This document shows, one piece after another, positions 1 through 64,000 of a stretch of 64,000 bases of DNA. Position numbers and translations under genes: made by a program. The notes under the pieces were generated by a model that was given only the letters and a program-made list of their open reading frames with translations, made no database searches and had not been told where the DNA came from. This DNA comes from Tessaracoccus lacteus (lineage in GTDB: Bacteria > Actinomycetota > Actinomycetes > Propionibacteriales > Propionibacteriaceae), in assembly GCF_029917005.1 (NCBI RefSeq), contig NZ_CP123967.1, positions 682,001-746,000 on the forward strand, in the 5' to 3' direction. Positions within the stretch are counted from its first letter, which is position 1. Every line of letters begins with the position of its first letter.

Positions 1-455
1 ACCGTCGGCTGGAAGCGCACGTCTGCGCCGCAGTCCAGGTCGACGACCTCGCAGCCCAGCGAGCTCAGGATGTTGCGGTACGCGGGGTACCCGGGCCGCG
101 CGAGCGCGACGCGGTCGCCCGCGTCGAAGGCGGCGAGGAAGGCGAGCAGGAAGGCGCCGGACGAGCCGGTGGTGACGGCGATCTCGGACGGGTCGACGTC
201 GATGCCGTACCAGCGGGCGTAGTGGCCGGCCAGCGCCTCGCGCAGCGGCGCGATGCCGAGCGCCGGGGTGTAGCCGAAGGTCGTGTGGGCGGCGTGCAGG
301 CGGGCGGCCTCCTCGTCGACGGCGGTCGGGGCGCCGGCGACCGGCTCGCCCGCGCAGAGCGAGATGACGTCGACGCCGCGGGCGCGCAGCCGGGCCACCT
401 CGTCGAGGATGGTCATGACCTCGAACGGGGGAACCTGAGAGCGGGCCGACACCAT
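1..455 (-). CDS. PLP-dependent class I/II aminotransferase, C-terminal part outside the window
   Basis: The first about 151 residues of a fold-type I aminotransferase are present; the gene runs off the left edge, so the PLP lysine is not seen. The visible part shows the family pattern: VISLCAGEP near the N-terminus, TFGYTPALGIAPLREALAGH (substrate-binding and helix region) and VTTGSSGAFLLAF, the cofactor phosphate-binding stretch. It resembles the AspC/AlaA-like aminotransferases of actinobacteria, but the substrate cannot be decided from this half. The ATG ending at 455 is chosen because TAGCCT lies 7 nt upstream on the minus strand (463-468), the leaderless arrangement used across the window. 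A second in-frame Met 13 codons later is an alternative. It is divergent from purS. Confidence 0.85.
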   Translation of the reverse strand, partial: MVSARSQVPPFEVMTILDEVARLRARGVDVISLCAGEPVAGAPTAVDEEAARLHAAHTTFGYTPALGIAPLREALAGHYARWYGIDVDPSEIAVTTGSSGAFLLAFLAAFDAGDRVALARPGYPAYRNILSSLGCEVVDLDCGADVRFQPT

Positions 456-462
456 GCCGTCG

Positions 463-468
463 AGGCTA
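463..468 (-). promoter_or_regulatory. -10 element of leaderless aminotransferase transcript
   Basis: TAGCCT followed by 7 nt and the ATG on the minus strand. It fits the TANNNT hexamer plus 6-7 nt arrangement seen before many other starts in this window; no experimental start is known. Confidence 0.45.
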
Positions 469-560
469 CCCGGCAAGGCACGGATCCGGCGGGGTCGCCG
501 CGTTCCCGCCGCGTCGTGGGACGTCGCCCCGTTGCCGGGCCCGGACGCCGTGCCATGCCC

Positions 561-566
561 TAGAGT
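561..566 (+). promoter_or_regulatory. -10 element of the purS-purQ transcript
   Basis: TAGAGT, then 6 nt, then the purS ATG at 573. There is no Shine-Dalgarno sequence, so a leaderless mRNA is inferred. Confidence 0.5.
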
Positions 567-572
567 GGCGCC

Positions 573-812
573 ATGCCACGCGTCGTCGTCAACGTCATGC
601 CGAAGCCCGAGATCCTCGATCCGCAGGGGAAGGCCGTCACCGGCGCCCTCAAGCGTCTCGGTTTCCAGGGGCTGTCGGTCCGTCAGGGCAAGCGGTTCGA
701 GGTGGAGGTCGAGGGCGAGGTCACTGACGAGGTGCTCGCCGAGATCGGCCGGGCGGCGGAGATGCTGCTCGCCAACACCGTCATCGAGTCCTTCGACGTG
801 GTGGCCGACTGA
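573..812 (+). CDS. purS: Phosphoribosylformylglycinamidine synthase subunit PurS
   Basis: Seventy-nine residues, the normal size of PurS. PurS is the small structural subunit that joins PurQ (ammonia supply) to PurL (synthetase) in the fourth step of purine synthesis, FGAR to FGAM. The sequence shows the ferredoxin-like pattern typical of Pur[18 protein letters not shown] at the N-terminus, [19 protein letters not shown] in the middle and [12 protein letters not shown] at the end. Its stop overlaps the purQ start (TGATG), so the two are probably translationally coupled. purL lies about 4.5 kb downstream, separated by a DUF2332 gene and pepN. Confidence 0.97.
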
Positions 813-1486
813 TGACCCGCGTCGGGGTGGTCACGTTCCCCGGATCCCTGGATGACCACGACGCCCTGCGCGCCGTGCAGCTCTCGGGTGCCGAGGCCGT
901 GCCGCTGTGGCACGGCTCCGACTCCATCGAGGGCGTCGACGCCATCGTCCTGCCCGGCGGCTTCTCCTACGGCGACTACCTGCGCTGCGGTGCGATCGCC
1001 CGGTTCAGTCCCGTGATGGGCACCGTGATCGACGCGGCGAAGAAGGGCATGCCCGTCCTGGGCATCTGCAACGGTTTCCAGCTGCTGTGCGAGGCGCACC
1101 TGCTGCCCGGCGCGATGATCCGCAACGCCGGCCAGAAGTTCATCTGCCGCGACGAGCGCCTGCGCGTCGAGACCATCGACACCACCTGGACCTGCGCCTT
1201 CGAGAAGGGGCAGGAGATCACCATCGCGCTGAAGAACGGCGAGGGGAACTACCAGGCCTCGTCCGAGACGCTCAAGCAGCTCGAGGACAGCGACCGCGTC
1301 GTATTCCGCTACCTCGACAACCCGAACGGGTCCGCGAACGACATCGCCGGCATCACCAACGAGCGCGGCAACGTCGTCGGCCTGATGCCGCACCCCGAGC
1401 ACAACGTGGAGGAGCTGACGGGGTCGTCGCTGGATGGCAAGGCGTTCTTCGATTCCGTGCTGCAGTTCCTCGCCGTGCGGGTCTGA
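812..1486 (+). CDS. purQ: Phosphoribosylformylglycinamidine synthase glutaminase subunit PurQ
   Basis: Class I glutamine amidotransferase of 224 residues that releases ammonia from glutamine for PurL. The oxyanion/nucleophile elbow [10 protein letters not shown] places the catalytic Cys at residue 86, and [10 protein letters not shown] near the C-terminus holds the partner His and Glu. [17 protein letters not shown] (about 47-63) is characteristic of PurQ rather than other class I amidotransferases. The start overlaps the purS stop by one base. Downstream lies a repeat-filled spacer (family A) that could also act as a transcription end. Confidence 0.97.
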
Positions 1487-1600
1487 CTCCTTCCCGCAGA
1501 CGCCAACGATATTTCCCCGACGCCAACGAAATACACAGACGCCAACGATATACACGCGAATATCGTTGGCGTCTGCGTATTTCGTTGGCGTCTGCAATGG
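1487..1600. repeat. Family A repeat, copy 1: GACGCCAACGATAT array with opposing arms
   Basis: Three direct units (1499-1512, 1519-1532, 1538-1551) of GACGCCAACGA(T/A)AT are followed by two inverted units (1560-1573 and 1579-1592), so the single strand could fold into a long hairpin. The left border CTCCTTCCCGCAGACGCC recurs at copy 2 (19970-20085). The spacer between purQ and the next gene is almost wholly this element. Function unknown; a terminator, protein-binding array or non-autonomous mobile element are all possible. Confidence 0.85.
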
Positions 1601-1624
1601 GACAGCCATGAGGGGAGGGCGGGG

Positions 1625-2605
1625 ATGAAGGCGGTCCACGCGTACGAGGCGATGCCCATCGACGAGCTGTACCGGTGGTTCGCGGGCGAGGCCGAGCCGA
1701 CGTCGCCCGTCTGGGCGACGCTGTGCCGCTGGATCGCGGAGACGCCGACGCTGACCGCGCGCCTCGACGCGCTGCCGGGCCGCAAACGGCAGCCGAACCT
1801 GTTCCTCGCCGCCGTCCGCTACCTCGACGGGCCCACCGCCCCGGGGCCGGGGTTCCTCGACTGGGTCGACGGGAACTGGGCGGCCATCGAGGCGACGATC
1901 CTTGCTCGGCGCACCCAGACGAACGAGCCTGGCCGCCTGGCCGTGCTCGCCCCGGCGCTCGCAAGCCTGCCTCAGCCGGTCGCGCTGCTGGAGATCGGCT
2001 CATCGGCCGGGCTGTGCCTCCTGCCCGACCGGTTCCGCTACCGCCTCCCCACCACCATCGCCGACGGTGCGGCCGCCGGACCCGACGCGCCTGTCCTCGA
2101 CTGCCGGCACGACGGCGACCCTCCCGCCTCGCCCGCGGATCTTCGCGTCGCGCTGCGCCGCGGCCTCGACCAGCATCCGCTCGCGGCCGACGACCCGGAT
2201 GACGCGCGCTGGCTGCGGGCGCTGGTCTGGCCGGGCGAGAGCGACAGGGAGGAGCGGCTGACCGCAGCCCTCGCCGTCGCTGCGGCCGATCCGCCCACGA
2301 TCCTGACCGGCTCCGCCCCCGACGACCTCCCTCCCCTGTTCGACGACCTCCCCGCCGGCTCGACGCCCGTCGTCATGCACTCCGCGACGCTGGCGTACCT
2401 CGCGCGCCCCGAGCGCGACGCGGTCGTCGCGGCGGTGCGGAACTCTGGCGCGCGCTGGCTGTCCTTCGAGGGCCCCACCGTCGTGACCAGCCTCCGCGGC
2501 CGCACACCGCCCGTCGCCGAGCCGCACTTCGTCCTCGCGCTCGACGGCGAGCCGCTCGCCGTCGCCTCGCCCCACGGCCGCTGGGTCCGCTGGCTGCCGC
2601 GCTGA
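1625..2605 (+). CDS. DUF2332 family protein
   Basis: A 326-residue protein matching the actinobacterial DUF2332 family. Recognisable stretches are WFAGEAEPTSPVWATLCRWI near the N-terminus, LLEIGSSAGLCLLPDRFRY (about 122-140) and ILTGSAPDDLPPLFDDLPAG with VVMHSATLAYL after it. The LLEIGSSAGLCL segment resembles a Rossmann-like methyltransferase motif I, but no activity has been assigned to the family to my knowledge. The ATG at 1625 follows GGGAGGGCGGGG, a usable ribosome site. It sits between purine genes without an obvious metabolic link and is probably a passenger. Confidence 0.85.
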   Translation: MKAVHAYEAMPIDELYRWFAGEAEPTSPVWATLCRWIAETPTLTARLDALPGRKRQPNLFLAAVRYLDGPTAPGPGFLDWVDGNWAAIEATILARRTQTNEPGRLAVLAPALASLPQPVALLEIGSSAGLCLLPDRFRYRLPTTIADGAAAGPDAPVLDCRHDGDPPASPADLRVALRRGLDQHPLAADDPDDARWLRALVWPGESDREERLTAALAVAAADPPTILTGSAPDDLPPLFDDLPAGSTPVVMHSATLAYLARPERDAVVAAVRNSGARWLSFEGPTVVTSLRGRTPPVAEPHFVLALDGEPLAVASPHGRWVRWLPR

Positions 2606-2634
2606 CCCGCGCGACGCGGCGGCCGCGCCAGTGG

Positions 2635-2640
2635 TTGGAT
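2635..2640 (+). promoter_or_regulatory. Possible -10 element for pepN
   Basis: TTGGAT followed by 7 nt and the ATG at 2648. It supports the second of two nearby ATGs (2639 and 2648) as the start, although GGGGAG just before 2648 could equally be a ribosome site. Confidence 0.3.
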
Positions 2641-2647
2641 GGGGAGC

Positions 2648-5281
2648 ATGAGCTCAGCCAATCTCAGCCAGGTCGAGACCGCGGCGCGCGCCGCAGCGGT
2701 CGAGGTGCACAGCTACACGGTCGACGTCGACATCCGCGACGCCCGCGACCCGGGGACGTCGACGTTCCCCGTCACGTCGACGATCGAGCTGAGCATCGCC
2801 TCGACAGGCTCGGCGCGTTTCGACAAGCTCAACGAACCGGGGGCGCTCAACGAACCGGGGAACGCCTCGACAGGCTCGGCGCGTTTCGACAAGCTCAACG
2901 AACCGGGTGCGCTCAACGAACCGGGGGCGCTCAACGAACCGGGGGCGGTCAACGGACCGCTGTGGATCGATTTCATCGGCGAGGTGGACGCCCTCACGAT
3001 CGACGGGGAACGGCACGCCGTCCACCACGACGGGGCCCGACTCCAGCTGCCCGCCGTCGCGCCCGGCCGCCACACGGTCGTCGTCGCCGGCCGCGCCCGC
3101 TACTCCCGCACCGGCGAGGGCCTGCACCGCTTCATCGACCCGGCCGACGGCGAGACCTACCTCTACACGCAGTACGAGCCCGCCGACGCGCGCCGCGTGT
3201 TCCCCAACTTCGAGCAGCCCGACCTGCGCGCGCCGTTCACCATCATCCTCACCGGCCCCGAGCAGTGGTGGCTCGGATCCAACCAGCCGGAGGCCTCCCG
3301 CGAGGTCGTCGCCGACGGCGTCGTGCGCGTCACCTACCAGCCGACCGGCGTGCTGTCCACCTATATCACGTGCATCTGCGCCGGCCCGTACCACCGCGAG
3401 GTCGACTCCTGGGGCGACATGGAGCTTGGCCTGCTCTGCCGCCGGTCGCTGGCCCGTTACCTCGACGCCGACGTCCTGTTCACCTACACGAAGCAGGGCC
3501 TCGACTGGTTCACCGCCAACTTCGGCGACTACCCGTGGGGCGCCAAATACGACCAGATCTTCGTCCCCGAGTACAACCTCGGAGCCATGGAGAACCCCGG
3601 ACTGGTGACCTTCACGGAGAGCTACCTCTTCCGCTCGCCCGCCACCCCGGCGCAGCTGCAGGCCCGCTGCAACACGCTGGTCCACGAGATGAGCCACATG
3701 TGGTTCGGCGACCTCGTGACCTGCCGCTGGTGGGGCGACCTGTGGCTCAAGGAGAGCTTCGCCGAGTTCTCCGGCAGCCACGTCTCGCACGAGGCATGCG
3801 GCTTCGACGACGCCTGGGTCAACTTCACCGCCAACCGCAAGGCCAGCGCCTACCTCGCCGACTCGATGCCGACGACCCACCCCGTCATCGCCGACATCCC
3901 CGACCTCGAGGCCGCCAAGACCAACTTCGACCGCATCACCTACTCCAAGGGCTCCTCGGCCCTGACGCAGCTGGTGCACTTCGTCGGCCTCGACGCGTTC
4001 CTGGCAGGCTCGCGCCGCTACTTCGCCGCGCACGCCCACTCGTCGGCCACGCTCACCGACTTCATCGGCGCCCTGGCCCAGGAGACCGACCGAGACCTCA
4101 GCGGCTGGGTGACCGCCTGGCTCGGCACCGCCGGCCACGACACCCTCGCAGCCTCCCTCACGCTCGACGGCGACGCCGTGGCATCGCTGAGCATCACCCG
4201 CACGGTCCCAGAGGAGTACCCGGCCGACCGCCCGCACGCCACCACCGTCGGCCTCTACCGCATCGTCGACGGAGCCCTGCGGCTGGAGCGGCGCCTCGAC
4301 GTCACGGTCGACGCGGCCACGGTCGACGTGCCGGAGGCCGTCGGCGTGCCGGCCCCCGACGCCGTGCTGATCAACGACCTCGACCACACGTTCGCCGCCA
4401 TCGCGCTCGACGAGTCGACCCGCGCGACGCTCGTGGCCCACCTGGGCGACCTGGATCCGATCGCCCGCGCCGTCGCCTGGACCGCGCTGCGCACCTCGCT
4501 CAGGTCCGGCGACCTGTCCGCGGAGGACTTCGTCGACGCCGTGCTCGGCGCGGGGGAGACGCAGACGGGCGTGCTCGCGTCCCTTGTCGCGTGGGCCTTC
4601 GACGCCGTCGAACGCTTCACCACCGACACCGCGACGCTCGCCGCCCGCTGGCGCGACGGGGCCCGCGCCGCGGCGCTGGCCGCGGCCCCCGGCTCGCCCG
4701 AGCAGCAGATCTGGGCCCGGGCCTACCTCCGCGCCGAGACCCTGGCCGGCGGCGACGTCTCCTGGGTGCAGGACGGCGGCATCCCGGGCCTCGAGCTGTC
4801 CGTCGACGTCACCTGGGCCGCGTGGCAGACGCGCGCCGCCCTCGGCGCCGCGACCCCGGGAGAGCTCGACGCGGCCCTGGCCGCCGACGACACCGCCGCG
4901 GGCCGGCTCGCCCGCCTCACCTGCTGGTCGGCCACCCCCGACGCCGCGGTCAAGCGGGAGGCCTGGGACCGCGTCCACGTCGTCGACGGCGACGCCAACG
5001 CCACGATCGACGCCATCCTCGCCGGCTATAACACGCCGGGCCAGTCGGCGCTGCGGGAGCCGATGCGCCGCCCGTACTTCGAGACGCTGCTGGAGGTCTG
5101 GCGCGACCACCCGATCGAGATCGCGCTGCGCCTGGTGCGCGGCGGATTCCCCGATCATGGGGCCGACGAGGGGCGGGCCTGGCTGGACGCCAACCCCGGC
5201 GCCCCAGGCACGTTGCGGCGCCAGATCGTCGAGGCTGTCCATGAGGCTCAGGTGGCAGAGCGCGTGCGCGCGACGCGATAG
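2648..5281 (+). CDS. pepN: Aminopeptidase N (family M1) with an in-frame repeat insertion
   Basis: Zinc aminopeptidase of about 877 residues that removes N-terminal residues from peptides in the cytoplasm. The exopeptidase motif GAMEN begins near residue 312. The zinc site is HEMSH (346-350) followed 18 residues later by the third ligand in LWLKESFAEF (E369). The C-terminal ERAP1-like helical domain is complete. Residues about 51-101 are foreign: they translate two copies of a repeat otherwise found between genes (family E), giving ASTGSARFDKLNEPGALNEP twice. The insertion lies between two strands of the N-terminal beta domain (TFPVTSTIELS and GPLWIDFIGEVDAL) and keeps the frame. ATG 2639 is an alternative start. 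The stop overlaps the purL promoter element. Confidence 0.93.
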   Translation: MSSANLSQVETAARAAAVEVHSYTVDVDIRDARDPGTSTFPVTSTIELSIASTGSARFDKLNEPGALNEPGNASTGSARFDKLNEPGALNEPGALNEPGAVNGPLWIDFIGEVDALTIDGERHAVHHDGARLQLPAVAPGRHTVVVAGRARYSRTGEGLHRFIDPADGETYLYTQYEPADARRVFPNFEQPDLRAPFTIILTGPEQWWLGSNQPEASREVVADGVVRVTYQPTGVLSTYITCICAGPYHREVDSWGDMELGLLCRRSLARYLDADVLFTYTKQGLDWFTANFGDYPWGAKYDQIFVPEYNLGAMENPGLVTFTESYLFRSPATPAQLQARCNTLVHEMSHMWFGDLVTCRWWGDLWLKESFAEFSGSHVSHEACGFDDAWVNFTANRKASAYLADSMPTTHPVIADIPDLEAAKTNFDRITYSKGSSALTQLVHFVGLDAFLAGSRRYFAAHAHSSATLTDFIGALAQETDRDLSGWVTAWLGTAGHDTLAASLTLDGDAVASLSITRTVPEEYPADRPHATTVGLYRIVDGALRLERRLDVTVDAATVDVPEAVGVPAPDAVLINDLDHTFAAIALDESTRATLVAHLGDLDPIARAVAWTALRTSLRSGDLSAEDFVDAVLGAGETQTGVLASLVAWAFDAVERFTTDTATLAARWRDGARAAALAAAPGSPEQQIWARAYLRAETLAGGDVSWVQDGGIPGLELSVDVTWAAWQTRAALGAATPGELDAALAADDTAAGRLARLTCWSATPDAAVKREAWDRVHVVDGDANATIDAILAGYNTPGQSALREPMRRPYFETLLEVWRDHPIEIALRLVRGGFPDHGADEGRAWLDANPGAPGTLRRQIVEAVHEAQVAERVRATR
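2798..2953 (+). repeat. Family E repeat translated in frame inside pepN
   Basis: Two long units beginning at 2798 and 2864 (66 bp apart, exactly 22 codons), each with GCCTCGACAGGCTCGGCGCG, then TTTCGACAAGCTCAACGAACCGG and one or two extra GCGCTCAACGAACCGGGG copies. The same TCGACRAGCTC..CGAACCGG core fills the spacers at 20825-21080 and 57625-58135. The total added length is a multiple of three and contains no stop in the pepN frame. Confidence 0.92.
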
Positions 5282-5284
5282 ATT
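5279..5284 (+). promoter_or_regulatory. -10 element of leaderless purL transcript
   Basis: TAGATT, then GACCCC (6 nt), then the purL GTG at 5291. The first three bases are also the pepN stop codon, so purL may have its own promoter inside the end of pepN. Confidence 0.45.
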
Positions 5285-5290
5285 GACCCC

Positions 5291-7546
5291 GTGGCAGACA
5301 CCGTAGAGAACGCCTTCCAGACTCCCGACGTCGAGCAGCCCTACGCCGCTCTCGGCGTCAAGGACGACGAGTACCTCCGGATCAAGGAGATCCTGGGCCG
5401 CCGCCCCACCTCCGCCGAGCTCGCGATGTACTCGGTGATGTGGTCGGAGCACTGCTCGTACAAGTCCTCGAAGGTGCACCTGAAGAAGTTCGGGGAGCTC
5501 AGCCAGGACACCCCGCGCGGCCCGCTGCTGGCCGGCATCGGCGAGAACGCCGGCGTGGTCGACATCGGCCAGGGCTACGCCGTCACGTTCAAGGCGGAGT
5601 CCCACAACCACCCGTCCTACGTCGAGCCCTACCAGGGCGCGGCGACCGGCGTCGGCGGCATCGTCCGCGACATCCTCGCGATGGGCGCCCGCCCGATCGG
5701 CGTGATGGACTCCCTGCGCTTCGGCCCCCTCGACGAGCCCGACACGCACCGCGTGCTGCCCGGCGTCGTCGCCGGCGTCGGCGGCTACGGCAACTGCCTC
5801 GGCCTGCCTAACGTCGGGGGAGAGGTCCAGTTCGACCCCTCCTACCTCGGGAACCCGCTCGTCAATGCCCTGTGTGTCGGCGTGCTGCGCCACGAGGACC
5901 TGCATCTCGCACGCGCCACCGGCGTCGGCAACCAGGTCATCCTCTTCGGCGCGGCCACGGGCGGCGACGGCATCGGCGGCGCCTCCATCCTGGCCTCCGA
6001 GACGTTCGATGAGACCGGCCCGGCCAAGCGCCCCAGTGTCCAGGTGGGCGACCCGTTCATGGAGAAGCTGCTCATCGAGTGCACGCTCGAGCTGTTCCAG
6101 GCGGGCATCGTCAACGGCATCCAGGACTTCGGCGCCGCGGGCATCTCGTGCGCCACCTCCGAGCTGGCCTCGGCCGGCGACGGAGGCATGTTCGTCAACC
6201 TCGACCTCGTCCCCCTGCGCGACCCCAACCTCGCGCCGGAGGAGATCTTGATGAGCGAGTCTCAGGAGCGCATGATGGCGGTCGTGGAGCCCGCCAACGT
6301 CGCGCGCTTCATGGAGATCTGCGCCAAGTGGGACGTGCTCGCGACCGTCGTCGGCGAGGTCACCGACGGCGACCGCCTCATCATCTCCTGGCACGGCGAG
6401 ACCATCGTCGACGTCGACCCGAAGACCGTCGCGCACGAGGGCCCCGTCTACGACCGCCCGTACCACCGCCCCGGCTGGATCGACGCGCTGAACGCCGACC
6501 GCGCCGAGGACCTCCCGCGCGACAACTCGGCCTACGCCGTCCGGGCCATGCTTCTGCGGGTCCTCGCGCACCCGAACGTCGCCGACAAGACCTGGGTGAC
6601 GCAGCAATACGACCGCTACGTGCGCGGCAACTCCGTGCTCGCCCAGCCGGAGGACGCCGGCATGCTCCGCATCGACGAGTCCACCGGGCTCGGCATCGCG
6701 CTCGCGCTCGACGCCAACTCCCGGTTCTCGTACCTCAACCCGTACCTCGGCGCACAGCTGTCGCTGGCCGAGGCCTACCGCAATGTCGCCGTCACCGGCG
6801 CCGAGCCGGTCGCCATCACCGACTGCCTTAACTTCGGCTCGCCCGAGGACCCCGAGGTCATGTGGCAGTTCTCCGAGGCCATCCTCGGCCTGGTCGACGC
6901 CTGCCGTGAGCTCGGCATCCCCGTCACCGGCGGCAACGTCAGCCTTTACAACCAGACCGCCTCGACGCCGATCCTCCCGACGCCCACCGTCGGCGTGATG
7001 GGCGTGATCGACGACGTTGCGACGCGGCTGCGCTCCGGCTTCACGCACCCGGGCGACGCCGTGCTCCTGCTCGGCGAGACCCGCGAGGAGCTCTCCGGGT
7101 CGATCTGGGAGGCCGTCGCGCACGACGGGCACCTGGGCGGCACGCCCCCGCAGGTCGTGCTCGGCGCGGAGAAGGCGTTGGCCGACGTGCTGGGGGAGGC
7201 GGCCCGCCGCGGCCTGCTCTCCTCGGCCCACGACGTCAGCGAGGGCGGCCTCGGCGTCGCGCTGGCCGAGTCGGCGTTCCGCAACGGGCTCGGCTTCGCC
7301 GTGACGCTGCCGGGCGACGACCCGACCGTCGCGCTGTTCTCCGAGTCCGCCGCCCGCGCCGTCGTGTCGCTGTCGGGGGCGTACCTGGCCGAGCTCGAGG
7401 CGCTGTGCGCGCAGCACGGCGTGCCCGTCGCCCGCATCGGCGAGGTCACCGGCGGGGGCGAGCTCGAGTTCGTCGGTGCGTTCACCGTCGACCTCGACGA
7501 GGCCCGCCGCGCCTGGGAGGCCCCGCTCCCCGCCGCCCTGGGCTGA
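5291..7546 (+). CDS. purL: Phosphoribosylformylglycinamidine synthase subunit PurL
   Basis: ATP-dependent synthetase subunit of 751 residues (small-type PurL that works with PurS and PurQ), converting FGAR plus ammonia to FGAM. Diagnostic stretches are [16 protein letters not shown] (about 35-50), [20 protein letters not shown] with the substrate-binding His residues, [13 protein letters not shown] and the second half-repeat [11 protein letters not shown] and [16 protein letters not shown]. Both AIRS-like half-domains are complete. Start is GTG at 5291, 6 nt behind TAGATT. Its TGA lies four bases from the stop of the convergent downstream gene. Confidence 0.97.
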
Positions 7547-7553
7547 GGCCTCA
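7544..7553. other. Palindrome joining two convergent stop codons
   Basis: TGAGGCCTCA is a perfect 10-bp palindrome. Its left TGA ends purL and its right TCA is the stop of the minus-strand GyrI-like gene. Only four bases separate the two coding regions. Confidence 0.8.
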
Positions 7554-8045
7554 GGCCTTCACGGGCAGGATCAGGTCCGTCCGCAGCGCCTCGGGCGCCT
7601 CGGACGGGTCGGTCACGTAGACCTCGATCCACACGCCGCTCGGCGACGCCGCGGCCTGCGCGGTGAGATCGGCCCAGGCCGCGCCCAGCCCGTCGTAGGT
7701 GCCGACGTGCGTGGTCGCCAGCGCTGGTCCGGCGGGCAGTTGCGAGCCGACCACGGACACGTCGCCCGCGGGCAGCGGCCCGGCGAGGGCCGTCGCGACG
7801 GGGAACCCAACCTCAAGGTCGAAGATGCCGTCGGGATCGCCGTGGTACATCGCCAGGGCGGGGCCGGTCGGGTCGAGCGCGCCGCTGCCGACGAGGTTGC
7901 CGAGCGCGGGGAAGCCCTCGTCGAAGGCGGCGGGCAGCCCCTCCAGGCCGATGCCCTCGTAGCGGACCACGGTCAGCGGCGTCGCCGCGAGCTCGATGGG
8001 CGTGGGTGCGGAGAACGGTTCCTCGGGAAATGCAGGATCGGTCAT
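7551..8045 (-). CDS. GyrI-like effector-binding domain protein
   Basis: About 164 residues with the GyrI/AraC effector-binding (SOUL-like) fold pattern: VVRYEGIGLEGLPAAFDEGF, then FDLEVGFPVATA, then ALATTHVGTYDGLGAAW, and WIEVYVTDPSEAP near the end. Such stand-alone domains bind small hydrophobic or cationic molecules, and some hydrolyse electrophilic compounds; the ligand here is unknown. ATG at 8045 gives MTDPAFPEEP; upstream in-frame starts at 8054 and 8075 would lengthen it but lie within an inverted repeat. It follows the Old Yellow Enzyme gene on the same strand, so it may belong to the same stress response. Confidence 0.7.
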   Translation of the reverse strand: MTDPAFPEEPFSAPTPIELAATPLTVVRYEGIGLEGLPAAFDEGFPALGNLVGSGALDPTGPALAMYHGDPDGIFDLEVGFPVATALAGPLPAGDVSVVGSQLPAGPALATTHVGTYDGLGAAWADLTAQAAASPSGVWIEVYVTDPSEAPEALRTDLILPVKA

Positions 8046-8083
8046 GTCGCCCATCCTCGCAGGTGGGTGCGACATGACCGATC
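8036..8083. repeat. 15-bp perfect inverted repeat overlapping a start codon
   Basis: GATCGGTCATGTCGC at 8036-8050 is matched exactly by its complement GCGACATGACCGATC at 8069-8083, with an 18-nt loop. The left arm contains the ATG (8043-8045) of the GyrI-like gene. The structure lies just after the stop of the upstream OYE gene on the minus strand, so it could serve as a terminator, an operator or a hairpin that hides the start codon. Confidence 0.75.
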
Positions 8084-8088
8084 GTCAG

Positions 8089-9192
8089 TCAGCGGAGGCT
8101 CTTGGCCGCCCGCGAGTACTGCAGCGGGAAGTCCTCGTCGGCGCCGAGCGTGCGCGACGCGCGCACACCCCAGTACGGATCGAGCAGCAGCGGCCGACCC
8201 AGCGCGACCACGTCGGCCTGCCCGTCGACCAGGATCTGCTCGGCCTGGGCCGGCTCCGTGATGTTGCCGACCGCGACGGTTGGCAGCCCGGTGGCCTCGC
8301 GGACACGTGCCGCGAACGGCACCTGGTAGCCGGGGCCGGTGGCCGCTCCCGGCCACGGGGTGTTGCCACCCGTGGAGACGTGCACGATGTCGACGCCGTG
8401 CTCCTTCAGGGACTTCGTGAGCTCGACCGTCTGGTCGGTGGTCCAGCCCTCGGGCTCGAGCCAGTCGGTGGCCGAAAGGCGGAACATGACGGGGTAGTCC
8501 TCGCCGACCGCGGCGCGGACCGCGTCGGCGATCTCGGCGGCCAGGCGCGAGCGGTTCTCCAGGGAGCCGCCGTACTGGTCGGTGCGCTGGTTCGACTGCG
8601 GCGAAAGGAACTGGTGGACGAGGTAGCCGTGTGCGGCGTGCACCTCGATCATCTGGTAGCCGGCTGCCACCGCGCGGCGGGAGGCCTCGGCGAAGGCGTC
8701 GACGACGCCCGCGATCTCAACCAGCGACAGGTCGTGCGGCACGGGCAGCACATCGTCGAACGCGATGGCGCTGGGGCCGACGACCTCCCAGCCGAGGCGA
8801 TCGGTGGCGGGATCGAGCGGCTGGCCCCCCAGGAACTCGCGGTTCGTGCTGGCCTTGCGGCCGGCGTGCGCGAGCTGGACGACGGGCACAACGCCCTGCT
8901 CCTTCATGAAGTCGGTCAGCCGGCGGTGGCCGGCAACCTGGTCGTCGTTCCAGAGCCCGAGGTCCCAGGCGGTGATGCGGCCCTCGGGGACGACCGCGGT
9001 GGCCTCCACGACGATCGCGCCGACGCCGCCGACGGCGCGGGCGCCGTAGTGCTGCGCGTGCCACTCGCCGGGCACGCCCGTCAGGGGGCCCTCGGCGGGG
9101 GCGCTGTACTGACACATCGGCGCCATCCACAGGCGGTTCGGGATGGTCAGCCCGCGCAGGGTGATGGGGGAGAAGAGCCGGGTCGTGGTCAC
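8089..9192 (-). CDS. NADH:flavin oxidoreductase, Old Yellow Enzyme family (YqjM-like)
   Basis: FMN-dependent ene-reductase of 367 residues that reduces activated C=C bonds, often of electrophilic toxins. It has the YqjM-class marks: MAPMCQYSA with the redox-tuning Cys, HAGRKAS, HAAHGYLVHQFLSP with the substrate-binding His region, and VGNITEPAQAEQILVDGQAD before the flavin phosphate motif LGRPLLLDPYW. The GTG start at 9192 overlaps the stop of the upstream DJ-1 gene (GTGA), so the pair is translationally coupled. The operon is divergent from a LysR regulator, a common layout for redox or electrophile stress genes. Confidence 0.92.
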   Translation of the reverse strand: MTTTRLFSPITLRGLTIPNRLWMAPMCQYSAPAEGPLTGVPGEWHAQHYGARAVGGVGAIVVEATAVVPEGRITAWDLGLWNDDQVAGHRRLTDFMKEQGVVPVVQLAHAGRKASTNREFLGGQPLDPATDRLGWEVVGPSAIAFDDVLPVPHDLSLVEIAGVVDAFAEASRRAVAAGYQMIEVHAAHGYLVHQFLSPQSNQRTDQYGGSLENRSRLAAEIADAVRAAVGEDYPVMFRLSATDWLEPEGWTTDQTVELTKSLKEHGVDIVHVSTGGNTPWPGAATGPGYQVPFAARVREATGLPTVAVGNITEPAQAEQILVDGQADVVALGRPLLLDPYWGVRASRTLGADEDFPLQYSRAAKSLR

Positions 9193-9845
9193 TTGAGCCC
9201 CTCCAGGATGTTCTCGGCGAGGGGGGCGGACGAGGCCGGGTTCTGGCCCGTCAGCACGTTGCGGTCCGTCACGGTGTGCGGCTGGAAGGGAGCGCCCACC
9301 TCGACGGTCAGGCCGGCCTCGGTGAGGCGGTCCTGCAGGAGCCACGGAGCCTTGTCGGCGAGGCCGCCGATCTTCTCCTCGGCATTGGTGAAGGCCGTGA
9401 TGGTGTAGCCGGCGAAGGCGTTGCGGCCGTCGGCATTCTTGGCGGCCAGCAGGGCGGCGGGGCCGTGACAGACGACGCCGACGAGCTTGCCGGACGTCAC
9501 CGCGTCGGCCAGCAGCCGGCCGGAGTCGGCGTCGACGGCGAGGTCCTCCATGGGGCCGTGGCCGCCGGGCACGAAGACCGCGGCGTAGTCCGCGAGATCG
9601 ACGTCGGCGATGGCGATGGGGGCCTTCAGCTCGGGTTGGTCGACGGAGATGTCGTCGGTCAGGCTGGCGGGGTCGACGGGCGGCACGACGCCGCCCGGGG
9701 TGGCGACCTGCACGGCGTAGCCGGCGTCCTTGAAGATCTGCAACGGCGTGACGGCCTCCTCGGCCCAGAAGCCGGTGCGGTGCGCGGTGCCGTCGTTCAG
9801 GGTCCAGGTGTCGGATCCGGTCATCAGAAAGAGAATCGTGTTCAT
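9189..9845 (-). CDS. DJ-1/PfpI family protein (class I glutamine amidotransferase-like)
   Basis: A 218-residue DJ-1 superfamily protein, nearest in layout to the Hsp31-like type 1 amidotransferase group. The nucleophile elbow GVVCHGPAALL puts the reactive Cys at residue 126, and FVPGGHGPMEDL (about 91-102) supplies the conserved glycines and acidic residue. Members of this group act as glyoxalases or deglycases or protect against carbonyl stress; the precise reaction is not readable. GAGAGGA lies 7-8 nt before the ATG at 9845. It is the first gene of a two-gene operon with the OYE reductase. Confidence 0.88.
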   Translation of the reverse strand: MNTILFLMTGSDTWTLNDGTAHRTGFWAEEAVTPLQIFKDAGYAVQVATPGGVVPPVDPASLTDDISVDQPELKAPIAIADVDLADYAAVFVPGGHGPMEDLAVDADSGRLLADAVTSGKLVGVVCHGPAALLAAKNADGRNAFAGYTITAFTNAEEKIGGLADKAPWLLQDRLTEAGLTVEVGAPFQPHTVTDRNVLTGQNPASSAPLAENILEGLK

Positions 9846-9920
9846 GGGGTCATCCTCTCGTTCCATTGGGCCAAGCCTACGTCGCGAATCATCGGAATTG
9901 AAATCGATCGACCGATAGTT

Positions 9921-9940
9921 CCCATCGGGGAGCCGATGGG
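9921..9940. promoter_or_regulatory. Candidate LysR operator between divergent genes
   Basis: CCCATCGG-N4-CCGATGGG is a perfect 8-bp dyad in the 126-bp spacer between the DJ-1/OYE operon and the LysR gene, about 50 bp before the LysR start. A looser ATCGG...CCGAT pair lies just to its left. LysR proteins commonly bind dyads in such spacers; the assignment is inference. Confidence 0.45.
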
Positions 9941-9959
9941 TCGTGCGGCATGCGGGGCG

Positions 9960-9965
9960 TACGAT
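9960..9965 (+). promoter_or_regulatory. -10 element of leaderless LysR-gene transcript
   Basis: TACGAT, six bases, then ATG at 9972; no ribosome site precedes the start. Confidence 0.45.
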
Positions 9966-9971
9966 GTAGGC

Positions 9972-10886
9972 ATGTCGGACACGCGTACCCCCTTGGATCT
10001 GAACCTGCTGCGGACCTTTCTCTGTGTCTACCGCGTCGGGTCCCTCACGGGTGCGGCGCCGGGGCTCGGGCTCTCGCAGCCGACCGTCACGGCGCAGGTC
10101 CGCGCGCTGGAGGAGCGGCTCGGCCGCCAGCTGTTCGAGAGGCTCGCTCGCGGCGTGCAGCCGACCGCGTTCGCGCACGAGCTGGCAGCGCGGGTGGCGG
10201 CGCCGCTGGACCAGCTGGCGGGGCTCGATGACGACGGCCCGCTCGGCGTCCGCGTGGCGCCGGTCCACCTGGCCGGCCCCTCCGAGCTGCTGTGCACGCG
10301 GGTGCTCCCGGCGCTCGCCCCGCTGGTCTCGCAGGGGGTTGAACTGCGCGTCGCGCAGGGCATGACGGACGAGCTGATGGACGAGATGCGCGGCGGCCAG
10401 CACGACCTGGTCATCGCCACCCGTCGTCCCCGCGGGAAGGGGCTCGTGTCGACGCCGCTCACCGACGCGCAGTACGCGCTGGTAATCTCGCCCGCGTGGG
10501 CCGACCGGGGCGTGCCGCTGGCGGCGACCGGGTGCGAGCTGTGCGACGCGCTGCGTCAGGTCCCACTCGTTGCCTACGCCGAGGACCTGCCCATCGTGCG
10601 CCGCTACTGGCGCACCGCGCTCAACAAGCAGGCGGCGAGGGAAGCGTCGCTGACGGTGCCGAACCTGCATGCCGTCGTGTCGGCGGTGACGTCCGGGGCG
10701 GGCTACTCCGTGGTTCCGCGTGAGCTGTGCGAGGAGCACCTGGCGGACGGGCGGCTGGTCGAGCTGAACGTCGGCCAGGAGCCCCCACTCAACACGTTCT
10801 TCCTCGTCCGTCGACCTGGGGCCGAGGCGAACGCGCACGTCGGGGCGGTCGAGCGGGCGCTGGCGGAGGCCGCGAAGAGCTGGTGA
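9972..10886 (+). CDS. LysR-family transcriptional regulator
   Basis: A 304-residue regulator. The N-terminal winged helix is clear: LDLNLLRTFLCVYRVGSLTG, then LGLSQPTVTAQVRALEERLG with the recognition helix and LFERLARGVQPT as the wing. The remaining about 215 residues form the two-lobed effector domain, with VSAVTSGAGYSVVPRELCEE as the typical second-lobe motif. It is divergent from the DJ-1/OYE operon and is the likely regulator of it. A strong hairpin lies right after the stop. The inducer is unknown; a quinone or reactive carbonyl is a reasonable guess from the neighbours. Confidence 0.92.
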   Translation: MSDTRTPLDLNLLRTFLCVYRVGSLTGAAPGLGLSQPTVTAQVRALEERLGRQLFERLARGVQPTAFAHELAARVAAPLDQLAGLDDDGPLGVRVAPVHLAGPSELLCTRVLPALAPLVSQGVELRVAQGMTDELMDEMRGGQHDLVIATRRPRGKGLVSTPLTDAQYALVISPAWADRGVPLAATGCELCDALRQVPLVAYAEDLPIVRRYWRTALNKQAAREASLTVPNLHAVVSAVTSGAGYSVVPRELCEEHLADGRLVELNVGQEPPLNTFFLVRRPGAEANAHVGAVERALAEAAKSW

Positions 10887-10894
10887 CGGGCCGG

Positions 10895-10932
10895 TCGTGG
10901 GCTGCCGCGCAGCTCTGCGCGACAGCCCACGA
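10895..10932 (+). terminator. Strong hairpin after the LysR gene
   Basis: TCGTGGGCTG then CCGCGCAG pairs with CTGCGCGA then CAGCCCACGA, giving an almost perfect 18-bp stem with a tiny loop. There is no U-run, as is common for actinobacterial terminators. Confidence 0.65.
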
Positions 10933-10975
10933 TCCCCCAGAGGCCGGCCACATCGGGGCCGACGTGAACGCGTCA

Positions 10976-10999
10976 GGTGCGCACGCCGGTGTGCGCACC
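10976..10999. other. Second hairpin in the LysR downstream region
   Basis: GGTGCGCAC-N6-GTGCGCACC, a perfect 9-bp stem. It lies between the LysR terminator and the decayed regulator on the opposite strand and may terminate either strand. Confidence 0.5.
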
Positions 11000-11020
11000 C
11001 GCCGCGAGATCAGGCGAGGC

Positions 11021-11398
11021 TCAGCTCGAGGAGCGGGCTCCGCTGTGCCGTGGTCGTGATGGCGCAGTCCGGGGATCCCCACGCCGAGGCTCGACGACGG
11101 TGAACCGCACGCTCTGGCGCAGCGCCTCCTTCGCCTCGGACGCCGCGCGCTGCACGCACGTCGCCTCGATGTCGCCGACCGGCAGCACGTCGACGTTCCT
11201 CGGGAACGGGCCGGGGCGGCCGACGCGGACCATCCGGGCTCGGCCGGCGGTGGTGAGGCGCTCGAGCTCGGTCAGCGAGCGCTCCTGCTCGGGGAGCAGG
11301 AAGAGCGTCGACAACAGTTGCCCCTGGAAGTCCGATCGGAGGAGGCGGCTCAGAGTGGCGGCGGTTGCTTCATGTAAGAATGAAATGAAAAGCGTCAC
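11021..11398 (-). pseudogene. Remnant of a winged-helix regulator with nucleotidyltransferase-like tail
   Basis: Reading the minus strand from a GTG at 11398 gives LSRLLRSDFQGQLLSTLFLL and PEQERSLTELERL, the start of an ArsR/MarR-like winged helix seen in actinobacterial regulators that end in a small nucleotidyltransferase-like domain. The DNA-recognition helix is missing: the sequence jumps to TTAGRARMVRVGRPGPFPRN and then VDVLPVGDIEATCVQRAA, which resembles the tail domain (DVDVLVVGD...). Internal deletions therefore seem to have removed the recognition helix and the linker. The last about 25 residues look unrelated. It is most likely a dead gene, not a short functional protein. Confidence 0.5.
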
Positions 11399-11455
11399 TT
11401 CCGGTCGTGGGTAGGGTGCGTTGACGCCTGACGCTGAGGCAGACCGCCCGCTGAG

Positions 11456-11461
11456 TAGGGT
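11456..11461 (+). promoter_or_regulatory. -10 element of leaderless dipeptidase transcript
   Basis: TAGGGT, six bases (GGATGC), then ATG at 11468. Confidence 0.5.
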
Positions 11462-11467
11462 GGATGC

Positions 11468-12793
11468 ATGAGCCTCCATGAAGCAGCAGAAGCAGTGATC
11501 TCCTCCGTCCTCACCGACCTGAAGCGGCTCATCGCCATCCCATCGGTCTCGTCCATCAGCGAGCACGACGACGACGTGCTGGCCGCCGCGGACGTCGTCG
11601 CTCACCTGCTGCGCGACGTCGGCTGCCCCACTGTCGAGCTCCTCGAGGTGCCCGGCGGCAAGCCCGCGGTATACGGCCACTTCCCGGCCCCCGAGGGTGC
11701 GCCCACCGTGCTCCTCTACGCGCACTACGACGTCCAGCCCACCGGAGATCCCGACGCCTGGACGTCGCCCGCCTTTGCCCCGTCGGAGCGCGACGGCCGC
11801 CTCTACGCGCGCGGCGCGGCCGACGACAAGGGCGGCATCGCGGTGCACCTCGGCGCACTCCGTGCCTTCGAGGGGAAGCCCCCCGTGGGCGTGAAGGTGT
11901 TCATCGAGGGCGAGGAGGAGATCGGCTCGCCCAGCATGGAGGGCCTGTTCGAGAAGTTCGGCGACCGGCTGCACGCCGACGTGTTCGTCATCGCGGATGC
12001 CGTCAACTGGAAGGTTGGGGAGCCGTCGCTGACCGCGACGCTGCGCGGCTCGGTCGACGCCGTCGTGACCGTCTCGACGCTCCAGACGGGCCTGCACTCC
12101 GGCCAGTTCGGCGGCGTCGTCCCCGACGCGCTGACGGCGCTCTGCCGCCTGCTCGCGACCCTGCACGACGAGGCGGGCAACGTCGCGATCGAGGGGCTGA
12201 AGACGTCGCCGGAGCCCACCGTCGAGTACGACGAGGACCGCCTCCGCGAGGAGACCGGCATCCTGGAGGGCGTCGAGTGGATCGGCGACGGCTCCGCCGC
12301 CTCGCGCATGTGGGCCAAGCCGTCCGCCTCCGTGCTGGCGATCGACACCACCCGACTGAAGGACGCGTCCAACACGCTCATCCCCAGCGCGAAGGCCAAG
12401 GTCAGCGTCCGCATCGCGCCCGGCGACGACCCCGTCTCGGCCACGAAGGCGCTCGTCGACCACCTGCACAGCCACGCCCCGTGGGGGGCCCACGTCGACG
12501 TGCAGCCCGGCCGCCACGGCTCCGGCAGCGAGTTCACGCTGAGCGGCGAGCTGAACGAGAAGGTGCAGTCCGCGTTCCGCGAGGCCTTCGGGGTCGAGGC
12601 GGTCGCGATCGGCACCGGCGGCTCCATCCCGATCGCCGCCGAGTTCGCCGAGCGCAACCCCGGCGCCGCGGTTCTCCTGACCGCGGTGGTCGACCCCACC
12701 TCCCGCATGCACGGCATCGACGAGTCCGTCGACCTCGGCGACCTCGCCAAGGCCGTCGTCGCCGAGACCCTCCTGCTGCAGAACCTGGCCTGA
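11468..12793 (+). CDS. M20 family metallodipeptidase
   Basis: A 441-residue zinc dipeptidase of the M20 family. Metal-binding and catalytic stretches are in order: LLYAHYDVQPTGDPDAW (first His and catalytic Asp), GAADDKGGIAVHL (bridging Asp), FIEGEEEIGSPSM (catalytic Glu and ligand) and SRMHGIDESVDL near the end (last His). The dimerisation or lid domain between (about residues 195-310) contains LHSGQFGGVVPDAL. It probably completes the breakdown of imported peptides in the cytoplasm. The next gene, GH76, starts four bases after the stop and is likely co-transcribed. Confidence 0.93.
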   Translation: MSLHEAAEAVISSVLTDLKRLIAIPSVSSISEHDDDVLAAADVVAHLLRDVGCPTVELLEVPGGKPAVYGHFPAPEGAPTVLLYAHYDVQPTGDPDAWTSPAFAPSERDGRLYARGAADDKGGIAVHLGALRAFEGKPPVGVKVFIEGEEEIGSPSMEGLFEKFGDRLHADVFVIADAVNWKVGEPSLTATLRGSVDAVVTVSTLQTGLHSGQFGGVVPDALTALCRLLATLHDEAGNVAIEGLKTSPEPTVEYDEDRLREETGILEGVEWIGDGSAASRMWAKPSASVLAIDTTRLKDASNTLIPSAKAKVSVRIAPGDDPVSATKALVDHLHSHAPWGAHVDVQPGRHGSGSEFTLSGELNEKVQSAFREAFGVEAVAIGTGGSIPIAAEFAERNPGAAVLLTAVVDPTSRMHGIDESVDLGDLAKAVVAETLLLQNLA

Positions 12794-12796
12794 GTC

Positions 12797-13816
12797 GTGA
12801 CCGACGCCCGCGCCGAGGAGGCTGCCCGCTCCGTGCTGGCGACCTTCGGCGGCCGGGCGCTGGGCGTGCCCCGCACCCGGCTGGCCACGGTCGCCCGGCC
12901 CGGCCGGCCGCGCGGCGAGTGGCACTACTGGTGGCAGGCGCACCTGATCGACTGCCTCGTCGACGCGCGGCTGCGCGGCAGCGCACTGGTCGATGACCGC
13001 CTCATCCGCAGCCACATCCGAGGCGTCTGGCTGCGCAACGGGCTCCGGTTCCGCAACGGCTACTTCGACGACATGGCATGGCTGGCGCTGGCCACGCAGC
13101 GGTTCGGTCGCCTGGGCGGGGCCGACGGCGCGACGCGGCGCCTGCGGCCCGTGCTGGAGTCGGCACTGCGGCACGACTGGGGCGGCGGGGCGCTGTGGAG
13201 CACGCAGCGGGACTTCATCAACACCGCCGCCACCGGGCCCATCGCGCTGTTCCTGGCTCGCGCCGGGGAGCGCGACGTCCCGCGACGCATGCTGGGCTGG
13301 CTGCGTGCCAACCTCGCCGATGCCGACGGCCTGATGCGCGACGGGCTGCGGGTGGTCGAGGGCCGGCTCGTGCCCGTCTCGGATGTCTTCACCTACAACC
13401 AGGGGCCGGTGCTCGGCCTGATGCTGGAACTCGGCGGCGATGAACTCCCGGCCGCCGAGGCCCACGTCAGGGCGGTGGCCCGGCGCCTGACCAGGCCCGG
13501 GACGCGCGTGCTGCGCACCCACGGCGCGGGCGACGGCGGGCTGTTCAGCGGAATCCTGACCCGCTACCTCGCGCTGGCCGCCGCCGACCCGCGGCTTGAC
13601 CGTCAGGCGCGCATCCTCGCCGGCGAGGTCGTGACCGCCACGGCTGACGACCTGTGGGACCGCCGCGCCGTGCGCGGCTGGCGCGGCCGGCCGGTCGTTG
13701 TGTTCCCCCAGGACACCCACGCGGACGCCGTCGGCGAGACCGCCGAGTTGTCCACACAGCTCCAGGCGTGGATGGCACTGGAGGCGGCTGCCGTCACGGT
13801 CGCGGCGCTACGGTGA
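12797..13816 (+). CDS. Glycoside hydrolase family 76 protein (alpha-1,6-mannanase-like)
   Basis: A 339-residue protein with the alpha/alpha toroid pattern of GH76. The paired catalytic Asp motif is visible in FRNGYFDDMAWLALA (about residues 88-102), and WSTQRDFINTAATGPIALFL and DVFTYNQGPVLGLML are further family signatures. GH76 enzymes cleave alpha-1,6-mannosidic bonds. There is no signal peptide or membrane segment, so it would act inside the cell, perhaps on lipoglycan fragments or another alpha-mannan-like substrate. Start is GTG at 12797, right behind the dipeptidase stop; no ribosome site of note. The substrate is inferred only from the family. Confidence 0.85.
   Translation: MTDARAEEAARSVLATFGGRALGVPRTRLATVARPGRPRGEWHYWWQAHLIDCLVDARLRGSALVDDRLIRSHIRGVWLRNGLRFRNGYFDDMAWLALATQRFGRLGGADGATRRLRPVLESALRHDWGGGALWSTQRDFINTAATGPIALFLARAGERDVPRRMLGWLRANLADADGLMRDGLRVVEGRLVPVSDVFTYNQGPVLGLMLELGGDELPAAEAHVRAVARRLTRPGTRVLRTHGAGDGGLFSGILTRYLALAAADPRLDRQARILAGEVVTATADDLWDRRAVRGWRGRPVVVFPQDTHADAVGETAELSTQLQAWMALEAAAVTVAALR
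13809..13814 (+). promoter_or_regulatory. -10 element of leaderless aspartase transcript
   Basis: TACGGT, six bases (GATGGC), then ATG at 13821. It overlaps the end of the GH76 gene, so aspA can be transcribed independently. Confidence 0.45.
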
Positions 13817-13820
13817 TGGC

Positions 13821-15302
13821 ATGCCTCGCACAGAGAGAGACTCACTCGGAGAGCTCCAGATACCCGATGACGCGTACTGGGGCATCAACACCGCGCGCGC
13901 GATGGAGAACTTCCCCATCAGCCGCCGCGAGATCAGCGTCTACCCGGACCTGATCATCGCCTACGCCCAGGTGAAACAGGCCGCGGCCAGGGCGAACAAG
14001 GAGATCGGGGTGCTGGACGCCAGGCGGGCCGACCTGATCGACCGCGCTGCCCAGGACATCATCGACGGCGAGTTGCACGAACAGTTCGTCGTGGGTGTCA
14101 TCCAGGGCGGCGCAGGCACGTCGACCAACATGAATGTGAACGAGGTCATCGCCAACCGCGCGCTCGAGCTCGCGGGCCGCCAGAAGGGCGACTACGACTT
14201 CCTCTCGCCCAACGACCACGTCAACCGATCGCAGTCCACCAACGACACGTATCCCAGCGCCGTCAAGCTGTCCATCGCCTACGGCCTCGGCCGCCTCGCG
14301 CAGGAGATGCGGCTGCTGCGCAGCTCCTTCGCCACCAAGGGGCGCGAGTTCCGTGAGGTCCTGAAGGTGGGCCGCACACAGTTGCAGGACGCCGTGCCGA
14401 TGACGCTCGGGCAGGAGTTCCGCGGCTTCGCCACGACCCTGGGCGAGGACATCGCGCGCATCGAGGACGTCCGGCCGCTGCTGCTGGAAGTCAACCTCGG
14501 TGCCACCGCGATCGGCACCGGCATCGCGTCGGTGCCCGACTTCGGCCCGGCCGTCATCTCGCACCTGCGGGAGATCACCGGGTTCGACGGGCTCGTGGAG
14601 GCGGGCGACCTGATCGAGGCGACCAGCGACACCGGCGTGTTCATGTCCGCGTCGTCGGTCATGAAGCGGGCGGCGATGAAGCTGTCGAAGATCTGCAACG
14701 ACCTGAGGCTGCTGAGCTCGGGACCGCAGGCCGGGCTGGGGGAGATCAACCTCCCCGCGAAGCAGGCCGGGAGCTCGATCATGCCCGGCAAGGTGAACCC
14801 GGTCATCCCGGAGGCGGTCAACCAGGTCGCGTTCATCATCGCCGGCTCCGACGTGACCATCGCGATGGCGAGCGAGGCCGGACAGCTGCAGCTGAACGCC
14901 TTCGAGCCGGTCATGGCCCACGTGCTGCTGCAGAACACTGCCTGGTTGCGCCGGTCCGTCCGCACGCTGCGGATCAACTGCGTCGACGGGATCACGGCCA
15001 ACACCGCGCACCTGCAAGCGATGGTCGACAGCTCCGTCGGCGTCATCACGGCGCTGATCCCGCGGATCGGGTATCTGCACGCCGCCCGGCTGGCGAAGCA
15101 GGCTCTGCACGAGGGGGTGCCCGTCCGGTCGCTGATCCTGGCGGAGGGGTTGATGGCGCCCGAAGAGCTGGACAAGGCCCTCGACCCGCACGGACTGTCT
15201 GGCGGGCTGTTCGACACGGGCGTGCTGCCGAGCCTGTCGCCGGAGGTGATTGCCGGGCTCGAGGCCCAGCTCGACGAGGCGGACCGCAGGGACCTCGCCT
15301 GA
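13821..15302 (+). CDS. aspA: Aspartate ammonia-lyase
   Basis: A 493-residue member of the aspartase/fumarase superfamily, which converts L-aspartate to fumarate and ammonia. The superfamily signature GSSIMPGKVNPVIPE with the mobile catalytic loop Ser is present at about residues 320-334, preceded by NDHVNRSQSTNDTYPSA and VGRTQLQDAVPMTLGQEF. QGGAGTSTNMNVNEVIANRA is the first conserved region. The N-terminus RTERDSLGELQIPDDAYWGI favours aspartase over class II fumarase, though the two are close. In organisms with a Wood-Werkman-like metabolism it can feed fumarate respiration, which fits the menaquinone genes at 59-63 kb, but this link is inference. Confidence 0.92.
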   Translation: MPRTERDSLGELQIPDDAYWGINTARAMENFPISRREISVYPDLIIAYAQVKQAAARANKEIGVLDARRADLIDRAAQDIIDGELHEQFVVGVIQGGAGTSTNMNVNEVIANRALELAGRQKGDYDFLSPNDHVNRSQSTNDTYPSAVKLSIAYGLGRLAQEMRLLRSSFATKGREFREVLKVGRTQLQDAVPMTLGQEFRGFATTLGEDIARIEDVRPLLLEVNLGATAIGTGIASVPDFGPAVISHLREITGFDGLVEAGDLIEATSDTGVFMSASSVMKRAAMKLSKICNDLRLLSSGPQAGLGEINLPAKQAGSSIMPGKVNPVIPEAVNQVAFIIAGSDVTIAMASEAGQLQLNAFEPVMAHVLLQNTAWLRRSVRTLRINCVDGITANTAHLQAMVDSSVGVITALIPRIGYLHAARLAKQALHEGVPVRSLILAEGLMAPEELDKALDPHGLSGGLFDTGVLPSLSPEVIAGLEAQLDEADRRDLA

Positions 15303-15307
15303 ACGGA

Positions 15308-16183
15308 CTACAGGTGCTTGCCGCCAGTGACGGGCAGCACCGCGCCGGAGGTGTAGCTGGCGTCCTCGGAGGCCAGGTAGACGTAGGCGCCTGCCAGCTC
15401 GGCCGGCTGCCCCGCCCGGCCGAGCGGCGTGTCCTGGCCGAAGGTCGCCAGCCGCTCGGCGTCCCAGCCTGTGCCGGGAATCAGTGGCGTCCAGATCGGC
15501 CCGGGTGCCACGGCATTGACCCGGATGCCCTTCTCGCCCAGTTCATCGGCGGCGGCCTGCACGAACGCGACCTGGGCCGCCTTGGTCATGGCGTAGTCGA
15601 TGATCGAGTGCGACGGGCTGTACGCCTGGATCGACGCGGTCACGATGATCGAGCTGCCCGGTCCCAGCCGAGGCACGGCCGCCCGAGCGCTCCACAACAT
15701 GCCGTACAGGTTCGTCCGGAAGACCCGGTCGAACTCCTCGGTGGGCAGCGTCTCGATGCCGTCGCGGTCCTTCTGGTATCCGGCGTTGAGTACCAGGATG
15801 TCGAGGCCTCCGAACTCCTCGACCGTGGACTCCACGATGCCCGTGGCGAAGTCCTCGTCGCGAACGTCTCCCGGCAGGGAGAGCCCCCGGTGGCCGGCCT
15901 GCTCGATCAGGGCTACGGTGTCGTCCGCGTCGACCTGCTCCTCGGGGAGGTGGGCGATCGCCACGTCGGCGCCCTCCCGCGCGAAGGCTATGGCGACGGC
16001 GCGTCCGATGCCTGAGTCGCCGCCGGTGATCAGCGCCCTGCGGCCGGCCAACCTTCCGCTGCCGGTGTAGCTGTCTTCGCCGTGATCCGGCCTGGGTGAG
16101 GTCTGGTCGGTGAGGCCGGGCTGGCTCTGCTCCTGATCCGGGAAGCCGCCCGTGTGGTGGCTGGTGCGCGGGTCCGTGGTCAT
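15308..16183 (-). CDS. Short-chain dehydrogenase/reductase, general-stress YhxC/YhdF type
   Basis: A 291-residue SDR. A 45-residue hydrophilic N-terminal extension (HTGGFPDQEQSQPGLTDQTS) precedes the NAD(P) motif ALITGGDSGIGRAVAIAFAR. The catalytic Ser lies in IIVTASIQAYSPSH and the YxxxK pair in IIDYAMTKAAQVAF. The C-terminus ends in YTSGAVLPVTGGKHL. The extended N-terminus and GGDSGIGRA form are typical of the YhxC/YhdF/YgfF-like group found with stress genes. The substrate is unknown. It is convergent with aspA, five bases apart. Confidence 0.9.
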   Translation of the reverse strand: MTTDPRTSHHTGGFPDQEQSQPGLTDQTSPRPDHGEDSYTGSGRLAGRRALITGGDSGIGRAVAIAFAREGADVAIAHLPEEQVDADDTVALIEQAGHRGLSLPGDVRDEDFATGIVESTVEEFGGLDILVLNAGYQKDRDGIETLPTEEFDRVFRTNLYGMLWSARAAVPRLGPGSSIIVTASIQAYSPSHSIIDYAMTKAAQVAFVQAAADELGEKGIRVNAVAPGPIWTPLIPGTGWDAERLATFGQDTPLGRAGQPAELAGAYVYLASEDASYTSGAVLPVTGGKHL

Positions 16184-16240
16184 ATCCTGTCCCTTCTGTC
16201 TGGCTCTCCTGGGGCTGTCGACTCTACGTAGCGGTGCGGG

Positions 16241-17206
16241 TCAGTCCCTCCCGCGGCTCGCTTCGTCGGGGAGTGCGGAGACGGGGATCAGCACGATGTC
16301 CTGCGCCTTCCAGTCCAGCGCGGCGACGTCGTCGCGGGTCGCCTCCAGTTGCTCCAGCGACACCTCGGTGCGGGGGATCACGAACACCTCGATGTGGAAG
16401 ACCTGGCCCATGTCGCGCATTCGCACGGAGGCGTCGCGCACCCAGGCTTCGCTGCGGACCCGCCTCACGATGTCGCGGATCAGAGGGTGGGGCTCCGAGT
16501 CGTCGAAGCTGCGGGCGCGCTGGTCCATCAGGTCGAGGATCGCCGAGGACAGGTTGGTCCAGCCGTCCTTGACGATGCCCAGCGAGATGAACAGAGCGGC
16601 CACGCCGTCGAGCCACCACAGGCCGAGTCCGATGCCGAGCACGCCGACGACGGAGGCCGCGGTCGTGGTCCAGTCCGCCTTCGACATGTCGGCGTCGGTG
16701 AACAGCACCTTGTTGTGCAGGTCGGGGGCCAGCTTCACTTTCGCGCGGCCGTAGACGAATGGTCCCCACATGGTGAAGATCATCACGGCGACCATGCACC
16801 AGCCGAGCCAGACGGTGTGGCCGAACAGGCTCACGGTGCCGATGGCGGGGTGTTCCGCGCGGAGCAGCCCCATGGCCGACTCGACGGCGAGCAGCGCGCC
16901 GATCAGCAGCAGCGCGACCCCGGCCACGAGGTGGCCGACGCCCATCGCCCGGTGGAGGCCGTACGGGAATCGACGGCTCGGCCTGTGCCGGATGAACAGC
17001 AGCGCGACCAGGAACGAGATCTGGGGCAGCAGGGAGAGGATGTCCTCGACCCAGGCGGTCTTCATGGCCTGTGAGCCGCCGAGCACCAGGGCGATCAGGG
17101 TGATGGTCACCGCGCTGTAGCCGAGGGTGAACCACTCCCAGAAGATGGCCTTGCGCAGGGCCTCCTGCTGACGCTCGGGCAGGTCCGTGCGCCCCATCGA
17201 CTTCAC
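16241..17206 (-). CDS. Cation diffusion facilitator family transporter
   Basis: A 321-residue CDF protein, a proton-coupled exporter of divalent metal ions. Six hydrophobic segments precede a cytoplasmic C-terminal domain (about residues 215-321: HPLIRDIVRRVRSEAWVRDA). The first metal site is unusual: instead of a clear HxxxD pair the second helix reads VEDILSLLPQISFLVALLFI, while the fifth keeps FTDADMSKADWTTTAASV with Asp residues. The GTG at 17206 is chosen because GAGGAGGTGG precedes it and it overlaps the stop of the lipoprotein gene (GTGA). It forms an operon with that single-lobed binding protein. Confidence 0.85.
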   Translation of the reverse strand: MKSMGRTDLPERQQEALRKAIFWEWFTLGYSAVTITLIALVLGGSQAMKTAWVEDILSLLPQISFLVALLFIRHRPSRRFPYGLHRAMGVGHLVAGVALLLIGALLAVESAMGLLRAEHPAIGTVSLFGHTVWLGWCMVAVMIFTMWGPFVYGRAKVKLAPDLHNKVLFTDADMSKADWTTTAASVVGVLGIGLGLWWLDGVAALFISLGIVKDGWTNLSSAILDLMDQRARSFDDSEPHPLIRDIVRRVRSEAWVRDASVRMRDMGQVFHIEVFVIPRTEVSLEQLEATRDDVAALDWKAQDIVLIPVSALPDEASRGRD

Positions 17207-17667
17207 GGCCCCACCTCCTCGTCGAGGAACACCTCCAGCGCGCTCTGCAGCCGATTCTCCCCAAGCGGGAGCAGCAGCACGACTTTGCGGCCATCCGCGC
17301 CGGGAACGGTGTCGTACCCGCGGGTCATCGAGGCCCGCTCCGACCAAGGGGACTCGTTGGTCATGGGGCCGATCCCGAGGTCGAGCCGACCGGCCTCGAG
17401 AGCGTCGACGATCTCCTCCTCGCCCAGCACGGTGAACTCGACGTCCGCATCGCGGGTGGCGGCGAAGCCGCTGACCAGGTCGGGCAGTGGGCCGGTCACC
17501 CGCGAGCCGGTGACCTCCACGAGGCCGACGGCGGGTGAGGCCCCCACCCGGAGCGTGCCGCCGGTGACGCGCTCCAGGGTCCCGTCCGGGTCCGTGGGGA
17601 TCGTCACGGAGCAGCCGGCGAGTAGGCAGCAGACCAGACTCACAGCTGCCAACGCCACGCCACGCAT
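17203..17667 (-). CDS. Short lipoprotein resembling one lobe of an amino-acid-binding protein
   Basis: A 154-residue lipoprotein. A signal peptide with lipobox LLAGC (Cys19) leads into LRVGASPAVGLVEVTGSRVT, LPDLVSGFAATRDADVEFTV and EEIVDALEAGRLDLGIGPMT, which match lobe 1 of SBP_bac_3 binding proteins. The second lobe is absent: the chain passes almost directly to the C-terminal part, VVLLLPLGENRLQSALEVFL. A full family member has about 230-270 residues. The gene ends in a 4-bp overlap with a CDF transporter gene, so the protein may sense or hand over a ligand for that transporter. A strong GGGAGGAG ribosome site precedes the ATG. Confidence 0.75.
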   Translation of the reverse strand: MRGVALAAVSLVCCLLAGCSVTIPTDPDGTLERVTGGTLRVGASPAVGLVEVTGSRVTGPLPDLVSGFAATRDADVEFTVLGEEEIVDALEAGRLDLGIGPMTNESPWSERASMTRGYDTVPGADGRKVVLLLPLGENRLQSALEVFLDEEVGP

Positions 17668-17733
17668 GATGCTCCTCCCGGGATGCTGGGAGTCTACGAT
17701 GGGTGGCGCCCAGCGGGCGGAATCAGCCGAGTT

Positions 17734-18615
17734 TCAGTGTGCCGCGGTGGAGGGCGGGAAGATGTGGTCGAACGCGTCGGGTGCCGGCTGGGTGAAGCGG
17801 GGCTCCCGCTTGCCGAGGAACGCGAGCCCTCCCTCGCGGCCGTCCCCGTGCGCGGCGTGGCGCAGCGCAAGTGACTCGGCCAGGTGTGCCTCCAGCACGC
17901 CGACGTCCGCCAGGTGTCGGAACACCAGCTGACGGGTCAGGGCGACGGCGTGCGCGGAGCGGCCTCGGGTCATCTGGTCCGCGACGGCGCGGGCCGCGAG
18001 CAGAAGGTCGTCGGGCTCGTGCACCGAGCCCACCAGCCCCACCTCGAGAGCTCTCCTGGCGTCGATGATGTCGCCGCTGTAGAGCAGCTCCAGGGCGGCC
18101 GGCACCCCGATCAGCCGCGGGAGGAACCAGGTGGAGCACGCCTCGGGCGTGATGCCGAGGCGGGCGAACACGAATCCCATCCGCGCCGTGGTCGAGGCGA
18201 GCCGGAAGTCCATGGGCAGCGTCATGGTGGACCCGACGCCGACGGCCGGCCCGTTGATGGCCGCGATGATCGGTTTGCGACACTCGAGGATGGCGAGCGT
18301 CAGCTTGCCGCCCGGCTCGCGGACCCCCTCGGCGACCTCCGGCTCCTGCCAGCGGGCGGCCAGCTCTGCCGGTCCGAGGTCCATCGACGGGTCGAAGCCG
18401 AAGACGTTGTCCGAGTCGCTGAGCTGCATCCCCGCGCAGAACGCGCGGCCCGCACCCGTGACGATGATGGCGCGGACGGAGCCGTCGCCGTCGAGGTCCC
18501 GCAGGGCATCGACGAACTCCGCGCCCATCTCCAACGAGAATGCGTTGAGCACGTCGGGCCGGCTCAGCGTCAGGGTGGCGATGCCGTCCTCGACGGCGGT
18601 GGTGACGGTGCTCAT
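17734..18615 (-). CDS. Enoyl-CoA hydratase/isomerase family protein
   Basis: A 293-residue crotonase-fold enzyme. The CoA and oxyanion elements are FCAGMQLSDSDNVFG near residue 65 and INGPAVGVGSTMTLPMDFRL near residue 115; the second catalytic acid of hydratases is replaced or shifted (GITPEACSTWFLPRLIG), a form seen in crotonase-related enzymes of uncertain substrate. FLGKREPRFTQPAPDAFDHI at the end is usual for this actinobacterial subgroup. Its ATG overlaps the stop of the upstream nitronate monooxygenase-like gene by 4 bp (ATGA), so the two are one transcript. A role in fatty or aromatic acid breakdown is likely but not proven. Confidence 0.88.
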   Translation of the reverse strand: MSTVTTAVEDGIATLTLSRPDVLNAFSLEMGAEFVDALRDLDGDGSVRAIIVTGAGRAFCAGMQLSDSDNVFGFDPSMDLGPAELAARWQEPEVAEGVREPGGKLTLAILECRKPIIAAINGPAVGVGSTMTLPMDFRLASTTARMGFVFARLGITPEACSTWFLPRLIGVPAALELLYSGDIIDARRALEVGLVGSVHEPDDLLLAARAVADQMTRGRSAHAVALTRQLVFRHLADVGVLEAHLAESLALRHAAHGDGREGGLAFLGKREPRFTQPAPDAFDHIFPPSTAAH

Positions 18616-19544
18616 GGATGCCTCTTCAATCGTCGGACGGCGGCTGCGTACTCCTCGTCCAGCCGGTAGACGAGTTGCGCGACGGATGGGGTGTCGGTGA
18701 TGCCAGCCACCGAATGACCGGCCGACCAGATGTCGCGCCAGGCCTTGGCGTCCGTCTCCGATGGCGTGGTCAGGTGGGAGAGGTCGACCGGCCCGGGAGG
18801 CGCGTCCGGGTCGATGCCGGCCCGCGCGAGGGACTCGGCGAGGAAGTTGGCGGGGATGGAGCTGACCGAGGGCGTGTAGACGATGTCCTCGGGCCCGGCC
18901 GCCGCGAGCAGGTCGCGGTAGGCCGCGCTTGCCATCGACTCCTGCGTCGCGATGAAGCGGGTGCCGAGGTAGGCGAGGTCCGCGCCGAGCGCGACCGCGG
19001 CGGCGACGTCGGCCCCGGTGCTCAGCCCGCCGCCGAGCAGGAGGGTTCCGTCGAACCAGTTCCGCACCGCGGTGACGAAGGAGAAGGGGTTCAGCCTGCC
19101 CGCATGTCCACCCGCCCCCGCGGCGACGAGGATCAGCCCGTCGACCCCGGCGCCTGCGGCCCGCCTCGCGTGGGCGAGAGTCGTCACGTCGTGGAACACG
19201 AGCCCCCCGTACCCGTGCACGGCGTCGACGACACGGTCGGAGGCGCCGAGCGACGTGATGACGACCGGCACCCGGTGCTCGACGATGACGTCGAGGTCGG
19301 CGGCGAGCCGCGGGTTCGAGGAGTGGGCGATGAGGTTGACGCCGTAGGGGGCGTTGTGGGCTTCCGCGGCGATCCGCGCGAGCCACTCGCGCAGACCCGC
19401 TGTCGTGCGCTGGTTCAGCGCGGGGAGGGTACCGAGCACGCCGGCATGCGCGCAGGCCAGCACCAGCTCCGGGCCGGACACCAGGAACATGGGAGCGGCG
19501 ACGACGGGCAGCCGCAGCCCGGCGAGACGTTCAGGCAGCGCCAT
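18612..19544 (-). CDS. Nitronate monooxygenase-like FMN enzyme (NPD family)
   Basis: A 310-residue TIM-barrel flavoprotein of the NMO/2-nitropropane dioxygenase family. LRLPVVAAPMFLVSGPELVLA at the start, GLILVAAGAGGHAGRLNPFSF with the FMN-binding glycines and the catalytic-type His, LLLGGGLSTGADVAAAVALG and YLGTRFIATQESMAS are all characteristic. Known members oxidise nitronates or act as enoyl reductase-like enzymes. Translational coupling to an enoyl-CoA hydratase suggests a lipid or CoA-ester substrate here; that is inference. Confidence 0.88.
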   Translation of the reverse strand: MALPERLAGLRLPVVAAPMFLVSGPELVLACAHAGVLGTLPALNQRTTAGLREWLARIAAEAHNAPYGVNLIAHSSNPRLAADLDVIVEHRVPVVITSLGASDRVVDAVHGYGGLVFHDVTTLAHARRAAGAGVDGLILVAAGAGGHAGRLNPFSFVTAVRNWFDGTLLLGGGLSTGADVAAAVALGADLAYLGTRFIATQESMASAAYRDLLAAAGPEDIVYTPSVSSIPANFLAESLARAGIDPDAPPGPVDLSHLTTPSETDAKAWRDIWSAGHSVAGITDTPSVAQLVYRLDEEYAAAVRRLKRHP

Positions 19545-19572
19545 TGCAGCCTCAGCGTGGTGGGGGGTCGGC

Positions 19573-19827
19573 TCAGGCGTCCAGGTCCTGGGCGACCATG
19601 TCCGCGATCTTGTCGACCGCCTCCGCATTGTCGGAGGTCACCGTGACCTCGGCGCCCTTCTCCGCCCCGAGGGTCATGATCAGGAGCGAGCTGGCCGCAT
19701 CGACCTCGGAGTCGCCCATCTGCAGGAAGATGTCGTCGTCGTACTCGCCGGCGGCAGCCGCGATGAGCGCGGCGGGGCGGGCGTGCAGTCCGACGTGCGA
19801 TCCGACGGTCACTGTCTTGCTGGGCAA
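19573..19827 (-). CDS. HPr-family phosphocarrier protein
   Basis: Eighty-four residues, normal for HPr, the phosphate carrier between enzyme I and sugar-specific EII proteins of the PTS. The active His is residue 15 in HVGLHARPAA and the regulatory Ser is residue 46 in EVDAASSLLIMTLGA. The start is a TTG at 19827, supported by AAAGGAG seven bases upstream on the minus strand; no ATG or GTG fits. Enzyme I and PTS permeases are not in the window. An orphan DhaL lies at 58.1 kb, and HPr can also serve DhaM-type systems, but nothing in the sequence links them directly. Confidence 0.9.
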   Translation of the reverse strand: MPSKTVTVGSHVGLHARPAALIAAAAGEYDDDIFLQMGDSEVDAASSLLIMTLGAEKGAEVTVTSDNAEAVDKIADMVAQDLDA

Positions 19828-19969
19828 GGTGTGCTCCTTTACACAGGGGGGGGCGCCAGGTGGCGTGCGTCCAGCTTAGCGGCTCCTTCCCGGCCCCTCC
19901 CCGGTCCCCTATCTGAGTCCCGGCCGCCCTTGAGTCGCCTCGCCTTCCCCTGCCTTCCCCCGCGCCGCA

Positions 19970-20085
19970 GACTCCTTCCCCCAGACGCCAACGATATGCA
20001 CAGACGCCAACGGTATTTGCGCGAGTGTCGTTGGCGTCTGGCTATTTCGTTGGCGCCTGGGAGTTTTCGTTGGCGTCAGCTGGGG
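19970..20085. repeat. Family A repeat, copy 2
   Basis: Two direct units GACGCCAACGATAT (19984-19997) and GACGCCAACGGTAT (20003-20016) face three inverted units (20025-20038, 20044-20057, 20064-20077). Copy 1 at 1487-1600 has three direct and two inverted units, so both hold five. The left border GACTCCTTCCCCCAGACGCC is shared. The rest of the 394-bp spacer between HPr and mobA is pyrimidine-rich with no other feature upstream of 19970. Confidence 0.85.
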
Positions 20086-20105
20086 GAGGGGCCGACGGCG
20101 CGGCG

Positions 20106-20111
20106 TACGAT
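20106..20111 (+). promoter_or_regulatory. Possible -10 element before the small ORF and mobA
   Basis: TACGAT lies 23 bp before the ATG at 20134 and would give a short leader that contains the strong ribosome site AAGGGGGCGAGC. Confidence 0.3.
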
Positions 20112-20133
20112 GAGGCGCAACAAGGGGGCGAGC

Positions 20134-20220
20134 ATGATGGAGTGCTTCGACGCGGGGTCGGGAAAGCGCCCGACTTCACCGCACGCTGCCGGCGAGACCG
20201 ACCTCCGGGCGGGCTGCTGA
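20134..20220 (+). CDS. Possible 28-residue leader peptide or small protein before mobA
   Basis: An ATG (20134, with a second ATG at 20137) behind AAGGGGG opens a 28-codon frame, MMECFDAGSGKRPTSP and then HAAGETDLRAGC, which stops one base before the mobA ATG. It has a better ribosome site than mobA itself, so mobA may be translated by coupling. Three Cys-free middle segments and two Cys residues (4 and 28) are visible; I recognise no family. It could be a chance frame. Confidence 0.3.
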   Translation: MMECFDAGSGKRPTSPHAAGETDLRAGC

Positions 20221-20221
20221 C

Positions 20222-20812
20222 ATGGCCGGCACCGCGGCAGTGATCCTGGCCGGCGGCCGCTCGACGCGGATGCCCGGCAACAAGCTGGCGCTCGTCATCG
20301 ACGGGCGCACCCTCCTCGAGCGCGCGGTGGCCGCCGCCACCGCCGTGTCGCACCCCGTCGTGGTCGCCGGCCCGCGGCCGCACTGGTGGCTCGACGACGG
20401 CACCGATGTCACGTTCGTCGTCGAGGACCCGCCGTTCGGGGGCCCCGTCGCGGGCATCGCGGCCGCCCTCCCGCGGCTGGGGGACGCCGACGACGTGTTC
20501 CTGCTGGCGGGAGACCTCGCCGACCCCGCCTCCGTCGTCCGCCTCCTGTGCGACGCCGAGCTCGCGCACGACGGCGTCGTCCTCGAGGACGTCGACGGCG
20601 TAGCCCAGCCGCTCGCGGGGCGCTACCGGCTCGCCGCGCTGCGGGCCGCCGTCGAGCGGCTGGGCCACGTCCGAAACGTCGAGGTCCGCACGGTGATGCG
20701 GTCGCTGTCCCTGATGCGGCTGCCGGCCCCGGAGCCTGTCACACGCAACGTGGACACGCCTGCCGCCGCGCATGCCGTGCGCGCGATCATGCCGCGCGCG
20801 TCGACCCCCTGA
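20222..20812 (+). CDS. mobA: Molybdenum cofactor guanylyltransferase-like NTP transferase (MobA-like)
   Basis: A 196-residue nucleotidyltransferase of the MobA-like NTP_transf_3 family. The nucleotide-binding motif is AAVILAGGRSTRMPGNKLAL at the N-terminus, and FVVEDPPFGGPVAGIAAALP and LLAGDLADPASV follow in the usual order. MobA attaches GMP to molybdopterin. The gene is alone here, without moa/moe neighbours, and the family also contains uncharacterised members, so the exact substrate is uncertain. Family E repeats begin about a dozen bases after the stop. Confidence 0.78.
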   Translation: MAGTAAVILAGGRSTRMPGNKLALVIDGRTLLERAVAAATAVSHPVVVAGPRPHWWLDDGTDVTFVVEDPPFGGPVAGIAAALPRLGDADDVFLLAGDLADPASVVRLLCDAELAHDGVVLEDVDGVAQPLAGRYRLAALRAAVERLGHVRNVEVRTVMRSLSLMRLPAPEPVTRNVDTPAAAHAVRAIMPRASTP

Positions 20813-20824
20813 GGTGCGCGGCGT

Positions 20825-21080
20825 GCGGGTTGCTCCCCTCGCTGCGCTCGGGGCACCTCGACGAGCTCGGCGAACCGGGCGCGGGTTGCTCCCCTCGCTG
20901 CGCTCGGGGCACCTCGACGGGCTCGGTGAACCGGGCGCGGGTTGCTCCCCTCGCTGCGCTCGGGGCACCTCGACGAGCTCGGCGAACCGGGCGCGGGTTC
21001 GTCCCCTCGCTGGGCTCGGGGCACCTCGACAGGCTCGGCGAACCAGTGGGCCAGGGTGCCTCGACAAGCTCGGCGGACGG
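20825..21080. repeat. Family E tandem repeat, four 56-bp units
   Basis: Units start at 20825, 20881, 20937 and 20993, each about 56 bp with GCTCCCCTCGCTGCGCTCGG and then GGCACCTCGACGAGCTCGGC plus GAACCGGGC. A partial fifth unit (GTGCCTCGACAAGCTCGGCG) ends at about 21080. The inner CCCTCGCTGCGCTCGGG is palindromic. Units 1 and 3 are nearly identical; unit 4 has diverged most. It separates mobA from the convergent alpha-glucosidase gene and may end transcription from both sides. Confidence 0.9.
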
Positions 21081-21095
21081 ATAGCCCGGCGGAGG

Positions 21096-22712
21096 TCAGA
21101 CGCGCTGCAGCCAGACAGTGACGTCGGTCGGGAGTTCGCCGTCGACGTCCGCGCTGGCCAGCAGCACGGTCCAGCCCTCGGGCAAGGGCTGCGGGTCCCC
21201 CAGCACGTTGGTCAGCACGCGCACGTCGCCGTTGTCGAAGCCGACGACGTGCTCGCCTGCGTCGAGCCAGGTCAGCTCGCCGCGGCCGAGCCCGAACTCG
21301 CGACGCAGCCGGAGCGCGTCGCGGTACAGCGTCCAGGTGGACCCGGCGACCCCGACCTGACGGTCCGCGGCCAGCTCTTCGAACGAGTCGGGCTGCGGCA
21401 GCCAGGACTCGCCGGTGGGGGAGAAGCCGTAGGCCGGCGCGTCGGCGAGCCACGGCAGCGGCACGCGGCACCCGTCGCGCCCGACGCGCGTGTGGCCCGA
21501 GCGGGTCCAGGTTGGGTCCTGGCGCACGTCGTCGGCGAGCGTCGTGTGGTCGGGCAGGCCGAGCTCCTCGCCTTGGTACAGGTACGCCGACCCGGGCAGC
21601 GCGAGCATCATGAGCGTCGCCGCGCGGCCGCGGCGCAGGCCGAGCACGTTGTCGGGCTGCTCGTCGCGCAGTCCGAGGCCCTCGTGGCTGGAGCCGGGCA
21701 CCGTGAGGCCGAGCCGGCTGACGTGCCGGACGACGTCGTGGTTGCTGAGCACCCAGGTCGTCGGCGCGCCGACGGACTCGTTTGCGGCCATGGTCGACGC
21801 GATGACCTTGCGGTAGGCGTCGGCGTCCCACAGGCAGTCGAGGAACTCGAAGTTGAAGGCCGTGTGCATCTCGTCGGGGCGCAGGTACAGCTTGAGGCGC
21901 TCGGGGTCCTCGACCCAGGCCTCGGCCACCAGCGAGCGGTCGCCGTCGTAGCCGTCGAGCACCGCGCGCCAGCGCCGGTAGATCTCGTGCACGCCGTCCT
22001 GGTCCCACTGGGGGCCGGTCTGGAAGCCGAGGTCGGAGTCCGTGGAGACCTGGTCCGGCAGCCCCTCGGCCTTGACAAGCCCGTGGGCGACATCGACGCG
22101 GAACCCGTCGACGCCCTTGTCGAGCCAGAACCGCAGGGTGTCGTCGAACAGCTCGCGGACGGGCTCGTGCTCCCAGTTCCAGTCGGGCTGCTCGGGGTCG
22201 AACAGGTGCAGGTACCACTGCTCCGGGGTGCCGTCGGCCGCGGTCAGGCGCGTCCAGGAGCGGCCGCCGAACACCGCGGTCCAGTTGTTAGGCGGCAGTT
22301 CGCCCTCGTCGCCCAGCCCGTCGCGGAACAGGTAGTTCTCCCGTTCGGGCGAGCCGGGCCCGGCGGCCAGAGCGGCCTGGAACAGCCGGTGCTCGCTGGA
22401 GGAGTGGTTGGGGACAAGGTCGACGATGATCCTGAGGCCACGCTCGTGCGCCTCGGCGATCAGTGCGTCGGCGTCGGCGAGGTCGCCGAACATGGGGTCG
22501 ACGTCGCAGTAGTCGGCCACGTCGTAGCCCGCATCGGCCATCGGCGAGGTGTAGAACGGCGACAGCCAGACGGCGTCGACGCCCAGGTCGCGGAGATAGT
22601 CGAGCTTCGAGATCACGCCCCTGAGGTCGCCGTAGCCGTCGCCCGAGGCGTCGGCGAAGGAGCGGGGGTAGATCTGGTAGATGACGGCGTCGCGCCACCA
22701 CTGGTGAGTCAT
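21096..22712 (-). CDS. GH13 alpha-glucosidase (oligo-1,6-glucosidase type)
   Basis: A 538-residue cytoplasmic amylase-family enzyme that releases glucose from short alpha-glucans. The four GH13 regions are visible: IIVDLVPNHSSSEHRLF, VDGFRVDVAHGLVK with the Asp nucleophile, SLVAEAWVEDPERL with the acid/base Glu, and TTWVLSNHDVVRHVSRLG with the third Asp. The start WWRDAVIYQIYPRSFADASG is typical of intracellular alpha-glucosidases. The exact linkage (1,4 or 1,6) is not decided. Its ATG overlaps the stop of the LacI regulator gene (ATGA), making a regulator-enzyme operon. Confidence 0.93.
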   Translation of the reverse strand: MTHQWWRDAVIYQIYPRSFADASGDGYGDLRGVISKLDYLRDLGVDAVWLSPFYTSPMADAGYDVADYCDVDPMFGDLADADALIAEAHERGLRIIVDLVPNHSSSEHRLFQAALAAGPGSPERENYLFRDGLGDEGELPPNNWTAVFGGRSWTRLTAADGTPEQWYLHLFDPEQPDWNWEHEPVRELFDDTLRFWLDKGVDGFRVDVAHGLVKAEGLPDQVSTDSDLGFQTGPQWDQDGVHEIYRRWRAVLDGYDGDRSLVAEAWVEDPERLKLYLRPDEMHTAFNFEFLDCLWDADAYRKVIASTMAANESVGAPTTWVLSNHDVVRHVSRLGLTVPGSSHEGLGLRDEQPDNVLGLRRGRAATLMMLALPGSAYLYQGEELGLPDHTTLADDVRQDPTWTRSGHTRVGRDGCRVPLPWLADAPAYGFSPTGESWLPQPDSFEELAADRQVGVAGSTWTLYRDALRLRREFGLGRGELTWLDAGEHVVGFDNGDVRVLTNVLGDPQPLPEGWTVLLASADVDGELPTDVTVWLQRV

Positions 22713-23692
22713 GCGGCAGGTCCTGTCGATTGGCGGATGATGAGGTCGGGGTGGAAGAGCATCTCGGTGGACTCGGCCGGTGGCCGTTCCAGTGCGCTGA
22801 GCAGCGCGTCGACCGCGGCCCGGCACAGCGCCGCCACGGGCTGGTGCACCGTGGTGAGGGCAGGGGCGGTGAACGGCATCAGCGCCGAGTCGTCGAAACC
22901 GACGACGGAGACGTCGCCGGGGATGTCGAGGCCCCGGGAGCGGGCCTCGCGCATCGCGCCGAGAGCCATGACGTCCGAGCCGCACACGATGGCGGTGTGG
23001 CCGGCGTCGAGCAGGCGGGCGGCCGCGCTCTGGCCGCCCTCGCCGGTGAAGAACGTGCTGACAACGCTCGACTCGTCGAACCCGAGGTCGAGGAAGGCGG
23101 CGACCTTGCGCGCCGTCGGCTGGTACCTGCGTTGGCCCACGGCCAGCCCGATGCGCGTGTGCCCGAGGCTGCGGAGGTGGGCGACGGACTGTGCGACGGA
23201 GGCCGCGTCGTCGGTCGAGAGGAAGGAGCCGGTCACCTCCGGGTGCCAGGCGTTGATGGAGACCAGCTGGATGCCCGCGCGGTTGAGGCCGAGGTAGCGC
23301 TCGGGAGAGCTGAGCTCGTCGGCCAGCGTGCCCGAGACCGAGATGACGCCCGGCACGTCGAGCCCGCCCAGCACATCGGACATCTGCTCCTCCGCGGTGC
23401 GCGAGGGGCCGATGACGAGCAGCAGCATCACGCGGCCGGCCGCGGACAGCAGCAGGGACAGCTCGTTGGCGAAGGCGGCGAACGTCGGGTTGCCGAGCTC
23501 GGGGATCAGGACGGCGACGTGGCGGCCACGGGCGGCCGACGGCTGCCCCGTCGGGATGCCGAGCCGCCCGGCGGCGACGAGCACCTGGTCCCTGGTGGCC
23601 TGCGCGACGCCCGGTCGGTCGTTCAGGACGCGCGACACTGTGGCGGTCGAGACCCCGGCGGCGGCGGCGATGTCGGCCAGTCTGGCGATCAT
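22709..23692 (-). CDS. LacI-family transcriptional regulator of the alpha-glucosidase operon
   Basis: A 327-residue LacI/GalR protein. The DNA-binding part is at the N-terminus: RLADIAAAAGVSTATVSRVL followed by hinge-helix sequence NDRPGVAQATRDQVLVAAGR. The periplasmic-binding-like effector domain follows with LIPELGNPTFAAFANELSLL and DVSVVGFDDSALMPFTAPAL near the end. It is translated before the alpha-glucosidase with a 4-bp overlap and has a 19-bp palindrome upstream, so it probably represses its own operon until a maltose-like sugar is present. The effector is inferred from the partner enzyme. Confidence 0.93.
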   Translation of the reverse strand: MIARLADIAAAAGVSTATVSRVLNDRPGVAQATRDQVLVAAGRLGIPTGQPSAARGRHVAVLIPELGNPTFAAFANELSLLLSAAGRVMLLLVIGPSRTAEEQMSDVLGGLDVPGVISVSGTLADELSSPERYLGLNRAGIQLVSINAWHPEVTGSFLSTDDAASVAQSVAHLRSLGHTRIGLAVGQRRYQPTARKVAAFLDLGFDESSVVSTFFTGEGGQSAAARLLDAGHTAIVCGSDVMALGAMREARSRGLDIPGDVSVVGFDDSALMPFTAPALTTVHQPVAALCRAAVDALLSALERPPAESTEMLFHPDLIIRQSTGPAA

Positions 23693-23734
23693 GGTGCTCC
23701 TTCCGCTCGTGGGTCCCGCCATCCTGGCAGAGCC

Positions 23735-23749
23735 TTGCATGGACTGCAA
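23735..23749. promoter_or_regulatory. Second, weaker operator half-pair
   Basis: TTGCATGGACTGCAA is an inverted TTGCA pair with a 5-nt centre, next to the 19-bp palindrome and sharing its TGCAA half-site. It may be a second site for the same repressor. Confidence 0.45.
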
Positions 23750-23751
23750 AC

Positions 23752-23770
23752 ACTGCAAGATTCTTGCAGT
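23752..23770. promoter_or_regulatory. LacI-family operator (perfect palindrome)
   Basis: ACTGCAAGATTCTTGCAGT is a perfect 19-bp palindrome about 60 bp before the LacI start codon. LacI-family sites are palindromes of this size and position. Confidence 0.75.
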
Positions 23771-23796
23771 TGTCCGGGTCGCCGCGCTCGCCGGGG

Positions 23797-23880
23797 GTCG
23801 CGATGAGCACGACACACTTGTCGTCGCGCGAAACGGCCGGAAACGGGGCAGAATCGACGACGGGCAGGAGGATCTGCTCA
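23797..23880. repeat. Family D repeat, left copy
   Basis: Begins GTCGCGATGAGCACGACACA, passes through AAACGGCCGGAAACGG and ends AGGAGGATCTGCTCA. The complement of 24497-24582 is nearly the same sequence, so the two copies form an inverted pair around the GNAT gene. The right end lies 16 bp before the GNAT start codon. Confidence 0.85.
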
Positions 23881-23896
23881 AGTGCGAGGAGACGGC

Positions 23897-24493
23897 ATGC
23901 AGCACCTGAGGCGCTTCCAGCCCGGCGACGAGGCCGGTATCTCGCGGGTGTGCCTGCTGACAGCGCGCTTCGGCGGCGACGCGACGGGCATGATCAGCGA
24001 CGACCGGCTCTGGGGCGACGTGTTCGCCCTGCCGTACCCCGCCCGCGACCCCGGCCTGACGTTCGTCGTCGACGACGGCGACAGGAACGTGGTCGGCTAC
24101 GTGCTCGGCACGGACGACACCTCGGCCTTCGAGGCCTGGTTCCGCGACGTCTGGTGGCCGCCGCTCGCCCCGTCGGCGGAAGGGAAGGACCGCGTCGAGG
24201 CGGGGCTGATCGGGTTCGCCAACTCGCTCGGCATAGAGCCCCTTCCGTTCCTGGCCGAGTATCCCGCGCACGTCCACATCGACCTGCTGCCCGCGGCGCA
24301 GGGCGGCGGCTGGGGCCGTCGGCTGATGGAGCGCTACGTCGACGAGCTACGGGCGCGCGCCGTCCCCGGCGTCCACCTGGGAGCGTCGTCCGACAACACG
24401 AACGCCGTCGCGTTCTACCGTCACCTCGGCTGGACGGAACTCGCCGTGCCCGACGATCCCGGCACGGCCTTCTTCGGGCTCCGGCTGGCCTGA
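23897..24493 (+). CDS. GNAT family N-acetyltransferase
   Basis: A 198-residue acetyl-CoA-dependent acyltransferase. The beta4-alpha3 acetyl-CoA region reads VHIDLLPAAQGGGWGRRLME (about residues 129-148), preceded by TFVVDDGDRNVVGYVLGTDD and followed by VHLGASSDNTNAVAFYRHLG with the motif B Tyr. It resembles the OGA/GNAT-type sugar or small-molecule acetyltransferases; the acceptor is unknown. ATG at 23897 follows GAGGAGACGG. The gene with its ribosome site is the sole cargo between two inverted family D repeats, an arrangement that would fit a mobile cassette. Confidence 0.9.
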   Translation: MQHLRRFQPGDEAGISRVCLLTARFGGDATGMISDDRLWGDVFALPYPARDPGLTFVVDDGDRNVVGYVLGTDDTSAFEAWFRDVWWPPLAPSAEGKDRVEAGLIGFANSLGIEPLPFLAEYPAHVHIDLLPAAQGGGWGRRLMERYVDELRARAVPGVHLGASSDNTNAVAFYRHLGWTELAVPDDPGTAFFGLRLA

Positions 24494-24496
24494 GAA

Positions 24497-24582
24497 TGAG
24501 CAGATCCTCCTGCTCATCGCGAGATTTCGCCCGAAAACGGCCGTTTTCAGCGATGACAAGTGTGTCGTGCTCATCGCGACCC
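24497..24582. repeat. Family D repeat, right (inverted) copy
   Basis: Reads TGAGCAGATCCTCCTGCTCA at its left end, holds the perfect palindrome AAAACGGCCGTTTT and ends in GTGTCGTGCTCATCGCGACC. It begins a few bases after the GNAT stop. The inner hairpin could terminate GNAT transcription and that of the convergent ABC operon. Confidence 0.85.
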
Positions 24583-24605
24583 AGGGGAGCGGGGCCGGGG
24601 CGGGG

Positions 24606-25283
24606 TCAGAGGCGGGCACCGTCGAGGAGGCGGACGACGTGGTCGGCGCGGGCGACGAGAGCCGGGTCGTGCGTGGAGACGACCGCGGCGAGGCCGCGCT
24701 CATGGGCGAGTTCGACGATCAGGTCCATGATCGTGGCGGCGGTATCCGAGTCGAGCTGGCCCGTCGGCTCGTCGGCGATCAGGATGTCCGGCCCCGCGAC
24801 GACGGCGCGCGCGATGCCGACCCGCTGCTGCTGTCCGCCCGAGAGCTCGTGCGGGCGCTGGTGCGCGTGCCGCGCCAGGCCGACGCGCTCCAGCGCCTCC
24901 GCGACGCGCCGCGACCGCTCCTTCGGTTCCACCTGCGCGAGCCGGAGCGGCACCTCGACGTTCTCCGCGGCCGACAGCACCGGGATCAGCCCGAACGTCT
25001 GGAAGACGTAGCCGATCCGCCGCCTCCTGACCGCCAGCACCTCGGCCTCGGGCAGCTCCGACAGCACCCGGGTGTCGTCCAGCAGCACCCGCCCCGACGT
25101 CGGCCGGTCCAGCCCGCCGAGCAGGTTCAGCAGCGTCGTCTTGCCCGACCCCGACGGGCCGGTGACCGCCGTCAGCCGACCTGCCGCCACCTCCAGGGAG
25201 ACGCCCGTGAGTGCGTGCACGAGAGTCTCGCCCGAGCCGAAGTCGCGGGTCAGGTCGACGCCCGTCAGGCGAGACGTGGTCAT
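24606..25283 (-). CDS. ABC transporter ATP-binding protein (MacB/LolD type)
   Basis: A 225-residue ATPase with Walker A GPSGSGKT, Q-loop GYVFQTFGLIPVLSAAENVE, signature LSGGQQQRVGIARA, Walker B ILIADEPTGQLD and the switch His in VVSTHDPALVARA. This type drives FtsX-like permeases that move lipids, lipoproteins or drugs, or transmit force, not classical import. It is the last gene of a four-gene operon, joined to the preceding ATPase gene by a 4-bp overlap. Confidence 0.95.
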   Translation of the reverse strand: MTTSRLTGVDLTRDFGSGETLVHALTGVSLEVAAGRLTAVTGPSGSGKTTLLNLLGGLDRPTSGRVLLDDTRVLSELPEAEVLAVRRRRIGYVFQTFGLIPVLSAAENVEVPLRLAQVEPKERSRRVAEALERVGLARHAHQRPHELSGGQQQRVGIARAVVAGPDILIADEPTGQLDSDTAATIMDLIVELAHERGLAAVVSTHDPALVARADHVVRLLDGARL

Positions 25284-26224
25284 GAATCCTCCTGTGTCCC
25301 GTGGCGGGGCGCCGGAGCCGTGGCCGGTTCGCCCGGCCAGACGCCGACGTGGTCGCTCTCCCGGTGGATGCGGACCCTGTCGTGCAGCTGCAGCGCCGCC
25401 ACGTGCTCCGCGGGGAGCTGCACGCGCCCCGTGCGGTCGATCACCGAGTACTCCTCGACGACCTCGCGGACGCCGTCGCCGTCGGCGACCGTGTGACGCA
25501 GCACCTCCGTGGACGTCCGGCCGTCGCGGATCTGCACTGTGCGGGCGACGTGCCCGCTGACCATGGGGTCGTGCGTCACGATCAGGACGGTGGTGTCCAA
25601 CTCGGTCGCGGCCGTTCGCATCGCGTCGAGCACCTGTGCCGAGTGCACCTCGTCGAGCTCGCCGGTCGGCTCGTCGGCCAGCAGCACCGACGGGGCGTTC
25701 GCCAGCGCGGTGGCGATCGCGACCCGCTGCTGCTGGCCGCCCGACAGCGAGCCGGGCCGACGGTCGGCGCAGTCCGCCACGTCGAGGAGATCCAGCAGCA
25801 GCCCGGCGCGCTCCTCGCGACGACCGCGTCCCGCGATCACCATAGGCAGCGCGACGTTCTCGGCGGCGCTCAGGAAGGGCAGGAGGTTTCGGGAGGTCTG
25901 CTGGAACACGAAGCCGACGCTGTGCCGACGGAAGTCGACGCGCTGCCGGCGGCCCATCGCCGTCAGGTCCTCGCCCGCGACCCGCGCCCGACCGCCGGTG
26001 GGGGTGTCGAGGCCCGACAGGATGTTCAGCAGCGTCGACTTGCCAGACCCGGACGCCCCGACCAGCGCGACGACCTCGCCGGCCTCGACCGTGAGGTTCA
26101 GCCCCTGTAGCGCCTGCACCTCGATGCCCTCGCTGCGGTGGATCCGCACGAGGTCCTCGCACCAGATGTCCGGACCGGCGTGCGTGCGCCGGGCGCGCGA
26201 CAGGTCATGCGTGCGTGGTGTCAT
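25280..26224 (-). CDS. ABC transporter ATPase with a C-terminal AbrB-like domain
   Basis: A 314-residue protein. The ATPase domain shows VGASGSGKSTLLNILSG, FQQTSRNLLPFLSAAENVAL, LSGGQQQRVAIATA and VLLADEPTGELD. After about residue 245 comes an extra segment, YSVIDRTGRVQLPAEHVAAL followed by QLHDRVRIHRESDHVGVWPG, which fits the swapped-hairpin AbrB/MazE pattern (DxxGRxxLPxxxxxxLxxxDRV). This tail may mediate dimerisation or regulation. The operon has two ATPases for two permeases, so the pump could be a hetero-assembly. Confidence 0.9.
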   Translation of the reverse strand: MTPRTHDLSRARRTHAGPDIWCEDLVRIHRSEGIEVQALQGLNLTVEAGEVVALVGASGSGKSTLLNILSGLDTPTGGRARVAGEDLTAMGRRQRVDFRRHSVGFVFQQTSRNLLPFLSAAENVALPMVIAGRGRREERAGLLLDLLDVADCADRRPGSLSGGQQQRVAIATALANAPSVLLADEPTGELDEVHSAQVLDAMRTAATELDTTVLIVTHDPMVSGHVARTVQIRDGRTSTEVLRHTVADGDGVREVVEEYSVIDRTGRVQLPAEHVAALQLHDRVRIHRESDHVGVWPGEPATAPAPRHGTQEDS

Positions 26225-28802
26225 CGTTCCTCCGGAGTTGGTCTGCGACGTCGACGCGGCCCGCGCGCCACGCCTGGGTCAGGATGGAGAGGCCCGCCGC
26301 GGCGAGCAGCCCGGCGAGCACGGCGCCCAGCCCGAGCGGGTCGACATGGAGCGACGGCGCGGTCGCCGACTCCGTCAGCGAGGCGAGGTCGACGCTGCGC
26401 ACCAGCAGGGCGGCGATGCCGAGCCCCGCGGCCGCGCCCACCAGGAGAGCCACCGCGACGATCGGCGCCAGCTCCCACGCCGTGAGCTGCCTGAGCTGCG
26501 CCGGCCCGAGACCCAGGGTCCTGAGAATCGCGCCCAGCGAGCGCCGCTCCTGCGCCGCGAGCGCCTGCGACGCGGCCGTGGCCAGCAGCAGGAGCCCGAC
26601 GGTGCCGAGGGCAAGGACGCCGAAGATGCGGGTCAGCCCCGTCAGGGTCGGGCTCGAGCGCAGCGCGTCCAGCTCGGCGGCGGCCGTCTGCACCTTCGCC
26701 GTCGGCAGGAGGTCGGCGACCCTGTCGGCCACCGCGGCCGGGTCCGCGTCGTCGTCGAGCGAGACCAGCGCCAGCGTCGACGCCACGTCGCCGCCGCCGG
26801 GCCACCGGTCGACGTCGGCCAGCGCCCATGCCGAGCCGGTCAGCACGCCGGGCAGGTCGTCTACGCTGCGCGCGACGGTGACCGCCCCGAGCGCGCCGAG
26901 AGTGCCGGAACCGGTGCCCCCAGCGCCGCCCGTCACGATCCGTGCGTCCCCGCCGTCCTCGAACAGTTCCTCCGGGACCGCGTCGCCGCCCGCCGCGGCC
27001 GCGTAGACCACCGGCAGCGAGTCATCGGCCAGCCAGAGCCGCACGAGGGTCGAGTCGTCGCCCTGGCGGAGCGTCTCGTTCGACGAGGCGAGGCGCAGGC
27101 GCGTCATCGCGGCGACGCCATCGATCCCGGCCAGCTGCCCGGCCATTTCATCGGTGATGGGCGGCCCGCTGACGCGCACGTCGCCGCCGACCTCGCTCCA
27201 CGCGGAGCTGTCGACCCCGGCCGAGACCGTGCCGAGCAGCAGCGACGAGGTGACGGCCATGGTGGTACCCAGCACGACCGCGGCCACCGGGACGGCGCCG
27301 CCAGCGGGGGAGCGCAGGGCCCGGGCCGCGCCCAGGAAGCCGACCAGCCCGCGACGCGGGCGCAGCGCCGCCTGCAGCGCGCGCAGAGGGAGCGGGTAGA
27401 GCCGGAGGACGGCCAGCACCACGGCGACGGCGACCAGCAGGGGAGAGGCGACGGCGAGCACGCCGCCGGTCGGGCCGGAGGCCAGCTGCCACGCCGAGAC
27501 CCCCGCGGCCAGCAGCACGAGCATTTCGGCGACGACCCGCCACCTGGCCGTCGCGCGGCCCGGGGATCCGGGGGCGGCGGTCAGCGACGCGGTCAGCAGC
27601 CCGGCGGGCACCAGGGCCACCAGCAGTGTCCAGAACCACGCGACCCAACCGTCGCTTCCCGGCGAGAGGGCGGCGGCCGCCAGGTGCCCCAGCGCGGCCG
27701 ACGGCACGCCCACCGCGAGCCCCTCGACGAGGGCCAGGCTGCGTTGCTGGCGCCGGGACAGGCCGCGCGCGGCGGTCAGGGCCGACGTCCCGCGGCGCCG
27801 GTCGGCCACCAGCCGCGCGGCGAGCAGGACGAGAGCCGCCCCGACACCGAGCGGGCCCGCGGCGCTGACCCACACCAGGGTCCGCGTGGTGACCTGCTGA
27901 GCCGACACCGAGGTCAGGGCCGGACCGAGCTCGGTAGCCAGCCGGACGGTCGTCGCGCCGTCGGGCGAGACGCTCCACGACGGCGCCGTCAGCCCGGTGA
28001 CCTGCGCGTTCAGGGAGTCGACGTCCACGCCAGAGCCCCCGACCGCGGCCGGGTCGAGCCGGAACCACAGGGTGGTGCGGAACGGCGCCTGTAGGCGGCC
28101 CGTCGGGTCCCCGCCTGCCAGCTCGTCCGGCAGGAACACGCCGACCTCGAGCTCGATGCCCCGGTTCGGGTCGCTCAGCTCGTTGTAGCGACGCCCGAGC
28201 TCGAGGTGCTCCCAGCGCACGTCGGTCGCGTCGCGGGGGCGGAAGATCCCGGTGATCAGGTAGTCGTTGCCGACGACGTCGCCGACCTCCCAGCCCATGC
28301 GTGTGGCCGCGTCGGCGAGGACGGCGACCTGCTGTGGCCCCTCGTCGTCGAGCGCGGGCCACGCTCCGTCGGTCAGCTCGGCATGCTCCGCGAGCGCGGG
28401 GTCGACCAGCAGGTGCCACGTGACGGTGTAGTAGCCGGAGGCCTGCGGCGGCACGCTGGAGGTGGTCGTGGCGTACTGCGCGACGAACTGCGCGGGCGCC
28501 AGCAGCGATCGCAGCGGCTCCGGCTGCGCCTGCCGGATGGCCTCGGCGGCATCGGCGTTGTCGTCCCACGGGTCGTGCAGCTGGCCGTCGAGCGGCGCCG
28601 GGACGCTCCAGGTGCCCGACACGTCGCCGGCGATGGCCGACAGCGAGCCCAACCGCTGGGCCAGCTGCCGGTCGTCGAGGTCGGCGACCAGCCGGGGAAC
28701 GGCTGTCGCCAGGGCGGAGACGACGGCGACGGTGAACGCCAGCAGCATCGTCGGCCACGGCCCGTCGGCCACCTGGCGCCGCAGGAGCGTCCACAGGGTC
28801 AT
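26205..28802 (-). CDS. FtsX-like ABC permease, second of the operon
   Basis: About 865 residues with an N-terminal helix, a large extracellular domain, and FtsX-type helix bundles in two blocks: VTTRTLVWVSAAGPLGVGAA and following hydrophobic segments mid-protein, and RIFGVLALGTVGLLLLATAA plus LAAQERRSLGAILRTLGLGP near the C-terminus. The cytoplasmic loop RRSLGAILRTLGL is the coupling-helix region for the ATPase. The start ATG overlaps the upstream permease stop by 4 bp and the C-terminus overlaps the next ATPase gene by 20 bp. The cargo cannot be read from sequence. Confidence 0.88.
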   Translation of the reverse strand: MTLWTLLRRQVADGPWPTMLLAFTVAVVSALATAVPRLVADLDDRQLAQRLGSLSAIAGDVSGTWSVPAPLDGQLHDPWDDNADAAEAIRQAQPEPLRSLLAPAQFVAQYATTTSSVPPQASGYYTVTWHLLVDPALAEHAELTDGAWPALDDEGPQQVAVLADAATRMGWEVGDVVGNDYLITGIFRPRDATDVRWEHLELGRRYNELSDPNRGIELEVGVFLPDELAGGDPTGRLQAPFRTTLWFRLDPAAVGGSGVDVDSLNAQVTGLTAPSWSVSPDGATTVRLATELGPALTSVSAQQVTTRTLVWVSAAGPLGVGAALVLLAARLVADRRRGTSALTAARGLSRRQQRSLALVEGLAVGVPSAALGHLAAAALSPGSDGWVAWFWTLLVALVPAGLLTASLTAAPGSPGRATARWRVVAEMLVLLAAGVSAWQLASGPTGGVLAVASPLLVAVAVVLAVLRLYPLPLRALQAALRPRRGLVGFLGAARALRSPAGGAVPVAAVVLGTTMAVTSSLLLGTVSAGVDSSAWSEVGGDVRVSGPPITDEMAGQLAGIDGVAAMTRLRLASSNETLRQGDDSTLVRLWLADDSLPVVYAAAAGGDAVPEELFEDGGDARIVTGGAGGTGSGTLGALGAVTVARSVDDLPGVLTGSAWALADVDRWPGGGDVASTLALVSLDDDADPAAVADRVADLLPTAKVQTAAAELDALRSSPTLTGLTRIFGVLALGTVGLLLLATAASQALAAQERRSLGAILRTLGLGPAQLRQLTAWELAPIVAVALLVGAAAGLGIAALLVRSVDLASLTESATAPSLHVDPLGLGAVLAGLLAAAGLSILTQAWRAGRVDVADQLRRNDDTTHA

Positions 28803-31219
28803 CGGACCTCCTCCCGGTACTCCGCGTCGCGCGCCTGGCCGAGCACGGCCGCGCCCGCCAGCGCGACGACCACCGCGGTCGCGGTCGCGCCGGCCGCCAG
28901 CAGCGCGGCCAGCTGGGGCAGGTCCGCGACCAGCGCGACGGGGAGGTCGGCCCCGGTCGAGTGCGCCAGCGGCGCGGTCACCAGCGCCGCGACGCCGAGG
29001 CCTCCCGCGACGCCGGCGGCTGCGGCCAGCGCCGCGACGACGGCCGACTCCCAGACCCTGGCCGCTGCCTGGGCCGCCGGCGTCATGCCGAGCGCCCGCA
29101 GCACGGCCACCTCGGGCCTGCGGGCGCGCAGTTGGGCGGCCGACGCCGCGGCAACACCGGCAGCGGCCAGTGCGACGGCACCGACGGCGGCGAGCCGCAT
29201 CGAACCGGCGGTCAGCGCCGTCGGGCCGTCGGCCGACGCAGGGGTCGGTCGGGTGACGTCTGTCACGCCGGGCTCGGCTGCCAGCGCGGCCAGCTGGTCG
29301 TCCGTGCCGTCCCCGGCCCACAGCTCGGCCGGTCCGCCGAGCGTGCGGCCGTCGGAGGCGAGGGCACGTTCCAGGGCCGCAGAGTCGACCAGCGCCCCGT
29401 CGTCGATGCGCGGCAGCGTGTCGACGACAGCCACGACCGTGGCGTCGAAGCGCGCCCCGAAGGCCCCGATGACCAGCGCGTCGCCGACCTCCAGCGACGC
29501 GTCCCGGGCGACGGACGTCGTCAGCGCGACGGGCACGGTGTCCGCCGCGGCGTCGCTGAGGTCGGGGGTGGTGGCGCCGCCGGGCAGGATGGCCACGCGC
29601 GCGAGCGAGTCTGTGGGGGCGGCGAGCATGGGGACCAGTAGGTTGCCGACCTGACCGGCGTCGGCGCGCCACACGGGGGTCGGCGAGGCGAGCCCGGCCG
29701 CGGCTGGCAGCGGCACGTCGTCGGCTGAGGTCGACGAGAGGGTCGCCCTGACCGGCGCCCCGGCGGCCAGCGCGGCGACGTCACCCTCGTAGCGGGCCGC
29801 CGAGCCGGCGAACACGGCCGAGAACGTGGCGGTGGACGTCGCGAGCACGATCAGGACGACCGGCACCGCGTGCAGGCGCAGGGCGCGGGCGAGCTGCGCC
29901 CCCGCCAGCCACAGCGGCGTGCCGGCCGTGCGCGTGGCCAGTTCCAGCAACCGCGTGACGGGGGCGAGCACCGCGAGGGCGGCGACGGCGACGGCGGCGA
30001 GCAGCAACGCCGGGGACAGCGCGGCGACGGGGTCGCCGACCACGCCGGTGTCGATGACCTCCGCCAGGCGTCCGTTCCGGTGCAGCTGCCACGTCGTGAG
30101 CGCGGCCAGCGCGCACACCAGTGCCAGCGACGCGGCCCCGGCGACGGCGCGGAGCCGTCCGGAGTCGCGGCCGTCGCGGGGGCGCGAGGAGCGGATGGCC
30201 ACGCCGCCGAGGGCGCCGGCCGAGAGCGCGAGGGACACCACGGCCCCCGTGTTCACCTGGCCGACGAGAAGCGCGCCGAGGGCCGTGCCGCAGACGGCGA
30301 CGACCAGCGCCTCGGCCAGGCCGGCGGCGAGCACTTGCCGCCTGGCCGCGCCACGGGCGAACAACAGCCCCACCTCGGATTCGCGGGCGGCGGCCAGCAG
30401 GACGGCGACCTGCACCAGTCCGACGGCCGCCACGAGCAGCAGCACCGTCAGGGGGACGATGCGGAGGAACGCGGCGAGCTCGAGGTCGGTGTCCGCGGAC
30501 GCCGCGGCCGCGGCCAGGTCCCCGCCGACGGTGACGCCGCGGCCCGTGAGGTCCGCGGACTCCGCCAGCTCGCGGGCCCTCCCGGCGCCGGCGGCCAGCG
30601 TGCCGAGCCCGGACGCCGTCGCGCCGCCGGGCAGCACGGTCCACTGGACGAAGGGGGAATCGGTGGCCGCGACCACCTTGTCGGCGACGAGCAGCGGGGA
30701 ACCGACGGCCTCCGCCAGGCGCGCGTCCGTCAGCCGCCAGGTCCCCGTCACCGTCACCGTCCGGCCCGCGACGCTCACCTCGTCGCCGACCTCGAGACCG
30801 AGCGCGTCGGCTGCCGAGTGGGGGACGGCCGCCTCATTCTCCGCGGCAGGCAGGGCGCCCTCGACGGCGACGGCGGAGTCGAACAGCGGACCGGCGGCCA
30901 GCGTCACGCGCGACGAGCCGACGCGCTGTGGCTCGGTGTCGTAGCTGGTCAGCACCGTGACGGGGGTCGGCGCGAGGCCGCCAGCCAGGGCCTTCCTCGC
31001 CGCCTCGTCCTGGGACGTCGGGTCCGCGGCGAGCCGGGTGCGGACCGTCAGCGTCGAGTCGGCGACGGCGTCGGCGGCGGTCTCGTCGGCCAGGCTCGCC
31101 CAGTGCCCGAGCGACCCGACGACCAGCCCCGCGACGACCGCCACGAGCGCCAGCAGGACGACGAGCAGCGCGCGGGCGGCGGCCGCCCGACGCAGCGCAA
31201 CACCTACCCAGCCGGTCAT
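28799..31219 (-). CDS. FtsX-like ABC permease, first gene of the operon
   Basis: An 806-residue membrane protein. One N-terminal helix (ALLVVLLALVAVVAGLVVGS), a periplasmic-type domain with LGLEVGDEVSVAGRTVTVTG, then FtsX blocks (FLRIVPLTVLLLVAAVGLVQ; LRARRPEVAVLRALGMTPAA). Like its partner it contains two extracellular domains of beta-rich character. It starts the operon permease-permease-ATPase-ATPase, in which every junction overlaps. The 69-bp spacer to purF carries promoters for both directions; TAGCAT lies 8 nt before this ATG. Confidence 0.88.
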   Translation of the reverse strand: MTGWVGVALRRAAAARALLVVLLALVAVVAGLVVGSLGHWASLADETAADAVADSTLTVRTRLAADPTSQDEAARKALAGGLAPTPVTVLTSYDTEPQRVGSSRVTLAAGPLFDSAVAVEGALPAAENEAAVPHSAADALGLEVGDEVSVAGRTVTVTGTWRLTDARLAEAVGSPLLVADKVVAATDSPFVQWTVLPGGATASGLGTLAAGAGRARELAESADLTGRGVTVGGDLAAAAASADTDLELAAFLRIVPLTVLLLVAAVGLVQVAVLLAAARESEVGLLFARGAARRQVLAAGLAEALVVAVCGTALGALLVGQVNTGAVVSLALSAGALGGVAIRSSRPRDGRDSGRLRAVAGAASLALVCALAALTTWQLHRNGRLAEVIDTGVVGDPVAALSPALLLAAVAVAALAVLAPVTRLLELATRTAGTPLWLAGAQLARALRLHAVPVVLIVLATSTATFSAVFAGSAARYEGDVAALAAGAPVRATLSSTSADDVPLPAAAGLASPTPVWRADAGQVGNLLVPMLAAPTDSLARVAILPGGATTPDLSDAAADTVPVALTTSVARDASLEVGDALVIGAFGARFDATVVAVVDTLPRIDDGALVDSAALERALASDGRTLGGPAELWAGDGTDDQLAALAAEPGVTDVTRPTPASADGPTALTAGSMRLAAVGAVALAAAGVAAASAAQLRARRPEVAVLRALGMTPAAQAAARVWESAVVAALAAAAGVAGGLGVAALVTAPLAHSTGADLPVALVADLPQLAALLAAGATATAVVVALAGAAVLGQARDAEYREEVR

Positions 31220-31276
31220 GTGCCCACATGCTAGTCATGGCTCCCCGTGAAGAGGTCCGCCCGGGCGCCTTCCGTA

Positions 31277-31282
31277 TAGGCT
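31277..31282 (+). promoter_or_regulatory. -10 element of leaderless purF transcript
   Basis: TAGGCT, six bases, then the purF GTG at 31289; no ribosome site. Confidence 0.5.
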
Positions 31283-31288
31283 GATCCG

Positions 31289-32722
31289 GTGCCGAACGAC
31301 TTTGAAGGTCCGAAAGAGGAATGTGGCGTCTTCGGGGTGTGGGCACCCGAGGAGGACGTCGCGCAACTCACGTTCTACGGCCTGTTCGCGCTCCAGCACC
31401 GCGGGCAGGAGTCCGCGGGCATCGCGGTCAGCAACGAGCAGCGCATCATGGTCTACAAGGACATGGGGCTCGTGTCCCAGGTGTTCAACGAGGCCACGCT
31501 CCGGTCGCTGCCCGGGCGGCTGGCCATCGGCCACACGCGCTATTCCACGACCGGCGCGTCGGTCTGGAACAACGCGCAGCCCACGTTCCGCGCCACGCAG
31601 CACGGCGGCCTCGCGCTGGCCCACAACGGCAACCTGACCAACACCGACGAGTTGGAGGACTGGCTGGCCGAGCTCGCCCCGTCGGAGAAGGTGCCGCGCA
31701 AGAAGACCATGGACTCGACCAACGACACCTCGCTGGTCACGGCCCTGATGTCCAGCTTCGGCGACCTGCCGCTCGAGGACGTCGCGCTCCGCGTCCTGCC
31801 GCGCCTCGTCGGCGCCTTCTGCCTCACCTTCATGACCGAGACGACGCTGTACGCCGCCCGCGACCCGCAGGGCATCCGCCCGCTTGTGCTCGGCCGGCTG
31901 AGCAACGGCTGGGTCGTCGCCTCCGAGACCGCGGCCCTCGACATCGTCGGAGCGAGCTTCGTGCGCGAGGTCGAGCCCGGCGAGTTCCTCGCCATCGACG
32001 AGCGGGGCCTGCGGACGCAGCGCTTCGCCGAGCCCGAGCCCAAGGGCTGCATCTTCGAGTACGTCTACCTCGCCCGCCCCGACACCACCATCGGCGGCCA
32101 GAACGTCCACTCCACCCGCGTGCGGATCGGCCGGAAGCTGGCCGAGGAGTTCCCCGTCGACGCCGATCTCGTCATCCCCGTGCCCGAGTCGGGCACGCCG
32201 TCGGCCATCGGCTACGCACAGGGCTCCGGCATCCCCTACGGACAGGGACTCGTCAAGAACGCCTACGTCGGCCGCACCTTCATCCAGCCGAGCCAGACCA
32301 TCCGCCAGCTCGGCATCCGGCTGAAGCTCAACCCGCTCCGCGAGGTCATCGAGGGCAAGCGGCTCGTCGTCGTCGACGACTCCATCGTGCGCGGCAACAC
32401 CCAGCGTGCCCTCGTGCGGATGCTCCGCGAGGCGGGCGCCAGTCAGGTGCACGTGCGCATCTCGTCCCCGCCGGTCCAGTGGCCGTGCTTCTACGGCATC
32501 GATTTCGCCACCCGCGCCGAGCTCATCGCGCCCGGGCTCAGCGTCGACGAGATCTGCACCTCCATCGGCGCCGACTCGCTCGGCTACATCTCCATCGATG
32601 GCCTGACCGAGGCCACCCACATCCCGGCGGACAGCCTCTGCCGGGCCTGCTTCGACGGCAGGTACCCCGTCGCCATCCCACCCGCACAGGCCAAGCTCCT
32701 GAACCTGGAGGTCGTGAAGTGA
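31289..32722 (+). CDS. purF: Amidophosphoribosyltransferase
   Basis: A 477-residue enzyme for the committed step of purine synthesis, PRPP plus glutamine to phosphoribosylamine. The N-terminal nucleophile Cys is residue 12 in EECGVFGVWA, so an 11-residue propeptide must be removed, as in the Bacillus-type PurF. HRGQESAGIAV and the glutaminase loops follow. The PRPP-binding motif is VVVDDSIVRGNTQRALVR (about 355-372). LCRACFDGRYP near the C-terminus and upstream Cys residues fit the iron-sulfur type. GTG at 31289 is 6 nt behind TAGGCT. The stop overlaps the purM start. Confidence 0.97.
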   Translation: MPNDFEGPKEECGVFGVWAPEEDVAQLTFYGLFALQHRGQESAGIAVSNEQRIMVYKDMGLVSQVFNEATLRSLPGRLAIGHTRYSTTGASVWNNAQPTFRATQHGGLALAHNGNLTNTDELEDWLAELAPSEKVPRKKTMDSTNDTSLVTALMSSFGDLPLEDVALRVLPRLVGAFCLTFMTETTLYAARDPQGIRPLVLGRLSNGWVVASETAALDIVGASFVREVEPGEFLAIDERGLRTQRFAEPEPKGCIFEYVYLARPDTTIGGQNVHSTRVRIGRKLAEEFPVDADLVIPVPESGTPSAIGYAQGSGIPYGQGLVKNAYVGRTFIQPSQTIRQLGIRLKLNPLREVIEGKRLVVVDDSIVRGNTQRALVRMLREAGASQVHVRISSPPVQWPCFYGIDFATRAELIAPGLSVDEICTSIGADSLGYISIDGLTEATHIPADSLCRACFDGRYPVAIPPAQAKLLNLEVVK

Positions 32723-33759
32723 ACCAGAGCGCCTACGCCGCCGCCGGCGTCGACATTGAGGCTGGCGACCGCGCCGTCGAGCTGATGAAGGCGTCCGTGC
32801 AGCGGACGCGCCGACCCGAGGTGCTCGGCGGGCTCGGCGGTTTCGCCGGGTTCTTCGACGCCTCCGCGCTCAAGGGCTACCGCAACCCGGTGCTCGCCAC
32901 CTCGACCGACGGCGTGGGCACCAAGGTCGCGATCGCGCAGGCCCTGGACAAGCACGACACCATCGGCTTCGACCTGATCGGCATGCTCGTCGACGACCTC
33001 GTCGTCTGCGGCGCCGAGCCGCTGTTCGTCACCGACTACATCGCCACCGGCAAGGTCGTGCCCGAGCGCATCGCGGCCATCGTCTCCGGCATCGCCGACG
33101 CCTGCGTCGCGGCCGGCTGCTCGCTGGTCGGCGGCGAGACCGCCGAACACCCCGGCCTGCTCGCACCGCACGAGTACGACATCGCCGGTGCCACCACCGG
33201 CGTGGTGGAGAAGGACCAGATCCTCGGCGCCCACCTCGTCCAGCCCGGCGACGCGGTCATCGCGATGAGGTCCTCGGGACTGCACTCCAACGGCTATTCG
33301 CTGGTGCGCCACGTGCTGCTCGAGAAGGCGGGATGGAGCCTCGACCGGCACGTCGACGAGCTCGGCCGCACCCTGGGCGAGGAACTGCTCGAGCCCACCA
33401 AGGTCTACGCGCTCGACATCCTCGACCTCATCTCCAGGGCCGACGTGCACGCGATGAGCCACATCACCGGCGGCGGGCTCGAGAACAACCTCGCGCGCGT
33501 CATCCCGGACGGCATGACAGCCGTGCTGCGGCGCGACAGCTGGACCCCGCCCGCCGTCTTCCAGCTCGTGCAGCAGGTCGGCAACGTTCCCCAGGCCGAT
33601 ATCGATGCCACGCTGAACATGGGCGTCGGCATGGTCGCGATCCTGCCTCAGGCCCAGGTCCCCGCCGCGCTGGCCGCGCTGCAGCAGCGCGAGGTCCACG
33701 GCTGGGTGCTCGGCGAGATCATCCACGAGGAGGGGGCCGGCGCGGCGCGGTTAGTCTGA
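32719..33759 (+). CDS. purM: Phosphoribosylformylglycinamidine cyclo-ligase
   Basis: AIR synthetase of 346 residues; it closes the imidazole ring using the FGAM made by PurSQL. ATSTDGVGTKVAIAQ (about 54-68) holds the nucleotide site, followed by MLVDDLVVCGAEPLFVTDYI, GCSLVGGETAEHPG and SGLHSNGYSLVRHV. HITGGGLENNLARVIP is the last conserved region. The GTG start overlaps the purF stop (GTGA), so purF and purM form one operon and purL feeds it from 5.3 kb. Confidence 0.97.
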   Translation: MNQSAYAAAGVDIEAGDRAVELMKASVQRTRRPEVLGGLGGFAGFFDASALKGYRNPVLATSTDGVGTKVAIAQALDKHDTIGFDLIGMLVDDLVVCGAEPLFVTDYIATGKVVPERIAAIVSGIADACVAAGCSLVGGETAEHPGLLAPHEYDIAGATTGVVEKDQILGAHLVQPGDAVIAMRSSGLHSNGYSLVRHVLLEKAGWSLDRHVDELGRTLGEELLEPTKVYALDILDLISRADVHAMSHITGGGLENNLARVIPDGMTAVLRRDSWTPPAVFQLVQQVGNVPQADIDATLNMGVGMVAILPQAQVPAALAALQQREVHGWVLGEIIHEEGAGAARLV

Positions 33760-33806
33760 CCTGTGGCGCCGACCGATTAATGCGCAGGGAAGGTTGCAAA
33801 ATCTGG

Positions 33807-33825
33807 TGAGCTTTGCCTAACCTAT
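33807..33825 (+). promoter_or_regulatory. DtxR/IdeR-like iron box overlapping the hmuT promoter
   Basis: TGAGCTTTGCCTAACCTAT matches 14 of 19 positions of the DtxR consensus TTAGGTTAGGCTAACCTAA, with an exact right half GCCTAACCTA. It overlaps TAACCT (33818-33823), the -10 hexamer 7 nt before the GTG at 33831, so iron-loaded DtxR would block transcription. Confidence 0.7.
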
Positions 33826-33830
33826 GGGGC

Positions 33831-34168
33831 GTGACGATCGCTTCCCTTGCCCTGAGACGGTGTCCGCAACTCCTTGCCGGAGCGCTGGTGCTGGCCCTGA
33901 CGGCGTGCGGCGGGGTGACGTCCCCCCAGCGGGTTGACTACGCACAGTCGCTAACCGGAGCCGTCACCGCCACCGTCGACGACGCGACGGTGCACGCGAT
34001 CGCCGACGACCCGCAGCCCGCGATCCCCGCTACCGTCACCGACGTCCAGGGCACCGAGGTCGTCGTCGACGACATCTCCCGCATCCTCGCGCTCGACCTC
34101 TACGGCACCACCTCGCGCATCGTCTTCGAGCTCGGCCTTGGCGCCAACGTCGTCGGCCGCGACTCCTC
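33831..34168 (+). pseudogene. hmuT: hmuT remnant: N-terminal quarter of a heme-binding lipoprotein
   Basis: From the GTG at 33831 the frame encodes a lipoprotein signal (LLAGALVLALTACGG), then TVTDVQGTEVVVDDISRILA and LDLYGTTSRIVFELGLGANV with VVGRDSS. That is the start of HmuT, the substrate-binding lipoprotein of heme ABC importers. After VVGRDSS (about 34165) homology stops and the next sequence belongs to an HtaA-type protein in another frame. Most of hmuT is therefore missing. The reading frame runs on to a TGA at 34338-34340 that overlaps a downstream ATG. Promoter and iron box are intact, so transcription is probably still iron-controlled. Confidence 0.75.
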
Positions 34169-35215
34169 CTGGCGACCAAGTGCCTCGGCGCCAACGGCTC
34201 GGCCGTCGGGACCGCCGCCGGCTCGTCGACCAACAACCGCGCCGTCTTCTCGGGCGGCACCGGCACCGTCGATCTCGAGTCCGGCACCGCCACCGTCTCC
34301 TGGACCGGCTCCTTCACGAGCGCCTTCTACGGCGGCATGACCTACTGGAGCGCGACCGACCCGGTCCTCACGATCGACTCCGACGGGACCGGCACCCTGA
34401 CCGCCACGCTGAGCGGCTACGGCACCTCGATGGACGACATGTCCGAGTGGGACGCCATCTCCGGCCGCACGGTCACCATGGCCACCCTGACCGACGTTGA
34501 GCTGACGGAGGACGGCCTGACCGTCACGCCCGACTACCTCGGCGTGACCGTGACCGGCGTGAGCCAGACCACCACCGGCACCTCGTGGGGCGCGTTCCCG
34601 CAGGAGTTCGTCGACTTCCAGCAGCTGACCGGGCAGACCTCCTACTGGTACTCCTCGGGCGGCGGCGCCGACGCGAAGAAGCCCGCCACCGCGCTGACCG
34701 TCGGCTGGGACGTCGAGGAGGAGACAACGCCTCCCACCACCGAGCCCACCGAGCAGGACAAGGGCGACGTCGACGTCGAGGTCGTGGTGCCCGACACCAC
34801 CGAGCCCGAGCCCGAGCCCGCGCTGACCCTCTCGGTCTCCGGCACCGCCAACCTCGGCACCGCCTCGGTGCTGCCGCAGGGCTTCTCCGCCTCCGGCGAG
34901 CTGCCTCAGGTGACCGTCAGCGACACCCGCGAGGGTAGCCAGTGGTCGGTCAACGGCTACGTCTCGGACTTCACCTCCAGCACGGGCGGCACCATCGCGG
35001 CCCGGTCGCTCGGCTGGCAGCCCAAGGTGATCTCAGGCGACGCCCAGGTCGGCGCCCGCGTCCAGGCCCACGCCCCCGGGCTCGCCGCCCCCGCGACGCT
35101 GGCCTCCGGCTCCGAGGGTGAGGCCACGCTCGGCTCGACACTCACCCTGCACGCGCTGGCCTCCACCACCGCCGGTGCCTACAACGCCCAGCTCACGCTG
35201 ACCGCCCTGGGCTGA
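34169..35215 (+). pseudogene. 5'-truncated HtaA-domain surface protein with WxL-like C-terminus
   Basis: In the frame starting at 34169 the chain reads GANGSAVGTAAGSSTNNRAV then FSGGTGTVDLESGTATVSWT and GSFTSAFYGGMTYW: the back half of an HtaA domain, which binds heme on the cell surface in corynebacteria. A Thr/Pro/Glu-rich linker (about 34725-34825) joins it to LSVSGTANLGTASVLPQGFS and SQWSVNGYVSDFTSSTGG, which resemble a WxL-type wall-binding domain. The signal peptide and first half are absent. The ATG at 34337 overlaps the upstream stop (ATGA) and could allow a shortened, leaderless-in-protein-terms product. The TGA overlaps the DUF916 start. Confidence 0.7.
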
Positions 35216-36186
35216 TGCAGATGCGCCCACGTGTCCTCGCTTCGGCGATCCTCTCCCTCCTCCTCGTGGCCGTCGGCCTGCCGGCGCACGCCGACGTCTC
35301 CTGGAGCGTCTCCGTGTCCGACGACGGCTCCGGCCGCGCGAACTACGCGTACGAGGAGGAGCCTGGGTCGTCGGTCGAGGACACGTGGGTGCTCACCAAC
35401 TCCGGCAGCGAGGAGATCACGCTGCGGGTGTTCGCCACCGACGCGATCACCACCAGCTCGGGGCAGCTCGACCTGATCCCCAGCGACCAGGAGCCCACCG
35501 GGCTCGGCTCCTGGGTCACGACCTCCGCCGACGAGGTCACCCTCGAGCCCGGCGAGAAGCAGGAGATCGACTTCACCATCTCCGTGCCCGACGACGCGAC
35601 GCCGGGCGACTACGCGGGCGGACTCGTCAGCGTGCTGGCCGCCGACGACGGGGGCACCGTTGCCGTCGAGCGCCGCCTCGGCACCCGCATCCACCTGCGC
35701 GTCCCCGGCGACGTCACCACGTCGCTCGCCGTCTCCGACCTGACGGTCGACGCGCCGCCTGCGTGGAACCCCTTCGCCGCGGTCGACCTCGCCGTCAGCT
35801 ACCGGGTCACCAACGACGGGACCGGACGGGCCTTCGCGCCCGAGGTGCTCACGGCCTCCGGGCCCGGCGGCCTCGGCTCGGGCCGCACCACGGGCGAGGT
35901 GCCCGAGACCCTGCCCAGCAGCACCGTCGACCGCGCCACCACCGTCGCCGGCGTCTGGGCGCTGGGCCCGACGACCGTGACCGTCACCGTCCAGCCGACC
36001 GGCATCGACGGCACCATGGCCGACCCGGTCACCGCCGAGACCACCGTCTGGGTCGTCCCGTGGGGCTGGATCGCGATCGTCGCCGTGGTGGCCGTGGCCG
36101 GCGCCGTCGTGGCCGTCGTGCGGGCCCGGTCCCGCTACGAGTGGGTCGACGCAGACGCGGCCGACACAGAGGATTCCGCTCGCTAG
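35215..36186 (+). CDS. DUF916-type cell-surface protein (WxL partner)
   Basis: A 323-residue protein: signal peptide (VLASAILSLLLVAVGLPAHA), a beta-sandwich domain with EDTWVLTNSGSEEITLRVFA and FTISVPDDATPGDYAGGLVS (the DUF916/peptidoglycan-binding pattern), a second beta domain, and a C-terminal helix (WGWIAIVAVVAVAGAVVAVV) with a short cytoplasmic tail. DUF916 proteins occur beside WxL proteins and are thought to bind them and peptidoglycan. Here its start overlaps the stop of the HtaA/WxL-like gene (TGATG), so the two were made together. It appears intact although its partner is damaged. Confidence 0.8.
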   Translation: MQMRPRVLASAILSLLLVAVGLPAHADVSWSVSVSDDGSGRANYAYEEEPGSSVEDTWVLTNSGSEEITLRVFATDAITTSSGQLDLIPSDQEPTGLGSWVTTSADEVTLEPGEKQEIDFTISVPDDATPGDYAGGLVSVLAADDGGTVAVERRLGTRIHLRVPGDVTTSLAVSDLTVDAPPAWNPFAAVDLAVSYRVTNDGTGRAFAPEVLTASGPGGLGSGRTTGEVPETLPSSTVDRATTVAGVWALGPTTVTVTVQPTGIDGTMADPVTAETTVWVVPWGWIAIVAVVAVAGAVVAVVRARSRYEWVDADAADTEDSAR

Positions 36187-36189
36187 GCT
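36184..36189 (+). promoter_or_regulatory. -10 element of leaderless hydrolase transcript
   Basis: TAGGCT, six bases, ATG at 36196. It overlaps the end of the DUF916 gene. Confidence 0.5.
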
Positions 36190-36195
36190 GCACCC

Positions 36196-37008
36196 ATGTC
36201 CCGTCGTCACACGTCCCGCGGGGAGGTGCGCTACCGCCGCCGCTACATCGGCACCGTCGAGTACCACACCAGCCGCAGCGGCTACGGCGACGCCTCCATG
36301 GTCGCCTACCGCTTCCCCTGTCAGGTCCCCGAGAAGTCCGGGCCGGACTTCGTCCTGGTGCACGGCATCGGCGTCTCCGCCCGCTCCTACGGGCCGACCG
36401 CCGTCGCGCTGGCGCAGCACGGCGACGTCCACCTCCTCGACCTGCCCGGCTACGGCCGCTCGCCCCGCCCAGACCGGGACATGACGATCGAGGACCACGC
36501 GGCCATGGTCGGCCGATACCTGAAGGAGAAGGACCTCGACCATCCCGTCGTGGTGGGTCACTCCATGGGCACGCAGGTCGTCGCCGAGCTTGCCGCCGAC
36601 TTCCCGGAGGAGGTCGACCACATCGTGCTCATCGCGCCGGTCGTCGTCCCCGACGCACACTCGCTGCCCAAGTTGGGGGCGCTCCTGCTCGCCAACGGCC
36701 TGCGCGAGCCACCCCGCGTGACCGGCATGGCGCTCTACGACTACTTCTTCCGGGCCGGCGTGCCCTACATGGCCCAGCAGCTGCCGCACCTGCTCGGCAC
36801 GGACATGGAGCAACTGGCCGCCGGCATCGATGCGAAGACGCTGGTCATCTGCGGCGAGGCGGACCCGATCGTCCCCCTGGAGTGGGGCCGCCGGCTCGCG
36901 TCGCTGTTTCCCGAGGGCTGGTTCGCCTCGGTCCCGGGGCCGCACGCCACCATGTTCGCGGCCCCGCAGAGGATCGCCGACCTGATCGACGAGCATGCCC
37001 ATCGCTGA
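36196..37008 (+). CDS. Alpha/beta hydrolase
   Basis: A 270-residue alpha/beta-hydrolase. The oxyanion motif is FVLVHGIGVSARSYGPTA, the nucleophile elbow VVVGHSMGTQVVAELA and the catalytic Asp/His lie in VICGEADPIVPLEWGRR and VPGPHATMFAAPQ. There is no signal peptide; RRRYIGTVEYHTSRSGYGDA precedes the fold. The substrate is unknown. The next gene, another hydrolase, overlaps it by 14 bp, so the pair forms an operon after the heme-surface genes. Confidence 0.88.
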   Translation: MSRRHTSRGEVRYRRRYIGTVEYHTSRSGYGDASMVAYRFPCQVPEKSGPDFVLVHGIGVSARSYGPTAVALAQHGDVHLLDLPGYGRSPRPDRDMTIEDHAAMVGRYLKEKDLDHPVVVGHSMGTQVVAELAADFPEEVDHIVLIAPVVVPDAHSLPKLGALLLANGLREPPRVTGMALYDYFFRAGVPYMAQQLPHLLGTDMEQLAAGIDAKTLVICGEADPIVPLEWGRRLASLFPEGWFASVPGPHATMFAAPQRIADLIDEHAHR

Positions 37009-37681
37009 CGGCCTCCGCGTGGTAGCGCGGCGGGGCTGGTTCTGGGGAGCCGACTACCGCTACGTCGCCTGGGCGCTGGGCGGCGGCCTCATGCGCCGGG
37101 CCGTCCCCGCCCGCTACGCCGACGGCGACGGACGCCCGGTGGTGCTGCTGCCGGGGGTGCTGGAGGACTGGACGATGATGCGGCCCGTCGCCGAGGCGCT
37201 GCACGCCGCCGGGCACCCCGTCCACACGCTGCCGGAGCTCCGCCGCAACACCGCCACCCTGGCCGACGGCGCCGTGATCGCCGCCGCCTACCTCGCGGCC
37301 CGCGACCTGACCGACGTCGTGCTGGTCGCGCACTCCAAGGGCGGACTTGTCGGCAAGCTCGTCATGCTGGGGGAGGAGGGCAGACGCGTCCATTCGCTGG
37401 TGGCGGTGGCGACGCCATTCGCCGGTTCGTCGCTGGCCAGGCTCATCCCCTGGCGGGTGGTCAGCTCGCTGAGCCCCGCGGACGCCGCGATCGTGGACCT
37501 GGGTGCCCGGAGTGAGGTCAACGACCGCATCACGTCGATCAGCCCCGCCTTCGACCCGCACATCCCCGGCGGGTCGCACCTGCCCGGCGCGGTCAACGTC
37601 GAGGTCGCGGCGATGGGTCACTTCCGGATCCTGAGCGACGCGGACACCCTGGCCGCCGTCGTCGACGCCGCCTCCTGCTGA
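36995..37681 (+). CDS. Alpha/beta hydrolase, lipase-like
   Basis: A 228-residue hydrolase with PVVLLPGVLEDWTMMRPVAE as oxyanion region, nucleophile elbow VLVAHSKGGLVGKLVMLG and a likely catalytic His in AMGHFRILSDADTL. The AHSKGG elbow and GVLEDW motif resemble triacylglycerol lipase or PGAP1-like esterases. It overlaps the preceding hydrolase by 14 bp. No signal peptide is seen. Role unknown; an acyl-glycerol or acyl-carrier substrate would fit the family. Confidence 0.82.
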   Translation: MPIADGLRVVARRGWFWGADYRYVAWALGGGLMRRAVPARYADGDGRPVVLLPGVLEDWTMMRPVAEALHAAGHPVHTLPELRRNTATLADGAVIAAAYLAARDLTDVVLVAHSKGGLVGKLVMLGEEGRRVHSLVAVATPFAGSSLARLIPWRVVSSLSPADAAIVDLGARSEVNDRITSISPAFDPHIPGGSHLPGAVNVEVAAMGHFRILSDADTLAAVVDAASC

Positions 37682-37711
37682 ACCCGCCGGCGCCCCCATC
37701 CACGTGGGTGG

Positions 37712-37745
37712 GACACCCTGTCGTCATGAAAGAGACACCCTGTCG
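37712..37745. promoter_or_regulatory. Two identical GACA-CCC-TGTC dyads before heme oxygenase
   Basis: GACACCCTGTCG occurs at 37712-37723 and 37734-37745, exactly 22 bp apart (two helical turns). Each is a small inverted repeat, GACA-N3-TGTC. They lie 30-60 bp upstream of the DtxR-like box. They look like paired sites for a dimeric regulator; a heme-responsive one is possible but no such gene is seen nearby. Confidence 0.5.
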
Positions 37746-37772
37746 CGAATGTGTCATACTGAGGTTGGCGAA

Positions 37773-37791
37773 TTAGGTATGCCTGACCTTA
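37773..37791 (+). promoter_or_regulatory. DtxR/IdeR-like iron box before heme oxygenase
   Basis: TTAGGTATGCCTGACCTTA fits the DtxR consensus at 14 of 19 positions, with both outer half-sites TTAGGT and ACCT kept. It lies 38 bp before the start codon, within the promoter region, so iron repression of heme oxygenase is expected. Confidence 0.75.
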
Positions 37792-37829
37792 CGTAAACGG
37801 TCGGGCGACGTGAAGAGGAGACCATCTCG

Positions 37830-38468
37830 ATGACCACCCAGCTGGCCGCCACCGGACTCGCCGCCCGACTGCGCACGGAGACCCGCGCCGCCCACGAGAG
37901 CGCCGAGAACAGTGCCTTCATGACCCGCCTGGCCCACGGCGAGGCCACCCGCGAGGACCTGCTCGTGCTGACCCGGCAGCTGCTGCACGTCTACGAGGCC
38001 CTCGAAGAAGCCGCCCGCGGGCTGGCCGACGACAAGTCCTTCGCGGCGTTCCACGATCCTGCGCTGGAGCGCGTGCAGTCGCTGCGCGCCGACCTGGCGG
38101 CCCTGGCAGACGGCGCGGAGGTGCCCCTGACCCCGGAGGCGGAGGCCTACGCTGACCGGATCCGGCGGATCTCCGGGAGCGCCCCGTCGCTGGTCGCGCA
38201 CCACTACACGCGCTACCTCGGCGACCTGTCGGGCGGCCAGGCCCTCGGTGCGATCTTCGGGCGCTCGCTCGGCATCGCGCCGGGCGACCCCGGCATCTCC
38301 TTCTACCACTTCGCCGACATCGAGAAGGTCAAGCCGTACAAGGACCGCTACCGCGACGCGCTCGACGCCGCACCCTTCACAGAGGAGCAGCTCGACGAGG
38401 CCGTCGCCGAGTCGGTCGTCGCGTTCGAGCTCAACCAGGCCATCTTCGCCGCGCTCGACGCCCGCTGA
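37830..38468 (+). CDS. hmuO: Biliverdin-forming heme oxygenase (HmuO type)
   Basis: A 212-residue heme oxygenase that opens heme to biliverdin, CO and free iron in the cytoplasm. The proximal heme ligand is His22 in [20 protein letters not shown], and the distal helix with its flexible glycines is [40 protein letters not shown] is the C-terminal conserved region. ATG at 37830 follows GAGGAGA. The iron box upstream and the nearby HmuT/HtaA remnants show that this belonged to a heme-iron acquisition set. Heme would now have to enter by another importer. Confidence 0.95.
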
Positions 38469-38476
38469 GCACGAGC

Positions 38477-38513
38477 AACGCCGCCGGGTCCCGAGAAGGA
38501 ACCCGGCGGCGTT
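38477..38513. terminator. Bidirectional terminator between hmuO and icd
   Basis: AACGCCGCCGGGT and ACCCGGCGGCGTT form a perfect 13-bp stem around an 11-nt loop. It sits between two convergent genes. Confidence 0.85.
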
Positions 38514-38529
38514 GCGCTGTGTTCGGAGG

Positions 38530-40743
<2,214 letters not shown>

Positions 40744-40852
40744 GGGCGTGAGTTCTCCTCATGATGTGGGGTCGCATCGCCAGCTTAGCGATGACGCGCC
40801 TTGTCGTCCGGCGTCAATCCGCAGCGCGCGCGGTGTTCGCGGTGGGCGCTCT

Positions 40853-40881
40853 TTGGACTAGCCGGGGTGACCCGGTAGCCT
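40853..40881 (+). promoter_or_regulatory. Sigma70-type promoter of the DUF3073 gene
   Basis: TTGGAC (40853-40858), a 17-bp spacer and TAGCCT (40876-40881). The start would give a leader of about 65 nt containing AAGGGGG before the ATG. Confidence 0.6.
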
Positions 40882-40950
40882 GTACCCACGAGTTAGTTGA
40901 AGATTCCGCGGCCAGGCCGCGATGTACAAAGGCAAGGGGGTCGACCCGAT

Positions 40951-41163
40951 ATGGGGCGCGGCCGTGCAAAGGCGAAGCAGACCAGGGTTGCCCGCGATCT
41001 GAAGTATCGCGCGGTGGACACCGATTTCACCTCTCTGGAGCGTGAGCTCCGAGGCGATTCAGCCCTCGCTACGAGCGAGAGCAATGACCTCCCAGATCCC
41101 TACGCGGATCTTGCTGACCAGTACGCAGACTTCGAGGACGACGACGAGCGTCGCTCGTCCTGA
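40951..41163 (+). CDS. DUF3073 family protein
   Basis: Seventy residues: GRGRAKAKQTRVARDLKYRA at the basic N-terminus and an acidic tail (PYADLADQYADFEDDDERRS). This is the actinobacterial DUF3073 family, small cytoplasmic proteins with no known role. The basic half could touch nucleic acid. ATG at 40951 is 10 nt after AAGGGGG and matches the family N-terminus. A clear promoter lies upstream. The next gene follows after 12 bases. Confidence 0.88.
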   Translation: MGRGRAKAKQTRVARDLKYRAVDTDFTSLERELRGDSALATSESNDLPDPYADLADQYADFEDDDERRSS

Positions 41164-41175
41164 TCCGTCCGCAGC

Positions 41176-42156
41176 ATGAACCCGTGGGTGCCTGACCGGG
41201 AACTCGCGGGTTTCGAGTGTCTGGAGTTCGAACTTCCCGACGAGCCGACGTATGCCCTGGAGCCTGAGCGCTCGCTCGTGGCGACGGTGGTGCGGCGGGC
41301 CGCTCCGCGGAGCGCGCGGGCGGTGCTTTTCGTGCACGGCTGGAACGACTACTTCTTCCAGCGGCACCTGGCCGACGAGATGGACGCGCAGGGCTACGAC
41401 TTCTACGCGATCGACCTGCGCCGATACGGCCGGTCGCTCCGGCCGAAGCAGCTCGCCGGGTACGTCGCAGCACTCGAGGACTACTACCTCGAGCTCGACC
41501 TCGCCGTCAGCCTGATTCGCGATGAGGGGCACGACGAGATCGTCCTGATGGGCCACTCGACGGGCGGCCTGCTCCTCTCGATCTACGCGAGCGAGCGGCC
41601 CGGCCAGTTCTCCGCGCTTGTGCTCAACTCGCCGTGGCTGGAGCTGCAGGCCATGTCGAGCATGAGGTCCGCGACGCAGCGCATGTTCAGCGCGGCGAGC
41701 GCGCTGCTGCCAACCACTCCCTTCCCCGGCACCGACAACGGTTTCTACCGGCGGTCCATCTCCGCGCTCGAGGACGGGGAGTGGACGTACAACCACAACC
41801 TCAAGGGCGATCCCGCCTTCCTGGTGCGGATCGGCTGGTTGTCGGCGATCATGGCCGCCCAGGGCCGGGTCGCCGCAGGCCTCGACATCGACTGCCCCGT
41901 GCTGGTGGCCGTCTCCGAGCGCACCGACTTCCGCCGCAAGTGGGACGAGGCCCTGTCGAAGGCCGACATCGTGCTCGACGTCAACGCCATCGCCGAGCGG
42001 GCACACTGCCTCGGCGACGTCATCGTGCTCGTCCGGATCCCCGACGCGTTGCACGATCTCGCGCTCTCGGCGCCGGAGGTCCGGGCGCGGGTGTTCGCCG
42101 AGTACGGACGCTTCCTACGCTGCTACTCGATCGGCACCGAGAACCCAGCCGAGTAG
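41176..42156 (+). CDS. Alpha/beta hydrolase (serine aminopeptidase S33/lysophospholipase type)
   Basis: A 326-residue hydrolase. ARAVLFVHGWNDYFFQRHLA carries the oxyanion motif and IVLMGHSTGGLLLSIYASER the nucleophile Ser; IPDALHDLALSAPEVRARVF contains the likely catalytic His, and VLVAVSERTDFRRKWDEA the acid region. YAIDLRRYGRSLRPKQLAGY is typical of the Hydrolase_4 (monoglyceride lipase-like) group. There is no signal peptide. It follows DUF3073 on the same strand by 12 bases. Substrate not known. Confidence 0.88.
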   Translation: MNPWVPDRELAGFECLEFELPDEPTYALEPERSLVATVVRRAAPRSARAVLFVHGWNDYFFQRHLADEMDAQGYDFYAIDLRRYGRSLRPKQLAGYVAALEDYYLELDLAVSLIRDEGHDEIVLMGHSTGGLLLSIYASERPGQFSALVLNSPWLELQAMSSMRSATQRMFSAASALLPTTPFPGTDNGFYRRSISALEDGEWTYNHNLKGDPAFLVRIGWLSAIMAAQGRVAAGLDIDCPVLVAVSERTDFRRKWDEALSKADIVLDVNAIAERAHCLGDVIVLVRIPDALHDLALSAPEVRARVFAEYGRFLRCYSIGTENPAE

Positions 42157-42165
42157 CGCCACCTG

Positions 42166-43272
42166 CTAGGCGGCCTGCTCGCGGAGCAGGTCTGCGAGGG
42201 TGGCCAGCCCGCGGTCGACGTCCGCTGGTGCGGCGTGGCTGAAGTTGAGCCGCAGGTGGCCGACCTCCGGCTCTCCGGGGTAGAACTCCTCGCCCGGCAT
42301 GAACGCGACGCCCCGACGCAGGCTCTCGTCGAGCAGGGTGCGCGTGTCGATAGGCGAGGTCAGTCGGAGCCAGAAGAACAGGCCGCCCGGCGGCGTCTCC
42401 CACTCGGCCAGGCCTGCGAAGTGCCGGTCGAGCGCGGCGGCGAAAGGATCGCGTCTGCCCCGGTAGAAGTCGACGAGCCCGGCCAGCCTGGCCGGCCAGC
42501 CAGGTGATTCGATGGCGTCGAGCACGATCCGCTGCGAGAGCCGGGAGCTGTGCAGGTCGACGGACTCCTTCAGCATGACCAGGGGCGTGAACAGGTCCTC
42601 GGACGCGGCGAGGAACCCGAGCCGCAGCCCCGGCGCGAACGTCTTGGAGAACGAGCCCTGGTAGATCCAGGAGCCACCCCGCATCCGCGTGGCGATCGGC
42701 GTCGCGGGGAGGGGGGCGTAGGCGAGGTCGCGGTACGGGTCGTCCTCGAAGAGGACTGTGCCGCTCCGAAGGCAGGCGTCGGCCAGCGTGTCCCGCTCGG
42801 CCGGGCTCGCACAGCGGCCCGTCGGATTCGCGAACGTCGGGATGGCATAGGCCAGCCGCGCGCCGCCGCCGCCGACCTGATCGAGTCCCACGAGCCGCGC
42901 TCCGTAGAGCCGGAACACCTGGAGCGCGGCGAGGTAGGTGGGCGACTCCACCGCGGTGGGGGTGCCCGCGTCGATCAGCAGCTTGGCGGCGAGGTCGATG
43001 CCCTGCTGGCTGCCGCTCAGAATCATGACGCGGTCTGCGGGGGCGTCGAGGCCCAGCGCGGTCAGTTGGGCCGAGACGGCCTCCCGCAGCACCGCGTCAC
43101 CCTGGCTGGGGCCGTACTGGAGCACGCTGGGATCCACCGACGCGGACCAGGACGGCAGCGTTTCCGTGGCGGGCAGGCCGCCCGCGAAGGAGACCATGCC
43201 CGGTCGGTCGGCGACGGCGAGGATCCGCCGGATGGGGGAAGGGCGCAGGCGCTCGATGCGTTCGGACAGCAT
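42166..43272 (-). CDS. PLP-dependent aminotransferase, LysN/2-aminoadipate type
   Basis: A 368-residue fold-type I aminotransferase. VSFAGGLPATETLPSW and LQYGPSQGDAVLREAVSAQL start the protein; the cofactor phosphate site is ILSGSQQGIDLAAKLL, the aspartate that pairs with the pyridine nitrogen is in LFEDDPYRDLAYA, and the PLP Lys is in WIYQGSFSKTFAPGLRLGFL. FNFS-like HLRLNFSHAAP near the end carries the substrate-carboxylate Arg. The pattern matches LysN/MocR-catalytic-domain enzymes without the DNA-binding part. The natural substrate may be an aromatic, branched or aminoadipate-like acid. Confidence 0.9.
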   Translation of the reverse strand: MLSERIERLRPSPIRRILAVADRPGMVSFAGGLPATETLPSWSASVDPSVLQYGPSQGDAVLREAVSAQLTALGLDAPADRVMILSGSQQGIDLAAKLLIDAGTPTAVESPTYLAALQVFRLYGARLVGLDQVGGGGARLAYAIPTFANPTGRCASPAERDTLADACLRSGTVLFEDDPYRDLAYAPLPATPIATRMRGGSWIYQGSFSKTFAPGLRLGFLAASEDLFTPLVMLKESVDLHSSRLSQRIVLDAIESPGWPARLAGLVDFYRGRRDPFAAALDRHFAGLAEWETPPGGLFFWLRLTSPIDTRTLLDESLRRGVAFMPGEEFYPGEPEVGHLRLNFSHAAPADVDRGLATLADLLREQAA

Positions 43273-43345
43273 GGGGGCTCCTCGGTGTTGATGGGCACCC
43301 CAGTCATATCGCCCGGACCGGGCGCCCGGACGCCCGTCTCACGCG

Positions 43346-44128
43346 TCAGTCGTTCAGGTGCTTCAGGGCGTAGTCGGCCTGCTTGGCGGTGAACTGCTCG
43401 CCGTAGTCGCTCGTCAGCTGGTCGCGGATCGCGGAGTCCGACATCGACATGTGCTCGCGGTAGCTCTTCGCGGACTCGAGCGCCTCAGCGTTCCAGTCGA
43501 CGTCGACGTGCTTCAGGGCGTAGTCGGCCTGTTTGGCGGTGAACTGCTCGCCGTAGTCGCTGGTCAGCTGGTCGTGGAGGCTGGCCTTGCTGAACGCCAT
43601 GGAGTCGACGTAGCTCTGCGCGGACTCCAGGGCCTCCGCGTTCCAGTCGACGTCGACGTGCTTGATCGCGTACTTGGCGGCCTTCTTCGGGAACTGTTCG
43701 GCGTAGTCGCTGGTCAGCTGGTCGTACAGGCCGGACTTGCTGAACGACATCAGGTCGATGTAGCCCTGCGCGGAGTCCAGGGCGGCCAGGTACTCGGCGG
43801 GAACCACCGGCTCGGGCTCCTCAGAGGGCTCCTCCGCTGCCTCCTCCGGGGACTCGGTGGGCTCCGGCGCAGCCTCCGCGGTGGAGGCATCCTCCGCCGG
43901 GGTTGTCGCCGCAGGGGTGGGGGCCGAGCTGGCGGCGACCGCCTCGGTGGTGGCGTTGTCGGTGGCAGCGGCAGTGCTGGTGGCTCCGGCTGCCGGGTCC
44001 ACAGCCTCGCGCTCATCTCCACCCATGGCGCCGATGGCGCCGAACAGAATGACGGCCGCGGCGGTGATGATGAACCACCAGCGCATGTAGAAGGGCTTCC
44101 TGCCCGAGGGGACCAGTGGGGCGGTCAT
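43346..44128 (-). CDS. Ltp-repeat surface protein, membrane-anchored
   Basis: A 260-residue protein: short cytoplasmic start, one membrane helix (WWFIITAAAVILFGAIGAMG), a long Ala/Thr/Glu/Pro-rich linker (about 40-108), and three about 45-residue repeats. Each repeat reads SAQ(G/S)Y(I/V)D.M(S/A)FSK..L.DQLTSDY and ends in K.A.YA(L/I)KH. They match the host-cell-surface Ltp domain. In some phages Ltp proteins block DNA injection by other phages; chromosomal copies are common in actinobacteria and their role is not settled. No lipobox is present. The gene-poor stretch and a solitary nuclease lie upstream. Confidence 0.85.
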   Translation of the reverse strand: MTAPLVPSGRKPFYMRWWFIITAAAVILFGAIGAMGGDEREAVDPAAGATSTAAATDNATTEAVAASSAPTPAATTPAEDASTAEAAPEPTESPEEAAEEPSEEPEPVVPAEYLAALDSAQGYIDLMSFSKSGLYDQLTSDYAEQFPKKAAKYAIKHVDVDWNAEALESAQSYVDSMAFSKASLHDQLTSDYGEQFTAKQADYALKHVDVDWNAEALESAKSYREHMSMSDSAIRDQLTSDYGEQFTAKQADYALKHLND

Positions 44129-44678
44129 GATTTCCCCGTTCCTTTCGTCGACTGATTTCAGGCTAGGGACGGGGTCCGACACTTTTCTTCCGCGGTCGCG
44201 TCGCGGCCCGGCGATAGGCTGGCCGCAAGTCGTTTCCGAGCTGTCGGCGCGGCGCTGGCAGCCGGGCCAGTGGCTTCGTCGGCGATGAGCAGGCAGCCTC
44301 CCTTGTCGACGCGGTCCGCGCCACCGAGGAGGGCGAGTCTCTCCAATCGCCGGTCGCGAGCTGGCTCTTGTAATGTGCGCTACCTCCGACGATCCAGCCC
44401 CGGCCGGCGGCCTGACCGTCTTCTGCGAGTTCGCCGAGCGGGACCAGGAGATCACCTACGAGCACGGTTTCGCCAGTCCGGGTGGAACACGCCTACGCGA
44501 CAGTGAGCCCGGCCAGGTGTGATCTCCGCCACGAGGGTCGTGCCCGCGAAATGTGAATGGACCCTCCTGTGCGAGCGGAACTCTTCCTCGCGCGGATGCC
44601 GAGCAATGTCAGCCAGGCGCCGCTGGTTTCTTCCAGCGTCGCTAGACTGTCGAGGACTTGACACAGAGCCGTATTCGG
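44129..44678. other. 550-bp stretch with no convincing gene
   Basis: Between the Ltp gene and the HsdR_N-like gene. Base composition and codon texture differ from the surroundings (lower GC toward 44.6 kb). A 49-codon frame at 44373-44522 shows no recognisable family. TTGACA occurs at 44658-44663 and TAGACT at 44643-44648, either of which could serve the downstream gene, but spacing is poor. It could be a scar of gene gain and loss. Confidence 0.5.
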
Positions 44679-44685
44679 ATGGCAG

Positions 44686-45762
44686 TTGAGGATTCGATCA
44701 AGGGTATCGCGCAAGATCAATGAGCATGGCCCATCACTGACCACAGAAGAAGCGACGAAGACCGCTGCCGTCTTGCCCTTCATCGCCCAGGTGTTGGGGT
44801 ACGACGTATTCGACCCCAGCGAGGTGCTGCCGGAGTTCACTGCAGACGTCGGGACGAAGAAGGGGGAGAAGGTCGATTTTGCGATCCTCCGTGACGGCGA
44901 GGTCCAGATGCTGGTCGAGTGTAAGCAGATCGGTGCGCCGCTCAACATCAACCATGCCTCCAAGCCGTTCCGGTACTTCCATGTGACCAACGCTCGAATC
45001 GGGGTGCTGACGAACGGTCAGCGTTGGCACTTCTTCACGGACCTTGACCAACCGAACAAGATGGATCAGCGTCCATTTCTGCGCCTCGATCTGCTGGACG
45101 TGGATCCGTACGCCCTGCCGGAACTCCAGAAGGTCACGAAAGCCACGTTTGATCTCGATTCCGTGCTGTCCGCCGCTGAGGAACTGAAGTACGTCTCGGG
45201 AATCAAGGCGGCGATCGGCGAACAGTTCAATCAACCGAGCGAGGAGTTTGTGCGACTGCTCGCAGCCAGCGTCCACGACCGTCCCATGACAGCAAAGATG
45301 CGTGAGTTCTTCGGGGGTGTTGTGGCGAATGCGTGCAAGCAGTGGGTCACCGACCAGGTGAACGCTCGCCTCAAGACCGTGCTTCAGGGGCACGGCGTGG
45401 CGGTATCTGTGACCAGCGACGAGCCAGAGGCCGAGGTGCAGGCGGAGGTCGGAACCCCGACCAGAGGTGAGGATATCGAGACCACCATAGAAGAGGTCGA
45501 GGGATACAACATCGTTCGTGCCATCGCCGTCAGCGAGGTGCCGGTCGAGCGGATCGTCGCTCGCGATACGAAGTCCTACTACGGCGTGCTGCTCGATGAC
45601 AACAACCGGAAGCCCATCTGTCGTCTGCACCTCAACCGCCAGCAGAAGTACATCGGTCTCTTGGATGAGGCGAAGGCTGAGCAGCGCATTCCGCTCGAAC
45701 GCGTTTCTGACATCTACCAGCATGCCGAGCAGATTCGGGACGCTGTGCGCCGCTACAGATAG
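44686..45762 (+). CDS. Solitary HsdR_N-like PD-(D/E)XK nuclease-family protein; 5' end possibly frameshifted
   Basis: About 358 residues. The first half fits the type I restriction HsdR N-terminal nuclease fold: TTEEATKTAAVLPFIAQVLG, then DPSEVLPEFTADVGTKKGEK, then VDFAILRDGEVQMLVECKQI, in which the D and the ExK pair form the catalytic core. No helicase domain follows; the C-terminal part is unassigned. The TTG at 44686 is a poor start. An ATG at 44679 in the neighbouring frame reads MAVEDSIKGIAQ, which looks like the expected N-terminus, so one base seems lost or gained near 44711-44718. GC is lower than the neighbours, and no methylase or specificity gene is present. Confidence 0.7.
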   Translation: MRIRSRVSRKINEHGPSLTTEEATKTAAVLPFIAQVLGYDVFDPSEVLPEFTADVGTKKGEKVDFAILRDGEVQMLVECKQIGAPLNINHASKPFRYFHVTNARIGVLTNGQRWHFFTDLDQPNKMDQRPFLRLDLLDVDPYALPELQKVTKATFDLDSVLSAAEELKYVSGIKAAIGEQFNQPSEEFVRLLAASVHDRPMTAKMREFFGGVVANACKQWVTDQVNARLKTVLQGHGVAVSVTSDEPEAEVQAEVGTPTRGEDIETTIEEVEGYNIVRAIAVSEVPVERIVARDTKSYYGVLLDDNNRKPICRLHLNRQQKYIGLLDEAKAEQRIPLERVSDIYQHAEQIRDAVRRYR

Positions 45763-45824
45763 CGGCGTCCGCGTCAGAGGTCGCTGAGGCGGTCCAACCG
45801 GCCAGATCGCTCGGACCGCGTGGG

Positions 45825-45897
45825 TGCCCCCAACGGGGTTCGAACCCGTGACCCATGGATTAAAAGTCCACTGCTCTACCAACTGAGCTATAGGGGC
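45825..45897 (-). tRNA. tRNA-Lys(TTT)
   Basis: Cloverleaf on the minus strand: acceptor GCCCCTA/TGGGGGC, D-arm AGCTCAGTTGGTAGAGC, anticodon loop CTTTTAA (anticodon TTT), T-arm GGGTTCGAACCC. CCA is not encoded. Confidence 0.95.
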
Positions 45898-45950
45898 GTC
45901 ACGCAGTCTAGGGCATCCGCGCCGGGCGTCGGCGGGGTGGCCCGACGTGG

Positions 45951-45956
45951 CAGGCT
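45951..45956 (+). promoter_or_regulatory. -10-like element before the GroEL-apical-like gene
   Basis: CAGGCT, six bases, ATG at 45963; the hexamer differs from TAGGCT only in its first base. Confidence 0.3.
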
Positions 45957-45962
45957 GGGGGC

Positions 45963-46598
45963 ATGTCGCCCCTGGCCTGGTTCCTCGTCGTGGTGGCGGC
46001 GGGCGTCGTGCTGCTCGCCGCCGCGGTGCTCGTCGACCGCCGGCAGCGCCGGACGGTGACCGGCGCGGGCGAGCCGGCCCCGCGGCGCGGGGTCGAGTCC
46101 GTGGACCGCATCGTGCCCCGCTACGTCACGCAGGACGAGATCGACGCGATGCCCTCTCCGGCGGCCGACCCGTCGGGTGGCCTCCCGCACCGCGGCGAGG
46201 GGTTCGGGTTCGGTCACGCGCACCCCGACTTCGCGACGGGAAGCGCGGGAGCGGAACTGACCGGTCCCCGGTTCCTCGTCATCGACGGCGACGTGACGTC
46301 CATGCGGGAACTGCTCGCGCCGTTGGGGACCGCGACCGCAGAGTCTCCGCTGGTGCTGGTGGCCGCGCACATCGCCGACGAGGTCCTCGTGACCCTGGCC
46401 GCCAACCGTCGGGCGTTAGGGATGCCGGTGGTTGCCGCGGTAGCCGGGACCCGTGACAGGCGTAGACTCGCCGAACTCACCGGCGCGACACCCGTCGCCG
46501 AGGACGACCTCCGGTCCGGCTACCTCCCCCCCGCCGGATACGGCACGGCTGCCGCCTGGTCGAGCACTGGGGCGAGGGCCTGGGTCCAGCCGGCCTGA
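45963..46598 (+). CDS. Membrane-anchored protein with a GroEL apical-domain-like region
   Basis: A 211-residue protein. Residues 4-24 form one membrane helix, followed by a basic, proline-rich segment. From about residue 98 the sequence follows the apical domain of GroEL: VTSMRELLAPLG, then ESPLVLVAAHIADEVLVTLA, ANRRALGMPVVAAVAG, DRRRLAELTGATPVAEDDL. GroEL has the matching order MRELLPVLEAV, KPLLIIAEDVEGEALATL, VAAVKAPGFGDRRKAML and LTGGTVISEE. No equatorial ATPase domain is present. The apical domain binds unfolded protein, so this may be a membrane-tethered holdase or binding module. I know of no described function. Confidence 0.65.
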   Translation: MSPLAWFLVVVAAGVVLLAAAVLVDRRQRRTVTGAGEPAPRRGVESVDRIVPRYVTQDEIDAMPSPAADPSGGLPHRGEGFGFGHAHPDFATGSAGAELTGPRFLVIDGDVTSMRELLAPLGTATAESPLVLVAAHIADEVLVTLAANRRALGMPVVAAVAGTRDRRRLAELTGATPVAEDDLRSGYLPPAGYGTAAAWSSTGARAWVQPA

Positions 46599-46958
46599 GC
46601 TGTGAGGAACCTGAACCTCAACCTTGTGAACTGAACCTCAAGCGGTGCTTCACCTGAGCTGTGACTGCACGTTTCCTGAGGATGCGGATCGCTTCCTCAG
46701 GATTGGCAAGAGACCAGGACCTTCCGGGAGAACCCCTAGTCAGCCCTGAGATACCCCTCGTCAGGACGCCATTAATGACACGGTTGTGGTTTCTCCCACG
46801 CATGCGGCGTGTCGCTTCGCAAGTCTCTCAGCAAACTCTCAACCACCCTTGTTGTGACCCTGAGAGCGTTCTTAGGGTCCAGGGCATCGGCAGACGTGTC
46901 GGGGTCGCCAAGGCTCGAGGAAGCGTCACGTCTGCCATGCACAGCTATTGGGAGAGAC
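46599..46958. other. 360-bp leader region before the SH3b/peptidase gene
   Basis: No gene is evident. It is less GC-rich than its neighbours. A hairpin with 8-bp arms CCTGAGGA...TCCTCAGG lies at 46675-46701, and AACCTGAACCTCAA and ACTGAACCTCAA recur near 46611-46640. A frame open from 46809 to the gene has no family resemblance. A structured leader RNA is possible, since wall-hydrolase genes of actinobacteria often have long regulated leaders, but I could not match a known riboswitch. Confidence 0.4.
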
Positions 46959-48326
46959 GTGAGAAGAGCACTGAAGGGCATCCGGGCTACTGCGGTCGCC
47001 GCCGGACTGGCCGTGCTGGTCCAGGGTCTCGGGACCGTCGCGACCGGCCCCTCGGCCGACGCCGGCACCTCCGAGGTCACGGCCATCACCCGGGTCCACG
47101 TGAGGAGCAAGCCGACGACGTCGTCGTCGTCGCTGACGATCCTCAGCAAGGGTGACAAACTGAAGGCGTCCGGCACGACGAACGGCTGGACGAAGGTCAC
47201 CTATCACGGGAAGACCGCGTACGTGTACAGCCAGTACCTCAAGGGTGCCTCCTCCTCGTCGTCGACGAATGCGACCACGTCTGTCGCCAAGGGGACCTGG
47301 TACACGACCGCCAACCTGAACCTGCGCACGGGGGCGTCGACCAAGCACAGCAGCTATGTCATTCTCGGGAAGGGGCGCTCGGTCACGCTGACCGGCAAGG
47401 CGAGCAACGGTTTCGCGCAGCTCACCTACAAGGGCAAGACCCTGTGGGCATCGCGCAGCTATCTGACGCAGAGCAAGCCGTCGACCAGTTCGTCGCTGCC
47501 CAAGGTCACCGGGCAGAAGCGCGGAACCACCGTCCTGATGATCCGCACGACGTCCACCTCGAGCTTCACATCGCTGGGTGACGCGCCCAAGGGAACGATC
47601 TTCGACGTGACGGGGACCGTGAAGAACGGCATGGCGCAGATCATCTGGAAGAGCAACGTCCGCTGGGTCAACAACAAGTACCTGACGTCGGTCGGCGGGT
47701 CGACCAACTCGCCGTCTGCGTCCGAGACGCCTGCGACCACCACGAAGTACGCCACCGCGGTTCTCAATGTGTGGGCAAAGAGCACCGGAAGCTCCTACAG
47801 CGGCGAGATCGCCAAGGGGTCGAAGCTGGCCGTCACCGGCACGGTCAAGAACTCCCGGGCTGAGATCGTCTACAACGGTGCGATCAAGTGGGTCACGTCG
47901 AAGTACGTCTCGTCGTCGAAGCCGTCATCCTCGGCTTCAAGCGGCAACAGTTCATCGCTGAACAAGGGCTACTCGAGCGGCCTCGACAAGACCAACGCCA
48001 ACGTCCAGGCCATCGCCCGCGACGTGTGGAACCGGTTCCCGCAGATCAAGACGATGTACGGCTGGCGCCGGGATGTGACTCCCGACCACCCCGCGGGGCG
48101 CGCCGTCGACGTGATGATCCCCGGCTACAAGTCCAACCAGGACCTGGGCTGGACCATCGCCAGGTACTACCGGGCAAACGCGCGGAAGTACAACATCAAC
48201 TACATCATCTTCGGGCAGAAGATCTGGAACATCGCGCGTGACAGCGAGGGCTGGCGGAGTATGGCGGACCGTGGCGGAGACACGGCCAACCACTACGACC
48301 ACGTCCACATCAATACCTACGGCTGA
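46959..48326 (+). CDS. Secreted cell-wall protein: SH3b repeats plus LAS-type peptidase-like domain
   Basis: About 455 residues from GTG 46959. A secretion signal (ATAVAAGLAVLVQGLGTVAT) precedes four SH3b domains, recognisable by VRSKPTTSSSSLTIL, LNLRTGASTKHSSYVILGKG, LMIRTTSTSSFTSLG and LNVWAKSTGSSYSG, each ending in a Y(L/V)-type strand after a Ser-rich linker. The C-terminal domain holds HPAGRAVDVMIPGYKSNQDL and NHYDHVHI, the zinc-ligand pattern of LAS/M15-type peptidases. It probably trims peptidoglycan stem peptides outside the cell. The start is uncertain: GGGAGAG is very close to this GTG, and a longer form is possible. Confidence 0.82.
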   Translation: MRRALKGIRATAVAAGLAVLVQGLGTVATGPSADAGTSEVTAITRVHVRSKPTTSSSSLTILSKGDKLKASGTTNGWTKVTYHGKTAYVYSQYLKGASSSSSTNATTSVAKGTWYTTANLNLRTGASTKHSSYVILGKGRSVTLTGKASNGFAQLTYKGKTLWASRSYLTQSKPSTSSSLPKVTGQKRGTTVLMIRTTSTSSFTSLGDAPKGTIFDVTGTVKNGMAQIIWKSNVRWVNNKYLTSVGGSTNSPSASETPATTTKYATAVLNVWAKSTGSSYSGEIAKGSKLAVTGTVKNSRAEIVYNGAIKWVTSKYVSSSKPSSSASSGNSSSLNKGYSSGLDKTNANVQAIARDVWNRFPQIKTMYGWRRDVTPDHPAGRAVDVMIPGYKSNQDLGWTIARYYRANARKYNINYIIFGQKIWNIARDSEGWRSMADRGGDTANHYDHVHINTYG

Positions 48327-48350
48327 TTCCCCCCACCAGCCGTACCAGGA

Positions 48351-48384
48351 CGGGCCCGGTGCTGATTCCTCGGCACCGGGCCCG
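48351..48384 (+). terminator. Terminator of the SH3b/peptidase gene
   Basis: CGGGCCCGGTGC and GCACCGGGCCCG pair perfectly (12 bp) around a 10-nt loop, 25 bp after the stop. Confidence 0.8.
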
Positions 48385-48437
48385 GACTGTGTCGCGAGCC
48401 CGGCGGGGCGGTTTGCCACCCTCCCGCCGCTATCCGT

Positions 48438-48443
48438 TATGAT
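48438..48443 (+). promoter_or_regulatory. -10 element of the tRNA-Glu gene
   Basis: TATGAT, 12 bp before the mature 5' end of tRNA-Glu; a -35 is not convincing. Confidence 0.45.
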
Positions 48444-48455
48444 GGGTCACCGCTG

Positions 48456-48528
48456 GTCCCCATCGTCTAGCGGCCTAGGACTCCGCCCTTTCACGGCGGC
48501 AGCACGGGTTCGAATCCCGTTGGGGATG
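48456..48528 (+). tRNA. tRNA-Glu(TTC)
   Basis: Acceptor GTCCCCA/TGGGGAT, anticodon stem CCGCC/GGCGG with loop CTTTCAC (anticodon TTC), T-arm CGGGTTCGAATCCCG. CCA not encoded. The Glu-Asp-Phe order is a common actinobacterial tRNA cluster. Confidence 0.95.
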
Positions 48529-48591
48529 CGACGGCGTCAAACCCCTCGAGGGAGTGTCGCCAACCGGTAATGACAAGGGCGGATGCCCGAT

Positions 48592-48621
48592 GTGACAACC
48601 TCGAGGGGGTCACGCTATAGT
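48592..48621 (+). promoter_or_regulatory. Promoter of the tRNA-Asp/Phe unit
   Basis: GTGACA (48592-48597), 18-bp spacer, TATAGT (48616-48621), ending 42 bp before tRNA-Asp. Confidence 0.6.
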
Positions 48622-48663
48622 TATCGGGCTGGCAGATGAGGCCGGCAAAGTGGTCAAGAAATT

Positions 48664-48740
48664 GGCCCCGTAGCGCAGTTGGTTAGCGCGCCGCCCTGTC
48701 ACGGCGGAGGTCGCGGGTTCGAGTCCCGTCGGGGTCGCCA
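48664..48740 (+). tRNA. tRNA-Asp(GTC)
   Basis: Acceptor GGCCCCG/CGGGGTC, anticodon stem CCGCC/GGCGG with loop CTGTCAC (anticodon GTC), T-arm GCGGGTTCGAGTCCCGT. CCA is encoded (48738-48740). Confidence 0.95.
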
Positions 48741-48766
48741 GGATGAGGCTGAATGCTTCTCCTACT

Positions 48767-48843
48767 GGCCAGGTAGCTCAGCTGGTAGCAGCGTTCGCCT
48801 GAAAAGTGAAAGGTCGCCGGTTCGATCCCGGCCCTGGCCACCA
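48767..48843 (+). tRNA. tRNA-Phe(GAA)
   Basis: Acceptor GGCCAGG/CCTGGCC, D-arm AGCTCAGCTGGTAGC, anticodon loop CTGAAAA (anticodon GAA), T-arm CCGGTTCGATCCCGG. CCA is encoded (48841-48843). Confidence 0.95.
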
Positions 48844-48846
48844 GCA

Positions 48847-48866
48847 CCCCGCCCAGGCGGGGTTTT
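48847..48866 (+). terminator. Rho-independent terminator of the tRNA cluster
   Basis: CCCCGCC-CA-GGCGGGG followed by TTTT, directly after tRNA-Phe. It is one of the few classical U-run terminators in the window. Confidence 0.9.
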
Positions 48867-48896
48867 CTGGTCTCAGGGCATCGGTAGCCTTCCCGC

Positions 48897-49085
48897 ATGA
48901 CCGCGCCGCACATCACCGCCATCAGGGTCGGGGTCCGCGACGTCACCGCGTCGCGACGCTTCTACGTCGACGGGCTCGGCTTCGAGGGATCCCGACCGCC
49001 TCCGACGACATCGCCTTCCTCCGCGCCGGCCACAGGTGCTGCTCCGACCTGCGCGGAAATGGCGCGCCGCCCTTTCCGGCGCCAC
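48897..49085 (+). pseudogene. Broken VOC/glyoxalase-family gene
   Basis: ATG 48897 opens TAPHITAIRVGVRDVTASRR and FYVDGLGFEG, the start of a vicinal-oxygen-chelate protein. At about 48985 the frame is lost; the neighbouring frame continues with PTASDDIAFLRAGHRCCSDL, the second strand pair of the same domain. The remaining about 80 residues, including the second metal-ligand Glu, are missing. It carries a frameshift and a 3' truncation. Confidence 0.65.
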
Positions 49086-49117
49086 TAGAGTCACCGGGAG
49101 ACCTCCGGAAGGACCCC

Positions 49118-49879
49118 ATGTTCACGTTCGACGCGACCCCGGTGAAGTTCATCGGCCTGCTGATCCTGTTCGCCTGGTGCACCATCTGGTGCATCTACGA
49201 GGTGACGAGGAGACAGACCGGAGTCCAGCGGGTCTCGAACGTCCTGCACGTCGCGATGGCCGTCGTGATGCTCGCCATGATCGCGGGACCGACGTGGAAG
49301 GGGCTGACCGCGGTTGTCCCGACCTGGGGCCTGACGGTGATCTTCGTGGCCGCGACGCTCTGGTTCATCGCCCGCATCCCCGTCTCGCGGGCCGCCGGTG
49401 ACGCCGCCGGGGTGAAGCACTTCGCCGGGCACTCGATGATGTTCGGCGCGATGGTGTGGCACCTGGCGGCGATGGCCGTCATGGCCGCGGCGATGTCCGC
49501 GCCGGCAGCCTCCGCCGAGGCCGACACGGACATGTCCGGCCACGGCGACATGGCGGGCTCCGGCTCCTCGATGGGCGGCATGGACTCCATGTCTGCCATG
49601 CAGCAGCAGGGCGGGGCGCTCTGGTGGTTCGCGGTGGTCGGGCTGGCCTTTATGACGTACCTGCTGGTCGCGAGCATCGTCGCGTTGATCCGCGTGTTCG
49701 ACAACCGCGGCGAGGGCGTGGGGGAACTTGCTGCCTGCTGCGCGGAGATCCGCCCCGTCGGCACGACGAAGTACCGCCTGGCCGCGCTGTCCGACTTCGC
49801 GATGAACTTCGGCATGTTCTGGATGAGTACCGGCCTGCTCGTCCCGGTGCTGCCGTTCTTCGCCGCGCTGGCCTTCTGA
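49118..49879 (+). CDS. DUF5134 membrane protein with a Met/His-rich loop
   Basis: A 253-residue membrane protein with about seven hydrophobic helices (for example FIGLLILFAWCTIWCIYEV; LHVAMAVVMLAMIAG; WWFAVVGLAFMTYLLVASIV). It matches the actinobacterial DUF5134 family. Between helices lies MSGHGDMAGSGSSMGGMDSM, a Met/His/Asp-rich loop of the kind that binds copper. HSMMFGAMVWHLAAMAVMAA adds in-membrane His and Met residues. A copper-related role is plausible but not established. ATG at 49118 follows GGAAGGA. Confidence 0.8.
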   Translation: MFTFDATPVKFIGLLILFAWCTIWCIYEVTRRQTGVQRVSNVLHVAMAVVMLAMIAGPTWKGLTAVVPTWGLTVIFVAATLWFIARIPVSRAAGDAAGVKHFAGHSMMFGAMVWHLAAMAVMAAAMSAPAASAEADTDMSGHGDMAGSGSSMGGMDSMSAMQQQGGALWWFAVVGLAFMTYLLVASIVALIRVFDNRGEGVGELAACCAEIRPVGTTKYRLAALSDFAMNFGMFWMSTGLLVPVLPFFAALAF

Positions 49880-49894
49880 GGGCTCAGCCGCAGG

Positions 49895-51361
49895 TCACAT
49901 GCTGAGCCACGGCGGGGCGAGCGTCGGCTGATCCGCGTGCCGCTCCCACTGGCGCCACCACTGGTCCGCGCCGGGCGGCAGCGGCGTACCGTGCGCCGAG
50001 CGCACCGCGTCGCGGAGTTCGACCTTCACCGAGTGCAGCGCGACCTCCGCCCTTCTCGTCGGCGTCGGCTGCTCAAGGTACTCCTTCTCCAGCTGGAGCC
50101 CGCGCACGCGCAGCTGCGTGATGAGGCGGTGGCGGGCCTCGGAGGCGGCGTCCATGTCCAGGTGCCTCTCGGCGGCCCGCATCCAGCCGTAGGCCTCGTT
50201 GATGGTGATGAGGCCGGGGTCGACCGTCATGGCGTCGTGCACGACAAGCTCGGGGAAGATCACGACGGCGCCGGTCGAGTGCGCGTACGCCAGCTCGTCG
50301 CGGCCGGCCTCGTCGATCAGGATCTCGGTGGAGCGCATCACGACGGAGAAGATGTCGGCGTTGGCCATCGACTTGCGGCGCTGCACGCCCATCGCCTGCG
50401 AGCTGACGACGTAGTTGCGGGCCGCTCCGAGGTGCCCGATGGTGAGCTCTGCGGGGAGGTTCTCCCGTGCGCCGCCGTCGACGTAGGTCTCGGCGCCCAG
50501 CGGGACCGGGCGGAAGACCGCGGGGATGGAGCAGGAGGCGAGCACGCCGACGCTGAGGTCGTGCTCGGTCGCGTCGAACGGCTCGTCCTCGCGGTTCACC
50601 AGGGTGCCGCGCTCGGTCATGTAGCGGAGCTCACCGGACTCGAGGGCGACCATGGCCAGCCTCAGCGTGGTGCCGGAGGCCGCGACGCGCGCGGGGGAAA
50701 ACATCTCCTCGTCCAGAAGCCTGGCGAGCACGGGACCGGGCCGGTACATGGAGCGCGTGTTGTCCAGGCCGTGGGCGATGGTGCTGAGGTCGGAGCCGAT
50801 GCGCGGCAGCTGACCCAGGTGCGAGGCGATGCCGGACAGCATGGCGAGCGACCAGTCGGAGCGGACCTCGCTCTCGTCGTCGGGGGTGAGCGCCAGCTCC
50901 AGCGGGCTGGGGGGCTCTTCGGCCGGCTCGGGGCTCGCGGCGGAGGCGCTGCGCCGGAAGGGCAACCAACCGCTCCGGGCGGGCTCGGGGCGCACCGGCC
51001 GGGCCGGTCGGACGATCTCCAGCCACGTCGGAGCCTGGGTCTCCAGCCGGGCGAACCACGGCCGCGCCGTGAACATGTCCGAGTTCGCCGTCATCGAGTC
51101 CCAGATGTCCGTGAGGCGCCGCAGGTACATCCGCTGTCCCTCCGGGGTGGCCGCCTGTGCCAGTGAGGAGGCGATGATCGAGCCCGCGGAGGCGCCGACG
51201 AAGATCGTGGGAGTGAACTGCTCGTCGTGCTCGTACAGGTAGGCGAGCGCGCCGAGCTGGAAGCTCGCACGGGCCCCACCTCCGGACAGGATGCAGGAGA
51301 CCACCGTCGGGCGAGGCGTGAGTGAGAAGAACGGAAGACCGAAGAGACCCTTGCCAGCCAT
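49895..51361 (-). CDS. Patatin-like phospholipase
   Basis: A 488-residue patatin-domain acyl hydrolase. The oxyanion GGGARA is at residues 27-32, the nucleophile elbow GASAG at 56-60 (Ser58) and the catalytic Asp in YVDGGARENLPAEL. A long insert (about 110-165, Pro/Ala/Glu-rich) separates the lid from the core, and a helical C-terminal domain (HLDMDAASEARHRLITQLRV) follows. There is no signal peptide. It probably cleaves acyl chains from phospholipids at the membrane. TAGGCT lies six bases before its ATG. Confidence 0.9.
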   Translation of the reverse strand: MAGKGLFGLPFFSLTPRPTVVSCILSGGGARASFQLGALAYLYEHDEQFTPTIFVGASAGSIIASSLAQAATPEGQRMYLRRLTDIWDSMTANSDMFTARPWFARLETQAPTWLEIVRPARPVRPEPARSGWLPFRRSASAASPEPAEEPPSPLELALTPDDESEVRSDWSLAMLSGIASHLGQLPRIGSDLSTIAHGLDNTRSMYRPGPVLARLLDEEMFSPARVAASGTTLRLAMVALESGELRYMTERGTLVNREDEPFDATEHDLSVGVLASCSIPAVFRPVPLGAETYVDGGARENLPAELTIGHLGAARNYVVSSQAMGVQRRKSMANADIFSVVMRSTEILIDEAGRDELAYAHSTGAVVIFPELVVHDAMTVDPGLITINEAYGWMRAAERHLDMDAASEARHRLITQLRVRGLQLEKEYLEQPTPTRRAEVALHSVKVELRDAVRSAHGTPLPPGADQWWRQWERHADQPTLAPPWLSM

Positions 51362-51367
51362 CTGACA

Positions 51368-51373
51368 AGCCTA
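51368..51373 (-). promoter_or_regulatory. -10 element of leaderless patatin transcript
   Basis: TAGGCT on the minus strand, six bases before ATG 51361. Confidence 0.5.
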
Positions 51374-51416
51374 GGGCATCCTCCGACGCGCGCGACCGCG
51401 GCCACCACCCCCTCGG

Positions 51417-51422
51417 TAGGGT
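51417..51422 (+). promoter_or_regulatory. -10 element of leaderless pentapeptide-gene transcript
   Basis: TAGGGT, six bases, then ATG at 51429; divergent from the patatin promoter 44 bp away. Confidence 0.5.
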
Positions 51423-51428
51423 CGTGTC

Positions 51429-52025
51429 ATGCATTACGGGGAGCTTGTCGAGCACGACGACATCGAGGGCGAGCGTCGGTCGGGGGTCGACTTCAGCGGC
51501 GCCGATGAGCACGGCCTGAGGATCCTCGACTGCCGGTTCGACGGCGCCCGGCTGAACGGCGCGAAGTTCACGGGCTGCCGGTTCATCGACGTGGTCTTCG
51601 ACGCGGCCGACGCGCCCGATCTCGAGCTGTCGAAGTGTGCACTGCAGGACGTCGCGATCACCGCGTCGCGCCTCGGGGGAGTGCAGGCCTACGCGGGGAC
51701 CTGGACTCGGGTCACGATCGTCGGCGGCAAGGTGGGATACCTCAATCTCCGCTCCGCCAGGCTCGCCCGCGTCCGCTTCGAGGACTGCGCGATAGACGAG
51801 CTGGACCTGTCGCGGGCGCAGGTGGACCGGCTGAGCTTCAGCGGGTGCACCGTCGGCCGGCTGGACCTCAGCAACGCGCGCTGCAGGGACGTGGACCTGA
51901 GCGGCGCGGAGGTCTTGACCCTGGAGTCGAACCCGGAGGGCCTGCGGGGGGTCTCCGTGAGCCACGCGCAGGCACTCGACCTCGCCCCGGGGTTCGCGCG
52001 GATCCTGGGTATGAAGGTGGTCTGA
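51429..52025 (+). CDS. Pentapeptide-repeat protein
   Basis: A 198-residue protein built of A(D/N)LXX-type pentapeptides, which stack into a right-handed beta-helix: VDFSGADEHGLRILDCRFDG, ARLNGAKFTGCRFIDVVFDA, ELDLSRAQVDRLSFSGCTVG, RLDLSNARCRDVDLSGAEVL. Some such proteins mimic DNA and protect gyrase; others have unknown roles, and no evidence here favours either. It has a leaderless start. A dense block of repeats follows. Confidence 0.88.
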   Translation: MHYGELVEHDDIEGERRSGVDFSGADEHGLRILDCRFDGARLNGAKFTGCRFIDVVFDAADAPDLELSKCALQDVAITASRLGGVQAYAGTWTRVTIVGGKVGYLNLRSARLARVRFEDCAIDELDLSRAQVDRLSFSGCTVGRLDLSNARCRDVDLSGAEVLTLESNPEGLRGVSVSHAQALDLAPGFARILGMKVV

Positions 52026-52120
52026 GCCTGCCCCCGGTCGCTGGGCTCACCCCGCCGCCCCCGGCCGCGCGCTCAATCCGCCGCCCCTTTCCGCGCGCTC
52101 AATCCGCCGCCCCATTCCGC

Positions 52121-52189
52121 GCACAACAATGCCTATGTTGGTGCCGCTGCAACATAGGCGCAGCGGCCGCGAAATAGGCATTCTTGTGC
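52121..52189. repeat. Family C repeat, copy 1
   Basis: Outer arms GCACAACAATGCCTAT (52121-52136) and ATAGGCATTCTTGTGC (52174-52189) pair with one mismatch; an inner hairpin CCGCTGC/GCAGCGG (52144-52150, 52160-52166) presents the loop AACATAGGC. The left flank holds three tandem CCGCCGCCCC...CCGCGC units (about 52048-52120). Confidence 0.85.
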
Positions 52190-52224
52190 ACATAATCGGG
52201 CTGGACAAAGGGCGTCGCGGACGA

Positions 52225-52385
52225 CCGGGGAGCCCACCCACAGACGCCACCCTTACCGACGGACGCCACCCTTGTTCGCACATGCCACCGCCATGGCGGT
52301 GGCATGTGTTGAGACGGGTAGCGTCGGTCAAGAAGGGTGGCGTCTGCACGTAAGGGTGGCATCTGCACGTAAGGGGGCGCCGAGG
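52225..52385. repeat. Family B repeat, copy 1, with 30-bp perfect palindrome
   Basis: The centre (52279-52308) is a perfect 30-bp palindrome, CACATGCCACCGCCA plus its complement. Left of it are two GACGCCACCCTT units; right of it are inverted units AGACGGGTAGCGTC, AAGGGTGGCGTCTG and AAGGGTGGCATCTG. The same central palindrome recurs at 63593-63622. The element lies between two family C copies. Confidence 0.88.
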
Positions 52386-52455
52386 ACGGGGCGTCGACGA
52401 CGGCGAGCAGCCCGGTGCTGCGCTTCGTGCACTGAGCCCGCCGCCCCCTTTCCCG

Positions 52456-52524
52456 GCACAACAATGCTTATGCCGGGACCGCTGCAACATAGGTGCAGCA
52501 GACCCGGCATAGGCATTGTTGTGC
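52456..52524. repeat. Family C repeat, copy 2
   Basis: GCACAACAATGCTTATGCCG (52456-52475) pairs with the complement in 52505-52524 over 22 bp including two more bases, with one mismatch. The inner hairpin GCTGC/GCAGC with loop AACATAGGT is in the same direction as in copy 1. The copy ends about 30 bp before the glyQS stop, so it may terminate that gene. Confidence 0.85.
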
Positions 52525-52556
52525 GCGGGAACTGAGCCGGACGAACCGGATGGTCG

Positions 52557-55500
52557 TCAGCCCAGGGCGACGTCCAGCGACTTCCAGTCGACGCCGGCAG
52601 GCGCGAGCGCGAGCACGGAGGCCAGCAGCCCCTGACGCGCGGCGCGGACTTCCGGGTCCTCGGCGTTGACGAGGATGTCGTCGAAGAACCGGGCAGCCGC
52701 GGTGACCACGGGGGTTGTCGCGTCCAGCAGACCCGCGACATCGCCGTCGGCGGTGCCGGCCGGAACGCCCACGACGGCGTCACGTAGCGACATCTCCGCC
52801 GGCTCGGTGAGCTTCGACGCATCGACGGCGACCGGCACGCCCTCCTGCGGGAGGGCCTCGGGCGGCAGGATGCGCGTGATGCGCACCAGCGTGGCGACCA
52901 GGTCGCGGAGTCGCTGGTCATCCTTCGCCTCGGTCAGCTCGCCGAGCACGCGCGCGGCGTACCCGGGGGTGTCGGCGGCGGGCAGGATCGCGGCGACGAG
53001 GTCCGCGGAGGTGCCCTCGTCACGCAACAGCTGCGCGAAGCGGCCGATGGTGAACTCCAGCGCCGAGTCGACGGCGTCGGGCGCCACGTCGATGCCCTGC
53101 TCCGCGAGGCGGTCGACGGCGTCGGTCAGGCCCTCCCGGATGGTCAGCGTTTCGAGCGGGGTGCCGGCGGCCTCGCGGAGGATCCGCACGACGCCGAGCG
53201 CGGCGCGGCGCAGGCCGAACGGGTCGGACGAGCCGGTGGGCTTGGCGCCCAGTGCGAACATGGCGGCGAGCAGGTCGAAGCGGTCGCCCAGAGCCAGGAG
53301 GGCGCCGGGGGTGGATGCTGGCACGGGGTCGGCGGAGGTGTGCGGCTGCTCCATCTCGAACAGCGCGTCGGCGACGGCCTGCGTCTCGCCCATCCGGACG
53401 GCGTACTCACGCGCGATGAACCCGGCGAGCGAACTCATCTCGACGACCATCTGCGTCGCCAGGTCGAACTTCGCCAGCTGACCCGCGCGGGTCAGGGTCG
53501 CGCGCTCGTCGCCTTCGAGCCCGACGCGGTCGGCGAGCTTCTCCGCGACGTCGGCGATGCGGCGGGCGCGCACACCGACGGAGCCGAGGCGCTCCTCGAA
53601 GGTCAGCTTGTCGAGGCCCGGGACGAACTCGTCGGCCCCCTTCGTCTCGAGGTCGGAGTTCCAGAAGAACAGCGCGTCCTCGTAGCGGGCCCGGATGACC
53701 GACTCGTTACCGGTGCGGACGGTGTCGTCGTCGCACAGGCCGTTGGCCATGGTGACGAAGTGCGCGGCGAGCTTCCCGTCGCGGTAGACGGGCAGGTAGC
53801 GCTGGTGCTTGCGCATGACCGTGGTGAGGATCTTCTCGGGCAGCTCCAGGTAGCGCTCGTCGAAGTGACCCAGCACGCCGTGCGGGTCCTCCACCAGGTT
53901 GGTGATCTCGTCGACCAGGGCGCTCTCGCCCTCCAGGTCGACGGTGCCGCCGACGGACTCGGCCAGCGCGGTGGCCCGCTCCTCGACCTGGCCCCGACGC
54001 GCGGCGCTCGCGAGCGTGATCGCGCCGGCCTCGATCGTGCCGAGCAGCCCGCCCGCGGAGGCGACCTCGACGTGGCCGACGAGCGCGCCATCGGCGCGAC
54101 GGCCGGACTCCTCGCCCGCGACCGGGCGCTGCAGGTAGGTGGTGCGGCCGGAGGTCAGCCCGGAGACGCGCACCGGGACGACGACATCGCCCCACAGGAC
54201 GACGAGCCAGCGGATGGCGCGCGAGAAAGACAGGTCGGCGTCGTTCCAGCGCATGTTCTTCTCGGCGCGGAGCCCGGAGACGACCTCGGCGACGATCCCG
54301 CCGACGACCTCGAGCACCCCGCGGCCCTCCAGGGTGGCCTTCACCGCGGCGTGCTCGTTGCCGCCGATCTCGGCCTTGACCACCTGCTCGGCGGTGACGC
54401 CCTGGCCGCGCATGAAGCCCTGCAGTGCCTTGGACGGGTTGCCCTCGGCGTCGAAGGCAGCGGACCACTTCGGCCCCTTGCGCAGCTGCTCGGCGTCGGG
54501 CTCGCTCGCGGCGACGTCCTCGACGACCGCGACGATGCGGCGCGGCGTTCCTTCGACGGTGATCGAACCATGGGTCAGGCGGGTGGCGGCGAGCTTGGCG
54601 GTCAGGGCCTCGCGCACCGCTTCGACGGTCTGGGGAACGACATGCGGCGGCAGCTCCTCGACGCCGATCTCGAGGGCCAGCGTCTGCGGCTGCGCGTCGT
54701 GAGCGACCGCGGGCACGTCGACGACCGGAGCCTCGACGGCGGCCTCCTCGCGCTTCAGCGGGAAGCCGAGCTCCTCGCGGCGCTCGATCCACAGCGCGGC
54801 CGTGTCGCGCATCAGGCGGCGCATGGTGGCGAAGGCCTTGGCCCGCTCGGTGGTCGAGATGGCGCCGCGGGCGTCGAGCACGTTGAATGCGTGGCTCGAC
54901 TTCAGGATGTAGCTGTGGGCCGGGACGGGGAGGCGCTGGGCGACCATGCGCGTCGCCTCGCCGACGTAGGTCTCGTACAGGCGGCGGTTCGCCTCGACGT
55001 CCGCGTCGTCCAGGTAGTAGCGGCTCATCTCGTACTCCTGCTGCCCGAAGGCCTCCCCGTAGGTCACGGGGCGCCCGTCGGCGGCGGTGGCGTAGACGAT
55101 GTCCTTGAAGTGCGTGACGCCCTGCTGTGCCATGAGGATGCGCTCGACGCCGTAGGTGAGTTCGACGGGGATCGGGTCGAGGTTCTGGCCGCCCACCTGC
55201 TGGAAGTAGGTGAACTGCGTGATCTCCATGCCGTCCAGCCACACCTCCCAGCCGAGGCCCCAGGCGCCGATGGCCGGCTGCTGCCAGTTGTCCTCGACGA
55301 AGCGCACGTCGTGCTTGGACAGATCGATGCCCAGCGCCTCCAGCGAGCCGAGGTAGAGCTCCTGCGGGTCGCCCGGCTCGGGCTTCAGGATCACCTGGAA
55401 CTGTGTGTGTGTCTGGAGACGGTTCGGGTTCTCGCCGTAGCGGGAGTCATCGGGGCGGACGGACGGCTCGACGTAGGCGACGTCCCACGGCTCGGGACCG

Positions 55501-55631
55501 AGCACACGCAGCACCGTCGCGGGGTTCATGGTCCCCGCGCCGACCTCCGTGTTGAAGGGCTGCCAGGTCAGGCAGCCTTTCGAGGTCCAGTAGTCGGACA
55601 GTCGTCTCAGAGCGTCTTGCATCGTCAGCAC
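52557..55631 (-). CDS. glyQS: Glycine--tRNA ligase, alpha and beta subunits in one chain
   Basis: A 1024-residue fusion. Residues 1-290 are the GlyQ alpha subunit (class II core): YWTSKGCLTWQPFNTEVGAG, TMNPATVLRVLGPEPWDVAY, WEVWLDGMEITQFTYFQQVG and ELTYGVERILMAQQG. A 25-residue linker leads into the GlyS beta subunit from about 315: LALEIGVEELPPHVVPQTVE, EGTPRRIVAVVEDVA, LPEKILTTVMRKHQRYLPVY and the HD-like/DALR end. Most bacteria with this enzyme type have separate glyQ and glyS. GTG at 55631 is chosen since TAATCT lies six bases upstream; ATG 55622 is an alternative. Confidence 0.95.
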   Translation of the reverse strand: MLTMQDALRRLSDYWTSKGCLTWQPFNTEVGAGTMNPATVLRVLGPEPWDVAYVEPSVRPDDSRYGENPNRLQTHTQFQVILKPEPGDPQELYLGSLEALGIDLSKHDVRFVEDNWQQPAIGAWGLGWEVWLDGMEITQFTYFQQVGGQNLDPIPVELTYGVERILMAQQGVTHFKDIVYATAADGRPVTYGEAFGQQEYEMSRYYLDDADVEANRRLYETYVGEATRMVAQRLPVPAHSYILKSSHAFNVLDARGAISTTERAKAFATMRRLMRDTAALWIERREELGFPLKREEAAVEAPVVDVPAVAHDAQPQTLALEIGVEELPPHVVPQTVEAVREALTAKLAATRLTHGSITVEGTPRRIVAVVEDVAASEPDAEQLRKGPKWSAAFDAEGNPSKALQGFMRGQGVTAEQVVKAEIGGNEHAAVKATLEGRGVLEVVGGIVAEVVSGLRAEKNMRWNDADLSFSRAIRWLVVLWGDVVVPVRVSGLTSGRTTYLQRPVAGEESGRRADGALVGHVEVASAGGLLGTIEAGAITLASAARRGQVEERATALAESVGGTVDLEGESALVDEITNLVEDPHGVLGHFDERYLELPEKILTTVMRKHQRYLPVYRDGKLAAHFVTMANGLCDDDTVRTGNESVIRARYEDALFFWNSDLETKGADEFVPGLDKLTFEERLGSVGVRARRIADVAEKLADRVGLEGDERATLTRAGQLAKFDLATQMVVEMSSLAGFIAREYAVRMGETQAVADALFEMEQPHTSADPVPASTPGALLALGDRFDLLAAMFALGAKPTGSSDPFGLRRAALGVVRILREAAGTPLETLTIREGLTDAVDRLAEQGIDVAPDAVDSALEFTIGRFAQLLRDEGTSADLVAAILPAADTPGYAARVLGELTEAKDDQRLRDLVATLVRITRILPPEALPQEGVPVAVDASKLTEPAEMSLRDAVVGVPAGTADGDVAGLLDATTPVVTAAARFFDDILVNAEDPEVRAARQGLLASVLALAPAGVDWKSLDVALG

Positions 55632-55637
55632 CTGGTC

Positions 55638-55643
55638 AGATTA
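55638..55643 (-). promoter_or_regulatory. -10 element of leaderless glyQS transcript
   Basis: TAATCT on the minus strand, six bases before GTG 55631. Confidence 0.5.
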
Positions 55644-55719
55644 CCTACTGAGTTGCCCCTTCGCCCAGTCGGGTCTGTGCCATGCTGGGCGGAATCGACC
55701 CCCGAGGAGTTGATTGACT

Positions 55720-56664
55720 GTGAAGGTCCTTGTCCCCGACGCCGTGCGCGACACCATGCCGACCATCGACGGCGTGGAGTACGTCATCATCCCCGCGTCC
55801 AGCCCCGTCCCCGACGAGCACCTCGATGCCGAGGTCCTCGTGGCCTGGGGGCAGCCCCCGGCTGTCCTGCAGGACGCCGCCCGGCGCATGACCGGGCTCA
55901 GGCTCGTCCAGGGTTTCCTTGCCGGGCCCGACTCGATGGTCGCAGCCGGCTTCCCCGAGGGCGTGCAGCTGTCCAGCGGCGTCGGCCTGCACGACGGCCC
56001 CGTCGCTGAGCACGCGCTCGGCATGGCGCTGGCGCTCGTGCGCAACGTCCCGCTCGCGCTGCAGCGCATGCGCGAGCACGCCTGGGACCCGTATCTCAAC
56101 GGGTCGGTGGAACCGCGCGGGGCCGACGGCAGCGTCTCCACGCTGAACGGCGCCAACGTGACGATCTGGGGCTTCGGGTCGATCGCGTCGCGACTCGCGC
56201 CGCTGCTGACCGCCCTGGGTGCCCGCGTCACCGGGGCCGCCCGCTCCGCCGGCGAACGGCACGGCTACCCGGTGGTGGCCGAGGACCGGCTGGCCGCGAC
56301 GCTGGCCGACACTGATGTGCTGGTCATGATCCTGCCGTCCACAGAGGCGACCACGAAGGCGCTGAGCGCGGAGCGGCTGGAGGAGCTGAAGCCGGGAGCG
56401 CTGTTGGTCAACGTGGGGCGTGGCAGCACCGTCGACGAGACGGCACTGATCGGGGCACTGGCTTCCGGACACCTCGCCGGCGCCGCGATCGATGTCGCGG
56501 CGACCGAACCCTTGCCGGCAGACTCCCCGCTCTGGGACGCCCCGAACCTGCTCATCACGCCCCACGTCGCCGGCGGCCGGCCCCAGAACCCTGGTGACTT
56601 GCTGCGGCACAACATCGACGCCGTCCTCCGCGGCGAGGGGGACGTGACCAACCCGATCCGGTGA
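55720..56664 (+). CDS. D-isomer-specific 2-hydroxyacid dehydrogenase family protein
   Basis: About 314 residues. The NAD-binding fold is VTIWGFGSIASRLAPLLTAL (GxGxxA-type) and the second catalytic region GALLVNVGRGSTVDETALIG with Arg, then AAIDVAATEPLPADSPLWDA with Glu and LLITPHVAGGRPQNPGDLL with the His. HDGPVAEHALGMALALVRNV is the first conserved loop. The enzyme group reduces 2-keto acids to D-hydroxy acids; the substrate is unknown. GTG at 55720 is favoured by GAGGAG ten bases upstream; a TTG two codons earlier is possible. Confidence 0.88.
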   Translation: MKVLVPDAVRDTMPTIDGVEYVIIPASSPVPDEHLDAEVLVAWGQPPAVLQDAARRMTGLRLVQGFLAGPDSMVAAGFPEGVQLSSGVGLHDGPVAEHALGMALALVRNVPLALQRMREHAWDPYLNGSVEPRGADGSVSTLNGANVTIWGFGSIASRLAPLLTALGARVTGAARSAGERHGYPVVAEDRLAATLADTDVLVMILPSTEATTKALSAERLEELKPGALLVNVGRGSTVDETALIGALASGHLAGAAIDVAATEPLPADSPLWDAPNLLITPHVAGGRPQNPGDLLRHNIDAVLRGEGDVTNPIR

Positions 56665-56702
56665 TGTTGCATCACGCGTGGCGCGCAAGGGACGATGGAG
56701 GC

Positions 56703-57608
56703 ATGAGTTCCACCCGCGTCGACCTGACCAAGTTCGCCTGGCTGTCCATCGCGGCGGCGCTGGTCACCATCGCGCTGAAGGCCGGTGCGTGGCTGTTGAC
56801 GGGGTCGGTCGGCCTGCTGTCGGACGCCGCCGAGTCCGTGGTGAACCTCGTGGCCGCCGTCGTCGCGCTCATCGCGTTGCGGGTCGCGGCAAAGCCTGCC
56901 GACAAGAACCACCATTTCGGGCACTCCAAGGCCGAGTACTTCTCCTCGGCCATCGAGGGCGTCATGATCTTCGTGGCCGCCGCCGTGATCGTCGTGATAG
57001 CCATCCGCCGCCTGCTCGAGCCCCAGCCGCTCGAACAGGTCGGGATCGGTCTGGCCATCTCCGTCGTCGCCGCCCTGGTCAACGGCGCGGTGGCGATGGT
57101 GCTGCTCCGCGCCGGCCGCCGACACAACTCCATCACGCTGCGCGCCGACGGCAACCACCTGATGACCGACCTCATCACGTCCGTCGGCGTCGTCGTCGGC
57201 GTCGGCCTGGTCGCCCTCACCGGCTGGATCTGGCTCGACCCCGTCGTCGCTCTGCTGGTGGGCATCAACATCCTGTGGACCGGCTGGCGGCTGGTGTCGG
57301 AGTCCACGTCCGGTCTGATGGACGAGGCTCTCCCGAAGGAGACCAACCAGCGGCTCCGCGAGATCCTCGCCGAGCACAGCAGCGGCCACGTGAAGTTCCA
57401 CGCCATGCGGACCCGCGTCTCGGGTGCTCGGGCGTTCATGGAGATGCACATGCTCGTGCCGGGGGAGTGGAGTGTGAAGCGCGGCCACGACCAGCTGGAG
57501 GACCTCGTCGACGAGATCCGGTCCGAGTTCCCCGACCTGTACGTGACCGGCCACCTCGAGCCTGTCGAGGACCCCCGCAGCTACGAGGACGAGTTCCTCG
57601 ACATCTGA
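56703..57608 (+). CDS. Cation diffusion facilitator transporter (zinc/iron/cobalt export type)
   Basis: A 301-residue CDF exporter. SVGLLSDAAESVVNLVAAVV carries the first in-membrane site, DKNHHFGHSKAEYFSSAIEG the cytoplasmic His cluster and ITLRADGNHLMTDLITSVGV the HxxxD pair. The C-terminal metallochaperone-like domain is at about 210-301 (VKFHAMRTRVSGARAFMEMH). Unlike the CDF protein at 16.2 kb, it has normal metal-site residues. GACGAT lies six bases before the ATG. Dense repeats follow the stop. Confidence 0.93.
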   Translation: MSSTRVDLTKFAWLSIAAALVTIALKAGAWLLTGSVGLLSDAAESVVNLVAAVVALIALRVAAKPADKNHHFGHSKAEYFSSAIEGVMIFVAAAVIVVIAIRRLLEPQPLEQVGIGLAISVVAALVNGAVAMVLLRAGRRHNSITLRADGNHLMTDLITSVGVVVGVGLVALTGWIWLDPVVALLVGINILWTGWRLVSESTSGLMDEALPKETNQRLREILAEHSSGHVKFHAMRTRVSGARAFMEMHMLVPGEWSVKRGHDQLEDLVDEIRSEFPDLYVTGHLEPVEDPRSYEDEFLDI

Positions 57609-57624
57609 GTCGCCCGGAGCAATC

Positions 57625-58135
57625 CGCCTCGCTTCGCTCGGCGCCCTTCGACGAGCTCAGGGAACCGGATACGAGCTCAGGGAGCCACCCGGGTCGTTGA
57701 GCACTTCGACGAGCTCAGCACAGGCCTGTCGAAACGCCCTGAGCGCAGCGAAGGGTCTCAGCTTGGCAGCAGGGTTTCGCCTCGCTTCGCTCGGCGCCCT
57801 TCGACGAGCTCAGGGAACCGGAGGCGAGTTCAGGGAACCGGAGGCGAGCTCAGAGAGCCACCCGGGTCGTTGAGCACTTCGACGAGCTCAGCACAGGCCT
57901 GTCGAAACGCCCTGAGCGCAGCGAAGGGTCTCAGCTTGGCAGCAGGGTTTCGCCTCGCTTCGCTCGGCGCCCTTCGACGAGCTCAGGGAGCCACCCGGGT
58001 CGTTGAGCTTGTCGAAACGCCCTGAGCGCAGCGAAGGGTCTCAGCTTGGCAGCAGGGTTTCGCCTCGCTTCGCTCGGCGCCCTTCGACGAACTCAGGGAA
58101 CCGGAGGCGAGTTCAGGGAACCGGAGACGAGCTTC
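57625..58135. repeat. Family E compound tandem repeat, four copies
   Basis: Cassettes start at 57625, 57778, 57951 and 58061 with CGCCTCGCTTCGCTCGGCGC then CCTTCGACGAGCTCAGGGAA. Three are followed by variants of GGGTCGTTGAGC, CAGGCCTGTCGAAACGCCCT and GAGCGCAGCGAAGGGTCTCA. The spacing differs (153, 173, 110 bp) because the GCGAG..CAGGGAACCGGA part is duplicated or lost. The block fills the 532-bp gap between the CDF gene and the convergent dhaL. Confidence 0.9.
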
Positions 58136-58140
58136 CTTTT

Positions 58141-58785
58141 TCAGGCTGCCGTTCGGGCGCGCAGCTCCTCGCGGATGCGGGTAGCGCCGGTGCGCAGGAT
58201 CAGAGCCGTGGACACGGCGCCGGGGTCGACGACGCCCACCGAGCTCTCGGACTTCAACGCGGAGCGGCCGCGGTGCGCGACCATCGCGGCGGTCGCGTCG
58301 CGGGCCTCGTCGGCCGCGTCGACGGCGTCAAGGATCGCGCTCTCGAGGTCGGCCCCGCGTCGGGCGTCGGCCTCGAGGGAGTCGAGGGCCGGCAGCAGCA
58401 CGTCGACCATGGTCTTGTCGCCCCGCACGGCCTTGCCGCGCGCCATCACACCGTTGGTGCCCTGCCGGAGCGACGCGGCGACGCCGGCAAGCGTGAGGTG
58501 ATCAGGCCAGGTTGCTCCCACCCGCAGCAGAAGGGTGCCGAACAGCGGGCCGGAGGCGCCGCCCACGGTCCCGACTAGGGACATGCCCACCTGGCGCATC
58601 GCGTCGTTGGCGTTGGGACACTCGCTCAGGTCGAGCCGGCGGGCCGCCGCGAAGCCGCGGTACATGTTCGTCCCGTGATCCCCGTCCCCCAGGATGCCGT
58701 CCAGTTCATTCAGCTCGTCGACGCGCCCTTCAAACACGTGGGTGCACTCGTCGAGCCACTCGGAGACAGCGGCCACGGTCGGCAT
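58141..58785 (-). CDS. dhaL: Dihydroxyacetone kinase DhaL-like subunit
   Basis: A 214-residue DAK2-type protein. DhaL binds ADP and passes phosphate to dihydroxyacetone held by DhaK. The metal-nucleotide motif is ELDGILGDGDHGTNMYRGF (about 26-44) and GTVGGASGPLFGTLLLRVG with RGDKTMVDVLLPALDSL follow in family order. A GAAAGGA ribosome site precedes the ATG at 58785. No dhaK or dhaM gene adjoins it: its neighbours are repeats and a small membrane protein. It may act with partners elsewhere, or on another substrate. Confidence 0.85.
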   Translation of the reverse strand: MPTVAAVSEWLDECTHVFEGRVDELNELDGILGDGDHGTNMYRGFAAARRLDLSECPNANDAMRQVGMSLVGTVGGASGPLFGTLLLRVGATWPDHLTLAGVAASLRQGTNGVMARGKAVRGDKTMVDVLLPALDSLEADARRGADLESAILDAVDAADEARDATAAMVAHRGRSALKSESSVGVVDPGAVSTALILRTGATRIREELRARTAA

Positions 58786-58860
58786 GGGGGTCCTTTCGGT
58801 CGATGGGAGAATCTCGATTCTCCCACAAGTCCGTCGGGGCTCCCCACCACGGCGCAAGCG

Positions 58861-59109
58861 TCAGCGCAGGCCGCGGAGGAAGTCCTCGTCGTCATCGGGA
58901 GCCTTCGCGACGCGCGGCGAAGGCGTGCCCGCGCTGGGGCGGCCGAAGAACAGCCAACTGAGCGGACCGACGACCGGCGCGCAGATCACCAGGAAGGCCC
59001 ACAGCCAGCGCGGCATCGCGCGGACCTGTCCCGTTCTGGTCTGGGCGACCTCGACCACGCAGTACACGGTGAGCATCACCACTGCGACGATGAGGAGAAC
59101 CCGGATCAT
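58861..59109 (-). CDS. Small membrane protein, PLDc_N domain
   Basis: Eighty-two residues. Two membrane helices (VLLIVAVVMLTVYCVVEVAQ and WLWAFLVICAPVVGPLSWLF) with RTGQVRAMPRW between them match the PLDc_N/PhospholipaseD-nuclease N-terminal module, often found as small stand-alone proteins in actinobacteria. An acidic cytoplasmic tail (APDDDEDFLRGLR) ends it. The gene is divergent from the men operon; in related genomes it often neighbours men genes. Function unknown. Confidence 0.8.
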   Translation of the reverse strand: MIRVLLIVAVVMLTVYCVVEVAQTRTGQVRAMPRWLWAFLVICAPVVGPLSWLFFGRPSAGTPSPRVAKAPDDDEDFLRGLR

Positions 59110-59160
59110 GCCGCAAGTCTACCGTCGGGTTCGCCTTCCCGGCGGGCGGCCCGCGACCGA

Positions 59161-59166
59161 TAGTCT
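59161..59166 (+). promoter_or_regulatory. -10 element of the leaderless men operon
   Basis: TAGTCT, seven bases, then menE ATG at 59174. Confidence 0.5.
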
Positions 59167-59173
59167 GGCGGGC

Positions 59174-60184
59174 ATGGACGTCGATAGGGTGCAGGCCTTC
59201 CTTGACGGGGGGCCCGGCCTCTGGCTCGCCGACGGTGACGGCGTCGCCCCCGACGGCTGCGTTGTCGTGGCGACGTCGGGTTCGACCGGGTCCGCCAAGC
59301 TCGTGATCCTGAGCCGGTCGGCGCTCGTTGCAGCCGCTGAGGCGGCCGCCCACCGGCTCGGCTATCGCGCGACCTGGCACCTGGCCCTGTCCCCGCGTTA
59401 CGTGGCGGGGCTGATGGTGCTCGTCCGGGGGTTGCTCGGCGCCGGCGTGCGCGAGGCTTCAACGTCCCTGGGCGACCTCGACCCGGCCCCCGGCCGCAAC
59501 TGCGTCTCGATCGTCTCGACCCAGCTGTACCGCGCGCTGGAGAACCCCGAGACCGCGTCGCGGCTGGCCGCCTTCGATGCCGTGCTGGTCGGGGGAGCCG
59601 CGCTCGGCGCCGAGCTACGGGCCAGGGCCGAGGCGGCCGGCGTCCCCGTCATCGAGACCTACGGCATGAGCGAGACGTGCGGCGGCGTCGTGTGGGACGG
59701 CGTCCCGCTGCCCGGCGTCGACATCCAGCTCGGGGAGCACGGCCGCGTCGCCATCGCCGGGCCGACGGTGTTCGCCGGCTACCTCGGGCGACCGGAGTTG
59801 ACCGCCGCGACCCTGGTCGACGGCGCGGTCCTGACCGCCGACCGGGCGCACGTCGCCGACGGGCGGATCGCCATCGACGGCCGTTTCGACGACGTCGTGA
59901 TCAGTGGCGGGGTCAACGTCGACCTGGCGGTCGTGCGTGCGGCGGTCGCGGCGCTGGACCCGGAGACCGCTGTGCTGTCGGAGCCCGACGCGGAGTGGGG
60001 CGTCTCCGTCGTCCTTGTGGCGACGGGTGGCACGCTCGCGGGCTGGCGCGACCGGCTCCGCGGCAGTCTGCCGAGCCCGTTCCTGCCGCGCAGGTTGGTC
60101 CTTGTCGATCGCCTACCGCGCACGCAGGGGGGCAAGCCAGACCGCGCGAAGCTGCGCCACCTCCTAGACTCGTCGGCGACATGA
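59174..60184 (+). CDS. menE: o-Succinylbenzoate--CoA ligase
   Basis: A 336-residue acyl-CoA ligase, short as usual for actinobacterial MenE. AMP-binding P-loop VVVATSGSTGSAKLVILSRS (about 32-51), motif VIETYGMSETCGGVVWDGV, hinge IDGRFDDVVISGGVNVDL and the C-terminal Lys in RTQGGKPDRAKLRHL are present. It activates o-succinylbenzoate with CoA for naphthoate ring closure by MenB (not in the window). Its stop overlaps the menA start (ATGA), and the start is leaderless. Confidence 0.93.
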   Translation: MDVDRVQAFLDGGPGLWLADGDGVAPDGCVVVATSGSTGSAKLVILSRSALVAAAEAAAHRLGYRATWHLALSPRYVAGLMVLVRGLLGAGVREASTSLGDLDPAPGRNCVSIVSTQLYRALENPETASRLAAFDAVLVGGAALGAELRARAEAAGVPVIETYGMSETCGGVVWDGVPLPGVDIQLGEHGRVAIAGPTVFAGYLGRPELTAATLVDGAVLTADRAHVADGRIAIDGRFDDVVISGGVNVDLAVVRAAVAALDPETAVLSEPDAEWGVSVVLVATGGTLAGWRDRLRGSLPSPFLPRRLVLVDRLPRTQGGKPDRAKLRHLLDSSAT

Positions 60185-61071
60185 ACTCCTCTCTTGCAGT
60201 CTGGGTCGCCGGCGCGCGGCCCCGCACACTCCCCGCAGCCATCGCCCCCATCCTCGCCGGAGCCGCCTCGGCGCTGGCCGTCGCGGGGGCGACGGGGGGC
60301 CGATTCTGGCTCATCACGGCCCTGTGCGCGGTCGTCGCTCTCGCGCTGCAGGTCGGCGTCAACTACGCCAACGACTACTCCGACGGCGTCCGCGGCACCG
60401 ACGACGACCGTGTCGGGCCGCTGCGGCTCGTCGGCTCCGGGCTCGCATCCGCCCAGGCCGTCAGGACGGCCGCGTTCGCCGCCTTCGGAGTGGGCGCCGT
60501 AGCCGGGCTCGTCGTCGTGGCGCTCAGCGGCCAGTGGTGGCTGCTGCTCGTCGGAGCCGTGAGCATTGTCGCCGCCTGGTTCTATACCGGCGGGACGACA
60601 CCCTACGGCTACCTCGGCCTCGGCGAGGTGATGGTCTTCGTGTTCTTCGGGCTCGTCGCCACGGTCGGCACCACCTACGTGCTCGCCGGCGTCGCCCCGC
60701 CGCACGCCTGGCTCGCCGGGGCTGCGGTCGGCGCGCTAGCCAGCGGCATTCTGGTCGCCAACAACCTGCGCGACATCGCCACCGACCGCGTCGCCGGGAA
60801 GCTGACGCTGCCCGCCCGCCTCGGCGACCCCCGCTCGCGCATCTTCCACGCCGGCCTCTGCGCCCTCGCAGGGGTCTGCGTCGTCGGGTTCGCGGCGCTG
60901 ACCACCTGGTGGGCGCTGCTCGCACTGCTCGGGCTGCTGCTGCTCGTCGCGCCGCTGCGGCTCGTGCTCGGCGGCGCCATGGGGCCGAGGCTCATCCCGG
61001 TCATCCAGGGGACCGGCATGGCCGAGATCGGCATCGGGCTCGGCCTGCTGGTGGGGACGTTCCTCGCATGA
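60181..61071 (+). CDS. menA: 1,4-dihydroxy-2-naphthoate polyprenyltransferase
   Basis: A 296-residue UbiA-family membrane enzyme with about eight helices that attaches the isoprenoid tail to DHNA. The first Asp-rich motif is NYANDYSDGVRGTDDDRVGP (prenyl-diphosphate and Mg binding) and the second NNLRDIATDRVAGKLTLPAR. The start overlaps menE and the end overlaps menC, each by 4 bp, so the operon is translated as a chain. Confidence 0.95.
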   Translation: MNSSLAVWVAGARPRTLPAAIAPILAGAASALAVAGATGGRFWLITALCAVVALALQVGVNYANDYSDGVRGTDDDRVGPLRLVGSGLASAQAVRTAAFAAFGVGAVAGLVVVALSGQWWLLLVGAVSIVAAWFYTGGTTPYGYLGLGEVMVFVFFGLVATVGTTYVLAGVAPPHAWLAGAAVGALASGILVANNLRDIATDRVAGKLTLPARLGDPRSRIFHAGLCALAGVCVVGFAALTTWWALLALLGLLLLVAPLRLVLGGAMGPRLIPVIQGTGMAEIGIGLGLLVGTFLA

Positions 61072-62021
61072 CCGCGGCGCCGTTCGTCTACGACATACCG
61101 ATGGCTGTCGGCTTCCGCGGCATCGCGCGCCGCTCGGGGGTGCTCTTCGAGGGGCCCGCCGGGTGGGCCGAGTGGAGCCCTTTTCCCGAGTATGACGACG
61201 AGGAGGCGGCGCCGTGGCTGGTCGCGGCCCTCGAGTGTGCCGCCGACGGGTTCCCCGAGCCGGTGCGCGACACCGTCGAGGTCAACGGCATCGTCCCGGC
61301 GCTTGCCCCGCAGGCGGCCGCCGACCGCGCTGTCGCGTCGGGCTGTCGCACCATCAAGATCAAGGTCGCCGGGCCGGGATCCGCGCTCGACGACGACCTC
61401 GCCCGCGTCCGCGCCGTCCGCGCCGCCGTGCCCGAGGCCAGGCTCCGCATAGACGCCAACGGCGGGTGGGACCTTGCCACCGCGACCCGCGCGCTGGAGG
61501 CGCTCGAGCCGCTGCGGCTGGAGTATGCCGAGCAGCCCTGCGCCAGCGTCAACGACCTGGCCGCGCTGCGCTCCCGCCACACGGGCGTTCTGATCGCCGC
61601 GGACGAGTCGATCCGCCGGGCCTCGGACCCGCTGCGCGTCCGCGACGCGGGCGCCGCCGACGTCGCCGTGCTCAAGGCGCAGCCCATCGGCGGGATCCGC
61701 GCCTGCCTGGACCTGGCCGCGGACCTCGGCCTGCCCGTCGTGGTGTCCAGCGCCGTCGAGACATCCGTCGGGCTGCGGGCCGGTCTCGCGCTGGCCGCGG
61801 CGCTGCCCGAGCTGCCGTACGCCTGCGGGCTCGAGACGGCGCGACTGCTCGCCGGCGACGTCACCGGCGAGCCGCTGGCCCCGGTAGATGGGGCACTGCC
61901 TGTGCGTGACGTGGTCATCGACCCGTCGCTGCTCGCCGCGCACCGCGCCGACGACGAGCTGCGGGACTTCTGGCTCCGGCGCCTTGCGCGGGTGTCGCGG
62001 ATCGTGGAGGAGACCAGATGA
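61068..62021 (+). CDS. menC: o-Succinylbenzoate synthase
   Basis: A 317-residue enolase-superfamily enzyme that dehydrates SHCHC to OSB. The catalytic Lys pair is in RTIKIKVAGPGSALDDDL and VAVLKAQPIGGIRACLDL; metal ligands are in RIDANGGWDLATATRALE, LEYAEQPCASVNDL and IAADESIRRASD. PVVVSSAVETSVGLRAGLAL is the OSBS-type product end. Overlaps of 4 bp join it to menA and menD. Confidence 0.95.
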   Translation: MTAAPFVYDIPMAVGFRGIARRSGVLFEGPAGWAEWSPFPEYDDEEAAPWLVAALECAADGFPEPVRDTVEVNGIVPALAPQAAADRAVASGCRTIKIKVAGPGSALDDDLARVRAVRAAVPEARLRIDANGGWDLATATRALEALEPLRLEYAEQPCASVNDLAALRSRHTGVLIAADESIRRASDPLRVRDAGAADVAVLKAQPIGGIRACLDLAADLGLPVVVSSAVETSVGLRAGLALAAALPELPYACGLETARLLAGDVTGEPLAPVDGALPVRDVVIDPSLLAAHRADDELRDFWLRRLARVSRIVEETR

Positions 62022-63538
62022 GCAGCATCGCGCTGGGCGCGACCATCGTCGACGCCCTGATCGGGGTCGGCGTCACCGACGTCGTGCTGGCGCCCGGCTC
62101 CCGGAGCGCGGCCCTGGCACTGGCCGTCGACCGCGCCGCGAGGGCGGGGAGCCTCAGGCTGCACGTCCGCGTGGACGAGCGCGTCGCCGGATTCACCGCC
62201 CTCGGGATCGCGAAGGCGAGCCGTCGCGCGGTGGCCGTCGTCACCACGTCGGGCACCGCCACGGCCAACCTCGGGCCAGCCGCCATGGAGGCCACCGCGG
62301 CCGGCGTGCCGCTGCTGCTGATCACTGCCGACCGGCCGGCGCACCTCGTCGGGAGCGGGGCCAACCAGACCGGCGACCAGGCGGGCATCCTCGGCCCGTC
62401 GGCGCTGGCCGTGCTGAGGATCGGATCCGAGTCGGGCGACGATAACGACTGGGCCGCGGTGGTCCAGCGGGGCGTCGTGCTCGCGGAGGGCCGTCGGACC
62501 CGTCGCGCGGGGGCGGTGCAGGTCAACGTCGAGTTCGCTCCGCCTCTGGTGGGCGAGCTGCCGCCGGCCCGGCCGCGTCCGCTGCGCGTCGCCGGGTCGG
62601 CGGGGCACACCACCGTCGACCTGGACGCGCGCCGCACGGTCGTCCTGGTCGGCGACGCGACCCCCGAGGAGGGAGCGGAGGCCCGCGCCCTGGCGGAGCT
62701 CGGCGGGGCGCCGCTGCTCGCCGAGCCGTCGTCCAATGCGCGCGTCGGGGCAAACGCCGTGCCGGACTACCGGCTGCGGCTGGGCGCGCTCGGCGGAGAC
62801 ATCGAGCGGGTCGTCGTGTTCGGGCATCCGAGCTTGTCGCGCCCAGTCACCGCGCTGCTGTCCCGCGACGACATCGAGCTGGTCGTGGTCAGCCCCGGGG
62901 CCACGTGGGTCGACCCGGGGCACCGCGCGGCGGTCGTCGCCGACCGCGTGCTGCTCGAGGATCAGGACCCCGAGTGGCTGCCGCGCTGGTTCGAGGCACT
63001 GCCCGAGGCCGCCCCGCCGACCGGCCGCGACCTCGTCACCGCGACAGTGCTCGAGTCGCTGGGACCCGACGACGACCTCGTGCTCGGCGCCAGTTCGATC
63101 ATCCGCGCCGCCGACCTCGCCCCCATCCGGGAGCGCGCCCCGCGGGTGTTCGCGAACCGCGGCCTGGCGGGCATCGACGGCACCGTCGCCACCGCGACGG
63201 GGCTGGCGCTGGCGACCGGGCATCCCACGACCGTGCTGCTCGGCGACCTCACGGCCCAGCACGACCTCGGCGCCCTCGTGAGACCCCCGTCGGAGCCATG
63301 GCCGGAGCGGCTGCGGGTCGTCGTCGTAGACGATCGCGGCGGCTCGATCTTCCGCGGCCTGGAGCAGGGGGCGCCTGAGTACGCCGACAGCTTCGACCGC
63401 GTGTTCCTCACGCCCCAGGGCGTGGACCTGGTGGCGGTCGCCGCGGCACTCGGCTGGCGGGCGGCCCGGGTCGCGGCGGACGCGCTCGCCGACGCGTTGG
63501 CCTCCGACGCCGACTTCATCGTCGTCGACCTCTCCTAG
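62018..63538 (+). CDS. menD: SEPHCHC synthase
   Basis: A 506-residue thiamine-diphosphate enzyme that adds succinyl-semialdehyde (from 2-oxoglutarate) to isochorismate, the first committed menaquinone step. VTDVVLAPGSRSAALALAVD and VRVDERVAGFTALGIAKAS (with the catalytic Glu) open the Pyr domain; VVTTSGTATANLGPAAMEAT and GANQTGDQAGILGP follow. The ThDP/Mg motif is VLLGDLTAQHDLGALV in the C-terminal domain. Last gene of menE-A-C-D. menF and menB are not in the window. Family B repeats begin at its stop. Confidence 0.96.
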   Translation: MSSIALGATIVDALIGVGVTDVVLAPGSRSAALALAVDRAARAGSLRLHVRVDERVAGFTALGIAKASRRAVAVVTTSGTATANLGPAAMEATAAGVPLLLITADRPAHLVGSGANQTGDQAGILGPSALAVLRIGSESGDDNDWAAVVQRGVVLAEGRRTRRAGAVQVNVEFAPPLVGELPPARPRPLRVAGSAGHTTVDLDARRTVVLVGDATPEEGAEARALAELGGAPLLAEPSSNARVGANAVPDYRLRLGALGGDIERVVVFGHPSLSRPVTALLSRDDIELVVVSPGATWVDPGHRAAVVADRVLLEDQDPEWLPRWFEALPEAAPPTGRDLVTATVLESLGPDDDLVLGASSIIRAADLAPIRERAPRVFANRGLAGIDGTVATATGLALATGHPTTVLLGDLTAQHDLGALVRPPSEPWPERLRVVVVDDRGGSIFRGLEQGAPEYADSFDRVFLTPQGVDLVAVAAALGWRAARVAADALADALASDADFIVVDLS

Positions 63539-63539
63539 C

Positions 63540-63657
63540 CGCCACCCCTATTGACCGACGCCACCCCTATTGACCGACGCCACCCTTGTCGACACATGCC
63601 ACCGCCATGGCGGTGGCATGTGCGAAGAGGGGTGGCGTCTGCGCACAAGGGTGGCGT
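63540..63657. repeat. Family B repeat, copy 2, with 30-bp perfect palindrome
   Basis: Left arm: three GCCACCC(C/T)(A/T)T units (two with GACCGACGCCACCC in front); centre 63593-63622: the same 30-bp palindrome as at 52279-52308; right arm: two inverted units AGGGGTGGCGTC and AAGGGTGGCGT. It lies between menD and the convergent nuclease gene. Confidence 0.88.
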
Positions 63658-63670
63658 GAGGCGTCAGACG

Positions 63671-64000
63671 TCAGACGGCGGGGAGTTTCCGGTCCTGGGC
63701 CGCGATCCACTCGCGCACGGCCAGCGTCGCGCGGACGTCGTCCTCGTTGTACTCCAGCACCCGGTCTCGGGCAGCGGCCCGCGCCTCCGGGCTGGGGCCG
63801 TCGACGGCCTCGTTGAACCACGACTGCGACGCGAGGCCGCCCGGCTCCTCGTCGCGCCAGGAGAAGCCGGCGCCCTTGTGCGCGACGACCTTCAGCCCCA
63901 GCCCGTCGACGCCGACGAAGTTGTCGCGGACGAAGCCGAACAGGTCGACGAAGTGGTCCCTGATCAGGCCCGCGGCCTGGGCCAGGGCGGGATCGCCCGT
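63671..64000 (-). CDS. TM0106-family RecB-like putative nuclease, C-terminal part only
   Basis: The last 109 residues of a gene that enters from the right edge. It reads FVGVDGLGLKVVAHKGAGFS, WRDEEPGGLASQSWFNEAVD and VLEYNEDDVRATLAVREWIA, the end of the RNase H-like exonuclease region in TM0106-type RecB nucleases; the NEDDVRAT motif holds acidic catalytic residues. These proteins are predicted nucleases of unknown role. The N-terminal RecB-type domain is outside the window. Confidence 0.8.
   Translation of the reverse strand, partial: TGDPALAQAAGLIRDHFVDLFGFVRDNFVGVDGLGLKVVAHKGAGFSWRDEEPGGLASQSWFNEAVDGPSPEARAAARDRVLEYNEDDVRATLAVREWIAAQDRKLPAV

Follow-up and report, generated by a model that had tools for sequence, protein, structure and literature searches.

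Probable recent deletion in an iron-regulated heme-acquisition operon of Tessaracoccus lacteus

The closest described counterparts of the locus analyzed here are the hmuTUV/HtaA operons of Corynebacterium diphtheriae and C. glutamicum (PMC12494546, PMC4926363); the tyrosine that serves as axial heme ligand in corynebacterial CR domains is located in their N-terminal part (PMC12494546). We analyzed a 64-kb stretch of the T. lacteus genome (the window), which contains the beginning of an hmuT gene joined to the end of an hta gene, and compared it with related genomes. On the comparison of sequences, we consider it very probable that one recent, lineage-specific deletion of 5,467 bp took out the core of an iron-regulated heme-acquisition operon.

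Remnants in the window and the intact operon of a sibling genome

The features of the locus, with coordinates in the window, are as follows.

33807..33825, forward strand: DtxR/IdeR-type iron box, TGAGCTTTGCCTAACCTAT, agreeing at 15/19 consensus positions, upstream of hmuT
33831..34166, forward strand: 5′ remnant of hmuT with GTG start and lipoprotein-type signal, about 112 of 351 codons, as aligned to HmuT of the sibling genome G033
34164..34175, forward strand: putative deletion junction with frame change, where 5,467 bp of G033 (G033rc 3646-9112) are absent
34172..35215, forward strand: 3′ remnant of htaA2, comprising the second part of the HtaA/CR heme-binding fold and a C-terminal WxL-like domain
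35215..36186, forward strand: intact WxLIP/DUF916 gene, 323 aa, with a C-terminal membrane helix (PF06030, E 1.5e-11)
37773..37791, forward strand: second DtxR/IdeR-type iron box, TTAGGTATGCCTGACCTTA, 15/19, upstream of heme oxygenase
37830..38468, forward strand: intact heme oxygenase, 212 aa (PF01126, E 1.9e-49)

The hmuT gene can be read in frame to VVGRDSS (about 34166), covering only the N-terminal third of HmuT, and then continues as nonsense up to a TGA at 34338-34340. The htaA2 remnant occupies a different frame, which is open from about 34172 to its stop at 35213-35215, and carries no signal peptide; an ATG in its frame, at 34337, overlaps the stop of the hmuT frame (ATGA, 34337-34340). 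The first-pass annotation had described just this arrangement, an iron-boxed hmuT start running to VVGRDSS and followed by the second half of an HtaA domain in another frame, and we confirm it at the same positions. The start of the WxLIP gene overlaps the htaA2 stop (TGATG) and the two genes abut without a gap, while two hydrolase-type genes lie between WxLIP/DUF916 and heme oxygenase. Pfam searches with the fusion reading frames returned nothing useful, and gene identities were taken from G033.

A scan of the window with the DtxR/IdeR consensus (threshold, at least 13/19) recovered only two sites, one before hmuT, which also matches in an overlapping shifted register, and one before heme oxygenase, compared with 0 to 1 matches per window in first-order Markov controls; a stricter search of the window allowing at most three mismatches found no site. 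Both boxes are conserved in G033, as is an intact WxLIP/DUF916 gene. The earlier claim that heme oxygenase, the DUF916 partner, and the iron boxes survive is thus borne out by Pfam and by the consensus scan.

When 60 relatives were searched at the DNA level, both halves of the region turned up in one sibling, G033, about 5.5 kb apart. G033 shares 96 to 97% nucleotide identity with the window over the flanks, which form two collinear blocks (window 31001-34168 = G033rc 478-3645, 96.8%; window 34168-41059 = G033rc 9113-16001, 95.9%). Its genes stand in the row iron box, hmuT, hmuU, hmuV, a gene for a 402-aa secreted protein, htaA1, htaA2, WxLIP/DUF916, two hydrolases, iron box, and heme oxygenase. 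HmuT of G033 matches PF01497 (E 2.8e-36, with the Peripla_BP_2 domain at residues 96-331), HmuU is a FecCD permease (PF01032, E 2.9e-93), and HmuV, whose gene is absent from the window, scores above the NCBIfam cut-off for the heme ABC transporter ATP-binding protein (NF010068, 296.5 versus 261 bits). HtaA1 exceeds the PF04213 cut-off, and HtaA2 barely does so in a genome scan; htaA1 and htaA2 are related, with one stretch 67% identical. By its HmuV, FecCD permease, Peripla_BP_2 lipoprotein, and HtaA/CR proteins, the G033 locus classifies, at the level of sequence, as an hmuTUV-HtaA heme-uptake operon in its ancestral state.

Tessaracoccus bendigoensis has an intact hmuT-hmuU-hmuV-hta row in the same order; its heme oxygenase gene lies upstream of hmuT. 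Local variation aside, this operon order recurs in Cellulomonas, Occultella, Paeniglutamicibacter, Brachybacterium, Microbacterium, and dozens of other actinobacteria. Because this order is conserved in T. bendigoensis and in many other actinobacteria, the intact row is taken as ancestral and the state of the window as derived. The comparison that the first-pass annotation had called for therefore yields an intact hmuT-hmuU-hmuV-hta set in both G033 and T. bendigoensis, and the fused hmuT-htaA arrangement occurs in none of the relatives searched. The corynebacterial order htaA-hmuT-hmuU-hmuV-htaB, from which that annotation had reasoned, does not apply here; in Tessaracoccus the order is hmuT-U-V, 402-aa protein, htaA1, htaA2, WxLIP. 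Most of these operons encode, near hmuTUV, a conserved secreted protein (about 400 aa) that ends in a membrane helix and belongs to no Pfam family; the gene for the 402-aa protein of the sibling lies at L021 8543-9748 on the reverse strand, and its homologues adjoin hmuU/hmuV in most loci.

Extent, mechanism, and age of the deletion

Relative to G033, the missing 5,467 bp begin near codon 112 of hmuT and end about midway through htaA2. Four whole genes are gone (hmuU, hmuV, the 402-aa protein gene, and htaA1) and two are truncated, hmuT and htaA2, of which HtaA2 has lost its signal peptide and the first part of its heme-binding domain; since 5,467 is not divisible by three, the join is out of frame. 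A deletion from hmuT into a downstream hta gene that removed hmuU and hmuV had been proposed from the window alone. The alignment with G033 bears this out and shows the loss to be larger than was thought, extending to the 402-aa protein gene, HtaA1, most of HmuT, and the front part of HtaA2.

The alignment shows a few mismatches and a gap of 1 nt close to the join. We found no breakpoint repeat beyond about 3 nt and no common word of at least 9 bp at matching offsets; the only 13-bp word shared by the two sides has a different offset on each and would yield a different product. Viral contigs, searched for the exact junction sequence, do not contain it, as expected. The breaks in hmuT and htaA2 would thus have been joined with little or no homology, probably by end joining, for which a Ku gene is present in the genome. 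The transcript would still lie behind its iron box and would encode a nonfunctional HmuT stump and an HtaA2 that lacks its front part and any secretion signal.

The deletion looks recent relative to the split from G033, as the remnants are still open and are evolving like their intact neighbors. They contain no stops and no indels, and the htaA2 remnant is 96% identical to HtaA2 of G033, with a dN/dS of 0.18 against G033 (0.21 for the intact WxLIP gene and 0.08 for heme oxygenase); changes in the hmuT remnant are too few to calculate a ratio. When T. bendigoensis is used as the outgroup, amino acid changes in the htaA2 remnant number 5 in the window lineage versus 4 in the sibling lineage.

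If the assembler had dropped 5.5 kb, the operon would really be intact in the strain. The junction is carried by one genome only, which makes a laboratory passage event or a local assembly error conceivable, and the relatedness of htaA1 and htaA2 (the 67% identical stretch) could in principle confuse an assembler. The junction, however, joins hmuT to htaA2, two unrelated genes, without a breakpoint repeat; it shows small mismatches and a 1-nt gap instead of a clean crossover, and the genome is a single contig of 3,051,286 bases scored as 100% complete. We therefore regard an assembly artifact as improbable. A strain with the junction might also still make use of the pieces, for example by translating the 292-aa C-terminal part of HtaA2 through coupling at the ATGA overlap and so sustaining translation of WxLIP. 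The overlap itself, the open remnant with its low dN/dS, and the intact WxLIP gene whose start overlaps the remnant's stop all accord with such a rearrangement. Its product, without a signal peptide and the first CR strands, could not reach the surface, recency would account for the low dN/dS just as well, and the fused arrangement is absent from all relatives searched; continued function of this kind seems very unlikely.

That the window instead preserves the ancestral state, the sibling having gained its heme genes by insertion, might be suggested by the rarity of HtaA in the genus, where most Tessaracoccus genomes are without it. Yet the pieces kept in the window, the first third of hmuT and the last three quarters of htaA2, each continue seamlessly in relatives, the same operon order is found in T. 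bendigoensis and many other genera, and matching halves of two genes could not arise by insertion; we give this reading almost no weight. A single deletion in the window lineage remains the preferred account.

Heme import, heme use, and a second HtaA loss

At the thresholds used, the hmuT stump is the sole HmuT match in the window genome, and Pfam finds no intact HtaA elsewhere in it, the only match being the htaA2 remnant, which falls below the curated cut-off. A functional hmuTUV set, with hmuT, hmuU, and hmuV all intact, is accordingly lacking. Four other FecCD genes form two pairs, each beside a binding protein whose best match is to enterobactin-type models, below cut-off; the search for another importer, which the first-pass annotation had suggested, thus turned up two other FecCD systems with binding proteins closest to siderophore types. 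It covered the FecCD, HmuT-like, and HtaA families, and an importer of an unrelated type would escape detection. Apparent loss of heme import through HmuTUV, as a consequence of the deletion, is well supported by this gene content, and the earlier suggestion that the cell had lost its own heme importer holds at the genome level.

A ferrochelatase is present in the genome, so the cell probably makes heme. For iron it probably depends on siderophore-type importers and for heme on its own synthesis, and heme oxygenase, which is under strong constraint, may recycle endogenous heme, as the ferrochelatase would supply it. The idea that heme use was kept stands as far as the intact, strongly constrained oxygenase is concerned; heme use itself would follow indirectly, as the enzyme may serve endogenous heme. 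Across the genus, heme oxygenase occurs in 7/39 Tessaracoccus genomes, including all four of the 39 with an HtaA match. This co-occurrence ties the enzyme to heme uptake and lends mild interest to the fact that it survives in the window. In two of the remaining three genomes, which are without HtaA, G016 (C1:203293-203784) and G028 (C1:219156-219760), heme oxygenase is split over two frames, as if decaying. The locus represents a well-polarized natural deletion of a heme importer that sets apart two genomes otherwise closely alike; the iron boxes and heme oxygenase remain, and the pair provides a ready comparison for the role of heme oxygenase without heme import.

G033 has another HtaA-type gene beside cysS, encoding 807 aa with an HtaA-like domain and repeated domains (G033:C1:557951-560371; L023 1949-4372). 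At the cysS locus the window genome has the same flanks, with about 5.4 kb absent and the last 36 codons left (G000:C1:2519906-2520013; L113). From these alignments, both HtaA loci of the sibling are judged lost here by separate deletions, and two such events hint at relaxed or adverse selection. One could go further and propose a lineage shedding heme acquisition under selection through two deletions of about 5.4 to 5.5 kb, keeping siderophore-type importers, ferrochelatase, and an oxygenase that serves only endogenous heme turnover; we consider this extension rather doubtful. Short tandem or interspersed intergenic repeats that would give peptides such as LRQAQGTG occur in the reverse complement of L113 (2347-3036) and in L114 (8046-9119); the L113 array aligns to G033 in several registers, and copy number may differ between the two genomes.

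HtaA2 and comparison with known systems

For the HtaA2 homologue of T. bendigoensis, structure prediction gives a CR fold (residues 45-300) and a C-terminal Ig-like domain. The model resembles C. glutamicum HtaA (Z 13.9, rmsd 2.7 over 159 residues), and among its fold matches the hemoglobin receptor HbpA ranks first (Z 15.8, rmsd 3.0, 175 residues). The HtaA2 of the window retains the part from about residue 118 on; the first CR-fold strands are gone, and with them the N-terminal part of the CR domain. In the HtaA2 subfamily, an N-terminal tyrosine near the expected axial ligand is unconserved (Y, F, or other; alignment columns 147-154, residues ∼66-68 of the T. bendigoensis locus L030). Together with HbpA as the best fold match, this suggests that the subfamily may bind heme differently or may bind hemoglobin.

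In intact relatives, htaA2 encodes an HtaA/CR domain followed by a C-terminal WxL-like domain, and in many loci the next gene is WxLIP/DUF916; this pairing can be seen at G033 htaA2 (L021), in the window at 34796-36186, and in T. bendigoensis at L030 9650-11968. PF13731 detects the WxL-like domain in 3/11 homologues (best E 1.5e-4), and searching the domain against PDB sequences gave nothing significant. WxL proteins have been described as over 91% from Firmicutes (PMC9772566), and in our literature search WxL and HtaA were not found mentioned together. Heme receptors of actinobacteria may here be anchored in a WxL-type manner.

Like the operons of C. diphtheriae and C. glutamicum (PMC12494546, PMC4926363), the sibling locus combines HmuT, HmuU, and HmuV with HtaA/CR-fold surface proteins, a heme oxygenase, and DtxR-type boxes. 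In contrast to those operons, in the intact relatives a gene for a 402-aa secreted protein separates hmuV from the hta genes, the last hta gene ends in a WxL-like domain and is followed by a WxLIP/DUF916 gene, and in the window the core is deleted. The event itself is a gene loss of an already known kind, recent and clear but ordinary: its collinear flanks, gene-internal breakpoints, out-of-frame join without repeats, and accompanying Ku gene are those of lineage-specific illegitimate deletions, from which it does not differ in kind, and it is set apart only by the second HtaA stump in the same genome.

Follow-up and report, generated by a model that had tools for sequence, protein, structure and literature searches.

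A composite island of two lineage-limited extragenic palindrome families in Tessaracoccus lacteus, inherited with a sister genome and possibly kept as protein-recognition sites

The window analysed here is a stretch of 64,000 nucleotides from Tessaracoccus lacteus, which is part of one 3.05-Mb contig (genome G000). In it, the spacer between a pentapeptide-repeat gene and a convergent glyQS-like gene is occupied by a repeat island, in which two direct 69-bp palindromes (family C) flank an inverted array of 19-bp units (family B). This C-B-C arrangement, with two repeat families and tandem units in front, had been proposed in a sequence-only reading of the same DNA, and a repeat search recovered each element where that reading had placed it (Table 1). 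The two C copies lie in the same orientation and are 81% alike over 80 bp. Within B, the 53-nt arms at 52241-52346 show 81% complementarity, and extra right-hand units extend to about 52375. The 26-bp units repeat the usual left flank of family C, and one further copy of this unit (family D1) precedes C2. The name of the glyQS-like gene rests on its translation and on the sequence-only reading, not on a family search; relatives of the gene are present in 38 of 39 Tessaracoccus genomes.

Table 1. Positions of the island, its neighbouring genes and related elements (window coordinates unless marked otherwise)
Feature	Position	Strand	Evidence or remark
Pentapeptide-repeat protein gene, left neighbour, reads into the island	51429..52025	+	Pfam Pentapeptide_4 (E 1.2e-18), Pentapeptide_3, Pentapeptide
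Tandem 26-bp units containing CCGCCGCCCC, a duplication of the left flank of C	52040..52121	+	Repeat search, families D1/D3, spacing 26; fewer units in sister G033
Family C copy 1 (C1), 69-bp dyad	52121..52189	+	R1 77.7 bits
Family B: 19-bp units GACGCCACCCTT, centre TGCCACCGCCATGGCGGTGGCA (52283-52304), then inverted 19-bp units	52241..52375	.	
Family C copy 2 (C2), 69-bp dyad, complementarity reaching 52449-52531	52456..52524	+	R1 89.8 bits, top score of all copies
glyQS-like gene (fused glycyl-tRNA synthetase), right neighbour, reads into the island	52557..55631	-	ORF of 1024 aa
Second family B copy of the window, also in a convergent spacer	63554..63657 (genome 745554-745657)	-	
IS110-type element, copies L327-L332	G000 243476, 1115510, 1556124, 2554838, 2679891, 3033718		

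Both families fold far better than their shuffled versions, with z scores of -6.4 to -11.0 for C on either strand and of -10.4 for B; none of 200 shuffles was as good in either case. The sequence-only reading had also assigned two alternative folds to C, since the loop AACATAGG (52151) matches the complement of CCTATGTT (52132) in the outer arm. This complementarity was found in copy 1, but neither in copy 2 nor in the family as a whole: CCTATGTT occurs in the arm of one of 65 C copies, and an arm-loop complement of at least 7 nt was observed in five of the 65, against a mean of 3.3 with loops dealt at random. The competing pairing, confined to copy 1, reaches -25.2 as against -39.9, which makes it 14.7 kcal/mol worse. 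An alternative fold was thus rejected as a feature of family C, being private to copy 1.

A gap-free alignment of 23 copies revealed that C is a dyad of symmetric conserved blocks, with GCACAAnnATGCnTAT at both ends and GCTGCA close to the centre, and that the blocks alternate with free positions (7-8, 13, 17-18 and their mirror places) which are often unpaired. The length is exactly 69 bp at 27 of 30 places in G000 and at 38 of 40 in G033, the closest genome compared, whose GlyQS end is 94% identical (79% in the next genome); conserved flanks are common to the copies beyond these 69 bp. Counted as distinct places, C occurs 30 times in G000, 40 times in G033, five times in T. caeni (G012) and once in G020. 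It was not detected at E ≤ 0.001 in the other 35 of the 39 Tessaracoccus genomes, nor by BLASTN in any of 57 genomes from other genera. When 84,980 species genomes, possibly lacking that of the window itself and its very near relatives, were scanned with an exact pattern, C turned up only in Tessaracoccus caeni (four stretches); such a pattern misses diverged copies, among them the G020 copy, which has a changed base in its right arm. Both C and B are dispersed through the genome and intergenic. The distinct spacers that hold C were convergent, tandem and divergent in 8, 13 and 3 cases in G000 and in 9, 15 and 6 cases in G033. C is therefore not biased to convergent spacers, and fits a terminator or boundary role poorly.

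Family B is more variable in length. Its units repeat every 19 bp towards the 22-bp centre and are inverted beyond it. All but one of the 25 G000 copies and all but two of the 33 G033 copies have at least two units per side; extra units vary in number. Unit numbers were equal in only 7 of 20 orthologous pairs, indicating that units are gained and lost. The centre was found 25 times in G000 and 33 times in G033; eight other genomes gave one match each with 2-3 mismatches, and these look like chance occurrences in coding sequence. Pairs of 19-bp units numbered 75 in G000, 101 in G033, 3 in G030, 4 in G022 and none in the other 35 genomes; outside the sisters G000 and G033, B is essentially absent. 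Its spacers were convergent, tandem and divergent in 14, 11 and 0 cases in G000 and in 17, 15 and 1 cases in G033. For comparison, the spacers of the window longer than 100 bp, as called by the same rough, home-made gene caller, which may misplace starts, comprised 5 convergent, 8 tandem and 9 divergent ones. The B centre often lies 26-60 bp from a stop codon, placing B at the 3' ends of genes. An inverted array akin to B, in which units GACGCCAACG recur at 19-bp intervals, was also observed adjoining C at 788.0-788.7 kb in G000, 2326.5 kb in G033 and 706.4 kb in G020; this array is a further subfamily of 19-bp units.

The pentapeptide-glyQS spacer, whose comparison between strains the sequence-only reading had suggested, was followed through other genomes. 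In G033 it is alike and the C-B-C order is kept, with one extra 19-bp unit on one side of B, fewer on the other side, and fewer front units; what separates the two islands is that 19-bp units of B, 26-bp units in front and short stretches next to C2 were gained or lost. Among 30 loci around glyQS, the pentapeptide gene is convergent in four, and C is present in two of these (G000 and G033). In the remaining two, from more distant genomes (L180 and L183), the convergent gene pair is present, C is absent and the spacer differs, which argues that the island was assembled in the ancestor shared by the two sisters and not by a recurrent event. The preserved order in the sister speaks against the proposal that the island is a hot spot for insertion or recombination. 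That reading had set against itself a spacer identical across species with no repeat copies elsewhere, and half of this was observed: the spacer is kept in the sister, but the repeats are dispersed.

Inheritance extends beyond the island. A partner in a matching spacer of G033 was found for 23 of the 30 C copies (one of these 23 pairs being doubtful, and the other seven copies having no listed partner) and for 20 of the 25 B copies of G000, and 17 of the 40 C places in G033 are unpaired. Since the C pairs were located by means of C itself, strongly decayed orthologues would have been missed. No convincing matching spacers were found between the C places of T. caeni and those of G000 or G033, and no clean empty site for C was found; one sister difference ends at the edge of C but swaps in B. 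The single C of G020 was considered as a sign of deep conservation and rejected, as its surroundings have 87-96% DNA identity to G033, although the GlyQS end of G020 has only 74% protein identity to that of G000. The segment as listed (G020:C1:704861-709622), with 83-96% DNA identity to G033 in a genome that is otherwise distant, was likely transferred together with its C copy.

The rate of change since the split of the two species was determined in 21 of the 23 C pairs, with columns classed from all other copies and the pair itself left out. The sisters differ at 19 of 800 positions in conserved columns (2.4%), 46 of 320 in middling ones and 68 of 329 in variable ones (20.7%), and at 14.9% of 2138 bases in the aligned flanks. 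The 19 differences in conserved columns compare with 73.4 expected, the lowest value in 20000 shuffles being 49; these columns have changed about six times less than the flanks. The same gradient was observed for B in 19 of the 20 pairs, with differences at 14 of 418 positions in the centre (3.3%), 72 of 912 in the unit cores (7.9%) and 85 of 608 in the linkers (14.0%). Since core letters change far more slowly than their surroundings, C and B have the appearance of functional sites recognised by proteins, not that of a hot spot for insertion formed recently. Within the G033 island the two C copies are identical at all but one of 69 positions, while those of G000 differ at about a fifth, suggesting that copies within one island can homogenise each other; such homogenisation could slow the divergence of C without selection.

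In our judgement the chances are about even that the island, a composite of the two families passed on vertically, has been kept as a set of putative sequence-specific DNA sites. A putative DNA-binding protein would take C either as a duplex dyad or as an extruded hairpin, and a putative protein would read the 19-bp units of B outward from the centre. Coated with protein, C and B together might serve as a boundary that separates converging transcription units, bearing on transcript ends and supercoils. The lead candidate for the C-binding protein would be a DUF222 (HNH-like) protein with C just upstream of its genes.

The palindromes might instead act as RNA hairpins, as bidirectional terminators or as stabilisers of mRNA 3' ends. 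We hold this to be rather unlikely, even though the folds are very stable and B lies just past stop codons and shuns divergent spacers, as described for REPs (PMC3733652). There is no T run, and no terminator-like site was detected in 51900-52700. At gathering score, Rfam returned no RNA family in the window. With relaxed thresholds at four loci, only matches to microRNA models below their gathering scores appeared besides tRNAs, and these were taken as chance. The conservation of letters goes far past the demands of pairing, and few changes are compensatory. Pairs changed on both sides numbered 9 in C against a shuffled mean of 8.6, and between the sisters 3 double changes keep a pair, while a change on one side alone loses a pair in 36 cases and gains one in 25. 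A shuffle of the whole structure was mildly positive (10 of 500 reach the percentage paired and 11 of 500 the covariation score). This pattern is that of a dyad read as sequence more than that of an RNA stem; some weak extra pressure for symmetry or pairing of C is possible, and so is a repair in which one arm corrects the other.

A different explanation starts from the genes that accompany C. One clade of DUF222 genes (Pfam DUF222, E 4.6e-9 to 2.4e-8) has five loci in G000 and six in G033, and C lies 112-168 bp upstream of the start, in the direction of the gene, in 8 of these 11 (5 of 7 when loci are counted once across the sisters); a C in the same direction follows the stop codon in 4 of the 11. 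This makes the DUF222 protein the lead candidate partner. Sister homology at one locus ends exactly at the outer edge of C, with C and a DUF222 gene in G000 and C and B in G033; the downstream end of the DUF222 unit consists of variable repeats with no definable boundary. C might accordingly be the palindrome that partners a nuclease-like protein of the DUF222 (HNH-like, REP13E12-related) kind, a protein which recognises C and once spread either C or the C-gene unit, in a link like that between RAYTs and REPs. We regard this too as doubtful. Seven of the eight upstream copies are alike (1-10 differences; only that at G033 1761534 is unlike them), so that C and gene may have been duplicated as a unit, which would explain most of the link. 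Two clade genes (G000 2466405 and G033 624436) are without C and one more has it downstream only, the majority of C copies lie away from any such gene, and the C-terminal resemblance to HNH lies below the Pfam cut-off (E 0.15; 12.7 bits against 21.4). The other DUF222 genes examined in G000, G033, G020 and G012 had no C either. A general rule of palindromes upstream of DUF222 genes was rejected: 20 genes from seven other Tessaracoccus genomes, 16 of them taken from the strongest matches, had no common hairpin, their upstream regions being by eye mostly coding sequence or tRNA genes, and the link with C is therefore special to one clade. More speculatively, and at a somewhat lower likelihood still, C could be the cognate palindrome of a REP13E12-type DUF222/HNH-like protein in a RAYT-free partnership within Actinomycetota, its solo sites having since been adopted as host binding sites under selection.

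Immediately upstream of the DUF222 genes, conserved TGTGGATAA and GAAAA-TGTC were noted in G000, G033 and G011 (L281). The former resembles a DnaA box, and one L281 site an actinobacterial LexA box. In Mycobacterium tuberculosis, REP13E12 or DUF222-HNH genes are repeated. These and the genes described here are alike in being multi-copy, dispersed DUF222 genes; here, unlike there, one clade has an upstream 69-bp palindrome that also stands solo at many places. If the DUF222 link is true, it would give a first point of entry to a very widespread protein family without a known function, to which the repeated mycobacterial REP13E12 genes (named in PMC10589994) belong.

It would also be possible to regard C and B as now functionless relics of miniature REP/BIME- or MITE-like mobile elements, and the island as a fossil, and their dispersed intergenic copies in local clusters, their patchy spread among the 39 Tessaracoccus genomes (C in 4, B essentially in 2) and the copies found in one species only, such as the 17 unpaired G033 places, would suit this; we consider it improbable, as neutral leftovers should not show conserved columns that change some six times more slowly than their flanks, and none of the four carrier genomes has a RAYT gene. 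Interspersed palindromes are usually regarded as RAYT-driven selfish DNA or junk. Two RAYT-free families that hold their core letters at orthologous sites make a host role of bacterial palindromes testable.

The RAYT genes that accompany REPs are bordered by REPs in inverted orientation (PMC2817692); REP palindromes are described as short (20-40 bp) and as situated for the most part near 3' ends, in spacers of the convergent and unidirectional kinds (PMC3733652). A search for RAYT transposase genes (Y1, PF01797) at E ≤ 0.001 was negative in G000, G033, G012 and G020, with control matches in 5 of 14 genomes. The island resembles REP/BIME in its dispersed extragenic palindromes, composite clusters and lineage limits, in the position of B by gene 3' ends and in having a gene family flanked by a palindrome (C with DUF222). 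It differs in that the carriers lack PF01797, in size (C 69 bp and B about 100 bp or more, as against the 20-40 bp given for REPs, with arms of at least 30 bp), in copy numbers of 25-40 and not over 100, and in that C flanks its gene in direct and not in inverted orientation. Since there is no RAYT and the sizes differ, the island works like REP/BIME in part and is not classed as one. The BOX and RUP elements of pneumococcus (PMC3049150) are likewise modular short intergenic repeats with a variable number of inner units, as in B, and differ in sequence, unit length and host. No published description of C or B was found in the titles and abstracts searched, a scope that covers few subscription papers.

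Mobile elements were also observed near these repeats. An IS110-type element is present in six identical copies (Table 1), each inside a third palindrome family, CCCTTCGAC/AAGCTCAGGG(AACC), at 6 of 6 junctions; this element targets the third family, not C or B. Three of the six lie at most 1.3 kb from a C or B copy. The third family is very common in these genomes, and in the middle part of the DUF222 clade proteins (e.g. L208:899-2914) it is translated in frame as repeats like FPELVEGRRAERGE, indicating that the repeat invaded coding sequence. A Mutator-type (IS256-like) transposase gene is found in two copies among the C clusters of G033 (L146 404741-406009 and L152 2545779-2547047).
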